Shown here: in pieces, positions 1-64,000 of the stretch
Numbering within the stretch: position 1 is the first letter of the stretch
Layout of the letters: each line of letters opens with the position of its first letter
NCBI GenBank assembly: GCA_029204225.1
Contig: CM055102.1
Coordinates: forward strand, 26,080,922 to 26,144,921
From: Diphasiastrum complanatum
Lineage: Eukaryota > Streptophyta > Lycopodiopsida > Lycopodiales > Lycopodiaceae
Direction: 5' to 3'
Length of the DNA stretch: 64,000 bases
Made by a program: the position numbers and the translations under genes
The notes under the pieces: generated by a model
Seen by the model: only the letters and a program-made list of their open reading frames with translations
The model's database searches: none
What the model was told of the DNA's origin: nothing

Positions 1-854
1 GGTCTTGGAGCACCAAAAGTGACTCCATCCTAACCTTCCAAATAGCATAAGTTGTAGAATTCAATCTCTCACTAGCTTCTAGAAGGTATGCTCCAGCAGA
101 TCCCATCTTACTAGTGACTTCTAAAAACAAGAAATAGATTTGATTGACTTGAAACTCACAAAGGTCTCACACTTGCAGTGTTTCACTCAAATTTGATTTC
201 TAATCCAACAAATGGACTTACAATCACAGTTCTATCACTCCCTCACAAAGCTGGAATGAAGATAAGATGAAGTGAAAACTACTTTCAAACAAATCTTGCC
301 AAGAAATGGATTTGATTGTCTCTAGAAACCTTCTAAGGTCTCTCTCTCTGGTAGTGTTTCACTCAAATTAGATTTCTAATCCAACAAATGGACTTATAAT
401 CTCAGTTCTAACACTCTCTCACAAAGTTGGAATGAAGATAAGATGATGTGAAATCTACTTACAATCAAATCTTGCCAATTTGGCTATTTTTGGACAATAA
501 CATGACTAGAATCTCCCTCACACTTTTTTGATGTACTTTCAAGACCTGTAAAACAAGTTTAGAGGAACTGATTTTAGCCTAGGTTAATTAGATTTCATGA
601 CCCTATGTCAAATCTAATCAATGGCACTCAATCTTGGTAGCTTATCCTAAGATTTTTACCAAAAATTACAACAAAAGCTTACATATTGAATTTCTTTGGA
701 TCAAATGAAACCATGCATTAAATGTAGGTTCAGAGGTGCCCACACATGTGGACCGTACGGATTTGGACCCCTACCAAGTTTGGGATCAAATCTCCTCACC
801 AAAATCAAGATTCTAGCTTGCCCTCTCAATACTAGTTTTTAGCACCAAACGTTC
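1..854. other. Non-coding DNA, no gene seen
   Basis: AT-rich sequence without a credible coding region. Its only visible structure is the tandem duplication listed separately. No element ends, splice-site pairs or conserved peptides were recognised. Confidence 0.6.
129..476. repeat. Two-copy tandem duplication, unit about 174 bp
   Basis: The segment 129-300 is repeated at 301-476 with scattered substitutions. Both copies carry a shared block starting GTGTTTCACTCAAATT, followed by the same run through AATGGACTTA and ending AATCTTGCC. No coding content is visible. Confidence 0.85.
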
Positions 855-905
855 GGACGCGCGTCCACGTCCACCATCCGCTTGGCTGGGCACGGACGCG
901 CGTCC
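855..905. repeat. GC-rich block with repeated 12-bp palindrome
   Basis: The perfect palindrome GGACGCGCGTCC occurs at 855-866 and again at 894-905. Related GCGTCC words continue to about 950. The block is much richer in GC than its surroundings. It may be a remnant of a transposon end or a CpG-rich regulatory block; I cannot assign it. Confidence 0.6.
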
Positions 906-1039
906 GGGGACGCATCCGGGCGTGGGCACGTCCGAGGTGGGCGCGTCCACCCAGGGTGCAAAAAAAAAAATACAAGCCCCTCCCCGCTCGCTCCCACATG
1001 CCCAAAATCAATTAAAATTAATTTTTCCCACCCTACCCA

Positions 1040-1064
1040 CCCCCCCCCCCCCCCCCCCCCCCCC
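1040..1064. repeat. Poly-C homopolymer, about 25 bp
   Basis: An uninterrupted C run, G-rich on the minus strand and able in principle to form a G-quadruplex. Homopolymers of this length are prone to sequencing length errors. Confidence 0.9.
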
Positions 1065-1559
1065 GGAATTAATTATCAGGGGGTGGACGGCGACTGCCTG
1101 ACCCTTCCGGTTAAGAAAAAGAAAAAGGTACCCAAATTTTTTTGAAAAAAACCTATCCACTGCCCATGCCTCCCATAACTGGGATGCCACATAATCGGGC
1201 TTGAAAAAGCAAACAATTCGTAATTTTGACAGGCAAACTCTCCCTCGACCTCTTGCAATCTCTCTCTCCCTGGCAAGAAGAGCAAGTATCTGTGTCAAGC
1301 ATATCCGTGATATGCTTTATTGCTTTCCCGTGTGAACTAGTTTCCAGACAAGAACAAACTTTTGTACGAGCTTTATTCAGATGTGGATTAGGGTTTCAGC
1401 AATGTAGATCTTAAGTGTGATGAAATCGACTTTTTCGATTTATACTGCCGCATAGTCTTGGCAGATATTTGCTTGTGTTCAAATTCATCTCTGACTAGGT
1501 ATGTTATTTCATATTTACCTCTCAGAATGCAATGCAGTGAAGGGTGCAATTTGTTTCAG

Positions 1560-1858
1560 AAAGGGAAGTGAATGCTCACCAGAAGAATGACTGGTTCAAG
1601 ACCAAAAGATTTGGGAGAAGTGAATGCTCACCAGAAGCGTGACAAGCTTTGAAGACCACAGGTTTCTGGGAGAACTGAATGCGCACCAGAAGAGTGGCAA
1701 GCTTTGAAGACCACAGGTTTTTGGGAGAAATGAATGCTCACCAGAAGAGTGACAAGCTCTGAAGACCACAAGTTTCTAGGAGAAATGAATGCTCACTAGA
1801 AGAGTGTCAAGCTCTCAAGACCACAAGTTTCTGGGAGAAATGAATGCTCGCTAGAATA
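1560..1858. repeat. Minisatellite, about 60-bp unit, five copies
   Basis: Five head-to-tail copies with the recurring core GTGAATGCTCACCAGAAG, then AGTGACAAGCT, GAAGACCACA and TTTCTGGGAGAA. Divergence between units is roughly 10 percent. It is not coding in any consistent frame. Confidence 0.9.
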
Positions 1859-1889
1859 CCTACAATACGGATCTATGTAACTATGCGCT

Positions 1890-2210
1890 CCCCGGATGAA
1901 CTTCAACAGCTTAATAATTACTAAGCAAAACTATGTCATTCAGTGTAGGGAACCACAAGACCTAAACACTACCATGTCTTATATGATGAGAGCGGTTTCC
2001 CCCCAGATGAACTTCAACAACTTACTAATTACTAAGCAGAACTGTGTCATTCACTACAGGGAACCACAAGACCTACACACCACTGTTTTCTATGATGAGA
2101 TCGGTTTCCCCCTGGATGAACTTCAACAGCTTACTGATTACTCATGCAAAATTGTGTCATTCACGATAGGGAACCAAAAGACTTGCACACTACTATGTCA
2201 TTCACGAACT
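1890..2210. repeat. Tandem repeat, about 110-bp unit, three copies
   Basis: Units start near 1891, 2001 and 2111, each with GATGAACTTCAACA, then a motif around TGTCATTCA and GGGAACCA(C/A)AAGAC. It directly follows a different 60-bp repeat, so two unrelated tandem arrays lie side by side. The open frame across it only reflects the repeat and is not evidence of a gene. Confidence 0.88.
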
Positions 2211-2558
2211 TGTGGACTGTATTCTTGGACCATTTGGGTCAATTTCAGATGTATCCAGGTCCCGGCCGATGAAGTGTCCCTGGAGCCCTATTCAACGTGG
2301 AACTTCGGACGGACGTTCTGAACCGACCGTCAGACCATTCCTCATCTTGTCTGTTCCCAAAGGTTCCTATCGAGCTTGTCACCTGAAACGGATCCCGTTT
2401 GGAGAAATGGGGCCGTCGGACGAAAAGCTGCAAAACTAGTCCATTTCGTGACCTAATTGCATTTCTCTCCCATCGAAGAGCCGTTTTGACCAAATGATGC
2501 CCGAATCGAGCAAGGCTGGATCCGTTGGGTCCGTATCGGGTTCACGAACCTGTGGACT
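2201..2558. mobile_element. Possible short retroposon or insertion flanked by 18-bp direct repeats
   Basis: The 18-mer TTCACGAACTTGTGGACT (2201-2218) recurs with one mismatch at 2541-2558, enclosing 322 bp. The left copy overlaps the end of the 110-bp tandem array. The pattern fits a target-site duplication around an insertion. No tail, promoter boxes or terminal inverted repeats were recognised inside, so the class is unknown. Confidence 0.4.
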
Positions 2559-2639
2559 TGTTAATTGTTGTTATGTTAATTGTGCCATTTGTTTGCGATA
2601 TTGTTCTTCTTAATTGGCGTTATGTTAACTGTGCCTTCA

Positions 2640-2721
2640 CGATTTAGGGTTTAGGGTGTGGGGTTGATGCCATTTCTATCGGGCAACAACTCCACCTCGT
2701 CCCAAATGGGAGAAGCGGCCA

Positions 2722-2765
<44 letters not shown>

Positions 2766-3018
2766 CCTAAACCCTAAATCCAATATCTCTCTCTCTCTCC
2801 TCCTAAACCCTAAACCCAAGCACACACACCTAAACCCTAAACTCACACACACACAACTCCCTCACTCACTCTCTCTCACACACACACAATATCCTCACAC
2901 ACACACAAACACAAATCAACACACAAATCAACACAAACCATCACACACCCACACACACACCCACATGCACACACCCTCTCTCAACCTCTCTCTCTCTCCC
3001 TCTCACTCACCATCTCCA

Positions 3019-3073
<55 letters not shown>
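2640..3073. repeat. CT/CA microsatellite tract with telomere-like motifs
   Basis: Alternating (CT)n and (CA)n runs are interspersed with several short CCCTAAACCCTAAA words, the plant telomeric heptamer in C-rich orientation; the G-rich form also occurs near 2645. The tract ends in an uninterrupted CT run at about 3019-3073. It lies directly upstream of LINE copy A. A similar CCCTAAA-plus-CT arrangement precedes LINE copy D at 42.0 kb. Confidence 0.85.
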
Positions 3074-3075
<2 letters not shown>

Positions 3076-3185
3076 ATCCTCTGAATTAGTGAGGAGCTTC
3101 TTTTTCGTGGAGCTGTGCTTCCATTATTTGGTATAGACTGGAAAGGAGTCCTGACGGGGGTGGTAAAACAAGGCCTTTGCAATCT

Positions 3186-3249
<64 letters not shown>

Positions 3250-3271
3250 TCATACCTGGCCTTGTCCCTGC

Positions 3272-4000
3272 TTGGATATGGAACCAGCTACGCATCCCTC
3301 TGCTCTCCCTCCTAATCCTTCTACTCCTCCTCCATTTGTGCTATCTAAGGTCTCACCTCCAACTATCCCTCGCTCTATTCTACCGGAAGACGTTCATTAT
3401 CATGTTGGGCAGTTGTATGCACTATTTTCAGAGGTACAAGGAGAAAATGCAGCACTCAAATTAGAGGTTCAAAAATTGCGAGATGAGATCAGCCAGCTGC
3501 GAACTCTATTACCATCATCTACTACGGATCTTGCAGAAACTTCTAACAAGATTTCCAGCCTTGAGAAACAAGTAGAAGAGACGAAATCTTGGGCAGCACT
3601 GTTTAAAAATGATAGTGGTATAGATTTGCCTACGAATATTTCAATTGACTCAAGATTAGAAAGTATGTTTTTGGAGCAAGAGAAAAGAGCCAAAAAAGCC
3701 CTTAATATTAGAGTGAGAGGCATCCCAAATGCTGGAAAACCTCTTGAGGAAGCCAAGGATTTACTTTGCAATAAACTCTCACACTCAACTGAGGGATTTG
3801 AAACTGCTTGGAGTGGCAAGTATGATAAGAATGTTCTATTTTTTAAATTCCGGTCTCTTGTACATCGTAACGCTGCCTTGAAACTTCGAGCCAAGCTGAA
3901 AGGGACTTTTATTTTTATGGACGATGATTTAACTCATACGCAATGGCTAGCAAGGAAAAAAAATCATACAAGAAGCTAAGGAAAAAGGGCAACGGGTGGT
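3272..4000 (+). pseudogene. LINE copy A ORF1 (nucleic-acid-binding protein)
   Basis: ORF1 proteins of LINEs bind the element RNA and form RNP particles. The frame opens with a Pro/Ser/Thr-rich stretch. A predicted coiled coil follows (about residues 45-110, with heptad-like ENAALKLEVQKLRDE). The C-terminal block has NIRVRGIP near residue 145, then a run ending in MDDDLT, which resembles the RRM/CTD region of L1-type ORF1. Copy B has the same order with an extra tail (VIYRDGRVRF). In copy A that tail is shifted out of frame after an A-rich run near 3955, where the equivalent text (QRVVFIDGKPRYY) continues in another frame. ORF1 is therefore probably broken by one indel. Confidence 0.8.
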
Positions 4001-4086
4001 GTTTATTGACGGCAAACCACGATACTATGAGCGCTCACTATAGGGACTTGGGGCTCTCGGGCATGGGAGCAACCCGAGATCCCCTA

Positions 4087-7000
4087 TGTCGCTTCGTATT
4101 GGTTTTTGGAATTGTAATGGCTTCCACTCTTCCTCTACTGCAGGTGACTTGTAGTCCTATCTTGCTCGTACAGATATTTTACTGCTAGCAGAGACTCATG
4201 AATCTCAATTTCGTCCTCTTCCTATGATGACAGATTTCTCTTGGCACTCAGTTTTTAGACCATTCCTACGAGGGACGACCTCCAGAGGCTCAGGTGGGGT
4301 GGCATGCTTATACAGAGACCAGTATAGTCATACTGTTAAGCTGGTTAAGAAAGATCCGTACGCTCGTTTTATATGGTTACAGTTAGTTGGGCATTCCCTA
4401 GGCTTGACTAGAGATATCTTCTTGGCAGTATGTTCCTCAGAGTTTGACATTTGCAAACTATGGTGGGGACCCTTTTCAGGTTTTATCAGAGGATATTTCT
4501 ATCTTTTCTCCCCAGGGATATGTACTTTTGGCAGGTGACTTAACGCACGCACGGCCACCAGACAGACGGAATTTCATGCGATGACGGATTACCTCCAGCT
4601 TCATGCTTTGGATACAGGTCTTGTGCGGACATCACATGATGAGGCTACCCATTCTACTACATTTGGTGAGCAGCTACTCAGGATTTCCGAGGCACATTCC
4701 TTGGTCATTCTGAACGGTTTATCACAGTGGCCAGATTCAGCAGCATTCACTTGTCATCCACATAGTGGCGGACATAGTGTGGTGGATTACTTCATTGGCT
4801 CACCAACCTTGATTCCTCTCATTCAGAGCTTTACTATACTCTCTCCTACCCTTGCTGATCACTCACTGCTCTTACTCTCTGTTGGCCAGACCTCTCCCCT
4901 TCCAATCATTCGACCCAAGACCACTACACCTCACTTTTCTTTTCGTACACATCTCATCCCACGCTACATAGTCGCACTCAACTCCAGCTTCTTGTCGCTC
5001 TCCCTTATACAAGCCAACACCCGGGCCTTTCCCCCTAAGACATATCCCACTCATCGAAAGACCTATAACCGATGGTATGACCATGATTGCCACGCCTTAC
5101 ATAAGCAAGTGGTATACGCCATGCATCACTCTCCTAATCTTTCAGTACGCGTACAAAAGCAATATCGTCATGTAGTTTATAAAAAGAAAAGAGACTCTCT
5201 AACAAGATATGGTCAAAAACTTATAGACTCCCTTTTCTCTTCCTCCTCCTCTCATTTTTGGAAAATCTTTTCTAAGAAATCTTCCTTACTTTCACCTATT
5301 GATATTGACTCTTGGGTGACGTATGCTACTTGCTTATACACTACAGATGCTCCGCCTATCCCTATCACTCGACCCGCTACATTCTCTCTTTTTACCTCTG
5401 ACCAAATTGAATTCGTGATTAGTAAAGCCCAATCCCATAAAGCGAAGGACGTCGACTCTCTTAACACAGACTTCCTCAAACCTGTCTCCCAGCTTCTCTC
5501 TCCTTACATTGCCCACACTTTTAACTTGGCTGTTACCTCGGGCTTCCCCACCAACTGGTGCACGAACCTTCTCCATCCCATTCTCAAGGCTGGTGATCCA
5601 ATGAACGTGGATAACTATCACACTCTCATGATCAGTCACACGATGGCGAAGCATTATGGCTCAGTTCTGCAATCTATGGTTGGATCCCAGGCGGAATCAG
5701 ATGAGTTATTTGCTCTTGGACAGGCTGGCTTTAGACCCGGATACTCTACCATTGATCATGCATTTGTCCTACGCTGCATCATAGAGGAGGCTCGACATCG
5801 GAGACAGAGAGTATACTGCTGCTTTGTGGATTTCCGCAAGGCCTTTGACTCAGTTCCACGGCACCTGCTACTTCAACGCTTATCTTCACTTGGCTTCTCA
5901 CAGGATATCATTATGGCTATCAGCACCTTATATGAGAGGGTTTTAGCACGTTTCAGAGATGGCAGCAGCTGGTCGCCTTCTATCCAGAGCACAGTTGGAG
6001 TCAATCAGGGATGTCCACTCTCTCCCACTCTTTTTGCATTGTACATTGATGATCTAGAGCGGATCATCAAGGAGGAGGGGGGTGATGGATGTCCTCTTGC
6101 TGATGTTATTATTCCTATCCTACTGTATGCGGATGACGTGGCCTTGATATCCTCTACAGCCTCTGGATTACAGCGACATCTTGATGCTCTATATGGTTTT
6201 TCCTTAATGTGGGGCTTGATGGTGAATATTGCTACGACCAAAGTTATGGTGCTTAACACAAATTGGCAGCATATGAGAGATGACGCTTTTTATTATGATG
6301 CACAGCAGCTGGAGATTGTTACATCATACACCTATCTAGGTGTATTATTCACTGGCCCCTTACTCACTTTTCGCTCTACTGCTCTATATCGCCTGCGTAA
6401 GGGGCATGCTGCCTTGGTACATATGGAGAGAGTGTGTACTACTTACCATATTCATGATCCTACTACCAGAGACCACCTTTTCTCTACAGTAGTCTCACAT
6501 GTGGCTATGCACTCGGCGGAGAGCTGGTGCCCAGGGATGTCTCAAAGTACTTGGCGAGACATCACTCGTCTGCAGATCACCATGTTAGGGAGGATGATTC
6601 GTGCGAAGCCGTCAGTTCCTCATGAGATTCTTTTAGCGGAGTTCGCCTCACTCCCCATGGTGGTAGAGGCTATGTTTCAAATTGTTACCTTTCTACATCG
6701 ACTTGAGACCATGGATACTCACAGATACGTGAGGGCAGCGCTTACTTCTTCTCAAACTATAGCTGGACAACAGGCTAGGTCTTCTTGGTATGGTGATGTG
6801 GTGGCTTTCTTCCAGTCATGGGGCTTCTCGATGCTGGATCTCCCACAGGGAACTCAGACATTTATCAAACAGCAGCTATATTGGAGATATTGTCACATAG
6901 TATGGGATCGTCCTGACCATGAGAGAGTCAAGCTTACCTTCTATGGCACACATATCTTACGCAGAGACAGTTTGGGACTCCCTGTTAGACCTTTATATCT

Positions 7001-7303
7001 CTCTCTTCCTCTTTCTTTTGGGCTCCGATACAGATTGGGACAGTTACAAGTCTCTTCACATCAGCTTGCTATTGAGGATATTCAGGCATTTTGAGAGAGC
7101 ATCGGATATGCCAGATATGCACATTGGGTGTAGTGGAGGATGAGTTTCATTTTATCTTTATATGCCCTACATACTATGAGATACGTGGCCGATATCACTG
7201 TTTATATCGTGACACCCCTATTACCCTCAGTACATTTTTGGAGTATCAGGATCCCAGATGTGTCGACCTTTTACTACGAGAAATGCTTATGACCTACAAA
7301 TGA
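4087..7303 (+). pseudogene. LINE copy A ORF2 (endonuclease and reverse transcriptase)
   Basis: ORF2 nicks the target and reverse transcribes the element RNA at the nick. The endonuclease starts near 4090 (RIGFWNCNG), followed by LAETHES, then GDLTHAR where GDxN is expected, and HSVVDY and DHS near 4780-4865. The reverse transcriptase lies within the open frame 4581-7094: QAGFRPGYS, VDFRKAFDSVP, GVNQGCPLSP and the catalytic LLYADDV at about 6120. A C-terminal knuckle (CQICTLG, then HFIFIC) follows in a shifted frame at 7091-7303. The frame is broken in the endonuclease half and again near 7090. The RT core itself is open, so this copy is fairly young. Confidence 0.9.
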
Positions 7304-7432
7304 TGAGGCAGTCATACCGGTGGCATGCTCACCCACCACCTCTTGCTAGATCTACGCGCGCCTCTAGAGCTACCAGAGCTCCTCAATCACAGCCCACAGC
7401 TGCTACGGGTATCAGACGCTTTTTTCGAGACT

Positions 7433-8040
7433 GATATTTATCCTTTTACTTTCCTTAGCAAGGTGGAGCCATCTAGGCTCAATCATATGGATCAAGCAAG
7501 GAAAATTGTCTTTGGCAACATCATGTATGCACTTAATAGTTTTATTGATGTATCTTCAAGTGCACAAAATGCCTTGGAATCCATGGCTTGGCATGATGTA
7601 TAGTTTTTGAAGTGTGCTACATGTATATAGACAGGCAACCCACTCCTAATGTAGGTTAGGTCAAGTCAAGAGAGTTGGTCATGTCTATTTGGTGGTCTAC
7701 AAGAGGCCCAATGTGCAGCCCTCTTGATCTGTAAGGCGCAGGATAGTGTAGATGGGTTGTAGGCCCACCAAAATGGATCGAGCCTCATCCCAAAATGGTG
7801 AATACATAACGGTCCACTCGAATCTCATACTCTTGGGCTCCTGTGATGGCCCCCACTACACCCAGTCAACAACAACAACCATCTGCCTCAAGCCTTGATG
7901 AACTTTCAACAGTCGTTCCAAGACTAGGAACATAAATGCAAACCTGCACAGGGCACAAGTGACAAGTTCTAAGTTCTCACTTTGACAACACAATACATGG
8001 CACATGCATGAAATATTTACCACTACTAACTAAACAGTAA
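7433..8040. other. Unassigned sequence between LINE A and hAT-1
   Basis: A 92-codon open frame covers part of it (7325-7603), but its first third is the LINE tail. The remainder (about 7440-7603) has no motif I know. The rest, to 8040, is non-coding; it could hold the missing 3' part of the hAT element, but I see no dimerisation motif. Confidence 0.5.
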
Positions 8041-8048
8041 ATACTTAC

Positions 8049-8735
8049 CAACGGTCTACAGAAGCGCATTCAAATTTGAGTTGCAACTTGCAACTTGCAT
8101 ACCTAGTGGGGGCAGGTCTCAAGACATCCAAGGTGGACTGTCTCCTAAACATGGCTAGGACCATAGGCTTCTTGGTGACAAATCTCACCAAAAACCGTGC
8201 AGTACGCACCACCTCCGCAATCCATGGAATCTTGGCCACATCCTCGACCAACAAGTGTAGGCAATGTGCAGCACAACGTGTCCAAAAGATGTGGGGGTAG
8301 GTCTCATTAACGAGCCTACCCATGGAGACACAGTTTGACGCATTATCTGTGACCACCTGCACAACCATACAATGCAATGTGCATGACTTTGGAATTCCGA
8401 ATTCAAGTGCTCAGTGGCAACTACTTAGTGAACCATAATCCATTGTTAATCAATCGCCATTGAACAATGAACATTCAACATTAACATTTACAAATTACCA
8501 TTTAACATTATAGTAAATTGTAATAAGTATAAATATATACCTGTACAACGTGTTGTGGTCCGACCTCCTCAATGTCAGCTCGAATGTGTGAGAACATGTA
8601 GTCGCCCGTGACTGCCTCCCCAGACGTGTCGATGGATCTGAGAAACATCGTCCCCATGCACGAAGAAACCAGGATATTCAATATGTGGCGCCTCCTCGTA
8701 TCGCTCCAACCATCAGATATGATGGTGCAACCATA
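8049..8735 (-). pseudogene. hAT-1 transposase, catalytic exons
   Basis: Two exons of a DUF659/hAT transposase. The exon 8735-8541 encodes YGCTIISDGWSD, whose Asp is the first residue of the DDE triad in this family. It ends in ..QHVVQ followed by a GT donor. The exon 8356-8049 opens with VVTDNASNC (second catalytic Asp region), runs through PHIFWTRCAAHCLHLL, which is highly typical of plant hAT proteins, and ends at a GTAAGT donor. Intron length is 184 bp and phase is kept. These exons read without interruption, so this part was recently under constraint or the copy is young. Downstream exons with the catalytic Glu and the dimerisation region are not visible. Confidence 0.88.
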
Positions 8736-9129
8736 CTTAGTTGAAAGTTCACAGGTGACAAGTCATGACTCACATTGCAGTGTTGCACAACTTACAAGTG
8801 ACAAGACAAGATGATAGATCCGAGATCGTAATTCAAATTTCATGGCAAATTTCAATGATAAATGATCATCTGAATATTGACAAATTACAATCATGATTCA
8901 TGATTCATGATTAAACATAAATAGCTAGGCTCTAGCTGCAATTAACAAGTAATAAGTATGCATTGTGGCATGTGCAATGCCACCACATGGCACAATGTTT
9001 GAAAACTTTATGTACAGATTACAATGTACATAGTACATACTACATAATACATATCAATGATCTCAGATCAATCATCATAAAGTCTTCAAAGTTTACAATG
9101 CATAAATTTAAAAGGATAGTAGTACGTAC

Positions 9130-9663
9130 TGGGCCCATGCCTTCCTGAGAGGCTCTAGCTTCTGGTCAACAGAAGCCCGCTCATCAAGAAGTCCCTTCGT
9201 CCTCAGGTGCTCACAAGATGGCCCCGGCCACACCTGCCCAATCGCACTCACTGCACTCATCGCCCTCCTCCATGCTGAGGTCCTATCCAGATGAAATGGC
9301 AGATCGTAGATGTAGAACAACTGTCGAACGACAACCTCTGCCTCTGCCATGGCTCTGGGAGCGAAGCTGGACACATAGTACTCCCTACCCCCCCATCTGT
9401 GTAGTGCGGCCCCGTCTACCTCTCCCTCTCTCAGGTGGATGCTGTGGTGCCGGTATGGTCATGGCTGGAGGTGGTGTCGAGAATCCTGCACCAGAAGGCG
9501 GGTCAGGCTGGGTACTAGGCCCTGCCTCATCTGCAGCTCTGTCCTCTGAGCCATGGGAAGCGAGGGGTGAGTGGATGGCAACTGGGGGGCGTGATGTGGT
9601 GGCCACTGGCTGTGTCGCCATGACTGCATCTCGATCTGCCAAAAAAGACAAATTACAATACAA
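9130..9663 (-). pseudogene. hAT-1 transposase, linker and N-terminal helical region
   Basis: The segment 9663-9385 encodes a Pro/Ala/Ser/Gly-rich linker (contains STQPDPPSGAGFSTPPPA). The segment 9374-9130 encodes VVRQLFYIYDLPFHLDRT and SCEHLRTKGLL, matching the conserved hAT block just before the catalytic core (FFxxNxIPFxxxxS.. then ..LR..LL). It ends at a GTACGT donor. The two stretches are in different frames at a G-run (C-run on the plus strand) near 9391, so one indel is likely. Confidence 0.75.
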
Positions 9664-9839
9664 TTTAGAAATTAGATGATCAATGAATCATGATCGTTGA
9701 ACTTGAAACTTGAAACTTCAGACTTGATGTATCATGTGAGACTTGAGTTAAAACTTAAAACTTGATCAATGTTTAAAGTGTAAGAGTCTTAGAGTTGAAC
9801 GTTTACCTCTCGGTCTGGGCCCCATCCTTGAAGGGCCAA

Positions 9840-10022
9840 CCTCCTCCGATGCGACAGGAGTGAGTAGCGTGTTAGGAGCACATGCAAGGGGCAATCTCGT
9901 ACCCCCTCAAACGTAACGAATGTGCCCTGATGCATGTGGGGCCTCCAGTGTAAGACTGGTGACAGTATCTGCATGTCCATCTCTTCGTGCCCGATGTGCC
10001 ATAGGCCGCAGCGATGGCGACG
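9840..10022 (-). pseudogene. hAT-1 BED-type zinc finger exon
   Basis: Encodes DPLWDHVAI, then TKRWTCRYCHQSYTGG, RAHSLRLRGYEIAPC. This is the BED finger pattern (aromatic W-x-H, C-x2-C, GG, then H and C), the DNA-binding domain of plant hAT transposases. The (CT)n array begins a few bases upstream (plus-strand 10038), so any start codon and 5' region are separated or replaced by the microsatellite. Confidence 0.8.
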
Positions 10023-10034
10023 TGATCCCACAAG

Positions 10035-10304
<270 letters not shown>

Positions 10305-10584
10305 ACCACACGTGCAAGGCACCTGGCCTTCCGCCACTCCATTTGAGCCTTCACGACCATCAGCATCCTCAGTTGCTGGTGTCACAACCCCAGATGCAAG
10401 TCCTAGCACGGTGGGGAGAGAGACACACCACCTGCCATGCCATCAGCAGATGCACCCCCAGATGCCCCATCTCATACCACCACAAGGCATGTTAGGCCCC
10501 AACCGCCGACACACGCACAGCAGAGACATGTCAGGCTGAGGGCACAGCAGATTACATTGGACAGAGGGTGGCAAAGGCAGCACG

Positions 10585-10801
10585 CACGAGGCTAGCACGA
10601 GCGATCGCCTAGTTTTTTTACAAGGCTGCTATTCCATTCGCCATTGCTAACACGCATGTCTTCAGAAAGATGATGCGTCAGGCGGCAACAGCAGATTCCT
10701 CATGGGCACCTCCTAGGAGAGAGGTTATACGCACGCGCCTCTTGCGCCAGGAGGAGACCATCACACGAGAGCTGAGCCCCATTCGAGCAACATGGCAAAG
10801 G
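10585..10801 (+). pseudogene. hAT-2 N-terminal transposase region
   Basis: Encodes FFYKAAIPFAIANTHVFRKM and RREVIRTRLLRQEE, the conserved hAT block upstream of the catalytic domain. The exon ends at 10801 with a GTAAGT-type donor (CAAAG then GTAAGT). An in-frame stop lies just before FFYK. Confidence 0.75.
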
Positions 10802-10924
10802 TAAGTATTTGATCTCTAATGTTTTTCATTTCGCAAGTTTCTTTCACATCTGTTGCATTTTCCTAGCATGTCATTACAATCTATACATGTTTGATATGGC
10901 AAGTGTGTCTAATGGAATTTGTTT

Positions 10925-12430
10925 TGCAATTACGGTTGCTCCATAATATCCTACGGATGGACTGGCGTTCGTCACAAATTCGTCGTATAATGGTCTCCTA
11001 TTCGCTTGGCACCGTGTTTCTACGGGGGGTGATGCCACGCATGGTGGTGTGGCCATCACCGTAGAGTTCATCTACGATGCAGTGAGCTCTGCCATCCAGG
11101 AGATTGGGGCCCATCAATGTGTATACCGAGGTCTGTACTATTTTTTTTTTTAATTCTTCAGAAAAGCCTCGATAATAGAGTTGAAAAACCTCTCGAATGT
11201 TGTAGTGACCAAGTGAAAATTGGCAATTTGGAGCTAGGTAAAGGCACTAAAGATTTTTTTTGCAAGTTATTGAAGAACTCAAATAAGGTCAAAGAAATGG
11301 CAAGGAAGTGTTTGAACATTGTCATGTCAATACATAAAAATTCTGAAGATATGATGAAATCATAGTTTCGCATTCTTTGGATCTTAAAGATGGACAAGTG
11401 TTCTTGGATGGTTTTTGTTAGGATCACCAAGTGAAGATCTTCCACAATCCTATCACATGCAAACCAGAAGGACACCTATGGAGCCTGAACCACCTAACCA
11501 ATATGGAGAGGCTAGTCAATACCCTATTCAAGTTGTCACAAACAACACCACGAACTGCAGGCAGATGGGAGATCTACGGATGCGCGAGCACTCCTCCATT
11601 GTGTGGACACCACGTGTTGCGCATTCTATCGATCTGCTGATCCACGACATGTGCGCACTCCCGTGGATCCATGAGGTATCCTTTGTACACCTTTCCTGTC
11701 TTTTATGCTAGTTTTGTTGCTATTATTTCCTTGCTTTGCTCGGCCCATAACAATTTTTTGATGGCTTTTTGTCTTGCAGATTACTGCTCAGGCCATGCGC
11801 GTGGTCAGCTTCGTCCTAGAAAGAAAGAAGCGAATGTTGGCCCTATTTCGCAGCTTCTCGCCCTTGGACGTCAAGAAGTCGGCACCCACACGATTTGGCT
11901 ACTACTTTGTGGTTCTCGAGCGTATGGCGGCTGTGTGAGACCACTTGCAGAGGATGGTGGCCAGCACTGTATTTGATGAGTTCAGAGACCGTAGCAAGGA
12001 TGCAGGTCATTTCCAGTCGACTGTATATGGAGATGTGTTCTGGACACGGGCATCAAAGCTGATTGATGTGCTGAGGCCTGTTTTTTGTGTGATGCGCCTA
12101 GTAGACCGAGAGAGGTGTACTCTCGTTCTCATATATGAGTTCATGGACCGCATTGGAGAGGCGTTGACCAGATCCCGCTTGGATGAGGCCTGTAAGAGCT
12201 ATGTTTCCATTTCATCTTGTAATTTCGCATGAGAAACGACTAATGATTGTAATGTGTCTTGTGTTGTTGGGTGTTGCAGAAGGCAGGAGCTACTAGACAT
12301 TTGGCAGTAGAGGTGGGACTATTTCCACAGGCCCATCCACGCGGTAGCCCACATGTTGCACCCCTTGTGGCGCACCACTAGACGAGCGGGGGACCCGGAG
12401 CTCCACAGAGGATGGCTGGAGTACACAGAT
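10925..12430 (+). pseudogene. hAT-2 catalytic exons
   Basis: The stretch near 10925 encodes YGCSIISYGWTG; the family has SDGW here, so the first catalytic Asp is replaced by Tyr. After an insertion the second block reads VVTNNTTNCRQMG and SSIVWTPRVAHSIDLL (family TDNA..., CAAHC), again with key residues changed. Following exons encode AQAMRVVSFVLERKKRMLALF and TVYGDVFWTRASKLIDVL, then RWDYFHRPIHAVAHML, a typical hAT late block. Introns of about 100 and 90 bp separate them. Loss of catalytic residues shows that it cannot act as a transposase. Confidence 0.8.
11130..11420. other. AT-rich insertion inside hAT-2
   Basis: About 290 bp that interrupts hAT-2 between its first and second catalytic blocks. 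It contains an 82-codon open frame (11117-11365) with a Lys/Asn-rich peptide that I do not recognise. Base composition is clearly more AT-rich than the flanking transposon. It may be an intron-borne or inserted repeat. Confidence 0.45.
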
Positions 12431-12540
12431 CAAGTCTATCAAGGGCCAAGTATTACATTACAATCTTCAATTTATCTTCGAAGGGTTTTCATGGTTCATG
12501 CTTGTACGATCTTGCTTGTATAGACACTAACTCATGGAAT

Positions 12541-12910
12541 CGGTATTTTGCCATCAGATGGGGTTGAGTGCCTCGGCATCATTGGGGGGGGCTCGCTGAA
12601 GTTCGAAAGAGGGATATCCACCTTTGGCCATCATCGGTGCCAACGGAGAGAGGACCAACTCCGTCCAGTGACACGGTGGGGTTGTTATGGCCGCTCCACG
12701 TCAAAGCTCCAACGCTTGGCAGAGAAAGTGATGTCATAGGATTGTTCAACTTCCACTTGTGAGTGGGACTAAAGTAGCTGGTCCATGCAACACACAAAGA
12801 AGAGGAACCGGCTATCGATTGAGCAGTGCAGAGGGCTGGTCTATGTGTCCAGCAATGCACGGATGCTACGACGATACGGTAGAGACGGAGGCTTGCTTGA
12901 GGTTTGTTTG
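12541..12910 (+). pseudogene. hAT-2 C-terminal dimerisation domain
   Basis: Encodes LQRLAEKVMS followed, in a neighbouring frame, by KRNRLSIEQCRGLVYVSSNA and RMLRRYG, the hydrophobic dimerisation motif near the C-terminus of hAT transposases. At least one frame change is needed between the two parts. The last exon may continue to about 13150. Confidence 0.75.
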
Positions 12911-13379
12911 CCCCACCCTTGCTTGCCCTACATATGCTTCTCGTCATTGCTAGTTTTCTGGTATTTTATAGGGTCTACAATGAAACCTGTATGGTGAGTC
13001 AATATCTATCATGGTTACAAGTGAACCCTGACTCCTGCATGCTCGACACAGACACCACCATTCCACAAGCACCCCAGACGCAGTCTGATGCCGACGAGGA
13101 GATCCTTCGAGAGCTGCACAAATATATGGATGTCGAGGCCCGCTCTACATGACGCCAGCGGAGAGCAATTGAGAGGAGGCGGGTGAGGGAGGAGTGAGGG
13201 CATGAGGAGGATTCACCAAAGCGGGGGAGGGAGTTCCCAATTGACTCAAGGAGTGGGTGGGATGAGCAGGAGGGGTGGGGTGGGGTGGGGGAACAAATGC
13301 CAATAAGAAACATGTGTTGTCGCTTCATTTTGTACATAAACTCCACTTCAACACATGCCAAGGAACTTCATCTAAATAT

Positions 13380-14990
13380 TCTCAAAGCTGCCAGGTAGGC
13401 CATGACTAACTATCAACAAATTCAAATACCGCTGAAACTCTAAGTTACTACGATGACTAACCAAAAGATGCACAATTTCTTCCTCACCTCAGACTTTCAG
13501 CCTTCATCCAAAGGCTCCACTCCCATCAATACCTTGGTATAATGTTTCGGTGGCAATGTATTTGCCATTCATGTCTGCAAGCATCCTGTGTAGAATCGGT
13601 CATTCCTGCCCAGAAATATGCACCCTTGATTATTGCTAGAGAGTCTGTTTTTCTGTCCTTCTATCCCCAGTTTCTGCCTTAGGTCTTGTCTACGGATGTA
13701 TTTCATAGCTGCTTGACACAACACCCTGGTGTACTCTACTGCTGTGGATTAAAGTGCAACAAAAGCCTGTTTGCAGTAGCTGCAGCTTACAGCTGCTTAG
13801 CTCAGGATGAAACATATCGGAAGTTAACTTCCTGTTATCCAGATCCCCTGCCCAATCAGAATATGCATACCCTCAACATACTCTACAGTGCTTTCCTCAA
13901 CTTCCATACTAGCTTTGCTTGCTGCCTTCTCAAAAGATGGGCAGTTGTTTTACGTACACTTTATCGTCCAACTTATCATGAAACGGGCCATCTTTTCGTC
14001 CAGTTAATCTATTTTCATGATATGCATAGTTGCCCCTGCATATAGCAGCCTCTGACACTCGATTCTCAGTACTGATGGGAATTTCACTGCGTAGTCTACC
14101 CGTTCCACTTGCGTAAAGCCTTTTGTAACAAGGTGCCGCTTGTATCCATCAACATCTCCGTTCAGGTTGTACTTTATCTCTTACAACCACATTATCCACG
14201 TTCTTCCTTTGCCGTTGCTTGGTTCCAAGACTTTGACTCAGGACGCTCTTGTGCATCATTATACTCAAGAAGTTCAAAATCTTTACGTCTGTGTTGCTCT
14301 CTCTTGCCTTTCAGTTCCAATCATGACAAACTGCGTCCTTGCTTGTGCTCCTTTCTCTTCTGTTGGGTTACCTTCCTTAACAACAATCACGTCGCTTGAT
14401 AAGAGTGTTATCCTGTTCGGTTACCTTCCTCAACAAAATTTACATCACCTTCCTCAACAAAATTTACATCACCTTCCTCAACAAAAATCACATCCCTTGA
14501 TAAGAGCATTATCCTATTCCTTGTTTATTATGACCATGTGCCTTACTTGAGTACTCCACAAAGTGGCCACGAATCCCTTTGGGATTAAGTTTGTTCCTTG
14601 ACTTTTCTGAGACATGGACATAGACCCTTAATGCCAAACACCCTCATGTGCCCCACTTCAGATTTCCTTCATCCATATCCCCTCTGGTGCACTTCCTCTC
14701 AATGGCTGCATTGATGTACATAATAAGAGAGAAGCCAACTCATGAATTATACATCTCACCATGTCTGTTATGCTTCAATTTTTATATGGCAAGGTTGTTT
14801 TCCCCGACGTGTATGCCATTGTAAGGTCTTGATGAATTCCTTCATTTGTGCTATATGCTTCAAATGCCGGACCCCCTTATTCCTCTTCAAAATCAGGCCA
14901 ACCTCTAAACAGTTTGTGTCTCCATTTCATTTTGAAAATTTTCAGCTTCTCAAGGACTTGATTCTTATGTATCATGGAATGGTCCATAGT
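13380..14990 (-). mobile_element. Old Ty1/copia remnant (integrase end, RT, RNase H)
   Basis: Minus-strand fossil. Recognisable pieces from right to left are integrase core traces near 14.9 kb, the integrase C-terminal block near 14.6 kb, and the RNase H block with its SDWAG-type motif near 13.85 kb. Many breaks, no long open frame on the coding strand, and no LTRs seen. It looks much older than the copia copies at 25-35 kb. Confidence 0.7.
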
Positions 14991-14999
14991 TACACGAAC

Positions 15000-15210
15000 C
15001 ACGGTTTGAATCGTTTGGAGCCAGTTCATCCGGTTTGAATCAGAAAAAAAAGAACCCCAAAGAAAACCAAAAAAGACGTTTTAACTTTTATTTTCCGGTT
15101 TAAACCATTTTCCAGTTCGAACTGGCCAAGGCAGTTTGAATTGGTTCAAACCGGACGAATCGGGCCGATTTGCATTGACCCGATTCGAATCAGCTGGTAA
15201 CCTTGGACTG
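15000..15210. repeat. Cluster of GGTTTGAA/TTCAAACC words
   Basis: Repeated GGTTTGAA, GTTCGAAC and their complements give several small inverted repeats within 200 bp. No coding content and no known element end. Confidence 0.5.
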
Positions 15211-15604
15211 GTCTTTTCAGCGACCTTGGTACCTGGTAAAACGGCCATAAATTTACCGAGCCATACTTGAATGACCATTGAAACTGGTGTTAAGGTCATT
15301 AAAAAAGACGTTCTCTAATCGTAAAGGATGGTGAGAGAGACCCTTTTTATAGTTGAAATGGTTTTTTACGAGTCTCACTTATTCATCTATAAAGGTCATA
15401 ATCTCTCTTCTCAAATTTCAGCGCAATGTTCTTTTGAAAATTTCTTATTAGGCTTAAGATTTCATAATATGCCAAAAAAATGACGTCATTTTCAAAATTC
15501 ATAAACCGTGGTTCAGCGTTTCATTTGCAACATTGTCTTCATAGGTTTTGGCGAATAGGTGCCCAAGCCCATAGTTTCGTGAGAAATCACAGCCTTCGCA
15601 ATAC

Positions 15605-15710
15605 TGCTCTTCAACAATGTGAGTTGCCGCCCTCGGGCGCCTGAAACCGCGGAAGGCCCCCGCCCTGGGGCCTTCCCCCTTACTTAATGCTCTTCAACAA
15701 TGTGAGTTGC
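15605..15710. repeat. GC-rich 60-bp insert between 23-bp perfect direct repeats
   Basis: TGCTCTTCAACAATGTGAG plus TTGC occurs at 15605-15627 and again at 15688-15710. Between them lies a 60-bp block that is very GC-rich (CGCCCTCGGGCGCC, GGGGCCTTCCCCC) in an otherwise AT-rich region. It could be a small insertion with a long target duplication or a repair-associated templated insertion. Confidence 0.7.
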
Positions 15711-16154
15711 ATCAGAACGGTGTTCCGGGGGCCAGTGTTTTGGAACCCCGGAACATTTTGCATAAAAATATCTGAATTCTTCTTATTTTACAGCCGCGAA
15801 GCCTCATTTCCAGCGCACTTCCTATGGAGATGAGGAGTCAAACCCTGGTGCATTTATTCATAGGAAAAAGTAGTAGGTACATTGATGAAAAAGATATATA
15901 CACCCGAAAGGAGAAGTTTAAACAAAAGTAGGCTCAAACAAGAGCGAAGCTTGTGAGAGAGCAATAGGAGGCCAAATAGGTTGTGTGAGCACTCTATGTG
16001 AAGGCCATGATGTGTGAAAGGTGATTGTAGCACATACTGAAGAGACACAACACATGTTCCCTCTCTGTCACTCTCCACCCCACCCCCCCCTCTCTCTCTC
16101 TATCCATCTGAGATCACAACAAACCGAAACCATACCGAAGAGATATGACAATTG

Positions 16155-16157
<3 letters not shown>

Positions 16158-16229
<72 letters not shown>
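16158..16229. repeat. (CT)n microsatellite, 5' border of LINE copy C
   Basis: Perfect CT array ending directly at CACTGATCCGCTACTG, the first bases of LINE copy C. The same border sequence follows the next CT array at 16619. Confidence 0.97.

Positions 16230-16914
<685 letters not shown>

Positions 16915-16973
<59 letters not shown>
16915..16973. repeat. (CT)n microsatellite, 5' border of LINE copy B
   Basis: Perfect CT array immediately before the LINE copy B leader and its first ATG at 16992. Confidence 0.97.
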
Positions 16974-16975
<2 letters not shown>

Positions 16976-16991
16976 CTTCCCTCACTGCTCC

Positions 16992-18406
16992 ATGGCAGCT
17001 CCTCCTCGCGCCCCTGCTCGTAGATCAGCACGATCCCCAGCCGCCTCCTCACTCACCTCCCTCACTCACCACTCACCTCCCCTCGCTGCCCCTTCCCCTA
17101 ACCCCCTCGCTGCTCCCTCTCCTTCCCTCGCTGCTCCTTCTCCTTCTCCTTCCCTCGCTGCCCCTTCCTGTAACCTCCTCGCTGCTCCTTCCCCCCTCGC
17201 TGCCCCTTCCCTCGCTGCTCCTTCTTCCCCCCTTGCTGCCCCTTCCCTCGCTGCTCCCTCCCTCGATGCTCCTTCTTGCCCCCTCGCTGCCCCTTCCCTC
17301 GCTGCTCCCTCCCCTAACCCCCTCGCTGTTCCTTCCCCTTCCCCCCTCGCTGCTCCATCCCCCCCCCTCGCTGACCTCCCTGATCTCCTAGCTGCCACCC
17401 CCTCACCCATCCTCCTCGCTGAACCCTCCTTGTCACCCCCCCTCACCTCACCCCCTCGCTGATCTGTCACCTCACCCCATTGTCATTCCAGCCCCCCCCC
17501 CTCATTGCCACTTCACCTCACCCCCTTGATGACCCATCTCCCTCTCCTACTACAACTCTCACCCCCCTCTCTGATGGCTGCTCCCCTGATTCAGCTCCTC
17601 TTCTGTCTTCTGACCCTATTCTTCCCACACCTATCATTGCTCACTCTTCCTCCTTCACGGCACCACAATCTACAGCCAATATTCCGTATACGCCTTCTAA
17701 ATCAATTGAACTTTTCTCATCTTGGCAGATTGATCAATTCAAGGCAGATTTCCAATTTTTGCGGTATGAAATTTCACAGCTGAAAGGAACGGTTACTTCT
17801 TTGGTCAACGAGAAGAAGCTATTGCAGTCCAAGGTTGCCTCACTCGAACAATCCATCGGAATCAAACAGGCCGCAGCTTCGGAATCCACCACCAACATGC
17901 TACGGGAGCTAGAAACCAAGATTGAGAAGCAACACGAAGAGGCCCTTTCCTGGGCATCAGTTTTGAAAAAGGGCACCAAACCCAGCGCTCCCATCTCCTC
18001 AGTTATCTCAGCCACCATCTCGGAAGAGAAATCTCGAGACCAAAAATCCCACAATATTAGAGTTCGTGGAGTTCTAGATACACAGGATGCATTGGCTGAA
18101 GCTAAACGCTTTCTCGACATCACTCTCGGGCACAGGACAGAGGGGTTAGACACCGCATGGAGGACCACTAGAGATGCAGCCACACTCATTCTTCGTTTCA
18201 CCTCCCTCGAGAGTCGTCAAAATGCTTTGCGGTGCAGAGCTAAGCTATGTGGTACCACTATCTACATGGACGACGACCTCACATATATCCAGGTAGAGGA
18301 GAGGCGTAAGGCCTTTCAGGTAGCCCGTGAGTCTGGCAAACGAGTCATTTACCGAGATGGACGAGTGCGTTTTCTTGACAGCGCACCTAGCAGCTCCCAG
18401 TGCTAG
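16992..18406 (+). pseudogene. LINE copy B ORF1 with Pro-Leu-Ala-rich N-terminal extension
   Basis: An open frame from 16992 to 17462 encodes a tandem PLAAPS-type repeat. A second open frame, 17480-18406, encodes the ORF1 body: a Pro/Ser-rich start, a coiled coil (about residues 95-140, QLKGTVTSLVNEKKLLQSK), NIRVRGVLDTQ near residue 195, then a block ending MDDDLTYIQ and VIYRDGRVRF. The two frames differ by a C-run near 17490, so they may once have been one ORF. The repeat extension is absent from copy A. Confidence 0.78.
17080..17465. repeat. Minisatellite CCCTCGCTGCTCCTTCC
   Basis: About 18 imperfect repeats of CCCTCGCTGC(T/C)CC within the LINE copy B 5' region. Unit lengths are mostly multiples of three, which keeps a PLAAPS peptide frame open. 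Confidence 0.85.
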
Positions 18407-18462
18407 GGATTTGGGGTCCCCGGGTTTGGGAGTGCCCCGGGGCCCCACCCACACCATCTCCG

Positions 18463-21400
18463 GATTGGAGTATGGAACTGTGATGGTTTACACTCATCCT
18501 CCATTGCTGGCGACTTGATCGATTTCATCACTGACAGAGATTTGCTGCTCTTTATGGAGACTCATGAGAGTCAAGAGAGAGGATTACCTATTTTTCCAGG
18601 ATACAGATGGGATTCCGTGTACAGACTTGAGACTAGATCAGCTAGCGGTCGTGGATTCGGAGGTGTTGCATGTTTATACAGAGAGTCTCTTCATCCGAGC
18701 ATTGAGTTCATCAGACACGACGAGCATGCACGGTATATATGGATTCATATTACTGGGCAGGATATTGGGTTGGACAGGGACCTCTTTGTGGCGGCCTGTT
18801 ATTTTCCTCCAAACTTGTTGGCCAAAATATGGTAGTTATACTTGTCACCCTCACAGTGGTGGACATAGTGTTGTGGATTATCTCATGGGATCACCATCTT
18901 TCATACCTCTCATATCTGATTTTCATGTATCTCCCACCACTCTCTCTGATCATTCCTTTCTCTCCTTCGCTATCGGCCGCCTCCCACCTCCCCAACCATC
19001 CTCACACCCCCTGCTTACACGGGCACCCAAGTATACATTCAGTTTCCTCTTTACACCAGTTTACCAGGAGTTCCTAACCTCATTGCTCCATTCCTTCCCT
19101 CGCGATAGTACAGTCGAGACTCAAGCTGCCTTTCTTAGCACTTCTCTTCATATCGCTGCTTCCCTTGCTTTTCCATCTAAACCCCATAAAAGCAGAGGCA
19201 CCCGCTCCTCATCGATACGACCCCCACACCCCCCGTGGTATGATGTTGAATGTCGCTCTCTTCGTCAGCTTGTCACCCATGCCCGCACTCACGATCCTCA
19301 TCTCCTCCACTCCGCCAGGCGCTCTTACCGTCGCACACTCCGCCGAAAAAAGCGTATATATGATGACTCCGAAGGAACGCGTCTTGTTGATCTTCTCTTC
19401 AGTTCCTCTTCAGGCGCCTTTTGGCGTGAGTTTATCCCTCGTGCTCCACCACCCCTCCTAGATGACCTTCGCATATGGACCGAATACGCTACCAAACTAT
19501 ATACCATACCCACTGACGCACCCATCTCTATCTCCCCACGCCCCTCTGAGTTCACCTTCTTCACATCTGACATGGTACTTACGGCCATCAAGAGAATGAA
19601 GTCCCATAAAGCAAGAGATATCGAAGACCTTGAATCTGAACTCCTAACCCATGCTTCCGACCTCCTTGCTCCCACACTAGACACTCTCCTCAATTCCGCC
19701 GTTGTCTCTGGTTTCCCCTCATCCTGGTGCACCAACATCATCCACCCTATTCATAAAAATGGTGATCCCATGATCCCTGGTAATTACCGCACTATCATGA
19801 TCGGACATGTTCTCACGAAGCTCTATGGTACCATACTCCAGTCTGCAGTGAGTTCAGAGGCGGAAGCTCGGAGATTACATGCATTGGGGCAGGCAGGTTT
19901 CCGATCTCATTATTCTACCACTGACCATATTTTTACACTTCGAGCCTTGATCGAGGAAGCTAAGTACAGGAAAGAGAGGGTTTACTGCTGTTTTGTAGAT
20001 TTCAGGAAGGCCTTCGATTCTGTACCACGCTCCCTGCTCATTCAGAGACTTCGTGACCTTGGTTTCTCCACAGATATTGTTTTAGCAGTGATGGCTCTTT
20101 ATGAGAAGGTCTTGGGATGTTTCCGACATAGCAGTGGCTTATCTGATCACATTTGGAGCACCATTGGGGTGAAACAGGGGTGCTCTCTTTCACCGGTTCT
20201 CTTTGGATTGTATATTGATGAGTTAGAGCGAGTCATCTCACAGTGTGGCGGGGGTGGCTGTAGACTTGGCACCATTCTGATTGCTATTCTCCTTTATGCG
20301 GATGATGTAGTACTAGTATCCCCGACCAGAGAGGGTTTGCAGAGGCAGCTGGATTGTTTACAGGGATTTTGTACCAGATGGGGGTTGGGGGTGAACACTG
20401 CGAAGACCAAGGTTATGGTCTCCAACACTTCTCGAGCCTTCATGCAGCGCCAGGAGCTCATCTTAGATGGACAGGCCTTAGAGGTAGTTTCCTCTTATAC
20501 CTATTTGGGGATACTCTTCTCTGGTCCTACCTTCAGCATGCGGCAAGCTGCCACCACCCGACTTGGGAAGGGGCATTCCTCTCTTGTTTAGCTTGAGCGG
20601 TTCTGTTTCAGGAAGCTCATCCGAGATGTTCGCAGTAAGTGTAGACTCTTTGATACTATTGTCACCCCCACAGCCTTATATGCAACAGAGACATGGTGCA
20701 CCGGCCTTCCTTCATCACACTGGGCCAGCATTTCACGATTGCAGACCACCATGTTAGCCCGTATGATTCGGGCGAAGCCCTCGGTTCCACATGAGATCCT
20801 TCTTGCAGAGTTTGCCGTTCCACCCATTCAGATATATGCCGCGTTCCAGCTTATCACATACATTCAGAGAATCCAGGCTCTGCCCGATGAGGATATGAGA
20901 TATACACAGACAGCACTGGTCTCCTCACACTTTCTTCATGACCAGGGCTATCGACTATCGTGGTTCTCTCAGGCATCCCATTTCCTCCTTGAGTCATTTG
21001 GTATCTCCATTACAGAGCTCCCCTCAGGTACTCATCAGTATATCAGGCGCATCTTATATCGGGCATATCTCGACCGCACTTGGGGGCGACAGCTTGGGGT
21101 GAAACCCGGGTACTACTGGACTCATTTTATTGAGCTTGACATAGCAGGGGTCCCGGTCTTACCGCATTATTTGGACTCGAGACTATCACATTGCCTCAGA
21201 TTTACATTGGGACAACTCCGTGTATCATCACATCAGTTGGCTATTGAGACTGGTAGATTCCAGGGTACCCCGAGAGAGGAGCGGATTTGCCAGTTATGCT
21301 CTTTAGAGGAGGTGGAGTCAGAGGAGCACTTTATCTTTAGGTGCCCGGTATATTACGAGATCAGAGGGAGATACCACTGTTTGTTCCGAGACACACCTGT

Positions 21401-21797
21401 CACCTTACGATCGCTCATAGCTTATGAGGATTCCCGATGCGCGGCACTCATGATACGAGAGATGTTTATACTACGACAGGATTTGTATCAGACAGCCCAG
21501 CCGAGTCAGGTTTCTTTGCCTCAGATCACTTCTTTCTTCTCCAGGAGGAGAGGACGTTTTGATGACGGTGACGATGATGATGATGACCTACTTGCCCACA
21601 GAGACCAGAGACAGCGTCCCACACATACCCATGTTGCAGCACGAGCTACTCGACCTATCACGAGGAGACCTCTTCATCCTCTCAGACGACGTCAGAGACC
21701 ACCAGTGGCCCTTCATGCCACAGGCCGTATTACATCCTTCTATATCATCAGCACCAGCAGGACAGGACTAGATGATAACGTCATATCTCACTCATGA
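18463..21797 (+). pseudogene. LINE copy B ORF2 (endonuclease, reverse transcriptase, zinc knuckle)
   Basis: The endonuclease N-terminus reads RIGVWNCDGL near 18465 and LLFMETHES near 18550 (catalytic Asn and Glu). It then jumps from VAACYFPP to YTCHPHSGGHSVVDY near 18835, skipping the GDxN region present in copy A. RT motifs are QAGFRSHYS, VDFRKAFDSVP, GVKQGCSLSP and ILLYADDV (about 20290). The frame is interrupted at 20589 by a TAG, consistent with a C-to-T change of a Gln codon. The same frame then continues to 21797 with the knuckle CQLCSLEEVESEEHFIFRC. The C-terminus is rich in Arg with an acidic DDDDDDD run. Confidence 0.9.
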
Positions 21798-22109
21798 CTG
21801 TTAGCAGTATACATGCTCCCACATGTTTCTAATAGCATCACATCTATTTCAGTTTATAGCTTTAGCTCTACTTTGTTACTGTTTTGGAGACGTTTCATAC
21901 GCTCCTATGGTTACCACATACTTGACATGTACATTTACTAGTCTTATATGCCTTTTGGCATGGAAAAGACATTAATAAAGCTTTCTTTCTTTCTTTCTTT
22001 CTCTCTCTCTCACACACATCACAACAAACCAAACTGAAATCACAAGGAACCATACTGAATCATACTAAACCTTAGACAAAAATGTGCGCTAATGACAGCA
22101 TGTACGCAC

Positions 22110-22486
22110 CTAAAGAATTCGAAGTACATATTTTGAATCTCAAATTTGAGCAGGGCACCATGAGCTCTTCCCAATTCATAAGGAGAGCCATATACATGCA
22201 GCAAAGGAATAGAATCTTGGTTGGACAAATCAACTTGAAACTTCTTGCCAAAGGGATCTTCTGCTACCAGCCTGGGCTCCTGTGTCACGATCTGTGGAGA
22301 TGACGCACGTCCTGGAAAACATGACTCAACAGTGGAACTGGTGGAACTGTCAGCTGCCACCAAGGGTTGCCATGAGGCGCAAACCCAAAAAATAAGCCAG
22401 CAAACACAAGAACAAGACGCATTGCAAAGTAGAGAGTACGGCAGCAGATGAGGCATGGCGATGGCGAGAATGCGACGAGCGAGCAT
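22110..22486 (-). CDS. Exon 1 of a secreted C45-peptidase/acyltransferase-like (dcd1-type) protein
   Basis: Reads MLARRILAIAMPHLLPYS.. with a hydrophobic stretch (about residues 11-40) that looks like a signal peptide. A linker follows, then IPLLHVYGSPYELGRAHGAL near residues 90-110. This last block matches the N-terminus of the peptidase C45/linear amide hydrolase group (family pattern: GxPYexGxxhGxLL), whose mature chain starts further along at a nucleophilic Cys not included here. The exon ends TTTAG followed by GTGCGT, a good donor. A TATA-like box lies about 100 bp upstream. LINE copy B lies immediately downstream in the presumed intron, and I found no later exons in the window. The assignment rests on one motif, so it is moderate. 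Confidence 0.55.
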
Positions 22487-22587
22487 CAGAGTAAGAATGC
22501 ATCGATTTTCTTCGTTTGGAGGAGGAACAAAGAGAACAGCTTTCTTCTAAGTGTTTGGCCCGCCAATTCTATTCTCCTCGCATCGCT

Positions 22588-22606
22588 TATTATTATATAT
22601 ATATAG
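22588..22606 (-). promoter_or_regulatory. TATA-like element upstream of the C45-like exon
   Basis: On the minus strand a TATATATATATAATAATA stretch lies about 100 bp upstream of the ATG at 22486, a plausible distance for a plant core promoter. AT-rich microsatellites are common here, so chance cannot be excluded. Confidence 0.4.
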
Positions 22607-22639
22607 ATTTCTCTTCTTCTTCTTTTTTATAATTTCTTG

Positions 22640-23196
22640 CGGATAGAAAAAAGGAGGCCAATGTTTGTTGCCAAATTCTGGCTTGACATTTGCAGGGTGC
22701 AATGCACCAAGGCTAGTTTGACTTTAACAACCAACTCAAAAATTTATAAAAGCATGTCATTTGAATGGCTAGCTTACAAAATCTCCTTTCCATTTGAAAG
22801 ACAACTTTAGAAAATCAAATTTCATGTTAGTTTAAAATTGTGAAATTGTTTTTGTAAATTACAACAAAATTATGTTTTTATTTGAAAGGTACCATTGAAA
22901 TATACATCCCATGTGAGAGGTTTAAAAAAAAAATTCATCCAAATGTATGGGACATAAACTACTATACACAAGTGAACATAAACCATAAAGTTTAAACACC
23001 TTCCAAGTTTGGATCACCAACTTCAAGATTTCAATATATGGCTATGTGAAAAAAAGTCACAATGCCTATTACGCAATGAAGATACCTCGAGCAAATGACA
23101 TTCTGCTAATAAGTAGTCATAGGCTCAGACCAACCCCTTAGGGTCTTAAGATTTTTTAATAGGCATAATGTCATCTCCTAGCTCCTCCCATAATAC

Positions 23197-23200
<4 letters not shown>
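22640..23200. other. AT-rich non-coding DNA
   Basis: No open frame, repeat structure or element end was recognised between the C45-like promoter and the CT array at 23.2 kb. Confidence 0.6.

Positions 23201-23246
<46 letters not shown>
23201..23246. repeat. (CT)n microsatellite
   Basis: Short perfect CT array with no LINE sequence next to it, so it could be an empty target of the kind the LINE copies occupy. Confidence 0.97.
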
Positions 23247-23249
<3 letters not shown>

Positions 23250-23502
23250 CATTTATATATAGCAAGTTTGCACTTTCCATGGCATCTATGCTCCAAAACA
23301 TTGGTGATTTGGACAATGGACAAATATCTTTTTTTTTTGCACTAAAAACTCATAAATTATATAAAAACATGTATATTAATAGAGATTCCCATAACACCAC
23401 TGCATCTATGATATGTATAAGAACTTTTTCAATTTCTGTTCAGCATGTGCTTGGGTATCTACAACGACCAACTCCGCAGGTTAGAGAACTCATAACATGA
23501 CA

Positions 23503-23604
23503 CCTACAAAACCACGGCATTTAAATCTCATGATACATTTTGAAGATAAGTGACCTACAAAACCACGGCATTTAAATCTCATTATACATTTTGAAGATAA
23601 TCAC
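23503..23604. repeat. Tandem duplication, 51-bp unit
   Basis: Two nearly identical copies (23503-23553 and 23554-23604) that share CCTACAAAACCACGGCATT and ATACATTTTGAAGATAA. Confidence 0.95.
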
Positions 23605-23610
23605 TTACAC

Positions 23611-23740
23611 TATATATCTATATATATATTTAAACTTATGTACAGTTTTGCGCATGTGTATGGGTGCGCCATGCATGCTCCTCCCCTCACCATGCATGCA
23701 CTTTTTCTAACTAAAAAACTTGGGGAGAAGGATGCATGGC
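23611..23740 (+). repeat. Dispersed repeat R1, left copy (inverted relative to 49.4 kb)
   Basis: Contains TATATATTTAAACTTATG, then TTTTGCGCATG, TATGGGTGCGCC, ATGCATGC, and CTTTTTCTAACTAAAAAACT with GGGGAGAAGGATGCATG. The reverse complement of the same series is at 49400-49513. The pair lies 26 kb apart in inverted orientation. Confidence 0.8.
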
Positions 23741-23795
23741 CCTCCTCCCCATGCATGCATATCCCTCCTCCAAAGTGGCAGTCCATGATTAAGTA

Positions 23796-23924
23796 CTAGG
23801 TAATGGCCATTGGGAGGGCCATTATCATGAATAATCAGGGACCGGGCAGCGAGTCGTGAAGGCCACGAGCTGCTCGAGGATTGGATTATTCATGGTAATG
23901 GCCCGACCAATGGCCATTACCTAG
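23796..23924. mobile_element. Foldback MITE-like element, 129 bp
   Basis: Arms of 41 bp (23796-23836 and 23884-23924) are near-perfect inverted repeats. Each begins CTAGGTAATGGCCATTGG at the outer end and reaches CATGAATAATC at the inner end, with a 47-bp GC-richer loop. Ends of the form CTAGG..CCTAG plus a short non-coding body fit a MITE. No clear target-site duplication was identified, and I cannot name the superfamily. Confidence 0.75.
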
Positions 23925-24269
23925 CGTAATTGATTTTCACCTAATTTTTTTGCCGATTTTTTGTGTCAGGCATAGTCACATGCATCAGTCAATTTTTCGT
24001 AATTCTGATACCACATGGGACAACTGTCTTGAAATGAAAGAGCCATGTGGAATTTCGAAAAAAAAAAATCATGGGTGATTCTAGAATGTTTCGATCATTC
24101 TAGAATGTTCCGGCGAGTTGAGGTGGTGTAGGCTCGTTCTAGAGCTTTCGGGCGCGAACTCCTTCTAGAAGTTTCACGAGTGGGCTGTTCATAGAACTTT
24201 CGCCAGCGGACTGCACATTTTCGATGGCTCGGAGGCAAGAGTTTGATGGCTGGGGGGCTTCCTGAGTTG

Positions 24270-24785
24270 CTCTCAGATGTAGCGCTTCCTGGCAGATTAT
24301 GCTTGGAGTTTCTCGTGGAGTTTTTCTTTGCACCCTTCATGTGCCAAATGTGCTCCAAGCTAGAAGTCTGGCAGAAACGTGTTTTTGCAATGAGTTGCTC
24401 TCGAAACTCAGATGTAGCAGGAAACGTGCTCCAAGCTAAAAGTTAGAAACATGTTTTTGCAATGAGTTGCTCTTTGATGTAGCAGGAAATGTGCTTCAAG
24501 CTAGAAGTCTGGCAGAAACGTGTTTTTGCTACGATTTGCTCTCAGATGTAGCAGGAAACGTGCTCCAAGATAGAAGGCAGAAACGTGTTTTTGCAACAAG
24601 TTGCTCTCAGATGTAGCAGGAAACGTGCTCAAAGCTAGAAGTCTAGCAGAAACATGTGTTTGCAGCAAGTTGCTCTCAGATGTAGCGCTTCTTGTCAAAT
24701 TGTGCTTGGAGTTTCTCGTGGTGTTTTTCTTTGCACCCTTCTTGTGCTAAACGTGCTCCAAGCTAGAAGTCTAGCAAAAAAGTGT
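24270..24785. repeat. Tandem repeat, about 65-70-bp unit, six to seven copies
   Basis: The core GAAACGTGCTCCAAGCTAGA, then GTCTGGCAGAAACGTGTTTTTGC and GTTGCTCTCAGATGTAGC, recurs with variation. The two ends of the array share a longer variant (GCTTGGAGTTTCTCGTGG and TTTTTCTTTGCACCCTTC), so the whole array may be a duplicated larger unit. Confidence 0.9.
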
Positions 24786-24925
24786 TTTAAGTTGCAAAAG
24801 CTATGAGATAAGATGAAATGAGGGATGAAGAAAGTGAAACATGTGAAGAAAGTATTGAAGAAGCTCCCAAGCCAGTTTTGATAGTTAGCTTTAAAGCACA
24901 TACACAAACTGCTATTGTGAAAGTG

Positions 24926-26470
24926 ATGGGGCAAGGAAGATAGAAGAACGCGAACGGAGAAGAGAGCAGGAATATTGCAGAACAGCTCTCCCATTCTAAT
25001 CGACTGATAGGTGAAAAACAGTCTAATAGACAGTTTATGCTAAATGTAATCACAGCTTTAAGTGTTCTAATTGTGCAACATGATCTTAAAAATTTATTTC
25101 ATACTCTAAAATAAGAGTACAGTCCACCGAGGAGATTAGAGATGGTTTGTGTGTGGGGCTACTGAAATCACATTCAATGTGAAGTATAGTTCTGAAATAA
25201 ATGAAAGAGCAGTATGATATCGCGAGTTCCTCAAGCGTCAAAGATGGCCATCGTCTGATCAAAAACTGAGGAGTCTTAGACGTCCGTGTTCTGATCAGAG
25301 TGAGTGAACAAGCGCGATCAAATAGCAATAACAGTGCATTCAATCACAACATGCATTCATCTACGTTGTACATAGATAAAAGCAAGATGCTGCTATATTA
25401 CACTGAAGCACAATACAAATAGTAATTACAACAAAAAATGACGGCATAGTTGGGAGGTTCAAAAATGTGTCTCATGGACGGAGCAACCCATAATCTGTGC
25501 TTGAATGATCTATTTATAGACTTCATCTGTGTATTTAATGCTTGTCACCTAACTAGAAAAGTCATTGTACTTGGAAGTATATGGCTTTTGTGACAACTGT
25601 ACACAGTATTTACGGTCAATAATTTAACAACGTTGATGCGGACAAGAACGTCGCTGGAACGATTCTTGTTTATTTGAGATGACCTTCGAGATTTTCTCTC
25701 TCTTCGCATTTTTCTCAAAAGCTGAAGGTGCCCTAAAAAGGATGATGTCTTTAGAACAACTTAACACATGAAAGTAGATCACCTTCGGGAATTGTCTCTC
25801 TCTTCGCATTTTTTGCAAATCCGAAGGTGTGTTAAAAATAGTTAAGCTTTTGAGCTATGCAAGTGTCGCATTTCGGAAAAATGCGAAAAGCCGAAGCTGT
25901 TGAAAACATAGTGTATTTCTACAGACTGTTGAAAAAGTAATGTATTTTTGCTGACTTGTTCTAAATGCAAGTTTTGTGGAAGTCGTTGAAGATGGCCAAG
26001 TCTTCAATGACTTCAAGTTATTAAACTTGACATCTGAACTTTGAAACTATGACAAGGTTGGTTACCCTTTGCTGGAGATCAGCCGGAAGCCCGTTGTAGA
26101 CGTTCTTCAAATAAATTGGTTGTCTAAGTTTGTGATTCCTACGGGTATTAGATGAGCAGATGTAGAACCAAAGTTGGTTTCACATGACTCTAGATCAATG
26201 ATCAATAAACATGCAAGAAGAATCATGAAATAGAAATTAGTCATTCACCAAGGAGACAACTATGGGCTTAATTTCCAACAGTCCCCCTTAAGGTCATGGT
26301 TGGTGTCTTGGTATCTTCGTCAGGTTCAGCATGTTGAAGAACTTCTGATGCTTGATCTTCGAAAGCACTTTGGTGAAGATGTCTGCGACCATTTCTGTTG
26401 TGGAGCAGTATTGAAGGATCACTTGCCCTGAGAAAACTTTCTCCCGAATGAAATGATACTAGATTTTGAT
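24926..26470 (-). mobile_element. Ty1/copia LTR with flank, first of two tandemly duplicated copies
   Basis: Fossil. An LTR of roughly 0.9 kb (about 25390-26280; minus-strand start TGTTGGAAATTAAG) is followed at higher coordinates by a short internal stretch with a purine-rich tract. The whole 1.5-kb block is repeated with an offset of about 1545 bp (26470-28010), so it appears to be a tandem duplication rather than two separate insertions. It is broken and has no coding capacity. Confidence 0.75.
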
Positions 26471-29400
26471 GGGGCAAGGGACATAGAAGAACACGAACGG
26501 AGAAGAGAGCTGGAATATTGCGGAATAGCTCTCCCATTGTAATCAGCTGCTAAATGCAAAAACAGTCTAATAGACATCTTATGCTAAATGTAATCATAGC
26601 TTTAAGTGTTTGAATTGCCCAATAGGATCTTAAAAATTAATTCATACTCTAAAATAAGAGTACAGTCCACCGAAGAGATTAGAGATGGTTTGTGTGTGGT
26701 GCTACTGAAATCACATTCAATGTGAAGTATAGTTCTGAAATAAATGAAAGAGCAGTATGATATCGCGAGTTCCTCAAGCGTCAAAGATGGCCATCGTCTG
26801 ATCAAAAACTGAGTCTTAGACGTCCGTGTTCTGATCAGAGTGAGTGAACAAGCACGATCAAACAACAATAAAAGTGCATTCAATCACAACATGCATTCAT
26901 CTACGTTGTACACAAATAAAAGCAAGTCGTTGTTATATTACCCTGAAGCACAATACAAATAGCACTTACAACAAAAAATGATGGCGTAATTGGGAGGCCC
27001 AAAAATGTGTCTCATGGACGGAGCAACCCGTAATGTGTGCTTGGATGATTTATTTATAGACTTCATCTGCGTATTAATTACATTGAATGCTTGTCACCTA
27101 ATTAGAAAAGCCGTTGTACTTGGAAGTATATGGCTTTTGTGACAACTGTACACAGTATTTATGGTCAATAATTTAGCATCATTGACACGGACGAGGACGT
27201 CGCTGGAACGATCCTCGCTTATTTGAGATGACCTTCAGAATTTTCTCTCTTTTCGCATTTTTCGCAAAAAACTGAAGGTGCCCTAAAAAGCACGATGTCT
27301 TTAGAATAGCTTAACACATGAAAGTAGATGACCTTTGGGAATTTTTTCTCTCTTCACATTTTTCGCAAAGAACCAAAGGTGTGTTAAAAATAGTTAAGCT
27401 TTTGAACTGTGCAAGTGTCGCATTTCGGAGAAATGCGAAAAAGCCAAAGCTGTTGAAAACATAGTGTATGTCTACAAAGTGTTGAAAAAGTAATGTATTT
27501 CTGTAGAATTGTTCTAAATGCAAGTTTTGTGGAAGTCGTTGAAGATGGCCAAGTCTTCAATGACTTCAAGTTATTAAACTTGACATCTGAACTTTGAAAC
27601 TATGACAGGATTGGTTACCCTTTGTTGGAGATCAGCCGGAAGTCCGTTGTAGACGTTCTTCAAATAAATTGGCTGTCTAAGTTGGTGATTCCTGCAAGTA
27701 TCAGATGAGTAGATGTAGAACCAAAGTTGGTTTCATCTGACCCTAGATCAATTATCAATAAACATGTAGGAAGAATCATCAAATAAAAATTAGTCATTCA
27801 CCAAGGAGACAACTATGGGCTTAATTTTCAGCAGTCCTCCTTAAGGTCACGGTTGGTGCCTTAGTATCTTCATCAAGTTCAGCTAATTGAAGAATTTCTG
27901 GTACTTGATCCAAGGAAGCGCTTTGGTGAAGATGTGTGCGACCATTTCGTTGTGAAGCAGTATTGAAGGATCACTTGCCTTGATAAAACTTTCTCCCGAA
28001 TGAAATGATACTAGATTTCTATGTACTTGGAATTTTGCCATGAAATCTGGGATTCAATGACAGTGAAATACAGCTCAAGTTGTCACACAGAATGGTGGTA
28101 GCATTAAACTGAGTGTGATGTAAGTTGTGAAGTAATAACCTAATCCATACAGCTTCTTTTGAAGCTTGACATGTTGCGATGTACTCTACCTCTGTCGAAG
28201 AAAGCGGAACTGATTTCTGCTTCTTTGACTTCCATGAAATCGGTCCCCTTGCCAAATAGAAACAGAAGTCGGAGGTAGATTTTCTAATAGAGACTGCTCC
28301 TCCCCAATCTGAGTCGAAGTAGTCTTGCTAGACAAGTGGGTCGATAGCGTTTCCATCGTAACATAAGATGTGATCTAAACTTCCCTGAATATATCTCATC
28401 ACTCTCTTCAATGATTTCCAAGGAGAGATCCTAGGATTAGACATGAATTGACTCAACGTGCTAATAGTATATGCTAAATGGTCTAGTACACAACATTGCA
28501 TATATTAGAGATCCGATTAGTGAATGATAAGGGTACTTCGCTAAGTCGAGTACTTCGCTATCAGTCTCAACACAAGAAGGTTTAGTCAATACTATACTTG
28601 GATCCATTGGGGTACCAATTGGTTTGCAATCAAACATATGAAACTTTTCTAAAATGCCTTTTAGATATGCCTATTGGCTAAGATAGATCTTCTTCTAAAG
28701 TTTGTCTCTAGTAATGTGAATTCCTAGCAAAGCATGAACAACTCCTAAATCAAGCATGTCAAATTCCTTTGACAGATCAGTCTTAGTAGTGTGCAAAAGA
28801 GAAGTGTCGCTAGACAAAATAAATGCATCATCTATGTAAAGAGCTATGTGAACTGAATTGGTGCCTATATGCTTTGAATAAACATTATAGTCAGTTGAAT
28901 TGTGCAAATCCTAATTGAATGAGATAAGAGTTGATTCTATCGAACCATGCTCTTGCGGCCCGTTTCAGACCGTAGATTGCTTAACTTGCACACTTTGTGC
29001 TCTTGGCCTTTGACTTCAAATCTTTCCGATTGGAAGGTGTACAGCTCCTCTTCGACATTGTCAATGAGAAATGTGGCCTTGACATCCATTTGGTGCATTT
29101 CGAAATCTTCTGCGGCTGCTAACGCAATCAGAGTCTTGATTGACTGCATCTTGACGACTGGACTAAAAATTTCTTGATAATACACTCCTTGGACTTGGGT
29201 GAATCCTTTAGCCACCAGCCATGCTTTCCATTTTGCAATGGAACCATAAGAGTTGATCTTCTTCTTGAAGATCCACTTGTTGTCTATAACTCTCTTGTGA
29301 GTGGGGAAGTCGACCAGTGTCTAGGTCTGATTCATCAAAAGTGAGTTGTACTCGCTTTCCATAGCTTCTTGCCACTTCACAGCATCCTTGGAGCTAATTG

Positions 29401-30077
29401 CTTTGGCTAGACTCTCTGGTTCTTCTAATGAAATCCAGAATCATTGAGGTGCATACCTCTCATGAACTGTCTGAGTCCGTGAGGATCTGCGGACATTGGG
29501 TTGACCAGGATGCGATGATGCTTCTTCTTGAATTTCTTCAGATCTGTTGAGCCAGCTTGGTATGGTCTGATGACAAATATTGTCGGCTGCTCGGCTTCTA
29601 CAGCTGTAGCTGCAGGTTCTGTAGAAGGAACATCAACATTGGAAGAATCCATGCTACGTAAAATAGGATGAAATGACATAGCATCGTTTATCGATGGTTG
29701 TTTGAAATCATAGTATGTATGTTCTTGAAATATTACATCCCTAGAGACAAATACTACATTGGTGGATGGATTATAAACTTTATAAGCTTTATGCTCATTA
29801 GGATAGCCAATGAAAATACATTTATTTGTTTTATGATCCAGTTTCTTCCTAAGTTGTTTAGGAATGTGAACAAAACATATACAACCAGATATTATTAAAT
29901 GGCTGACACTAGGCTTGTGTCCATGCCAAACTTCATGAGGAGTCTTTGTTGTTGACAACTTTGGTGCTGGATCTGTTCTGCACATAACAGGCTGTGGCAG
30001 TAGCTTCTGCCCAGAACTTTGCAGATAGGTGTGCTTGATGTAGCATGGATCTGGCTGAGTTGAGAAGAGTTCAATTC
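26470..30077 (-). mobile_element. Ty1/copia element A, 5'-truncated fossil
   Basis: Minus strand: 3' LTR about 26930-27833, polypurine tract, RNase H (about 28020-28260), reverse transcriptase (28.3-29.2 kb), and integrase C-terminal region (29.4-30.07 kb). Gag, protease and 5' LTR are missing; the element stops where the LTR of element B begins. Many breaks. It is closely similar to element B, so both belong to one family and are of moderate age. Confidence 0.85.
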
Positions 30078-33000
30078 TCATGGATGGAACAACCCATAAT
30101 CTGTGCTTGGATGATCTATTGATAGATTTCATCCTTGTACTAATTACATTGAATGCTTGTCACCTAATTAAAAAAGCCGTTGTACTTGGAAGTATATGGC
30201 TTTTGTGACAACTGTATACAATATATACGGTCAATAATTTAGCATTGTTGACGAGGACGTCGCTGGAACGTTCCTCGTCTATTTTAGATGACCTTCGGGA
30301 TTTTTCTCTCTCTTTGTATTTTTTGCAAGAAGCCGAAGGTGCCCTCAAAAAGACAATGATGTCTTTAAAATAGTTTAACGCATGAAAATAGATGACCTTT
30401 GGGATTTTCTCTCTCTTCACATTTTTCACAAAGAGCCGAAGGTGTGTTAAAAACAGCTAAACTTTTGAACTATGCAAGTGTCGCATTTCGGGAAAATGCG
30501 AAAAAATCGAAGCTGTTGAAAACATAGTGTATTTCTGCAGACTATTGAAAAAGTAATGTATTTCTACAGACTTGTTCTAAAAAAAGTTTTGTGGAAGTCC
30601 TTGAAGATGGCCAAGTCTTCAATGACTTCAAGTTATTAAACTTGACATTTGAACTTTGAAATTATGACAGAATTGGTTACTCTTTGCTGGAGATTAGCCA
30701 GAAGTCCGTTGTAGACATTCTTCAAATAAATTGGTTGTCTAAGTTTGTGATTCCTGCAGATATCAGATGAGCAGACGTAGAACCAAAGTTGGTTTCATCT
30801 GACCCTAGATCAATGATCAATAAACATGCAGGAAGAATCATGAAATAAAAATTAGTCATTCACCAAGGAGACAACTGTGGGTTTAATTTCCAACAGATTT
30901 CTATGTGCTTGGATTTTCCATGAAATCCTAGATTCAGTGACAGTGAATTACAGCTCATGTTGTCACACAGAGTGGTGGTAGCATTAAACTGAGTGTGATG
31001 TAAGTCGTGAAGTAATACCAGGTTTCTTTTGAAGCTTGACATGCTTCGATGTACTCTACCTCTATCGAAGAAAGCACATTTGATTTCTACTTCCTTGAGT
31101 TCCACGAAATCGGTCCCCTTGCTAGATAGAAACAGAACCCGGAGGTAGATTTTCTGGTAGAGACTGTTCCTCCCCAATCTGAGTCGGAGTAGCCTCGCAG
31201 GACGAGTGGGTTGATAGCATTTCCATCGTAAAATAACATGTGATCTAAACTTCCCTGAATATATCTCATCAGTCTCTTTAATGCTTTCCAATGAGAAATC
31301 CTAAGATTATACATGAATTGACTTAACGTGCTGACAGTGTATGCTAAATCTGGTCTAGTACACAACATTGCATACATTAGAGATCCGATTAGTGAATGAT
31401 ACGGGTATTTCGCTAAGTCGAGTAGTTCACTATTGGTCTCAACACAAGAAGGTTTAGTCAATACTATACTTGGATCCATTGGAGTATCAATTGGTTTGCA
31501 ATCGGACATATGAAACTTTTCTAAAATGTCTTTTAGATATGCTTGGTGGCTAAGATAGATCTTCTTCTGAAGTCTATTTCTAGTAATATGAATTTCTAGC
31601 AAAGAATGAACAGCTCCTAAATTGGTCGTGTCAAATTCCTGTGACAGATCACTCTTAGTAGTGTGCAGAAGAGAAGTGTCGTTAGACATAATAAATGCAT
31701 CATCTACGTAAAGAGCTATGTCAACTAAATCGGTGCCTATATGCTTTGAATAAACATTATAGTCAGCTAAATTGTTTGCAAATTCTAATTGAATGAGATA
31801 AGAGTTGATTCTATTGAACCATGCTCTTGCAGTCCATTTCAGACCGTAGATTGCTTTGTGCAGCTTGCACACTTTGTGCTCTTGGACTTTGACTTCGAAT
31901 CCTTCCGGTTGGAAGTGTACAACTCCTCTTCGACATTGTCGTTGAGAAACGTTGTCTTGACATCCATTTGGTGTATTTCGAGGTCTTCCGTGGCTGCTAA
32001 CGCAATCAGAGTCCTGATTGACCCATCTTGATGACAGGACTGAAAATTTCTTGATAATACACTCCTTGGAGCTGAGTGAATCCTTTAGCCACCAACCGTG
32101 CTTTCCAATTTGCAATGGAACCATCAGAGTCGATCTTCTTCTTGAAGATCCCCTAGTTGTCTATAACTCTCTTATGAGTGGGAAAGTCGACCAGTGTCCA
32201 GGTTTGATTCGTCAAAAGTGAGTTGTACTCGCTTTCCATAGCTTCTTGCCACTTCACAGCATCCTTGGAGCTAATTGCTTTGGCAAGACTCTATGGTTAT
32301 TCTAATGAAGTCCAGAATGATTGAGGTGCATACCTCTCAGGAACTGTCCGAGTCCATGTGGATCTGCGGACGTTGGGCTGACCAGGATGCGATGATGCTT
32401 CTTCTTGAATTTCTTCAGATTTGTTCGAGCTAGCTTGGTCTGGTCTAATGACAGATATTGTCGGCTACTCGACTTCTGTAGCTATAGCTGCAGGTTCTGT
32501 AGAAGGAACATCAATGTTGGAAGAATCCATGCTACGTAAAATAGGATGAAATGACATAACATCATTTATTGATGGTTGTTATCATAGTATGTATGTTCTT
32601 GAAATATTACATCCCTAGAGACAAATACTACATTGGTGAATGCATCATAAACTTTATGAGCTTTATATTCATCAGGATAGCCAATGAAAATTCATTTATT
32701 TGTTCTATGATCTAGCTTCTTCCTAAGTTGTTTAGGAATGTGAACAAAACATATACAACCAAAGATTTTTAAATGGCTGACACTAGGCTTGTGCCCATGC
32801 CAAACTTCATGAGGAGTCTTGTTGTTGACAACTTTGGTGTTGGATCTGTTTTGCACGTAACAGGTTGTGGGAGTAGCTTCTGCCCAGAACTTAGCAGGTA
32901 GGTGTGCTTGATGTAGCATGGATCTGGTTGAGTTGAGAAGAGTTCGATTCTTCCTTTCTGCAATCTCGTTCTGTTGAGGTGAATAGGAAGTGGTGAACTG

Positions 33001-35481
33001 TCTTCTATTACCATGTTCAGCCATGTAGTCGGACATCTCGTTAGACATGTATTCGCCGCCACCATCAATTTGGAGTGCCCTCACTTTTGTAGACGTTTGT
33101 GTTTCAGCCATGGCCTTGAATGTCTTAAAGCATTCAAAGGCTTCAGATTTGTTTTTAAAGAACATGACTGTAGACCATCTAGAATAATCATCTATGAAAG
33201 TGATAAGATAGATTGCATCTCCTAATGACGGAGTTGGTATTGGACCACAAAGATTGCTATGTACAAGATCCAATACATGCTTTGTTTTGATGGAATGTGA
33301 TTTTGGAAACTTGCTTCTAGAGTGCTTCCCATAGATGCATGATTCACAAAAGAAAGATTTTCTATCTAATGAAAAAGGGAAATTCAGTTTATAAACTAAA
33401 TTATTACAATGCATATAAGAAAGTGATCTTGTATTTACGTGTCCAAATGAACTATGCCACAGAACATCACTGTTGTTTACATTTTCATTAGAAATACTAG
33501 CTAATGCAACTGAATTAGAGAGTACGTAAAGATTTTCGACTCTAGTGCATGTAGTGAGAGTGGTATCTTCCTCGAGTATTGTACACTACTCAGATGAGAA
33601 AGTAACAGTGTAGCCCTCATTAATTATCTTAGAGACTGATAATAGGTTCTTTGACAACTGAGGAACATGAAGGACATTAGGAACACAAATGGACAAATCG
33701 TTGTTGAAGCTGATCTTCACTGCTCCTTTGTCTTCCACGCGTATGGTGTAGAATCTTCGAGGTAGATAAGTTGTAAGTTGTGTACTCCGTAAACCATTCC
33801 TTGCGAGAGATCATGTGTTGGGTAGCGCCGTTGTACAGGTACCAGCTATCACAGTCTTCGCTGCTGCTGTAAGCCATTAACAAGTGTGTATCTGACTCCT
33901 TGAATTCTGTTGTGTTGGAGGAGTCTGGCTGTTGTTGCTTCTTTGCCTCGTTGTAGATCCTAATGCGACACTCTTTGATGTCGTGATTAGCTCTTTTGCA
34001 ATATTTGCATAAAAGCTTCTTGCATGATCCACCATGCTCACCTTGAGTGTGAGGCTTCTGTTGTTGCTGTTGTACGTGATTCTTGCCCTTGGAATAGTCT
34101 TTCTTCTTGGTGTATAGAGCCATGGATTTGTCTTTGATGGACAAGCTGTTAGTCTTTCTTCGCATTTCTTCTTGAAGAAGATGACCGATCACCTTTTGAA
34201 GAGTGAGGTCGGGTTGTGTGGAGATTATCACCACAAAGTGCTCATCAGACTAAATTGGAAGAGAAGAAAGCAAGATCATAACGGCATCATCATCTTGAAT
34301 AGAACATCCTACAACTGATAACTAATCTAACAGGGACTTGAAGGTGTTGATGTGAGAAGTGATGGCAGTAGAATCAGACATGCTAAGAGTAAAGAACTTC
34401 CTTCTAAGATGTAATCTCGTGGTTACATCGTGAGTCTCATAAAGACTTGATAGCAAGTCCAGTGCTTCCTTAGAGGTTTTGCATGTGGTAACGTGAGATA
34501 TGTGGGAGTCGGCCAGATTGAGTGTGATACATGCTAGGGCCTTCTGATCTTTGATCCTCGAGGCCTTTGCTTGATCAGTTATATTACACTAAAGCACAAT
34601 ACAAATGGCAATTACAACAAAAAATGATGGCGTAATTGGGAGGCTCAAAAATGCGTCTCATGGACGGAGCAACCCGTAATTTGTGCTTGGATGATCTATT
34701 TATAGACTTCATCCGTGTATTAATTACATTGAATGCTTGTCACCTAATTAGAAAAGCCATTGTACTTGGAAGTATATGGCTTTTGTGACAACTGTACATA
34801 GTATTTACAGTCAATGATTTAGCATCGTTGACGCGGACGAGGAAGTCGTTGGAACGATCCTCGTTTATTTGAGATGACCTTCAGAATTTTCTCTCTTTTC
34901 GCATTTTTTGCAAAAAGCCAAAGGTGCCCTAAAAAGGACGATGTCTTTAGAATAGCTTAACACATGAAAGTAGATGACCTTCGGGAATTTTCTCTCTCTC
35001 TTCACATTTTTCGCAAAGAACCGAAGGTGTGTTAAAAACAGTTAAGCTTTTGAACTGTGCAAGTGTCACATTTCGAAGAAATGCGAAAAAGTCGAAGCTG
35101 TTGAAAACATAGTGTATTTCTGCAGACTGTTGAAAAAGTAATGTATTTCTGCAAACTTGTTCTAAATGCAAGTTTTGTGGAAGTCGTTGAAGATGGCCAA
35201 GTCTTCAAGGACTTCAAGTTATTAAACTTGACATCTGAACTTTGAAACTATGACAGGATTGGTTACCCTTTGCTGGAGATCAGTCGGAAGCCCGTTGTAG
35301 ACGTTCTTCAAATAAATTGGCTATTTAAGTTTGTGAGTCCTGCAGGTATCAGATGAGCAGATGTAGAACCAAAGTTGGTTTCACCTGACCCTAGATCAAT
35401 GATGAATAAACATGTAGGAAGAATCATGAAATAGAAATTAGTCATTCACCAAGGAGACAATTGTGGGCTTAATTTCCAACA
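30078..35481 (-). mobile_element. Ty1/copia element B with both LTR regions, fossil
   Basis: Minus strand: 5' LTR about 34574-35481 (starts TGTTGGAAATTAAG), gag with zinc knuckle (CKYCKRANHDIKEC near 34.0 kb), protease near 33.8 kb, integrase (32.7-33.4 kb), RT (31.1-32.1 kb), RNase H (about 31 kb), and 3' LTR 30078-30893. The structure is complete in outline but the coding region carries many breaks (more than five). LTR divergence is visible, so it is not a very recent insertion. Its 3' LTR joins element A directly. Confidence 0.88.
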
Positions 35482-35816
35482 AAAGTAGTACCAGATTAAT
35501 GTGCTCCTTGAAGTGTCAGCAAGTAGATTTTTTACTTATTGTTTGATATTGTTTTGTGAGTTTTTGGATAGGCATTTCTAGTGGCACTTGTTCTCTGGAT
35601 TCTAGAAGCCTTTGTGCTTGGAGAGTTTGTAGTTTGAGATAGTTGTTTAACTGTTTCTATAGCAGTTTTAGAAATGTGTTTTTGTTTTTGTTTTGCGTTG
35701 TATTTGTTGGTTTGCAGTTATCTTTCATGATGTACCTGTCATTTCTCAGATGTTGGAGCTCACGTTGCAGCTGTAGCCTATCATTGATCTTTTGAGTTGT
35801 GAATTATAGTCTTTGA

Positions 35817-36178
35817 ATGGCTGCTATAGAGCACTCATCTGACAGGCTTTCTAATAGTCTTTTTGAGCCTTGTAATGTTCATGTGGAAGATGAGGATGGC
35901 CTACAAGGTGTTGAAGATATTGAGATAGATACTAATCCTTCACGCATGTTTCTTGATGTAAATGCTAGTGATTTGGAGTTGGTAGATTCTCGTGGAAGAA
36001 ATCGTAGTCATGGTCTTGAACAGTGGTTTCGAAAACGATTTTATGCTTGGAGGATTGCCACTGGAAAAGATGACAATATACCTCCAAAAAAGCTTCCATT
36101 GGATGTTCTTGCAGAATATATGGTTCCATTTATCTTGTCACTAAAGAAATTGAATGGCAATTATTATCCTAGTGCTAG
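35817..36178 (+). pseudogene. Crypton/DUF3504-type tyrosine recombinase, exon 1
   Basis: Start ATG at 35817, after about 330 bp of leader that follows the copia LTR end. It encodes an acidic N-terminus, then LEQWFRKRFYAWRIATGK and KLPLDVLAEYMVPFILSLKK with NGNYYPSA. This matches the N-terminal core-binding region of DUF3504 proteins (family pattern: W..WR, then LN..L..F...+K..G..Y.P.SL). These proteins derive from Crypton DNA transposons, whose tyrosine recombinase cuts and rejoins DNA without a DDE transposase. The exon ends at 36178 with AG then GTACTG, phase 2, and the join to exon 2 gives the expected ..YYPSASLAHMF. The exon itself is open. Confidence 0.72.
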
Positions 36179-36267
36179 GTACTGGATGTTTCAGTCCTTT
36201 GTTTTCATCCTTTTCGATTTTTGTTATCACTTTCCTCTTTTGTGATATTTTTGTTTTATTTTGGCAG

Positions 36268-36530
36268 TTTAGCTCACATGTTCCGTGCTTGTGGGAGAAT
36301 CATTCGACGTGAATAGGTTTCTAGAATATGTAGAATTCATGTTGATGAGTTGTCTATTGTTGTTCAGAATCATCCATTTTTTGAGAGAGCTCGCATTGCT
36401 TTGGTGCTTCATATGGATAAGTCTATTAAATCTAGAGCTAATAAGAAACGAAAGAAGAGTGCACCTATGATGTGGAAGGATGAGGAAGAGTGTTTAAAAG
36501 ACCCTGAACATTCTATACATCATGTTGTTG
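36268..36530 (+). pseudogene. Crypton/DUF3504-type recombinase, exon 2
   Basis: The acceptor TTTTGGCAG precedes 36268. It encodes LAHMFRACGRIIRRE, then RIHVDELSIVVQNHPFFERA and HMDKSIKSRANKKRKK, ending with an acidic MMWKDEEECL. In the family this segment links the N-terminal helical domain to the catalytic domain (pattern: F...R..L...mK.l...G.g.....a..lt..dE..LW). An in-frame TAG at 36314-36316 interrupts it where a Gln codon (CAG) would fit, a C-to-T change. The 3' end of the exon is uncertain because possible donors near 36522-36531 differ in phase. Confidence 0.65.
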
Positions 36531-36800
36531 GTTAACAGAAACATTGGTGTTATTACTGTTTAAGTCGTTTTATGGTTCGCGGACACACATAATTGTACTA
36601 TCTACTTGATATCGTTTTTCAAGAAAGATTTGATGTTCATGGTTCTTTTGTTATGTAAGTTTTTAATGTTGTAGAATGTTAGATTTTATGAATTAGTCCT
36701 ATTGATTTGTAATTGTCCAGCAAGTCGAGTTTTTTTTAGTTATATTGATGTATATTCTTGTAGCATAAAGTTTGAATTTGTTTCTTAAATGGTGATTTAG

Positions 36801-37127
36801 GTATTTTGAGAGGGATTCTAAGAACTACAACTCTTCTATGACACGATATCAAGAAGAGCATTTCAGATGTCCTGTGAAGTGTTATGAAGAGGATGCTATA
36901 ATAACATATAGGCAGCTTCTTCGTCACCTTCCAGCAAAACAGAATCCTAGTGTTGGTCGTCATATTTTTTTGCAAGCTATACGAGGAAATCCTCGAACCA
37001 ATGCATGGTACAATACTAATAATGTGGGAGTGAAAGTTTTAAGCTCTTGGATAAAGAGTATGATGTCTGTACTTGGAGATGGGGGAGGATTCACAAATAA
37101 AAGTCCTTGCTATGCAAGTATTCAGAG
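36801..37127 (+). pseudogene. Crypton/DUF3504-type recombinase, exon 3 (catalytic domain)
   Basis: Encodes YFERDSKN, then FRCPVKCYEEDAIITYRQLL, HLPAK, an aromatic-rich strand with NAWYNTNNVGVKVLSSWIK, and MMSVLGDGGGFTNKSPCYAS. The order CPV...Y...LP....W......G...L...MK...G....N+S is the DUF3504 catalytic signature. At the usual His-x-x-Arg position the sequence has Lys-Ser-Pro-Cys. The Cys (TGC) could come from Arg (CGC) by one C-to-T change, while Lys for His may be family variation or decay. The exon ends at AG followed by GTTAAT, phase 2. Confidence 0.72.
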
Positions 37128-37223
37128 GTTAATAGATGAATAGTTTTGTTGTTTAAATTTTCACGGTAATTGTGTCAAGTTGTTTGCACCTTCTTATTCT
37201 TGTTTTTTGTGTGTTTGTTTTAG

Positions 37224-37500
37224 GATGATTCAAGCAGGTGTACCTACTGCAGTTGGAATGGCTATTACAGGTCATCGTAATGAGAACTCCTATCGAAGAT
37301 ATGATTAATCTATGGAGATTCAGAAAATGGATGCAATGAACATTATTGCTGAACCTTTTAAGGATGGAAAAGACGCAAGTATGAGAATGTGCTCAATGAG
37401 CTTGAAGGTGTTAATGTTCAATGCGAGCTTATTGGGAGTGTTTCTAGATATTGTGGCAATTCATCTGCAGGAAATTCTGCTTCTGTTCAAGTTCCATTAG
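37224..37500 (+). pseudogene. Crypton/DUF3504-type recombinase, exon 4 (His and Tyr region)
   Basis: The acceptor TTTTAG precedes 37224; the join with exon 3 restores SIQRMIQAGVPTAVGM in frame. AITGHRNENSYRRYD follows, matching the family's GH..(x)nY box: the last catalytic His and the nucleophilic Tyr. Directly after it, at 37306, is a TAA where CAA (Gln) would continue RYDQSMEIQ, again a C-to-T change. The same frame continues as SMEIQKMDAMNIIAEPF before losing conservation. Two premature stops and a changed HxxR argue that this copy is inactive unless intact alleles exist. Confidence 0.72.
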
Positions 37501-37509
37501 ATGCCATTA

Positions 37510-38010
37510 TGAGAATGTTACTTAAGTTGTAGATGTAGGAGTTAAACCAAATGATAATGTTTCGAAGTGGCAGGTGGATAGTATTACAAATCAAAAACAA
37601 CATTGTTGTTCTGGAAGACAGTCTGTTGATTGTAATCATGCAGTGGGTGTGCAACAAATTGGTTCAGCTGAAAAGGTGGATGTAGCTTTTGTTTCTAAAG
37701 AGGCATTGGATCCGAATGACCTCGTGAATATTGATGTTGATGAGCTTGTTCGAAAATGGCCAGAGGCTTGAAAAGCTCTTGGCTACTATCATATAGATTC
37801 TTCCGTAACAAATAACGTTGGGCAACAATTTGGATACTTCGATAATTGTACTGTGAATATAACTGTTGGTCCAGAATTTTTAAATGTGTTTTCGAGAAGC
37901 AGCAGAAAACTGATTGAAACATTACCAAAAACTTGTATGTTTTGTAATTCGATCGACTACTTTTGATCAATCTTTTATGAAGTTGTAATCTTGTAATAAA
38001 TTTCCACAAA
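37510..38010 (+). other. C-terminal and 3' region of the recombinase gene
   Basis: A short frame (37574-37771) encodes a His/Cys/Val-containing tail with DPNDLVNIDVDELVRKWPEA that is not part of the recombinase fold. It could be a lineage-specific C-terminal extension. AATAAA near 37994 may be the polyadenylation signal. I do not recognise the tail. Confidence 0.4.
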
Positions 38011-38047
38011 TTCTGTTTTACATGAGTTCTCCCTATAATTGTTGTGG

Positions 38048-38049
<2 letters not shown>

Positions 38050-38106
<57 letters not shown>
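38050..38106. repeat. (CT)n microsatellite
   Basis: Perfect CT array just 3' of the recombinase gene. No LINE sequence is attached. Confidence 0.97.
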
Positions 38107-38109
<3 letters not shown>

Positions 38110-38111
<2 letters not shown>

Positions 38112-38247
38112 AGGCCTCTACCATGCGGTCAAGCAAGAAGGAAGTAGGCAGGTCTTTGTCGTGCGGTCAGGCAGGAAGGAAGTAGGCAGCCCGCGTAGAG
38201 AAGTCAGGAAGGAAGTAGTAGGCAGCCCGCGTAAAGAATTCAGGTGG
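38110..38247. repeat. Tandem repeat, about 40-bp unit, three copies
   Basis: Recurring GTGCGGTCAGGCAGGAAGG and AGTAGGCAGCCCGCGTA words, head to tail, following the CT array. Confidence 0.8.
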
Positions 38248-38337
38248 TAAAAATCAGGGCCCTATATTATTAGGGCCTAAAAATTAGGTGAAAGTCAATT
38301 AAGTGAGTTTTTAAATTGCCGAGTTTTTAAATTGGCC

Positions 38338-38453
38338 ACTGCATAAATAATGCTTCTTGGTTTTCAAGGGGAGTCTCGAACCTGGGACCAAAGAAACTTT
38401 GGATGCCAAGCTAACCAGTTGAGCCAACCCCGTTGGGTACTGTATAAATAATG
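38338..38453 (-). mobile_element. Very short tRNA-derived retroposon (SINE) with 15-bp target duplications
   Basis: An 86-bp insert (38353-38438) lies between ACTGCATAAATAATG and ACTGTATAAATAATG (one mismatch). On the minus strand it starts like a tRNA: A box TGGCTCAACTGG (38426-38415) and B box GTTCGAGAC (38381-38373), about 34 bp apart, matching the RNA polymerase III internal promoter consensus. Between them is a hairpin CCAAAG-TTT-CTTTGG at the anticodon-arm position. The acceptor and T stems do not pair fully, so it is not a functional tRNA. The tail is only about 15 bp (TTGAAAACCAAGAAG) with no poly-A. Confidence 0.75.
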
Positions 38454-38459
38454 AGTGAT

Positions 38460-39341
38460 TATGACCATATACTCGCCTCTCTCTCTCTCTCTCACCTGTC
38501 CCCTCAGCTGCTCTGCTCTCTCTTTATGTCTCTCACCTGTCTTCGCTCTCTCTCACATGTCCTCTCCAGCTGCTGCTGTGCGCACTCTCTCTCTCTCTCT
38601 ATCTCTCACCTGTCCCCTCCACCTATCCCCTCCAGCTGCTCTGCTCGCTTTCTCCCTCAAGAGCATACGTTCTATCACAGCGATTTGTTGCGCCGTCTCC
38701 CTTAAGAGCATACGTTCTCACAACGATTAGGCAACAAGCTGTAGAAAAACACTTGTATGTGCGTTCCTCCACCTCACAGCGATCAGATATCCCTCTCGAT
38801 CAGGAAGGCAGCCACTTACTCTCTCTCAATTACGCTGTTTCTCTCTCTGTCTCTCTCTCTATTCTCGCTTTCACTCTCTCTATTGCAGAACACCGAACAT
38901 CTCTCCCTCTGTCACTCGAGATCGTGTTCTCATAACCTCTCTCTCTCTCTCCGGATCAACCATCCTCCTATTGCTCGTCGCTCGCTCTCTCTCCCGATCC
39001 TGTTGCTGCTCCTCCTCGCTCTCTCTCTCTCTCCCGATCAACCATGGCTGGTTTCTCTCTCTCTAGGTTCTCTCTCTTTCTTTCTCTCTCTCGATCGTTA
39101 GTGTTCTCTCTCTCTGTAGAACTTTCTAGGAGTTGCCCTTGCCCGTTCAACTGTTCTCTCTCTCTCTCTAGAACTTTCTAGGTCACGAACATTTTGGAAG
39201 TTGCCCTTGCCCGTTCAACTGCCAGTCGCCCGTTTAACTGCCCGTCAGATGCTCGTCGATGAAGTTTTAGGGCACACGTGGCATAATAAAGATTTCAGAA
39301 TCAGTTTTTCTCTACAACAGCGTACATTCAACAGCGTACAT

Positions 39342-39375
<34 letters not shown>

Positions 39376-39400
39376 GCTTTTTTTGCGTTTTGGAAGATTA
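38460..39400. repeat. CT-rich leader-like region with duplicated segments
   Basis: Dense CT-rich sequence containing duplicated pieces: AAGAGCATACGTTCT occurs at about 38660 and 38705, and a block with GAACTTTCTAGG and GTTGCCCTTGCCCGTTCAACTG occurs twice (39118-39155 and 39168-39222). It lies directly upstream of the xylosyltransferase fragment and could be its captured 5' UTR or promoter, since plant 5' UTRs are often CT-rich. Confidence 0.5.
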
Positions 39401-39521
39401 GCGAAGCTGTTATTGCTTACAGTCCAAGCCCTGCCAGCACCCATGATCACCCATGATCAGATCAAAAACCAATTAGGTTCAGGATCTTCCGACCTTTGAA
39501 TATTGAGAGTGTGAGCGGATT

Positions 39522-40119
39522 TTGTCCGCAATAATACGTTCTGCGCTGAGATCACTGCCAACTAGCAGTCCAGGGCCAAGTTGCAGTGGATCTGGCGTTT
39601 TAGTTGGCGACAGAAAGAAGAAAATATTGCAGAATTGGCTGCACGTACTTACTGTAGGATTTATTGCGGGGCTGCTTTGTTGGGGCATAATCAGAACTTT
39701 CGAATCAGGTCTGCTTTCAAGGCTTTCTATTGAAGCTGACCACAAGGATTCGTGTACTTCATTGCATCAAAAACTAGCTGGATCGCCAATAGACATTCCA
39801 GGATTATTTTCTGAGACTCCTGACAGTGGTAATGCTTTCTATGAGAAAGCTGGATTTAAATTGCATGTGAACGATTCCTACAGATTGAGGCCTCAGATTT
39901 TCGACTGGGACGATCAGCGTAGAAGATGGCTTTCTAAAAATCCTCACAAAAAGACGACAACAACTCGAAAATCTCCACTGTTTTTAGTCTCGAGTTCTGA
40001 GCCGCGTCCTTGCGAGAATCCAATGGGAGATCACTTTCTCCTCAAAGCCATCAAGAACAAGATGGATTACCTGTCGCCTACATGGCATTGACATATTCTA
40101 CAACATGGCGCAGCTTTGA
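39522..40119 (+). pseudogene. 5' fragment of a xyloglucan 6-xylosyltransferase-like gene (GT34)
   Basis: GT34 enzymes add xylose to the glucan backbone of xyloglucan in the Golgi. The frame begins MSAIIRSALRSLPTS. A type II membrane anchor (WLHVLTVGFIAGLLCWGII, about residues 40-60) is followed by the stem region, with YRLRPQIFDWDDQRRRWL and PRPCENPMGDHFLLKAIKNK. The latter two blocks are diagnostic of GT34 (PKI.DWD.QR..WL and PCENP.GDH.LLK.IKNK.DYCRLHGI). One extra base near 40071 shifts the frame; the other frame then reads CRLHGIDIFYNMAQL and stops at 40117. The catalytic DxD half is absent. It is a truncated pseudogene of about 195 codons out of the usual 450 or so. Confidence 0.9.
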
Positions 40120-40120
40120 T

Positions 40121-40252
40121 CTAGCAATGGTGAGCTTCTGAGTGAAGCCATGCGTTTGGGCAAGTGCCTGAATAAGAGCCATGACGTAATCCGTCTGCTT
40201 GGGCAATAGGTATTGTTGCAGCAACTACGAGTGCAAAAATCAATCTCAGCAT
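40121..40252 (-). pseudogene. 5' fragment of a class III peroxidase
   Basis: Encodes MLRLIFALVVAATIPIAQA, a typical signal peptide, then DGLRHGSYSGTCPNA, the conserved mature N-terminus of plant class III peroxidases (L..gfY..tCPna). After that the sequence loses similarity (family: ..IVR..V) and stops. The distal helix with catalytic Arg and His is absent. It ends tail to tail within a few bases of the xylosyltransferase fragment on the opposite strand. Confidence 0.7.
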
Positions 40253-40259
40253 CCCACGA

Positions 40260-40345
40260 GTCTGAGTCTGTGTGTGTGTGTGTGTGTGTGCGTGTGTGTC
40301 TCTCTCTCTATCTCTCTCTCTCACACACACACACACACGCGCGCG
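40260..40345. repeat. (GT)n-(CT)n-(CA)n microsatellite cluster
   Basis: Consecutive GT, CT and CA runs immediately 5' (minus strand) of the peroxidase fragment. Confidence 0.95.
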
Positions 40346-40349
40346 TAGA

Positions 40350-42530
<2,181 letters not shown>

Positions 42531-42587
42531 TAGTTGATATATAAGCTTTGGTAAGAAATGTGCATGCCACGCATGTGAAAAGTGGTG

Positions 42588-42598
<11 letters not shown>

Positions 42599-42656
<58 letters not shown>
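42599..42656. repeat. (CA)n microsatellite
   Basis: Alternating CG then CA dinucleotides, bordering the left arm of the foldback element. Confidence 0.97.
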
Positions 42657-42657
<1 letters not shown>

Positions 42658-42665
42658 CCCTAATG

Positions 42666-42894
42666 CTAAATTCGCACCATATTTGTACAATCATTCACTG
42701 CCACCCAAACCATCGGCCGCCACTCAAAATTTGGGCTAATTATCACTGACAACTTTCGACCCAAACCATTGGTTATAATTCAAATTGTCGGTCGGCCGCC
42801 CATTAGCCCGTCATCGGCTGCCCATGATCGGCCGGCCGTCCATTGCCCCATCATCGCCCGTGATCGGCAACGACGGGCACTCTTTACTAGTATG

Positions 42895-42949
<55 letters not shown>

Positions 42950-43236
42950 GAGTAAAGAGTGCTCGTCGTTGACGGGTGAGCAATGATGGTTTAGGAGTCG
43001 TTGACAGGTGGCCGATGTATGTGTGCGTATGTATGTGGCCAACCGATGGCACGAGCGGTCGATGGTGTGTGTGTGTGTGTGTGTGTGAGCCAACAATTTG
43101 GGTTACGGCCGATGGTTTGAGTCAAAGGTCAATGGTTTGAATCAAAAGTTGTTAGTGACAATTAGTTGAAATTTTGAGTGGCGGCCGGTAGTTTGGGTGG
43201 ATGGCCAATGATCGTACAAATATGGTGCGGATTTAG
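42666..43236. mobile_element. Long foldback element, about 570 bp, with central (TA)n
   Basis: The left arm (about 42666-42900) and right arm (about 42950-43236) are inverted copies. CTAAATTCGCACCATATTTG at the left end pairs with the segment ending at 43236, GGCCGCCACTCAAAATTT pairs with 43160-43190, and the centre pairs CACTCTTTACT with AGTAAAGAGTG around a (TA)n run. Small indels interrupt the pairing, and a (GT)n run (43063-43087) sits in the right arm. No coding content. It fits a foldback-type or large MITE-like element. Confidence 0.75.
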
Positions 43237-43599
43237 GTGGCCACCGACGATCTGGGTGACGGTCGATGATTTGGATGGTGGTCGCTCTCGCACATCTCGC
43301 ATCTTGAATATTTAACATATCTCACACATCTAGTAGGGGTCAAAATTTAACCATGTTCAACAATAGCACAGTGAATATCTTAATAAAAAGTTGACGGGCG
43401 ATAGGCGATCTATGTTTGCAAATGTATATTAACGGGCGGCTCACAATTCAAAGTGAATATCTTGTTCGTGCATGTGATACGTATGTGTGTTTTGTTGGAA
43501 TTCGATGCTCATCCTCAATAATGAACACCCAGAAAAAGAAGACTCGAGTTTTCAAAAGGTCAAAAAATCCGGTGTCGGATTTTTTTCGACCCAATGTCA

Positions 43600-44825
43600 T
43601 CCTTGTCAAAAAGAGATTTTTCGATCTTCGGAAAATTCGAGACTTTGAAAAAATTCGAGACTCTGGAAAAATTTGAGTCTTTAAAAAATTCAAGTGTTTG
43701 GAAAAATTTGATCCTTTGAAAAAATTCGAGTCTTCGAAAAAATTCGAGTCCTCTAAAAAATAAGAGTCTTTGAAAATTTTGAATCTTTGAAAAAATACGA
43801 GTTTTATTTTACAAAGGGTCGTATTTTACTCTAGGTCAAAAAATATACAAAGGGTCAAAATAAATCCGTCTCAATCCGTTCCAATCTTGGGTCTGAAAAT
43901 CTTTCTTTGAAAAATTTGAGTCTTCGAAAAAAATCGAGTCTTCAGAAACAATCGAGTTTTTGAAAAAATTCGAGTCATTGAAAAATTCCAGTCTTTGAGA
44001 AAATTTGATTATTTGAAAAAATTCAAGTCTTTGAAAAATTCGGTCTTTCAAAAAAATTCGAGTCTTCTTAAAAAATCGAATCTTCTGAAAAAATTTGAGT
44101 TTTCGAAAAAATTTGAGTTTTTGAAAAATTTGAGTCTTTAAATACATTTGATTATTTGAAAAAATTCAATTCTTCAAAAATTCGAGTCTTCGAAAAAAAT
44201 TCGAGTCTTGGAAAAAAAATTCGAGCCTTTAAAAAAATTCGAGTCTTCGGAAAAAATCGATTCTTTGGAGAGAAAAAATTCGAGTCTTTAAAAAATTTGA
44301 GCCTTTAAAAAAATTCTAGTTTTTTACAAAGCGTCGAAAAATATACAAAGGGTCTTATTTTACTCTAGGTCGAAAAATATACAGAGGGTCGGAATAAATC
44401 CACCTCGATCCGATCCAATCTAATGTCGGAAAATCCTTCTTTGAAAAATTCAAGTCTTTGGAAAAATCGAATCTTCAGAAAAAAAATCGAGTCTTTGAAA
44501 AAATTCGTGTGTTCGAAAAAATTCGAGTCTTTGAAAAATTCGAATTTTTGAAAATTTTTTATCATTTAAAAAAATTCGAGTCTTTGAAAAATTCGATCCT
44601 TCAAAAAAATTCGAGTCTTTGAAAAATTTGAGTCTTCTTTAAAATTCGAGTCTTTGGAAAAATTTGAGTCTTTGGAAGAATTCGAGTTTCTGAAAAAATT
44701 CAAGTCTTCGAAAAAATTTGAGTTTTCAAAAAAAATTTGAGTCTTCAAAAAAATTTGAGTTCTCAAAAAAATTCGAGCCTTCGGAAAAATTCCAGCCTTT
44801 GGAAAAATTTGAGTCTTTGGAGATT
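43600..44825. repeat. Minisatellite, 18-bp unit, about 60 copies, with higher-order structure
   Basis: The consensus is close to TTCGAGTCTTTGAAAAAA, in many variants. A distinct 75-100-bp spacer with TATACAAAGGGTC and AATAAATCC occurs twice (about 43835-43915 and 44335-44440), so the array has a higher-order repeat near 500 bp. Because the unit is a multiple of three, the minus strand stays open over long stretches, encoding DSNFF/EDSNFS-type repeats. I see no sign that these are expressed. Confidence 0.93.
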
Positions 44826-45362
44826 ATCAAACTATAGATACATTCGAATAATGGAGTCTTTTTGTTATTTTTTGAGATGTAATATTTGTGAAAATCACCA
44901 AATCCACCATTCCTTCTAGCGCAGAATAAGAACATATTACCCACGCAAACGTTTTGATTTCATATATAAATATGCAGCTTTTGTAGAAAACAAACTTAAC
45001 AACAATCAAGACTGCCCTTTGCTCTCTGATGTATAAGTCAACGATCAAAGCCACAAAACACATTACAATGCCACCAAACCCCACCTATTGGTCAAACAAT
45101 CAGAGACTTTCTAGAGCCAGCGTTATCACGCTCAACAAAGCTGAAGCTATTACTTCAAGCATTGTACTCATTATTGATATTAATTAGAGTTAGCATTTTG
45201 TTGAACTTCAAATATAATCAAAATATATCACATGTGTTACAGAGTCTCAAGCCTCCACTTTATTCCATGTTTGAGTGGCGTATTTGTCACAGTTTATGTT
45301 ACAGTGTGTTAGTGAAAGTCTTGCTCTCTCGTGCTCGAGTTTTCAATTTTTTGAAGTAATAT

Positions 45363-45406
45363 GTTGGTAGAGTAAAGAGTGCCCGCTGATGGTGAGTGTG
45401 TGTGTG

Positions 45407-45463
<57 letters not shown>

Positions 45464-45547
45464 TTTGTTATTTTTTGTGAGAGATAAGTTATAAAAATCA
45501 TGAGAAATATTGTCAAGGTACTCAAGTAAAGAGTGTCCGCCGATGGC

Positions 45548-45602
<55 letters not shown>

Positions 45603-45664
45603 TTTGTATATTTTTTGTGGGAGACAAGTTATAAAATTCATGAAAAATATTGTCAAGGTACTCA
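45363..45664. repeat. Tandem duplication, about 150-bp unit, each with a (GT)n run
   Basis: Both units begin GTAAAGAGTG(C/T)CCGC and GATGG(T/C)GAGTG, continue with (GT)n, and end AATATTGTCAAGGTACTCA. The AGTAAAGAGTG start also occurs at the centre of the foldback element at 42.95 kb, linking the two repeats. Confidence 0.9.
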
Positions 45665-45699
45665 ACTACCAATCTAAAATAAGAACTCCAATGTAAAAC

Positions 45700-47160
45700 A
45701 AAAAAACTTTAGAGCTAGGGTTTTTTAAGATTTCTAGATTAAAAAAATAGTTGACTGAATGATCGATTTATTTGTGTAAAGAAAACTTGAAAATTCAGAT
45801 TTTATCTCGTTATAATTATCATGACCGCCTTGTCCATCATGTGAATTTTGAACTGGTCGGTGTCCCGAAATGGATTAGATGCATGAAAGTTTATCCCATT
45901 ATTCCTACACCAAGGACACTAAGAAGATAGATCGTATCGCTGCCGTACACGGCCTTTCAAGTTCCCGATTTCAAAGGATCGACCTTGCATTGATTGCCCC
46001 TTGCATTGCTTGCAACTTGCCAGTACAGGATAATTAATATGCCAGCAAAGAAGTAAATATGCATTGAACCCACTGATACCATAAAGTTCTATGCCATCAA
46101 CTCCCGTCTCCATCTCTACCAAAAGACTAGACATTAAAGTAATATTATAAAAAAATATCTACAATATCTTACATCAAAGGTCTCAGTCTTAGATGGATAG
46201 TCATAGAATTAGTAACATAATCAAAACCTATTTCCGAAACATGGACTGAACATCACCTTGAACTTGTTATTGCAGAGCATCTTAGAAGAAGTTAAGTGTG
46301 AGATGTCGATGAATATGTCAAAAATCTAACATGCCTTCTGCATATTTTTGACGTAGTCTTTGTGCTTTATAATAAGGATCAAGTAGCAATGGAAAACATG
46401 TACAAAAGCCCCGGTGTCACCCAATCAGATTTCTTGCACTCGTCTGCAAGGCCTTACAGCCAAATCAATGGAGACAAAAAATCTTAAATCTTGGAAACTG
46501 ACCGCTCTGAGTTGTTCGAGCTCATGATAGATATTTTATTATCTGGTTACACTTTGACTGGCAATTACAGGTGATCCACAAAATCGATGAACTCGTTTCT
46601 TAGCATTCATAAAGATCTGCATTTCCTTATTGTTGTTTTGTAACTATTTTCCATTTTTAAAGGGAAGAAGTGCATGTCAACCTCACGATAGGCAGACATT
46701 GTCGCGTGACCTTAATTAGATATTGAGGACACAACATTTATAGTGCATGTATTTGTCTTTTAATAAGGAACATAAGCATAATTGATTGAAGACAGTTCAC
46801 ATAAGCATTAAGAAATATTTGATATGTTACCTTGATTCATAAACCAGTTACATCTAATCTTGTAAGATGCAAGCGAAATAGTCTCTAGAAAATCTTATCT
46901 TCATTGAGAAACTTGTATGCAATCTAAATGTTTTCTTTTGATTTGGACAGATTCTAGCTCTATTTCATTTCTTTGACAGAGCAGACTTAGAGCAACTTCT
47001 GTAAAATAACTAAATTAAGCAATCATCTATGGTTAATGTATCAAATAGAGAGTGTCCAGAACATCAAGAAATAAAGCCAACACACGTTGATTGGAACACT
47101 CTCTTCGCTGCATTATGATAATGCGTCACTAACAGACCCGATATTTCTAACGATCCCCTT
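45700..47160. other. Non-coding DNA, no gene seen
   Basis: Searched for further exons of the carboxypeptidase-like gene on the minus strand (PGCSS and GESYAG motifs) without success. No repeat structure was noted. Confidence 0.5.
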
Positions 47161-47222
47161 TTAGAAGCACAGAGATATTATACGAAAGTGTCTCATTAGC
47201 TTAATTCTTGTCGAATCCTCAC

Positions 47223-47427
47223 CTCCATTGAACCATACAGCCAGGGGTAGCGATGAAAAGTCAGGATGATCTGCCTCAAAAAGCCAGTAAAATAGTGCAC
47301 GGTCGTGCTCTTTATTGACAGTCACCTCTCCTGCATACTGATTAAAGTTGACAGTTGGCTGTCCTGGTAATCCTTGCACCATTATAAGACAGCTAACCAC
47401 GAAGTGCAAGGTTAGCTTCATGTACAA
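47223..47427 (-). pseudogene. Exon 1 of a serine carboxypeptidase-like gene (S10)
   Basis: Encodes [18 protein letters not shown], a plausible signal peptide, then [19 protein letters not shown] and [10 protein letters not shown] with PLAVWFNGG. These are the conserved N-terminal S10 blocks (LPGqp.v.f.qYaGyvtV, ra.FYwf.eA, PlvlWlnGG). The exon ends at GGAG followed by GTGAGG, the usual first-intron position in this family. The next expected block (PGCSS) is not found within about 2 kb downstream, so only the first exon is present. The exon itself is open; it is listed as a pseudogene because the catalytic Ser, Asp and His parts are absent. Confidence 0.78.
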
Positions 47428-47699
47428 TACTAACTCTCATATATAACATTTTCCAAGGGCCCAAGGATAGGCACAGGTCATATTTTGCCACATCAGTCCG
47501 TGTAGATGACAGGCTGGAGTGTTCAATGACTCTTTAGCCAAGCTAATAAGGGGTATGTAACCACACCTTCTGAATGCAAGCTCTTCATTATAGTATAACA
47601 ACAGATCTCATCCTATTTGGTTGTTCAATATCATTATTAACAAATGGAAGAAAAAATCTGATATTATATTGAGGCATCATATCTAAGCCTACACAGAAT

Positions 47700-47960
47700 A
47701 TCCATGACCCACTTGAGCTAGTGGTCGATTGTATGTACAGCTACAAAACACTCGCACAGAATCTGTTGTTGAGTTTAAAGACTTACTGCAAGAGGAAAGC
47801 CAAGAGGATGGAGAAGGAAATATTCTTTGGACTACCCACGAAGAAACTATGTAGATGCCCTAACCAAAGGCTTTTGTGGAAAATGAGCAAGCTTACTTTT
47901 TTGTAAAAAGTAGATCTCTGCAGGAGACATCTTTACAGCTATATGATGTGTGAAAGACAA
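47700..47960 (+). mobile_element. Ty1/copia C-terminal fragment, fossil
   Basis: A short plus-strand stretch with the VDALTKGF-type end of the copia RNase H region. It is broken, with no other copia part adjacent. Confidence 0.5.
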
Positions 47961-48019
47961 AGATTTCTTAGAAAAATCTAGAATTTACATGTGGTTTAAT
48001 GAGCTACATGAACAAAAAA

Positions 48020-48245
48020 GACCACAAGCTCCAGAATTAGCAAGTCATCACCACCAGTGATGGCAAAGCCCTGCTCTTGGAAGGTCTTTGTGGCATCGAT
48101 GAAGTAGGTGTAGTCCCAGAAGCCCTGAGCGTGCGCCTAAGGCTCGGTTCCTTTGGTTGAACATGGCCTCAAATTGATCAACTGTGAAATCTCATCCATG
48201 GTTTTGTTGCAGCGAATCGGTCCCTTATACAGGTCTGATTTTGAT
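48020..48245 (-). pseudogene. Fragment of a chitinase-like (CTL1-type, GH19) gene
   Basis: CTL1-type proteins are GH19-like, catalytically inactive, secreted, and linked to cellulose assembly. The minus strand reads CNKTMDEIS, then (neighbouring frame) VDQFEAMFNQRNRALGA, then AHAQGFWDYTYFIDATKTF and QGFAITGGDD. The order CN.Tisdyf..f..lF.kRN....AHA.GFWDY.sFi.Aa..f...GFgttGG is specific to this group. At least one frame change and a short duplicated or altered join separate the blocks, and the body of the GH19 domain is absent. An AG acceptor-like site precedes the FEAMF block. Confidence 0.75.
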
Positions 48246-48249
48246 GCAA

Positions 48250-49390
48250 AACACAAGCTTAGAATATGTTGTTGTGGCTGCCCATGGTATCAACCCTACA
48301 CACTGAAATGCTGCAAGCAACCGTAGCACCACCTGCTTCACCATAACAAAAGCTTCATGGAGCCTCCACCCACAAGGCCAAAGCCAAGAAAAACAACAGA
48401 TCCAAGCCAATCAGCAACAATGTAGCAGATGGGCAACAATGAAAGATCAAAGGGGATGAAAATGCAGCCATTAAACAGTGAAGGATGCAAGACCCATGAT
48501 GGATGATGCAGAAGAGAGGAGAGGGCGAGAGAAGAGAGAGGGCCATATTCATTCACATATATGCACTTCATGTCCATATATACACATGGTAAAAAGCATC
48601 CAATCAAGCTTCCACATATGTCAAACTTGATTCCTTCTATCGTTTTCAGTCGTACTAGTAGCTCACATGGGTCTGTTGCCTCATCATTTCAAATGGGTTT
48701 TGATCAGTATTTTAATGTTGTATACGTATAGTAAAGCTACTGTTATGGCAGCTCGATCCAATCATTGAAGCATTTGTTACACTTGAAAGATTTCCCTTGG
48801 CACATCGTCGTAGGTGGCTCAAAGCCAACACCTGATTCTGATTCATCTCCAGGGGAGAGTAATTTGTGTATTAGGCAAACGATAGCCACTTTTTGCACCC
48901 TGTTCAGTAATCGCACGCTGCCTTGTAGCAATAGGTCCAGGAGGCCGACGACCAGCTTGAACAGAGTTGTTTTGCCTCCACCAAAGGGTCTGATCACTTC
49001 CATCTTTTGTCTTTTGGCAAAGAAAAAGACAAATATTCAATAACCATTATCCCCGCGAGCAAGGACAGGTGCTCCAAACTGGGATTGTACTGGCGTTTCT
49101 CAAGCTGAAAGTAGAATTCATGTCGCTGCTCCGTCTTTTGCACCGATTTTTCAAGCCCCCCGTTCTGATCCATAGTTGAAATTTGACCCCACATCTCCTT
49201 ATGGCGTATCTCATTGCTCATTGCCAATTGCTCCTGAAAGTTTGTCCGGCATAGATTATATCATATATATATTGCGGGCTTTTGCTTCCGCGTTTATCCA
49301 TTCCTTCCCACCAAAAATTGCGAACCCTACTGGGGAAAGACCATCTATTATTTCATTTACGGATCTCGTTTCATATTTCCAGGCTAAAAA
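48250..49390. other. Unrecognised low-coding region
   Basis: Minus-strand open frames of 60-90 codons occur (for example 48338-48607, with a hydrophobic stretch, and 48994-49227, with EFYFQLEKRQYNPSLEHL) but none matches a family that I know. The first lies just upstream of the chitinase-like fragment and might be its captured leader. No strong claim is possible. Confidence 0.4.
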
Positions 49391-49399
49391 ATATCTCTT

Positions 49400-49513
49400 T
49401 TCCCCATACATGCATCCTCCTCCCCAAGTTTTTTAGTTAGAAAAAGCTCATGCATGGGTGCACCCATACTCATGCGCAAAAGTGTATATAAGTTTAAATA
49501 TATATAGATATAT
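49400..49513 (-). repeat. Dispersed repeat R1, right copy (inverted relative to 23.6 kb)
   Basis: The reverse complement of this segment matches 23611-23740, including TTAAACTTATATACACTTTTGC, ATGGGTGCACCCATGCATG and CTTTTTCTAACTAAAAAACT. Divergence is roughly 10 percent. Confidence 0.8.
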
Positions 49514-49514
49514 A

Positions 49515-49650
49515 TGAGATACATCAGAACCAATCTTTTAATTCTATTGGGCATGCATATGCTTGTGTATTCTTAATGGCATGGGATACATCAGAACCAC
49601 TCTATTAATTCTATTGGGCATGTAGATGCTTGTGTATTCTTATTGGCATG
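49515..49650. repeat. Tandem duplication, about 68-bp unit
   Basis: Two copies share GATACATCAGAACCA, TTAATTCTATTGGGCATG and ATGCTTGTGTATTCTTA. They follow directly after R1. Confidence 0.92.
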
Positions 49651-49659
49651 GTTTTACGT

Positions 49660-50530
49660 ACGAAACGTCAAATTTGGGATTCCTCTTTCAAACATGTTTT
49701 ACATGTTGGAGTTAATCTCCCTTCACCCTATGATCCATTTATATAGCTACAAGTTTTATTTCCTAATACTCTATTTTTTTTTCTATCAGCTATAGACACA
49801 ATTCTGCATAAAAACACTAGATTCTACACAAGCAAAAAAGCTGACACTACACATTTTTTTGACAATTCTGTGACAGTTCAGCTATCTGCAGATTTACACA
49901 AAAAATGCAAAATATCAAAGATACATGCAGATCTCGTCATTTCAACCTTCGTGATAAAACCTGAAAAATGCGAACTTTTTGACACTTACAGATATAGATT
50001 GTATTTCTTGCATATATCAAAAGGTAATAATGATAGTCTACTCGCAATCAACTTCTACAACATTTTACAAGCTGTCACGAACTATAACAAGGCTTTGTTA
50101 GTCATAATCACTACCATCTATTAGAAGATCTGTTAATTGTACAGTTAATCAAAAGATTACAAGATGGTTAGTTTGTCAACAAATAGTGACCAAACGCCAA
50201 CATCAAATGTGATGCGAGGGGTGTATTAGTAGTATAGAGAGCAAGAGATCAATCATTGAGAGGTGATCATAAGAGAGTTTTATAGTGTGCAAAGTAATGT
50301 GAGACACATAGTGGTACGCACAATCCTAAGCTATTTCATGACAGACATTGTAGTAACCTGTATTCTAGCTTATTCTGCACAACAAATTCATAATGAATCA
50401 TTGTACTCATTGCATTTAATTGAGGCATACATAGGATTTTCTTGCACATTATCATGCCTGAATTATCTGATTTTATTTACCCCTTGTTCTGATAACACAC
50501 TACAATCATCATCCTCATTACAACTTCCAC
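49660..50530. other. Non-coding AT-rich DNA
   Basis: No conserved peptide was recognised. The right part (50200-50530) may be an LTR-proximal stretch of the copia remnant that follows, but no paired LTR was found. Confidence 0.4.
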
Positions 50531-50539
50531 AACAGTAAC

Positions 50540-51535
50540 GCCTACATGCAGAATTTGAATGCACAATGAGGCAAAGAAGAAGCACTCACAGAAATCTATA
50601 GAAAATCAACAAGCATTGGAGTTGAAAGAAGAAGAGCCAAGACTCTTCATGGGTGAACAAAGCATGATGCCTAGCAATCAAAGCTGGTACTTGGACAGTG
50701 GTGCCACACAACACATGACATCAAATAAATAATGGTTTGTGTTTCTCAACAACACTAGTACCAAGAGATACATATATCTTGGTGATTCGAGCAGCCACCA
50801 GGTGGAAGCCGAAGGCACCATTTTATTCAATTTCAAAATGGTTCATCAAAAATCATATCTTTATTTACCAAACTTCACCAAGAACCTGCTATCAATAAGC
50901 ATGATTGCATATCAAGGGTACACTATAAAATTTACAGCAAATAAATGTACCATTGAGGATAGAGACTCCGAAGTTCTTGTTAGAGGAACTAGAAATGGAT
51001 ATTTATATGTCATTTCTCTTTATTATGCTATGGCGTCAAATTCAAAACTCAGTTCTAATGAAAGTAAAGTATGGCATTAGAGATTAGGCCACTTCAATAT
51101 GAGATCTATTAAATATATGACATGCAATTCATTAGCAATCGGTCTATCACTTCCTACATCATCATCTGAATCATTTGCATGTGAAACTTTTATTTTAGGA
51201 AAGCACTCTAGAAGCAAATTCAACAAGTCAATCTATTAGATCCAGAGATGTTATACATAATGATTTATGTGGTCCTATGCAAACACCATCTCAAGGTGGT
51301 TCCCTCTACTTTATCACCTTCATAGATGATTACTCAAGGTTTACTTTGTAATATTCATAAAGAACAAAGATGAAACATTCAGTTGCTTCCAAAAATTCAA
51401 AGCTGTAGCAGAAATTCAAACAAGAAGGAAGATAAAGTGTCTAAGATCAGATGGAGGCGGAGAGTACATCTCCACAACTTTCAAGAAATTGCACAGCCCA
51501 CAACACTATTACCAAGATTTTTAAATCTAATTACA
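50540..51535 (+). mobile_element. Ty1/copia fragment: protease, pre-integrase, integrase start; fossil
   Basis: Plus strand. Protease motif near 50690 (WYLDSGATQHM), GAG-pre-integrase region in the open frame 50739-51080, then integrase core traces (FITFIDDYSRF, SDGGGEYIS) to about 51480. It is broken in several places, and RT and RNase H are absent. Confidence 0.82.
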
Positions 51536-51739
51536 CGAAACTAAAAAGATTCCAATTGTAAGATTGAACTTATTCAAGAGATATCTGAACATCCAGTTCA
51601 GATCATCTCATTTCATCAATGCTATCAGCGCTCCTATTCAATAGTGGTATTTGAGCGCCTCCGCTGAATCAACCAATGTTTTCCAACATTACCAACACAT
51701 GACAGAACTTCATTTGGTTTAAATCTTGTCATGCTTGAT

Positions 51740-52610
51740 AAGCTTCATTCAAATCCTTCCTCGAACAAGTGTGAGTTGCTTTTTGTTTTTTTGCAACTTT
51801 TTGATACTATATCATTGTTTTTTACTTCTTGGTGGTGGAACTTGTTGGATTATTCTCCTACTAATCGACTAATAGACATTTTAATCTCCATCCAACTTTT
51901 ATCCAGACCTGCAAATTTCTTCATGTTTTTACACAGTCTGCATGACTACTCAAAAACAGTTTACAATGTCGGCATTTTCGAAATTTTTGCCTTTCGAGAT
52001 TTTCTCTCACTTTGGCTTTCTCGCAAAATACCAGATGCCTCAAATGTTAGGAAAATGTCTTTAGCGAAGACCTTCGCATTTTTGCATTTTTGCAACACAA
52101 TTTATTGTTCGTCTTAAAGGCTACAAACTTGCTCTAACCGTTTAGCAAGTGAATTTATGGGAGACTATCTGGATGGATGCCATCACATCACAACCAACTG
52201 GATGACGCATTTGACGACCTAATTAGCCGTCACATCACTAGCAACAATTCTCTGGGTCAGCAAGAAGTAGAGCATTGCGGCTCAGTCATCCCGCGAAGCA
52301 GAGTTAAGATGAAGACCTTGCTAATTGCCAACGAGCTGTGGGATGTTGTTACAGGTATCGAAGTGAAACCTGAAGATGACAGAGATGACTCAAAGTGGAA
52401 ATCGAAGGATGATAAAGCTTTTGCGCTTATTATCCTCAATATATCATATACTCAAATTGGCCACGTAGCTGAAGCTAAAACTTTGAAAGAAGTTTGGGAC
52501 ATCCTAAGCTCACTATATGATGTGAGAGACGTAGCTACCAAATTACATCTTCGAAGGAAATTCTTCACACTCAAGATGTTGTTGGGAGAAATTCCTGACG
52601 GGGGATTGGT
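51740..52610 (+). mobile_element. Ty1/copia LTR-like leader and gag fragment, fossil
   Basis: 51740-52140 resembles the 3' half of the copia LTRs seen at 25-35 kb in word content. 52177-52600 encodes a copia gag (UBN2-type) N-terminus with W..K..KA motifs and an AKTLKEVWDILSSLYD block. Only gag is present. Confidence 0.72.
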
Positions 52611-52639
52611 CTCGCCAGATAGCCCTATAGGGGAAGGGC

Positions 52640-53173
52640 CCACACTGCCCTTACGTGAATGATTGAGGAATACTGCTTCCAGTCCTAAGGGCCATCTCAA
52701 TCACCCCATGCTCCCTAGCCGATGAGGGTTTTCCAGGCCCCTAGATATACGGCTGCAAGGAGGTGTAACTACACTCTCGATTCTATTGGTCATGAGGTCA
52801 AGTTTCTTCGTCTCCTAGATCGTCCACCCCTCTAGGTAGAAATCTGCAGAGGGATCATCAATACTGTCTTTAATCCTAACTTCTCCTCCTAAATCTTGTT
52901 CTAGCCATCTATTGGTATTGTCGACTGATCCGGATGATCGTACTAGCGATTTGAATGGTAGGAAAGATTGGGTGGTTCCTGCGTAGTCTGTGGAAATGGC
53001 ATAAGTTAGGGACCATAACCCATCGACAATGAACTCATATGCTTCAAAGTAGCTATACCTCCCGCAATGTTGTATTTTGAATAAAGTATCTCTAGACCAT
53101 AGGTGGGAATAGAGTGTTGGGGTGTAGAAATAATAGTGCGGGGCTCCTTCTTGGATCAGTTGGCAAACATCCC
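52640..53173 (-). other. Unrecognised minus-strand open frame next to gypsy remnant
   Basis: A 130-codon frame (52815-53207) with aromatic-rich text (HYYFYTPTLYSHLW, FEAYEFIVDGLWSL) has amino-acid composition like a real protein but matches nothing I know. It joins the gypsy RT start on its upstream side, so it may be unrelated DNA fused at a breakpoint. Confidence 0.35.
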
Positions 53174-54519
53174 CTAACATAGGTTGGAATTTACTTTCGA
53201 TGCCCAAGGAGACTTACTAGGTTGTACCCACCTCTTTTTCAGGTAATCATGTAAATGTCTACTTACCTTAGCCTCTTCCGATGTACTCATCTTATAAGGA
53301 CGCTGTGTGATTGGAATTGCTCCAGGTATTAGGTCAATTTTATAATCAACTGTCCTTTCTGGTGGTAAACCTACAGGAAGGTCTAAAAAAACATAATTGA
53401 ATTCCTGCCTAAGTTCATTATAGGCTTCAAATTCTGTATTGTTCTCACTGGGTATATTCATGGCATTTATGTTAAGTTCTTCATCATTGCAGCAAATGAT
53501 ATCATTATGAAAACATAAATAAACTTTAAAATCAGAATTCTTCAATGATAGAATTAAGTTTCTGTTTAGAATAAGGGTTAACATTTTTAGTGTCAACAAT
53601 TAAACTAGCCTTGATCTTAATTAAAGAATTCTCATGCATAAAATATAGAGATTTTTTTTAACAAAATCAATTCTCAATGACTTGTTCGTATCAAAATTCC
53701 ATTGTTGTCTGAGAACAATATCTACATTAGCTAATGCAACACCGTGGAATTCTAATTTTTCAAAATAATCCTGAATGTGCAATTCTACTTCAGAAACAAC
53801 AAAATTCATCAAATCGGAATCACTTCTCGATGCCATTGTCACACGGTATTTTTTCTAACTTTTTCTAGTAGGAAGGTTTAGCGTCTGCACCAAATTTACA
53901 TTAATAAAGTTATGAGTGGATCTCGTGTTAAAAAGAACATTAACAACTTGATCATTAACTTTACCTTTAATGCAAATAAGGTCATTAGGTCCAAAAACTA
54001 AAGAACTAAGGAAACAAACATTCATCTCATTACTTTGAGATAGATTACTTGAGGTTGAAGCTTGTTTTTTTACGCAATCACGTGCAAGGTGGCCCTCGCC
54101 ATTGCACTTGAAGCACATGTTCTTCTCACGAGCTTTAGCTTTATCAATGCCACCTTGATGGTTTTTAAAATTTTTCTTGGTTTTCTTAGGATTGTTGAAA
54201 TTGGAATGTGTTTCACTAACAGCTTCCCTATCCTTCCTCTTAAGTTGAAAACCTTTTTTATGCTCATTAGGCTGTTGACCCCTAGGTGGCTTAGGTGTGT
54301 CTTCAAAGTATTTTGTAGCCCTAATGCATATTCTAGGGTTTCTGGATGGTTTCTATGAACATCCACTTGATAATCTTTTGGTAACCCATCAATGAACATT
54401 AACATTTGTACCTTAGGCGGAATGTCACTATAACACCAAATAAACATTTTCGCCATAAGTTGTTTTGCAAAAAATCCAACACTTTTGTTAATACGTTGCA
54501 GTTCATTTGCCACATCCAT
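53174..54519 (-). mobile_element. Ty3/gypsy 5' half: gag, zinc knuckle, protease, RT start; fossil
   Basis: Minus strand from right to left: gag core (54519-54070), CCHC knuckle CFKCNGEGHLARDC near 54110, protease region near 53950, and the start of RT (YKIDLIPGAIPITQRPYKMS near 53300). It is broken in several places. The homologous join point ending in SPWAS also starts the plus-strand gypsy at 61.5 kb. Confidence 0.85.
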
Positions 54520-57500
54520 GTTGCAAAAATGCCGACACTATTTGTATTTGTTTCCACCATGTTTCCAACATATAAGAAATATGCGAAAAACCCGACACCT
54601 TCGCTTCATTGCGAAAATTGCGACACTATTGTGGAATTTGTTATGTTAGTAAATCCACCATTTTTGGAAAGCAAAAATTGTGACACATGGTTTCGCAATA
54701 TTCGGCCAGACCATTTTATCGATTACATTTAATACCTTTAGACCTTATTTTTTAAGGATTGTACCTTCAATATTAGGAGGACACTTTTTATTAAATACTG
54801 GTCTAATCCGCGGACATATCATTAATATGCCGAACACTTCTGCTTTTTCGTCCATTCTCACTCTGTTTCGTTTGTGATCGAAGATCTTGTTTCCTTACGA
54901 TCCAACGCGCTCACAACTACCATTACTGCTTTGCATGCTATCATCGTTATGGCTATCGTATTCAAAACACATCCAAAACCAGTCGTATTGGTTTTGCAAC
55001 CACTGGCCATATGAGCTCAGATTGAAGGACTTCTTCAATTAGATCCATCAGTGATCCTCACAGATTTACGTCATGAGATTCAAAATTTGAGAAAAACAAA
55101 GGATGGACATATTTCACCATTGCTCAAAATCGGGAGATTGTCATGACCGAGGGAGATTCTATTGTTGGTGCATTAGGCTTGCTTATGGACAACAACATCC
55201 TTGTTACCAAATTTGACTTCATCACCCGCAGTTGAGTCTTTCAAGAGGAAGCTTATCTAGAGAAGCGGAGATATAAGCTCTCTTATATCAAAGACCCAAC
55301 CTCAAAAGTTTCATTCGTTTTGCTCTCGCTTCCATTTTCTTACCGGAGCAAGAGTACACAATTTCTAATAAAAATATGGGATACCTGCTCAGAGCTCTGA
55401 ATGGAGAACAAATTTCCTTCGGACATATTGTTTTTAAGCAATTCTGTAAACTAGTCAAAGATAAGCAATTCTGTTTGGTATTCTATGCATGCATGCGGGT
55501 ATCTTGTCTATGTAGGAGGATATCAGAATTGCACCGATGTTGCCAAAGTTAGCTTCTTCTATCGAGGGCGACTCTCGAATGAAAACATCAAAGGCGACCT
55601 CCACTAAGATCACATCATCATCATCAATACAACAGAACGAGAGTTCAATGTGGATGTCTTCTCCATCATCCCAGTACAAGCCACTTTCCAGCACAAAAAG
55701 AGTCCAAGAAGCAGGGGAAGAGGCAAAGGAAGAAACAGAGATTGTTGTTGAGCATGACCAAATGCAGAATGATATCCAACAAGAGCCAGCACAACAAGAC
55801 CAAGAAATTTCTTATATTCAACAGGAAGATGATGATGACATTGAGCCAGTAGTCCTGGACGAAGAACTCTATACGAAGACCTTCGGGACATTGCTAGCAT
55901 ATACACAAGCATCAATCTAGCATTTTGTGAATTTGAAAAAAGTTTATACAGTACAGGCAGATCTTATCCAGAGGGATGAGGAGCTGCAATCAATTAGATC
56001 AGAATTGTCCAAGAAGACCAAGGAGCTTGAGGAAGCTCAAGCTAAATTGACCAAAAATGACACAGCCCTAGAGGAAGCTCGAGGCAGGTTTAATGCCACT
56101 CTAGAGGCACTGGAAGCAATGCAAGATTAGCCTAATCAGTTTGAGAGTGAGAATTCATTGCTCAAACAACAACTTAGACACTGCAGGCATCACTCCAAGA
56201 AGAGTTACATGCTCGTGCGGCCCTCAAAAGCACTAATAAGGAACTCCAAGATAAATTGAAGGACATCAAGGCAAACCAAAAGCAGCTGAAGGACTCTGTT
56301 CTCCAACTGCAGAGTTCGACAGAAATGCTAAAACAGGAAAACCAAATCTACAGAAAGTAGATTGAGGAAGCCATTCTCTGGCAAATCAGTGCTGAGGTGA
56401 GCTTCGGGGCCTATGTTTCCCACGAGAGATACAGATTAGACCCTACAGCATGGAAGGGAATTCAAAGAAAGAATAATCCAATCATTTCAGCTGCAATACC
56501 TACAAGCCCAGATAGTAGAATACGAGAAGCTGAAGGATGAACTAGAAGAGACAAAATTCAAGTCACGCCAAATCCAGGTTTCTGAAAAAGACCCAGTCCA
56601 GCAACAAGACCAAACAATGCAGACAGATGCACCAGCTACAGCCACAATAGAGAAGGCCATCCAGACAGACGCAGCCTTCAGGCAGGTGCTGAAAGATCAA
56701 TCTGTGCAGACTGATGCTGAGAAGACAAAGCCATCAATGACCAAAGTTGTAACACCTACAACATTACCACTTGTAGTTCTTCCGCAACAAAGTGAGATCA
56801 CATCAGGGGGGAGTGCCATGCGAAAGAATAAGGTAGTGTACTCACTACTGAGGATAGAATTGCAGGCATTTTAGGAAGAACTAACCACTTTCTTACCTCC
56901 CTTTTATAGTCTAGAACTCCAGTGGAGAATGGATTACCTCCTTCTACCTAAACTTTTTGGTTGCACCAAAGACAAATGGGAAAGTCCTTGGACTTAACTT
57001 TCGCTAACTTAAACAGTTTTTGGACCAAGCTAACAACGCACCAAAAAGGTGTACTGGCCCTAGCCATTGTTTAGAACAAGTTCAATGTGCAAACTAACTA
57101 CATTCACGTTGTTACAGGATGTTTGTACATATATGTTCTAGAATACCTAAAAATATTTGAAAACAATATTTTTTCTGCTTTGGATAAGTATGTAAATAAG
57201 CTAGAAGCAATCAACATTTTTGATGTCAAAGAAATAGTTTCTAGCCCTAATCCCATCTCGTCCAGATTTTCTAGTCAACCTCTTTTCACTGATCTATGGG
57301 CAATCTACAGAGATTGGGAAGCTAACTACTCTCGTTATTTGGAAGAAAAAAAAAGTAAATAATTTACTTCAATCCACAAATCCAATAACCAGTCCATACT
57401 ACACTTACAATCATGTGAATATCAGTTCTCTCATTTCTTACGCACTCCTAGCCATCCAACAGTTGTACATTAAAGAGAAATTCTCAGAATATACATATGC

Positions 57501-57836
57501 AGCTCTCTCAATAACTGTCCCTTCTTCTGAGATGTCTGAGATCTTGTCTAAGGATAGTTGGTATGCTCACCTTGTAAATAACACATTGGTTGACAACCCT
57601 CTTGCACCATTGGGCAATCGCAGAATGGGAGGCTATGCCAATTTATCTTTCTAAGAAGACTACATGCAGAGGAACAACTATCTCTTCGCTACAAAAGAGA
57701 TGACTATTGAGCAAGTCAATGAAGAAAATGAAGCCCGAGCGAAAGCCATATTCCACAAGAAACCAGCCAGCAGAAAGCGACAAAGAAGGATGTGATTAGT
57801 CTGTTTGCGAGCCGCTGCACAGCTGAGGAAGGGGAT
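54520..57836 (+). mobile_element. Retroelement segment with a coiled-coil coding region, fossil
   Basis: Plus-strand coding traces from about 55000 to 57800 in several frames. One part is rich in Gln/Glu (55537-55920), followed by a long coiled-coil stretch (55927-56600) and a less charged C-terminal part (57080-57800). It ends in a purine-rich tract directly before an LTR start at 57837, so it probably belongs to an LTR element in the position between pol and the 3' LTR, or is a gag-like ORF. Many breaks. Not assigned to a known family. Confidence 0.5.
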
Positions 57837-58299
57837 ATGTGGAGGCCTAAGATACCACATTATCCAAATTCAATGTTTTATATTGTAAAATTTTTCAATT
57901 TTTGTACATGAAATATGTTATAGTGCCTAAATTCATGTAGAGGCCTATTTGCATTTTGTAAATTCATTTTAAGTAAAAACTCGTGACGTTTTGTGCAACA
58001 TTCTATAGCAACACATTAGCGGATCCCAACCGACATCTTAACGGTTGGTGATCGACACATAGGCCGGTGTTCGTTCCTATAAGGGCGACACTTAGCGCCA
58101 TTGTACATATGCAGAGATTGAGCTATCAATAGAGAGAAGAGAGCCAGTTCCTATAGTTCGTGCATTCCTTGCTCTGTTATCTGTTACGATTGCATTTTTT
58201 ACCATTGAGCTTAGTCTGTAACCGATTGTGATAGACATCTGTTGCGATATCCACTCTTCACTTGTACTGAATTCCAGATTTTCTAACGTGGTTTTGCAG
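57837..58299 (+). mobile_element. LTR, about 460 bp, with TATA-like box
   Basis: Starts TGTGGAGGCCTAAG right after the purine-rich tract and ends near TTTTGCA. The following bases (GGTGATATCTGAGAGC) loosely resemble a methionine-tRNA primer-binding site. CCTATAAGGG near 58080 may be its promoter. No second copy of this LTR was found in the window. Confidence 0.6.
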
Positions 58300-59200
58300 G
58301 TGATATCTGAGAGCGACAATCCTAACTAATGTGTGCAGGGAATTAGCTGAAGCCTTAAGCTTAACTCTAAATCAGAACCTCTCTTAATTCTGAATGAGCT
58401 ATGTGTTCAGATAAAGAACTTAATTGATGTTTAGCTTTGTTTTCTTGTTGTGATAAGAACCAATTCCTTATGCTTGTTAAGAGGAATTGAAAGCCGAATA
58501 CATTCTGTTTGAAGGATCTTTTTGCATGTTGTTGTTAGATTAAATGCTTATTGTTGTTCGAAGAGCCTGGAAGATAACGTACCCGCATATTATCTAATTT
58601 GAGATTTTCTTATGATTTTGAGTGATTCTATTGTTTTTTTTTCATGCTAAGCATAGCTCTCTCTATTCTTTTCTTTTCTTGAAAAATGGAATAAACAACA
58701 TTTGGCTTGAGTAATTTTAAAGACACATCCTAAAAGACAAGGCAAAAAAATGAGACAGGGAAAGATTGACATGTGGTGAGAAGATGGGTGAAGAAGACCA
58801 AATTGAAGCATATATTTATGAAAGTGTTGATGATCAGCTGGCATTCCATATGGCTTCCAAATGAGAGCTTTTTTGAATGATGAATTCCCATTCAAGTACA
58901 TGGAGATTCATTCAAATATGCTAGGATTTCTAGAATGCCCACTTCTCTTATTTGGAGAGTTCTATTTCACTCTAGCTTGCAATCTGCATGTGCATAGAGA
59001 GCCTTGTGTGAAGTTTGTAACATTAGAATTAAGAATGTTGTTTGGTAAGCTCTCAAATAGCATAGCCTAGTTAGATAATATTTATCAAACTTAGATAGTA
59101 AGTCTATTAAAAGGCAAATAGAATCTTTTTTCATTTATCTTGAAGAATGTTAGTAAATTCCTTGTAGCAATTGTTCTATGGAGTAGGCATACATGATTTT
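58300..59200. other. Non-coding DNA after the LTR
   Basis: No conserved protein trace was recognised. It may be a leader region of a retroelement. Confidence 0.4.
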
Positions 59201-59202
59201 CT

Positions 59203-59530
59203 TTACCGTTGACTAGATAACCTTTGGGTTGTATCATGCATATATCTTCTTTGATAACTCCATTCATATAGACTATTTATACATCCATCTGACATAGCTG
59301 TAGCGGCATATGATAAAAGAGTTCTAATTGAAGAATGCTTGAATACCGGACTGAAAGTCTCGGTATAGTTTATATTTGGAATATTTTGGAAAAAATCCTC
59401 TTGCGACAAGTCTTTGGGAGATCTCTTAAGATATGCATAGTGCTTAGCTCTATTTTGAGCATGTAAATCCAATCGCAATATTTCTTGTATATCATGCAAG
59501 AAATCAACAACTTTTTAGATCTTAACAGAT
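59203..59530 (-). mobile_element. Ty1/copia RT fragment, fossil
   Basis: Minus strand with NYTETFSPVFKHSSIRTLLS, the conserved start of copia RT, and little else. Broken. Confidence 0.7.
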
Positions 59531-59629
59531 TTAGGTTGAAAACTGTACATAAGCATAAACGGACTATAACCTGTAGCAAAATGATTTCTACTATTGTAAA
59601 CAAACTCAATTAAAAAAATTAGTCTTCCC

Positions 59630-60640
59630 ATTGAGACTGTTTGTGAGGCACATATGTTTTCAACATATCCTCCATAGTTTGAGTAGTTATTTTAGTCACT
59701 CCACTAGTATAACCATAGTTAACCTAGTTAACTTGCCCACTACAACCCAAATAAAATCATTTTGCCATTGGGTCTTAGGAAGTCCAACTACAAAATCCAT
59801 AGATATGTTTTTCCATCGTTTATGAGATATATCTAAGGGATTTAATAAATCTCCATTCTGTAACCATTATGCTTTGGCTAGCTAGCATGATTTACATTAC
59901 ATATGGCTTGAGTTTTGGCCAATAAACTCTCTTCTTTCTAAGTCCAAGGTCTTGTGTATACTTGGATGACATGCATAGGGTACCTCATGACATTCATAAA
60001 GAATTTGCTTCTTTAACTCGTCATCCCTGGTACACAAACTTTTCCATTTCAAAATAGTGAACCACCTCGAATGGTGAATTGTTTCACAATCTTCTTATCT
60101 CTCTTAGAAATTTGAGATCCTTGTGAATTAATATCTTTTCCATTCTCATTTATTTCAGTCTCAACTATTTTTCATATACGACTAAAATGAGAATCGGTTT
60201 CACACTTCCTCTCAACGAAATATATAGATCTATAGAAATCTGGATGACTGAAAGTTCATTTAATTCACCAATCTGACTAAGAGCGTCTACAATCCGGTTG
60301 ATTTTATTCTCGTCTATCTTCAACTCTTCCGAGATGATCTTATGACCAAGATATACTAGCTCATTCTTAAAGAACTCACATTTAGATTCTTTAGCAAAAA
60401 AAATTTCTCTTCTGAAAATTCGCAAGATAGTCTTGATATGATTTACATGCCCCTTAGGAGTTCTACTGTAGATGAGAATATCATCTTAAAATATAACTAC
60501 AATTTAACCCATGTATGCACAAAATATATTGTTCATCATCTGGTAAAATGTTGAAGCTGGCTTCATGAACCCAAAAGGAAGCACTAAAAACTCATAATAA
60601 CCAAACCTCATCCAAAAACTAGTCTTTTGTCACCAATATA
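59630..60640 (-). mobile_element. Ty3/gypsy fragments (RT end and integrase), rearranged fossil
   Basis: Minus strand: RT block with LVLPFGF near 60580, RT end FAKESKCEFFKNELVYLGHK near 60390, and integrase-core traces (59640-59900). The middle is missing. Broken in many places. Confidence 0.75.
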
Positions 60641-60686
60641 GTGCACCAATGGATAGATGAACCCAAGAGAACTATGTATAAGCATG

Positions 60687-60806
<120 letters not shown>

Positions 60807-60809
60807 ACA

Positions 60810-61190
60810 TTTGGTCGTTATCTTGTACCAATCTCATAACCAATGAACATAAACAATTATTCTTTTCATAGAAATAAAAGATTTGTTGATAAACTTAAAA
60901 CGTGAATATTTTTCACAATTCATTTGTTAAAGCAAATGACAGTGCCTTGAGGTGTGACACCTAGTTTAGAGGATCTAGAACTCAGCATGAGAACATCAAA
61001 TCTAAGCTCTAAAATCAATACAACTTTGTGAGGAGATAGTGTACTTCATCATGATTGTGTTGATTTTGTGGTGTTTTTATCTATGTATGAACTTCTTTTT
61101 ATAATGGGTTTTTAAATAAAAAAATCTTCCAACACCCCATCAAAGCATCATAAGAAAGTAAGTAGAGTAAGAAAGTAAGTTTTTCCTTCA
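60810..61190. other. Non-coding AT-rich DNA
   Basis: Between the GA array and the next copia fragment. Nothing recognised. Confidence 0.5.
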
Positions 61191-61194
61191 CATA

Positions 61195-61455
61195 TTCATT
61201 TTCTTTCAAGCTTCAAGTGATCTTTCCTGTGCCAAGCTTCTTTCTAAAATATTTAAATTTGTCTTCTATTAGCCACTCTGTAAATACATTAGCTAACTGC
61301 AATGTAGTGCTACAATAAGCCACGTCCACATCTTAAGAACAAAGCTTCTTGCATATGAGATGGTACTTTACCTCGATATGCTTAGTCCTTGCATGAAATA
61401 CAAGATTTTTGGCTAATTGTATTCCAATTGACCTATTACAGTACCAAAGATAAGG
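61195..61455 (-). mobile_element. Ty1/copia RNase H C-terminal fragment, fossil
   Basis: Minus-strand text with IQLAKNLVFHARTKHIEVKY, the conserved copia tail region. A small piece only. Confidence 0.75.
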
Positions 61456-61479
61456 ATCTACCTTCCTTTTCATTGATTG

Positions 61480-64000
61480 GAAACTAAAGAGGCTGAGGTA
61501 AGTAGGCATTTACATGATTACTTGAAGAAGGGTGGGTACAACCTAGTAAGTCTCCTTGGGCATCACTAGTGGTTCTAGCTGCCAAGAAGTATGGGATGAT
61601 AAGGTTTTGTGTCGATTATAAGAACAAGTTAACCATTAAGAATAGATATCCACTACCGCAGATGGATGACCTAATAGATTATCTTGGTGGTGCTAAGTAC
61701 TTTACCAAGATAGATCTAAGATCGGGATACCATCAGATACGCATTAGGGCAGAAGATATACCAAAAACGGGTTTTCAAACTCACTTTGGTCACTACAAAT
61801 TTTTGGTGCTGCCTTTTGGTCTAACCAATGCACCAGCAACTTTCAAACAGATGATGAACGATTTGTTCAGGCCATATTTGGGAATATTCATAGTGGTATT
61901 CTTAGATGATATCCTAGTGTTCAGTAAGACTTTGGCGGAACATAAAGAACATCTTAAGATTGTCTTGGACATCCTAAGAAGGAAAAAGCTCTTTGCCAAA
62001 GAGTCTAAGTGTGACTTTTTTTGTTAAGGACTTGTCCTACTTGGGGCATAAGATTTCCAAACGAGGAGTGGAGACTGAGGCCGATCATATCCAGAGGGTT
62101 ATTGAATGGCCTATTCTTACCACAGTTCAGGAAATCAAGTCTTCCTTGGGGTTTGTAGGATTTTTCCATCAGCATATTCCCCAATTTGCTCGATTGGCAT
62201 TTCCTCTTACCCAGGCCTTGAAAGGCTATAAGGAGCTAAGCCAGAGGGCTCAGAGTCCACTAGCGAAGTGGAGGGCTCCACTAGTGGAGTGGACGGAGGC
62301 TATGAATAATTGTTTTGAGTTGCTTAAAAAAAGTGTCAATTCAGCACCAATACTAATCATTAGTGATCCTAATAAGGCTTTTGTGGTTAGGACTGATGCC
62401 AGTGATGCAGAATGGACATCTTGTTGCTTATGAAAGCAAGAAACTCAATTCTGCTCAATCTAGGTATTGTACCTATGAGAAGGAACTGTTTGCGATTGTT
62501 CATGCCATGAAAATTTAATGACATTATTTGTATGCAGCCAGATCTAAGGTTTTGACAGATCATTAGACTCTTCGATATTTCAGTGATGCTACTGGTTTAA
62601 AGGAGAGGCAAGCTAGATGGGCTGAGCTGGTGCAAATCTTTGACTTTTCTATATGTTATTGACAATTGTAAAGGAAGTCAAAATACTCTAGTGGATGCTT
62701 TGAGTCGTTTACCAGTTATTAATCAATTATGCTTTATTGTTATAGAACCGGGGTTGTTTTAGTCTCTTGAGGGACTATATGAGTCCGATCCTTTTTTCGG
62801 AAAGTATTGGCAACAAGTACTTTCTGGGGTCGATTCAGGTATGCAAGATTCCGCAAATTAGGGAAAGACTAAAATGGATTTTGCTATTCAAAACAAGATT
62901 TTGTTTCGTAAAGGCAAAGTGTGTGTACCAGAGAATGACACAGTAAGGGCCCAAATCTTGCATGAGTATTATGATAGTCCATGTGCAGGACATCCGGGTA
63001 TACAAATAATACTTGACTTAGTTCGACGGCAATTTTGGTGGCCTAATATGAAAAGTCAAGTAGAGGCCTATGTACTTAAATGTGCTAAGTGCCAGTTAAA
63101 TAAAACAGAGAGGCTAAAAGCTAGTGGCCTATTACATCCTTTAGATATTTCTACCGGAAAGTGGGAAAGTATATCTATGGATTTTGTGGTCAGGCTTCCA
63201 CATATAGGGAAGGGCCATGATTCGGTTTGGGTCATTGTTGACAGACTTACGAAGTTTGCTCAATCTATCCCAACAAAAACTATTGTTAAAGCTCCAAAAC
63301 TAGTTCAACTGTTTGTTGAGAAGCTTTTTCGACTGTACAGGCTGCCTTGCAATATTGTCAGTGATCGTGACCCAAAATTCACTGGGAATTTTTGGCAAGT
63401 AGTATTTGAAAAGTTGGAAATAGCTTTAAGTATCAGTTCTACAGATCATCCGAAATCAGATGGTGAAACAAAAATGACCAATCAGACGATGGAGAATATG
63501 TTGTGAGCATATGTGGGCCATCGGTAGTCTGATTGGAAAAATTACCTTCCACTGGTGGAATTTGCATATAATAATAGTGCAAAACATTCAACTACCGGAT
63601 TCAGCCCTTTCATGCTTATGTATGGTTATCAATCTCGATCATCGATTCGTGTTGGCATGAAAAACCTTAGGGTGCAAGCCGTAGCTTATTTCCTTGTGGA
63701 TATGCAAGAAATGTTACAGCTGGCTAAAGATAGCATAAGAAGTGCCCAGGACAGGGCAAGCACTATGCTGATCTATCTTAGGAGCACAAGGTATTCTTGG
63801 TCAATGACTAGGTGTTTTTGAGGGTTCCTAGTCACTCTAGGGGGCTTGAAAACTATTAAGTGTGCAAAGTTGGCGCCTAGGTATTGCGGTCCTTTTAAGG
63901 AGATGTAAGTGATAAACAAGGTCGCGTACATACTAGACCTTCCAGCTAATGTTGGAATTCATCTTGTTTTCCACGTTAGTAAGTTGAAACCCTCTTTGGG
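61480..64000 (+). mobile_element. Ty3/gypsy pol (RT, RNase H, integrase), fossil, continues past window
   Basis: Plus strand. RT (61500-62020: [21 protein letters not shown]), RNase H (62350-62720), integrase zinc-binding region and core (62870-63510: HEYYDSPCAGHPG, CAKCQLNK, SMDFVVRLP), and the start of the integrase C-terminal region (HLVFHVSKLKPSLG) at the window end. The RT and integrase stretches are long and open, so it is the best preserved gypsy copy here, with several breaks overall. The 5' half is absent from this side. Confidence 0.92.

Follow-up and report, generated by a model that had tools for sequence, protein, structure and literature searches.

The locus studied here lies in a stretch of 64,000 nucleotides of the lycophyte Diphasiastrum complanatum, hereafter called the window, and is very probably an autonomous, now dead member of a Crypton-like family of tyrosine-recombinase DNA transposons that is native to this plant genome. 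As far as its anatomy shows, the family works in the manner of Cryptons, but its membership in that group is unproven because the profile scores lie below their cut-offs and only one of the two copies read at both outer ends has a direct repeat. A reading of the sequence alone (the sequence-only reading) had proposed a Crypton-type tyrosine recombinase with introns in a plant genome, which our analysis supports as to kind and as native to a plant chromosome, the window lying in a contig of 63.3 Mb. It had also left the choice between a transposon and a captured host gene, which is settled in favour of a transposon by the fixed ends, the tandem joints and the 470 occurrences of the 5' end.

The Recombinase Gene of the Window

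The gene comprises four exons and three introns, all on the forward strand:

35817-36178 (+): exon 1, N-terminal core-binding-like part with WFRKRF..WR and YYPSA, from translation and alignment to the database proteins P0001 and P0002
36179-36267 (+): intron 1, GT..AG, phase 2, from splicing of the window sequence
36268-36654 (+): exon 2, box-I arginine region FMVRGHT, with three in-frame stops
36655-36800 (+): intron 2, GTAAGT..AG, phase 2, from splicing of the window sequence
36801-37127 (+): exon 3, from CPVKCYEE..LP to FTNKSPC (box II, altered in the window)
37128-37223 (+): intron 3, GT..AG, phase 2, from splicing of the window sequence
37224-37966 (+): exon 4, TGHRNENSYRRYD, which carries the tyrosine, followed by the C-terminal part with DNCTVNI; stops and frame changes

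On translation and splicing, the blocks W..WR, YYPSA, CPV..Y..LP, N-K-S-P-C and GHRNENSYRRYD follow one another from the N- to the C-terminus, at the place and in the order given by the sequence-only reading. That reading described introns 1 and 3 as clean, with GT-AG ends and phase 2, and splicing of the window sequence bears this out; its count of two such introns has to be raised, for intron 2 has equally regular ends and the same phase. It also counted two in-frame stops, whereas the joined frame to 37420 holds four, at residues 137, 210, 229 and 387. Past YRRYD and past position 37500 the C-terminal reading continues in other frames to about 37966, and the DNCTVNI motif near its end is common to the window gene and P0001. 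With four stops and the box-II arginine replaced, a change of the HxxR motif that was already noticed earlier and that a comparison of 11 sequences upholds, the window copy is dead.

Ends and Layout of the Element

Beyond the gene, the following parts of the element were delimited in the window:

23788-23792 (+): left short direct repeat ATTAA, candidate recombination overlap; the same 5 bp recur at 38298-38302
23793-23923 (+): 5' end of the element, GTACTAGG..., a 130-bp palindrome
23924-24923 (+): 5' leader of the element, opening with the 3' terminal sequence in inverted form; its right boundary is approximate
24924-35481 (-): cluster of copia-type LTR retrotransposons inside the element and no part of it; left boundary approximate
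38257-38302 (+): 3' end, a small hairpin and AAAAATTAGGTGAAAGTCAATTA(A)
38298-38302 (+): right short direct repeat ATTAA

The element thus delimited spans 23793-38302 and is interrupted by the copia cluster, without which it measures about 3.95 kb, compared with 3.8 kb for the copy on contig C19 and 4.1 kb for a copy on C5. BLAST among the loci and inspection of their boundaries indicate that the copies share their termini, GTAYTAGGTAATGGCC... on the 5' side and ...AAAAATKAGSTGAAAGTCAATTAC on the 3' side. Positions 23794-23997 of the window are 83% identical to the 5' end of the C19 copy, and the 5' palindrome of the window folds to -50.1 kcal/mol versus -16.3 kcal/mol (SD 2.7) for shuffled sequences (z = -12.5); the 3' hairpin is weak when folded against shuffles (z = -2.4). 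The stretch GTAATTGATTTTCACCTAATTTTT at the start of the 5' leader is the reverse of the 3' end, and the leader is matched in the relatives to position 24032 only. The shared 3' end (CAATTAC) is followed by differing flanks at C19, C22, C8, C15, C2, C10 and in the window, while the C22 copies have the same flank beyond it because they are duplicates. ATTAA stands on both sides of the window element and nearly all other 3' ends read ATTAC; the two sides of the C19 element differ (AATAT versus ATTAC). Of the two copies read at both outer ends, the window thus has a 5-bp direct repeat and C19 has none, so that the repeat is suggestive at most. In the C19 element, the one full element whose frames were read, there are 16 open reading frames of at least 60 aa, none of them longer than 121 aa outside the recombinase gene.

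The copia cluster is nested, with four LTR copies and tandem duplications. Self-BLAST places its LTRs of 0.8-0.9 kb at 25470-26281, 27010-27834, 30076-30896 and 34656-35481, and its domains are rve, gag_pre-integrs and SH3_retrovirus.

Other Features of the Window

Reverse-transcriptase open reading frames (RVT_1) lie at 4539-7091 and 18519-20588, probably of LINE type by reading, and a third at 61518-62024. A degenerate 18-bp satellite with AAAAATTCGAGTCTTYGA units occupies 43632-44817, with about 50 copies in its longest array, and a perfect TC microsatellite of 261 bp (10038-10298) is one among several long TC runs. Two likely host gene exons lie on the reverse strand: one at 39507-40088, without a Pfam match, holds PCENPMGDHFLLKAIKNKMDY, which we take to resemble plant DUF616 proteins, and the other, at 47164-47436, matches serine carboxypeptidase (E = 5.8e-11). 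Scanning the window for Rfam families and for tRNAs gave no hit.

Copies of the Family in the Genome

The genome searched consists of 1.74 Gb in 5176 contigs, in which the window corresponds to C11:26080922-26144921. With the 136-residue protein of exons 3 and 4 as query, at least 144 protein matches were obtained at E ≤ 0.01, a lower bound because 150 of the 232 candidates were scored, and a figure exceeding that of genes because one gene matches exon by exon. Nineteen places, including the window, have 81-98% identity to exons 3 and 4 over at least 88 residues. Many further matches range down to 26-50% identity, some contiguous and others split near residue 65/68, the latter likely having an intron in a different position. 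Stop-to-stop frames of 317-356 aa are found at four distant places, and some lineages may therefore still be alive. L051/L052 and L053 represent additional diverged lineages of the recombinase in which the box-II spacing is unchanged; the former has stop-to-stop frames of 331-356 aa and, judged from these, may be intact.

Twenty regions of 10 kb were fetched, one being the window's own, and the window was aligned with the 19 other copies. Stops or frame changes occur in all 20 of these close copies, four of which (L040 and L047-L049) lack the first exon or more. The introns are ancestral, since GT..AG borders are kept across copies: in 15 of the 16 reaching intron 1, in 18 of 18 reaching intron 2, and in 15 of 20 for intron 3, which is altered or gapped in the other five. 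Pairwise differences suggest two groups, one of the window with the C22, C8, C10 and one of the C2 copies, the other of those on C5, C19 and C15 together with another C2 copy. These two subfamilies are 13-21% apart; partial copies within the first group reach 19% too, and its unity is less sure for that reason. Nine related copies (L037-L039 and L041-L046) lie within about 1 Mb at C22:3.51-4.56 Mb, surrounded by heavily repeated sequence.

Fifteen pairs of copies were then compared by site class, codon positions versus introns. For the window and four copies on C5, C19 and C2, divergence is 6-12% per codon position in the exons and 18-20% in the introns, with third codon positions only slightly above first and second ones. 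When the window is compared with two C22 copies, divergence is similar in exons (5-6.5%) and in introns (4.3-4.5%). We read this pattern as selection at the protein level while the family was mobile, with neutral decay since; because the third-position excess is small, and positions 2 and 3 have equal changes between L036 and L045, the sign of selection comes mainly from the comparison of exons with introns.

Tandem Joints, Short Derivatives and Proposed Movement

The 5' pattern is matched at 26 places in the fetched loci and the window, nine of which are the inner arm of the palindrome and 17 outer ends. Immediately before 12 of the 17 outer ends stands CAATTAC, that is, a tandem joint, and many of these 12 are mutual duplicates. 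The joint, AAAGTCAATTAC-GTAYTAG-GTAATGGCCATT, has imperfect inverted arms of 12 bp (9 of 12 positions matching) around a spacer of 7 bp; in shuffles, the match of the arms has p = 0.00096 at the fixed frame and p = 0.019 with the best frame allowed. Two inverted repeats of 11-13 bp are what tyrosine recombinases typically use, according to the relevant passage of Kojima and Jurka (2011; PMC3212892).

With two mismatches at most, a 30-mer of the 5' end has 470 occurrences in the genome (control pattern, 0), so that 5' ends are far more numerous than the close recombinase copies (about 20); the tie between the two is drawn from the full copies read. Among 100 listed places of the 470, same-strand pairs of 5' ends on C1, C11 and C13 are spaced by 1.08-1.2 kb, which is consistent with tandem short elements, known here from their 5' ends alone.

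From this anatomy we infer that the recombinase would join the two ends of the element into a circle, the joint of which, with two inverted arms around a 7-bp spacer, would constitute the recombination site in the usual layout of such sites. The circle would then recombine into AT-rich targets or beside an existing copy, in the latter case producing tandem arrays, and the same recombinase would move the short non-autonomous derivatives. The window copy would later have been split by the copia insertions and have lost its reading frame.

Relatives and Catalytic Residues of the Recombinase

An alignment of four family sequences found a single protein, P0001, among 6360 candidates (E = 3.7e-154). 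This JGI record (longest contig 10,717 bp) has 819 aa without a stop and is 44% identical to the C19 copy over 636 columns; its start may be missing, since it begins without Met. A wider alignment, scored against the 7996 candidates with the most words in common, added P0002-P0004 from ENA records. The X-masked window protein alone had no match at E ≤ 1 among 1381 candidates. No named Crypton was among the matches of these three protein database searches, and a scan of viral and prokaryote contigs with P0001 gave no relative.

Counted from the box-II position, all 11 sequences compared have His at +23 and Tyr at +32. Eight of them have the box-II arginine itself, for which the window, L028 and L053 have another residue; the box starts with Lys in ten sequences and with Glu in one, never with His. 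The box-I arginine aligns in the window, L036, L026 and P0001, and is Cys in L035.

Profile searches of the exon translations gave weak DUF3504 and Phage_integrase matches in the family, all below Pfam cut-offs. For DUF3504 (PF12012; cut-off 29.7 bits) the window exons score 14.8 bits and L053, the best relative tried, 22.9 bits (E = 1e-4), so that formal membership in the DUF3504 family, as assigned by the sequence-only reading, is unsupported. The catalytic end of Phage_integrase (PF00589, profile positions 106-168 of 172) is matched by the L026 exon at 20.1 bits (E = 5.9e-4; cut-off 27.1), and residues 102-186 of L026 match QRICH1, also below the cut-off (E = 7e-4). These sub-threshold matches to QRICH1, Phage_integrase and DUF3504 fall in N- to C-terminal order in L026 and L053. 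The window exons have sub-threshold Pfam matches only, some of them to the unrelated DUF4042 and THAP9_C, and no recombinase match was obtained with Pfam for P0001 (whole or trimmed), P0002, P0003 or L051. A six-frame search of the genome with PF12012 found nothing at E ≤ 0.001, which proves no absence because 14 control genomes gave zero as well.

Two structure models, with a mean pLDDT of 47 and 45, are too poor for use. Tyrosine recombinases make up 17 of 30 and 10 of 19 of their Foldseek rows, several being entries of the same enzymes and none individually significant. Long helices top the ranking of the VIA rows, PDB sequence searches gave no recombinase, and the BFVD structure search gave nothing interpretable (best row E = 1.4e-3 at TM 0.07).

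Alternative Explanations

Could the locus be a host gene captured from a Crypton, like ZMYM or KCTD1 in animals, with the other copies as pseudogenes? The three ancestral introns would suit such a gene, as would the frames of 317-356 aa in some distant members, but the dispersed copies with fixed ends and different flanks, the tandem joints and the 470 end copies do not, and the exons show no constraint relative to introns between the window and the two C22 copies. We consider the family a transposon, and not a captured single host gene, because it has defined ends, many derivatives and copies in different flanks; for the window family the captured-gene reading is mostly refuted and retains little probability. 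Elements of the DIRS and Ngaro types also have tyrosine recombinases and unusual terminal repeats, so that a remnant of a retrotransposon of this sort, the recombinase having moved cDNA circles and the reverse transcriptase having been lost, deserves mention. It is improbable in view of the C19 element, in which a reading of the frames found none above 121 aa outside the recombinase gene, and of the weak family matches, which are to the Crypton-derived DUF3504 and to the QRICH1 domain.

The recombinase gene might instead be a passenger, the ends belonging to a foldback or MITE-like element that an unrelated enzyme mobilised. This would account for the excess of 470 ends over some 20 close recombinase copies and for a 5' end that is one large palindrome; target duplications, which bear on the matter, can be judged in two copies only. 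We regard it as unlikely, since the C19 copy contains no further frame of notable size between its ends, and since the tandem joints consist of an end plus a start, which fits a circle. Contamination by DNA of fungi or oomycetes, the organisms in which Cryptons are best known, has a practically negligible probability and is refuted by the contig context: the contig that holds the window measures 63.3 Mb, close copies are found on eight of the large contigs, copia elements are inserted in the locus and the serine carboxypeptidase exon is about 9 kb away. The non-plant contaminant contig, named in the sequence-only reading as what would overturn it, is therefore not what the locus represents. 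A Crypton-like transposon native to the plant accordingly remains the preferred reading.

Comparison with Known Systems

The family resembles Cryptons in having one gene of tyrosine-recombinase type with no reverse transcriptase seen in the family, a joint with paired arms and a short spacer (known here from genomic end-to-start joints alone), and non-autonomous derivatives more numerous than autonomous elements. It differs from them in its land-plant host, its three phase-2 introns, the replacement of the box-II His by Lys or Glu, the palindromic 5' end, a long C-terminal region with a motif of NCTxNI type, and Pfam scores below the cut-off. In the passages concerned of Kojima and Jurka (PMC3212892), Cryptons are given terminal direct repeats of 4 or 6 bp, animal Cryptons having none; DUF3504 is derived from Crypton recombinases, with QRICH1 among the genes listed as holding the domain; and a mitochondrial green-alga protein with a DUF3504 domain is named and left without further analysis. 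With the DUF3504 genes (ZMYM2-4, KCTD1, KIAA1958, QRICH1 and WOC) the family shares sub-threshold DUF3504 and QRICH1 Pfam matches; unlike them, it is a mobile element present in many copies, and of its 11 sequences 8 have the box-II Arg and all have the Tyr.

Enzymes of the XerD/Cre type have the same spacing of the box-II R, +23 and +32 positions as the window family, namely R247-H270-Y279 in XerD and R292-W315-Y324 in Cre, in which Trp occupies +23. The window family differs from them in having no significant sequence or fold match and in the replaced box-II His.

The view that land-plant copies are hardly described needs qualification, for the table of a genome-paper survey (PMC4438587) has Crypton among the superfamilies in all groups studied, land plants included, and a table of the hazelnut genome (PMC8054262) has 455 'Class II/Crypton' entries; it stands insofar as the passages concerned list these as labels and characterise no element. 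Among the publications listed, a scope that leaves subscription papers and Repbase outside, no land-plant element of such anatomy is described.

It is possible, though somewhat less likely than not, that the family belongs to a division of its own among tyrosine-recombinase DNA transposons, one of the green lineage, marked by introns, a box-II change from His to Lys, a palindromic 5' attachment end that also contains the circle joint in inverted form, spread as tandem arrays and as hundreds of short derivatives, and the presence of four or more diverged lineages in a single genome. The range of Cryptons would be widened by a land-plant family whose ends are defined and which has introns, tandem arrays and many derivatives, providing a worked anatomy as opposed to an automatic label; the family also offers a testable attachment site as well as a possible source for the recruitment of plant DNA-binding genes.
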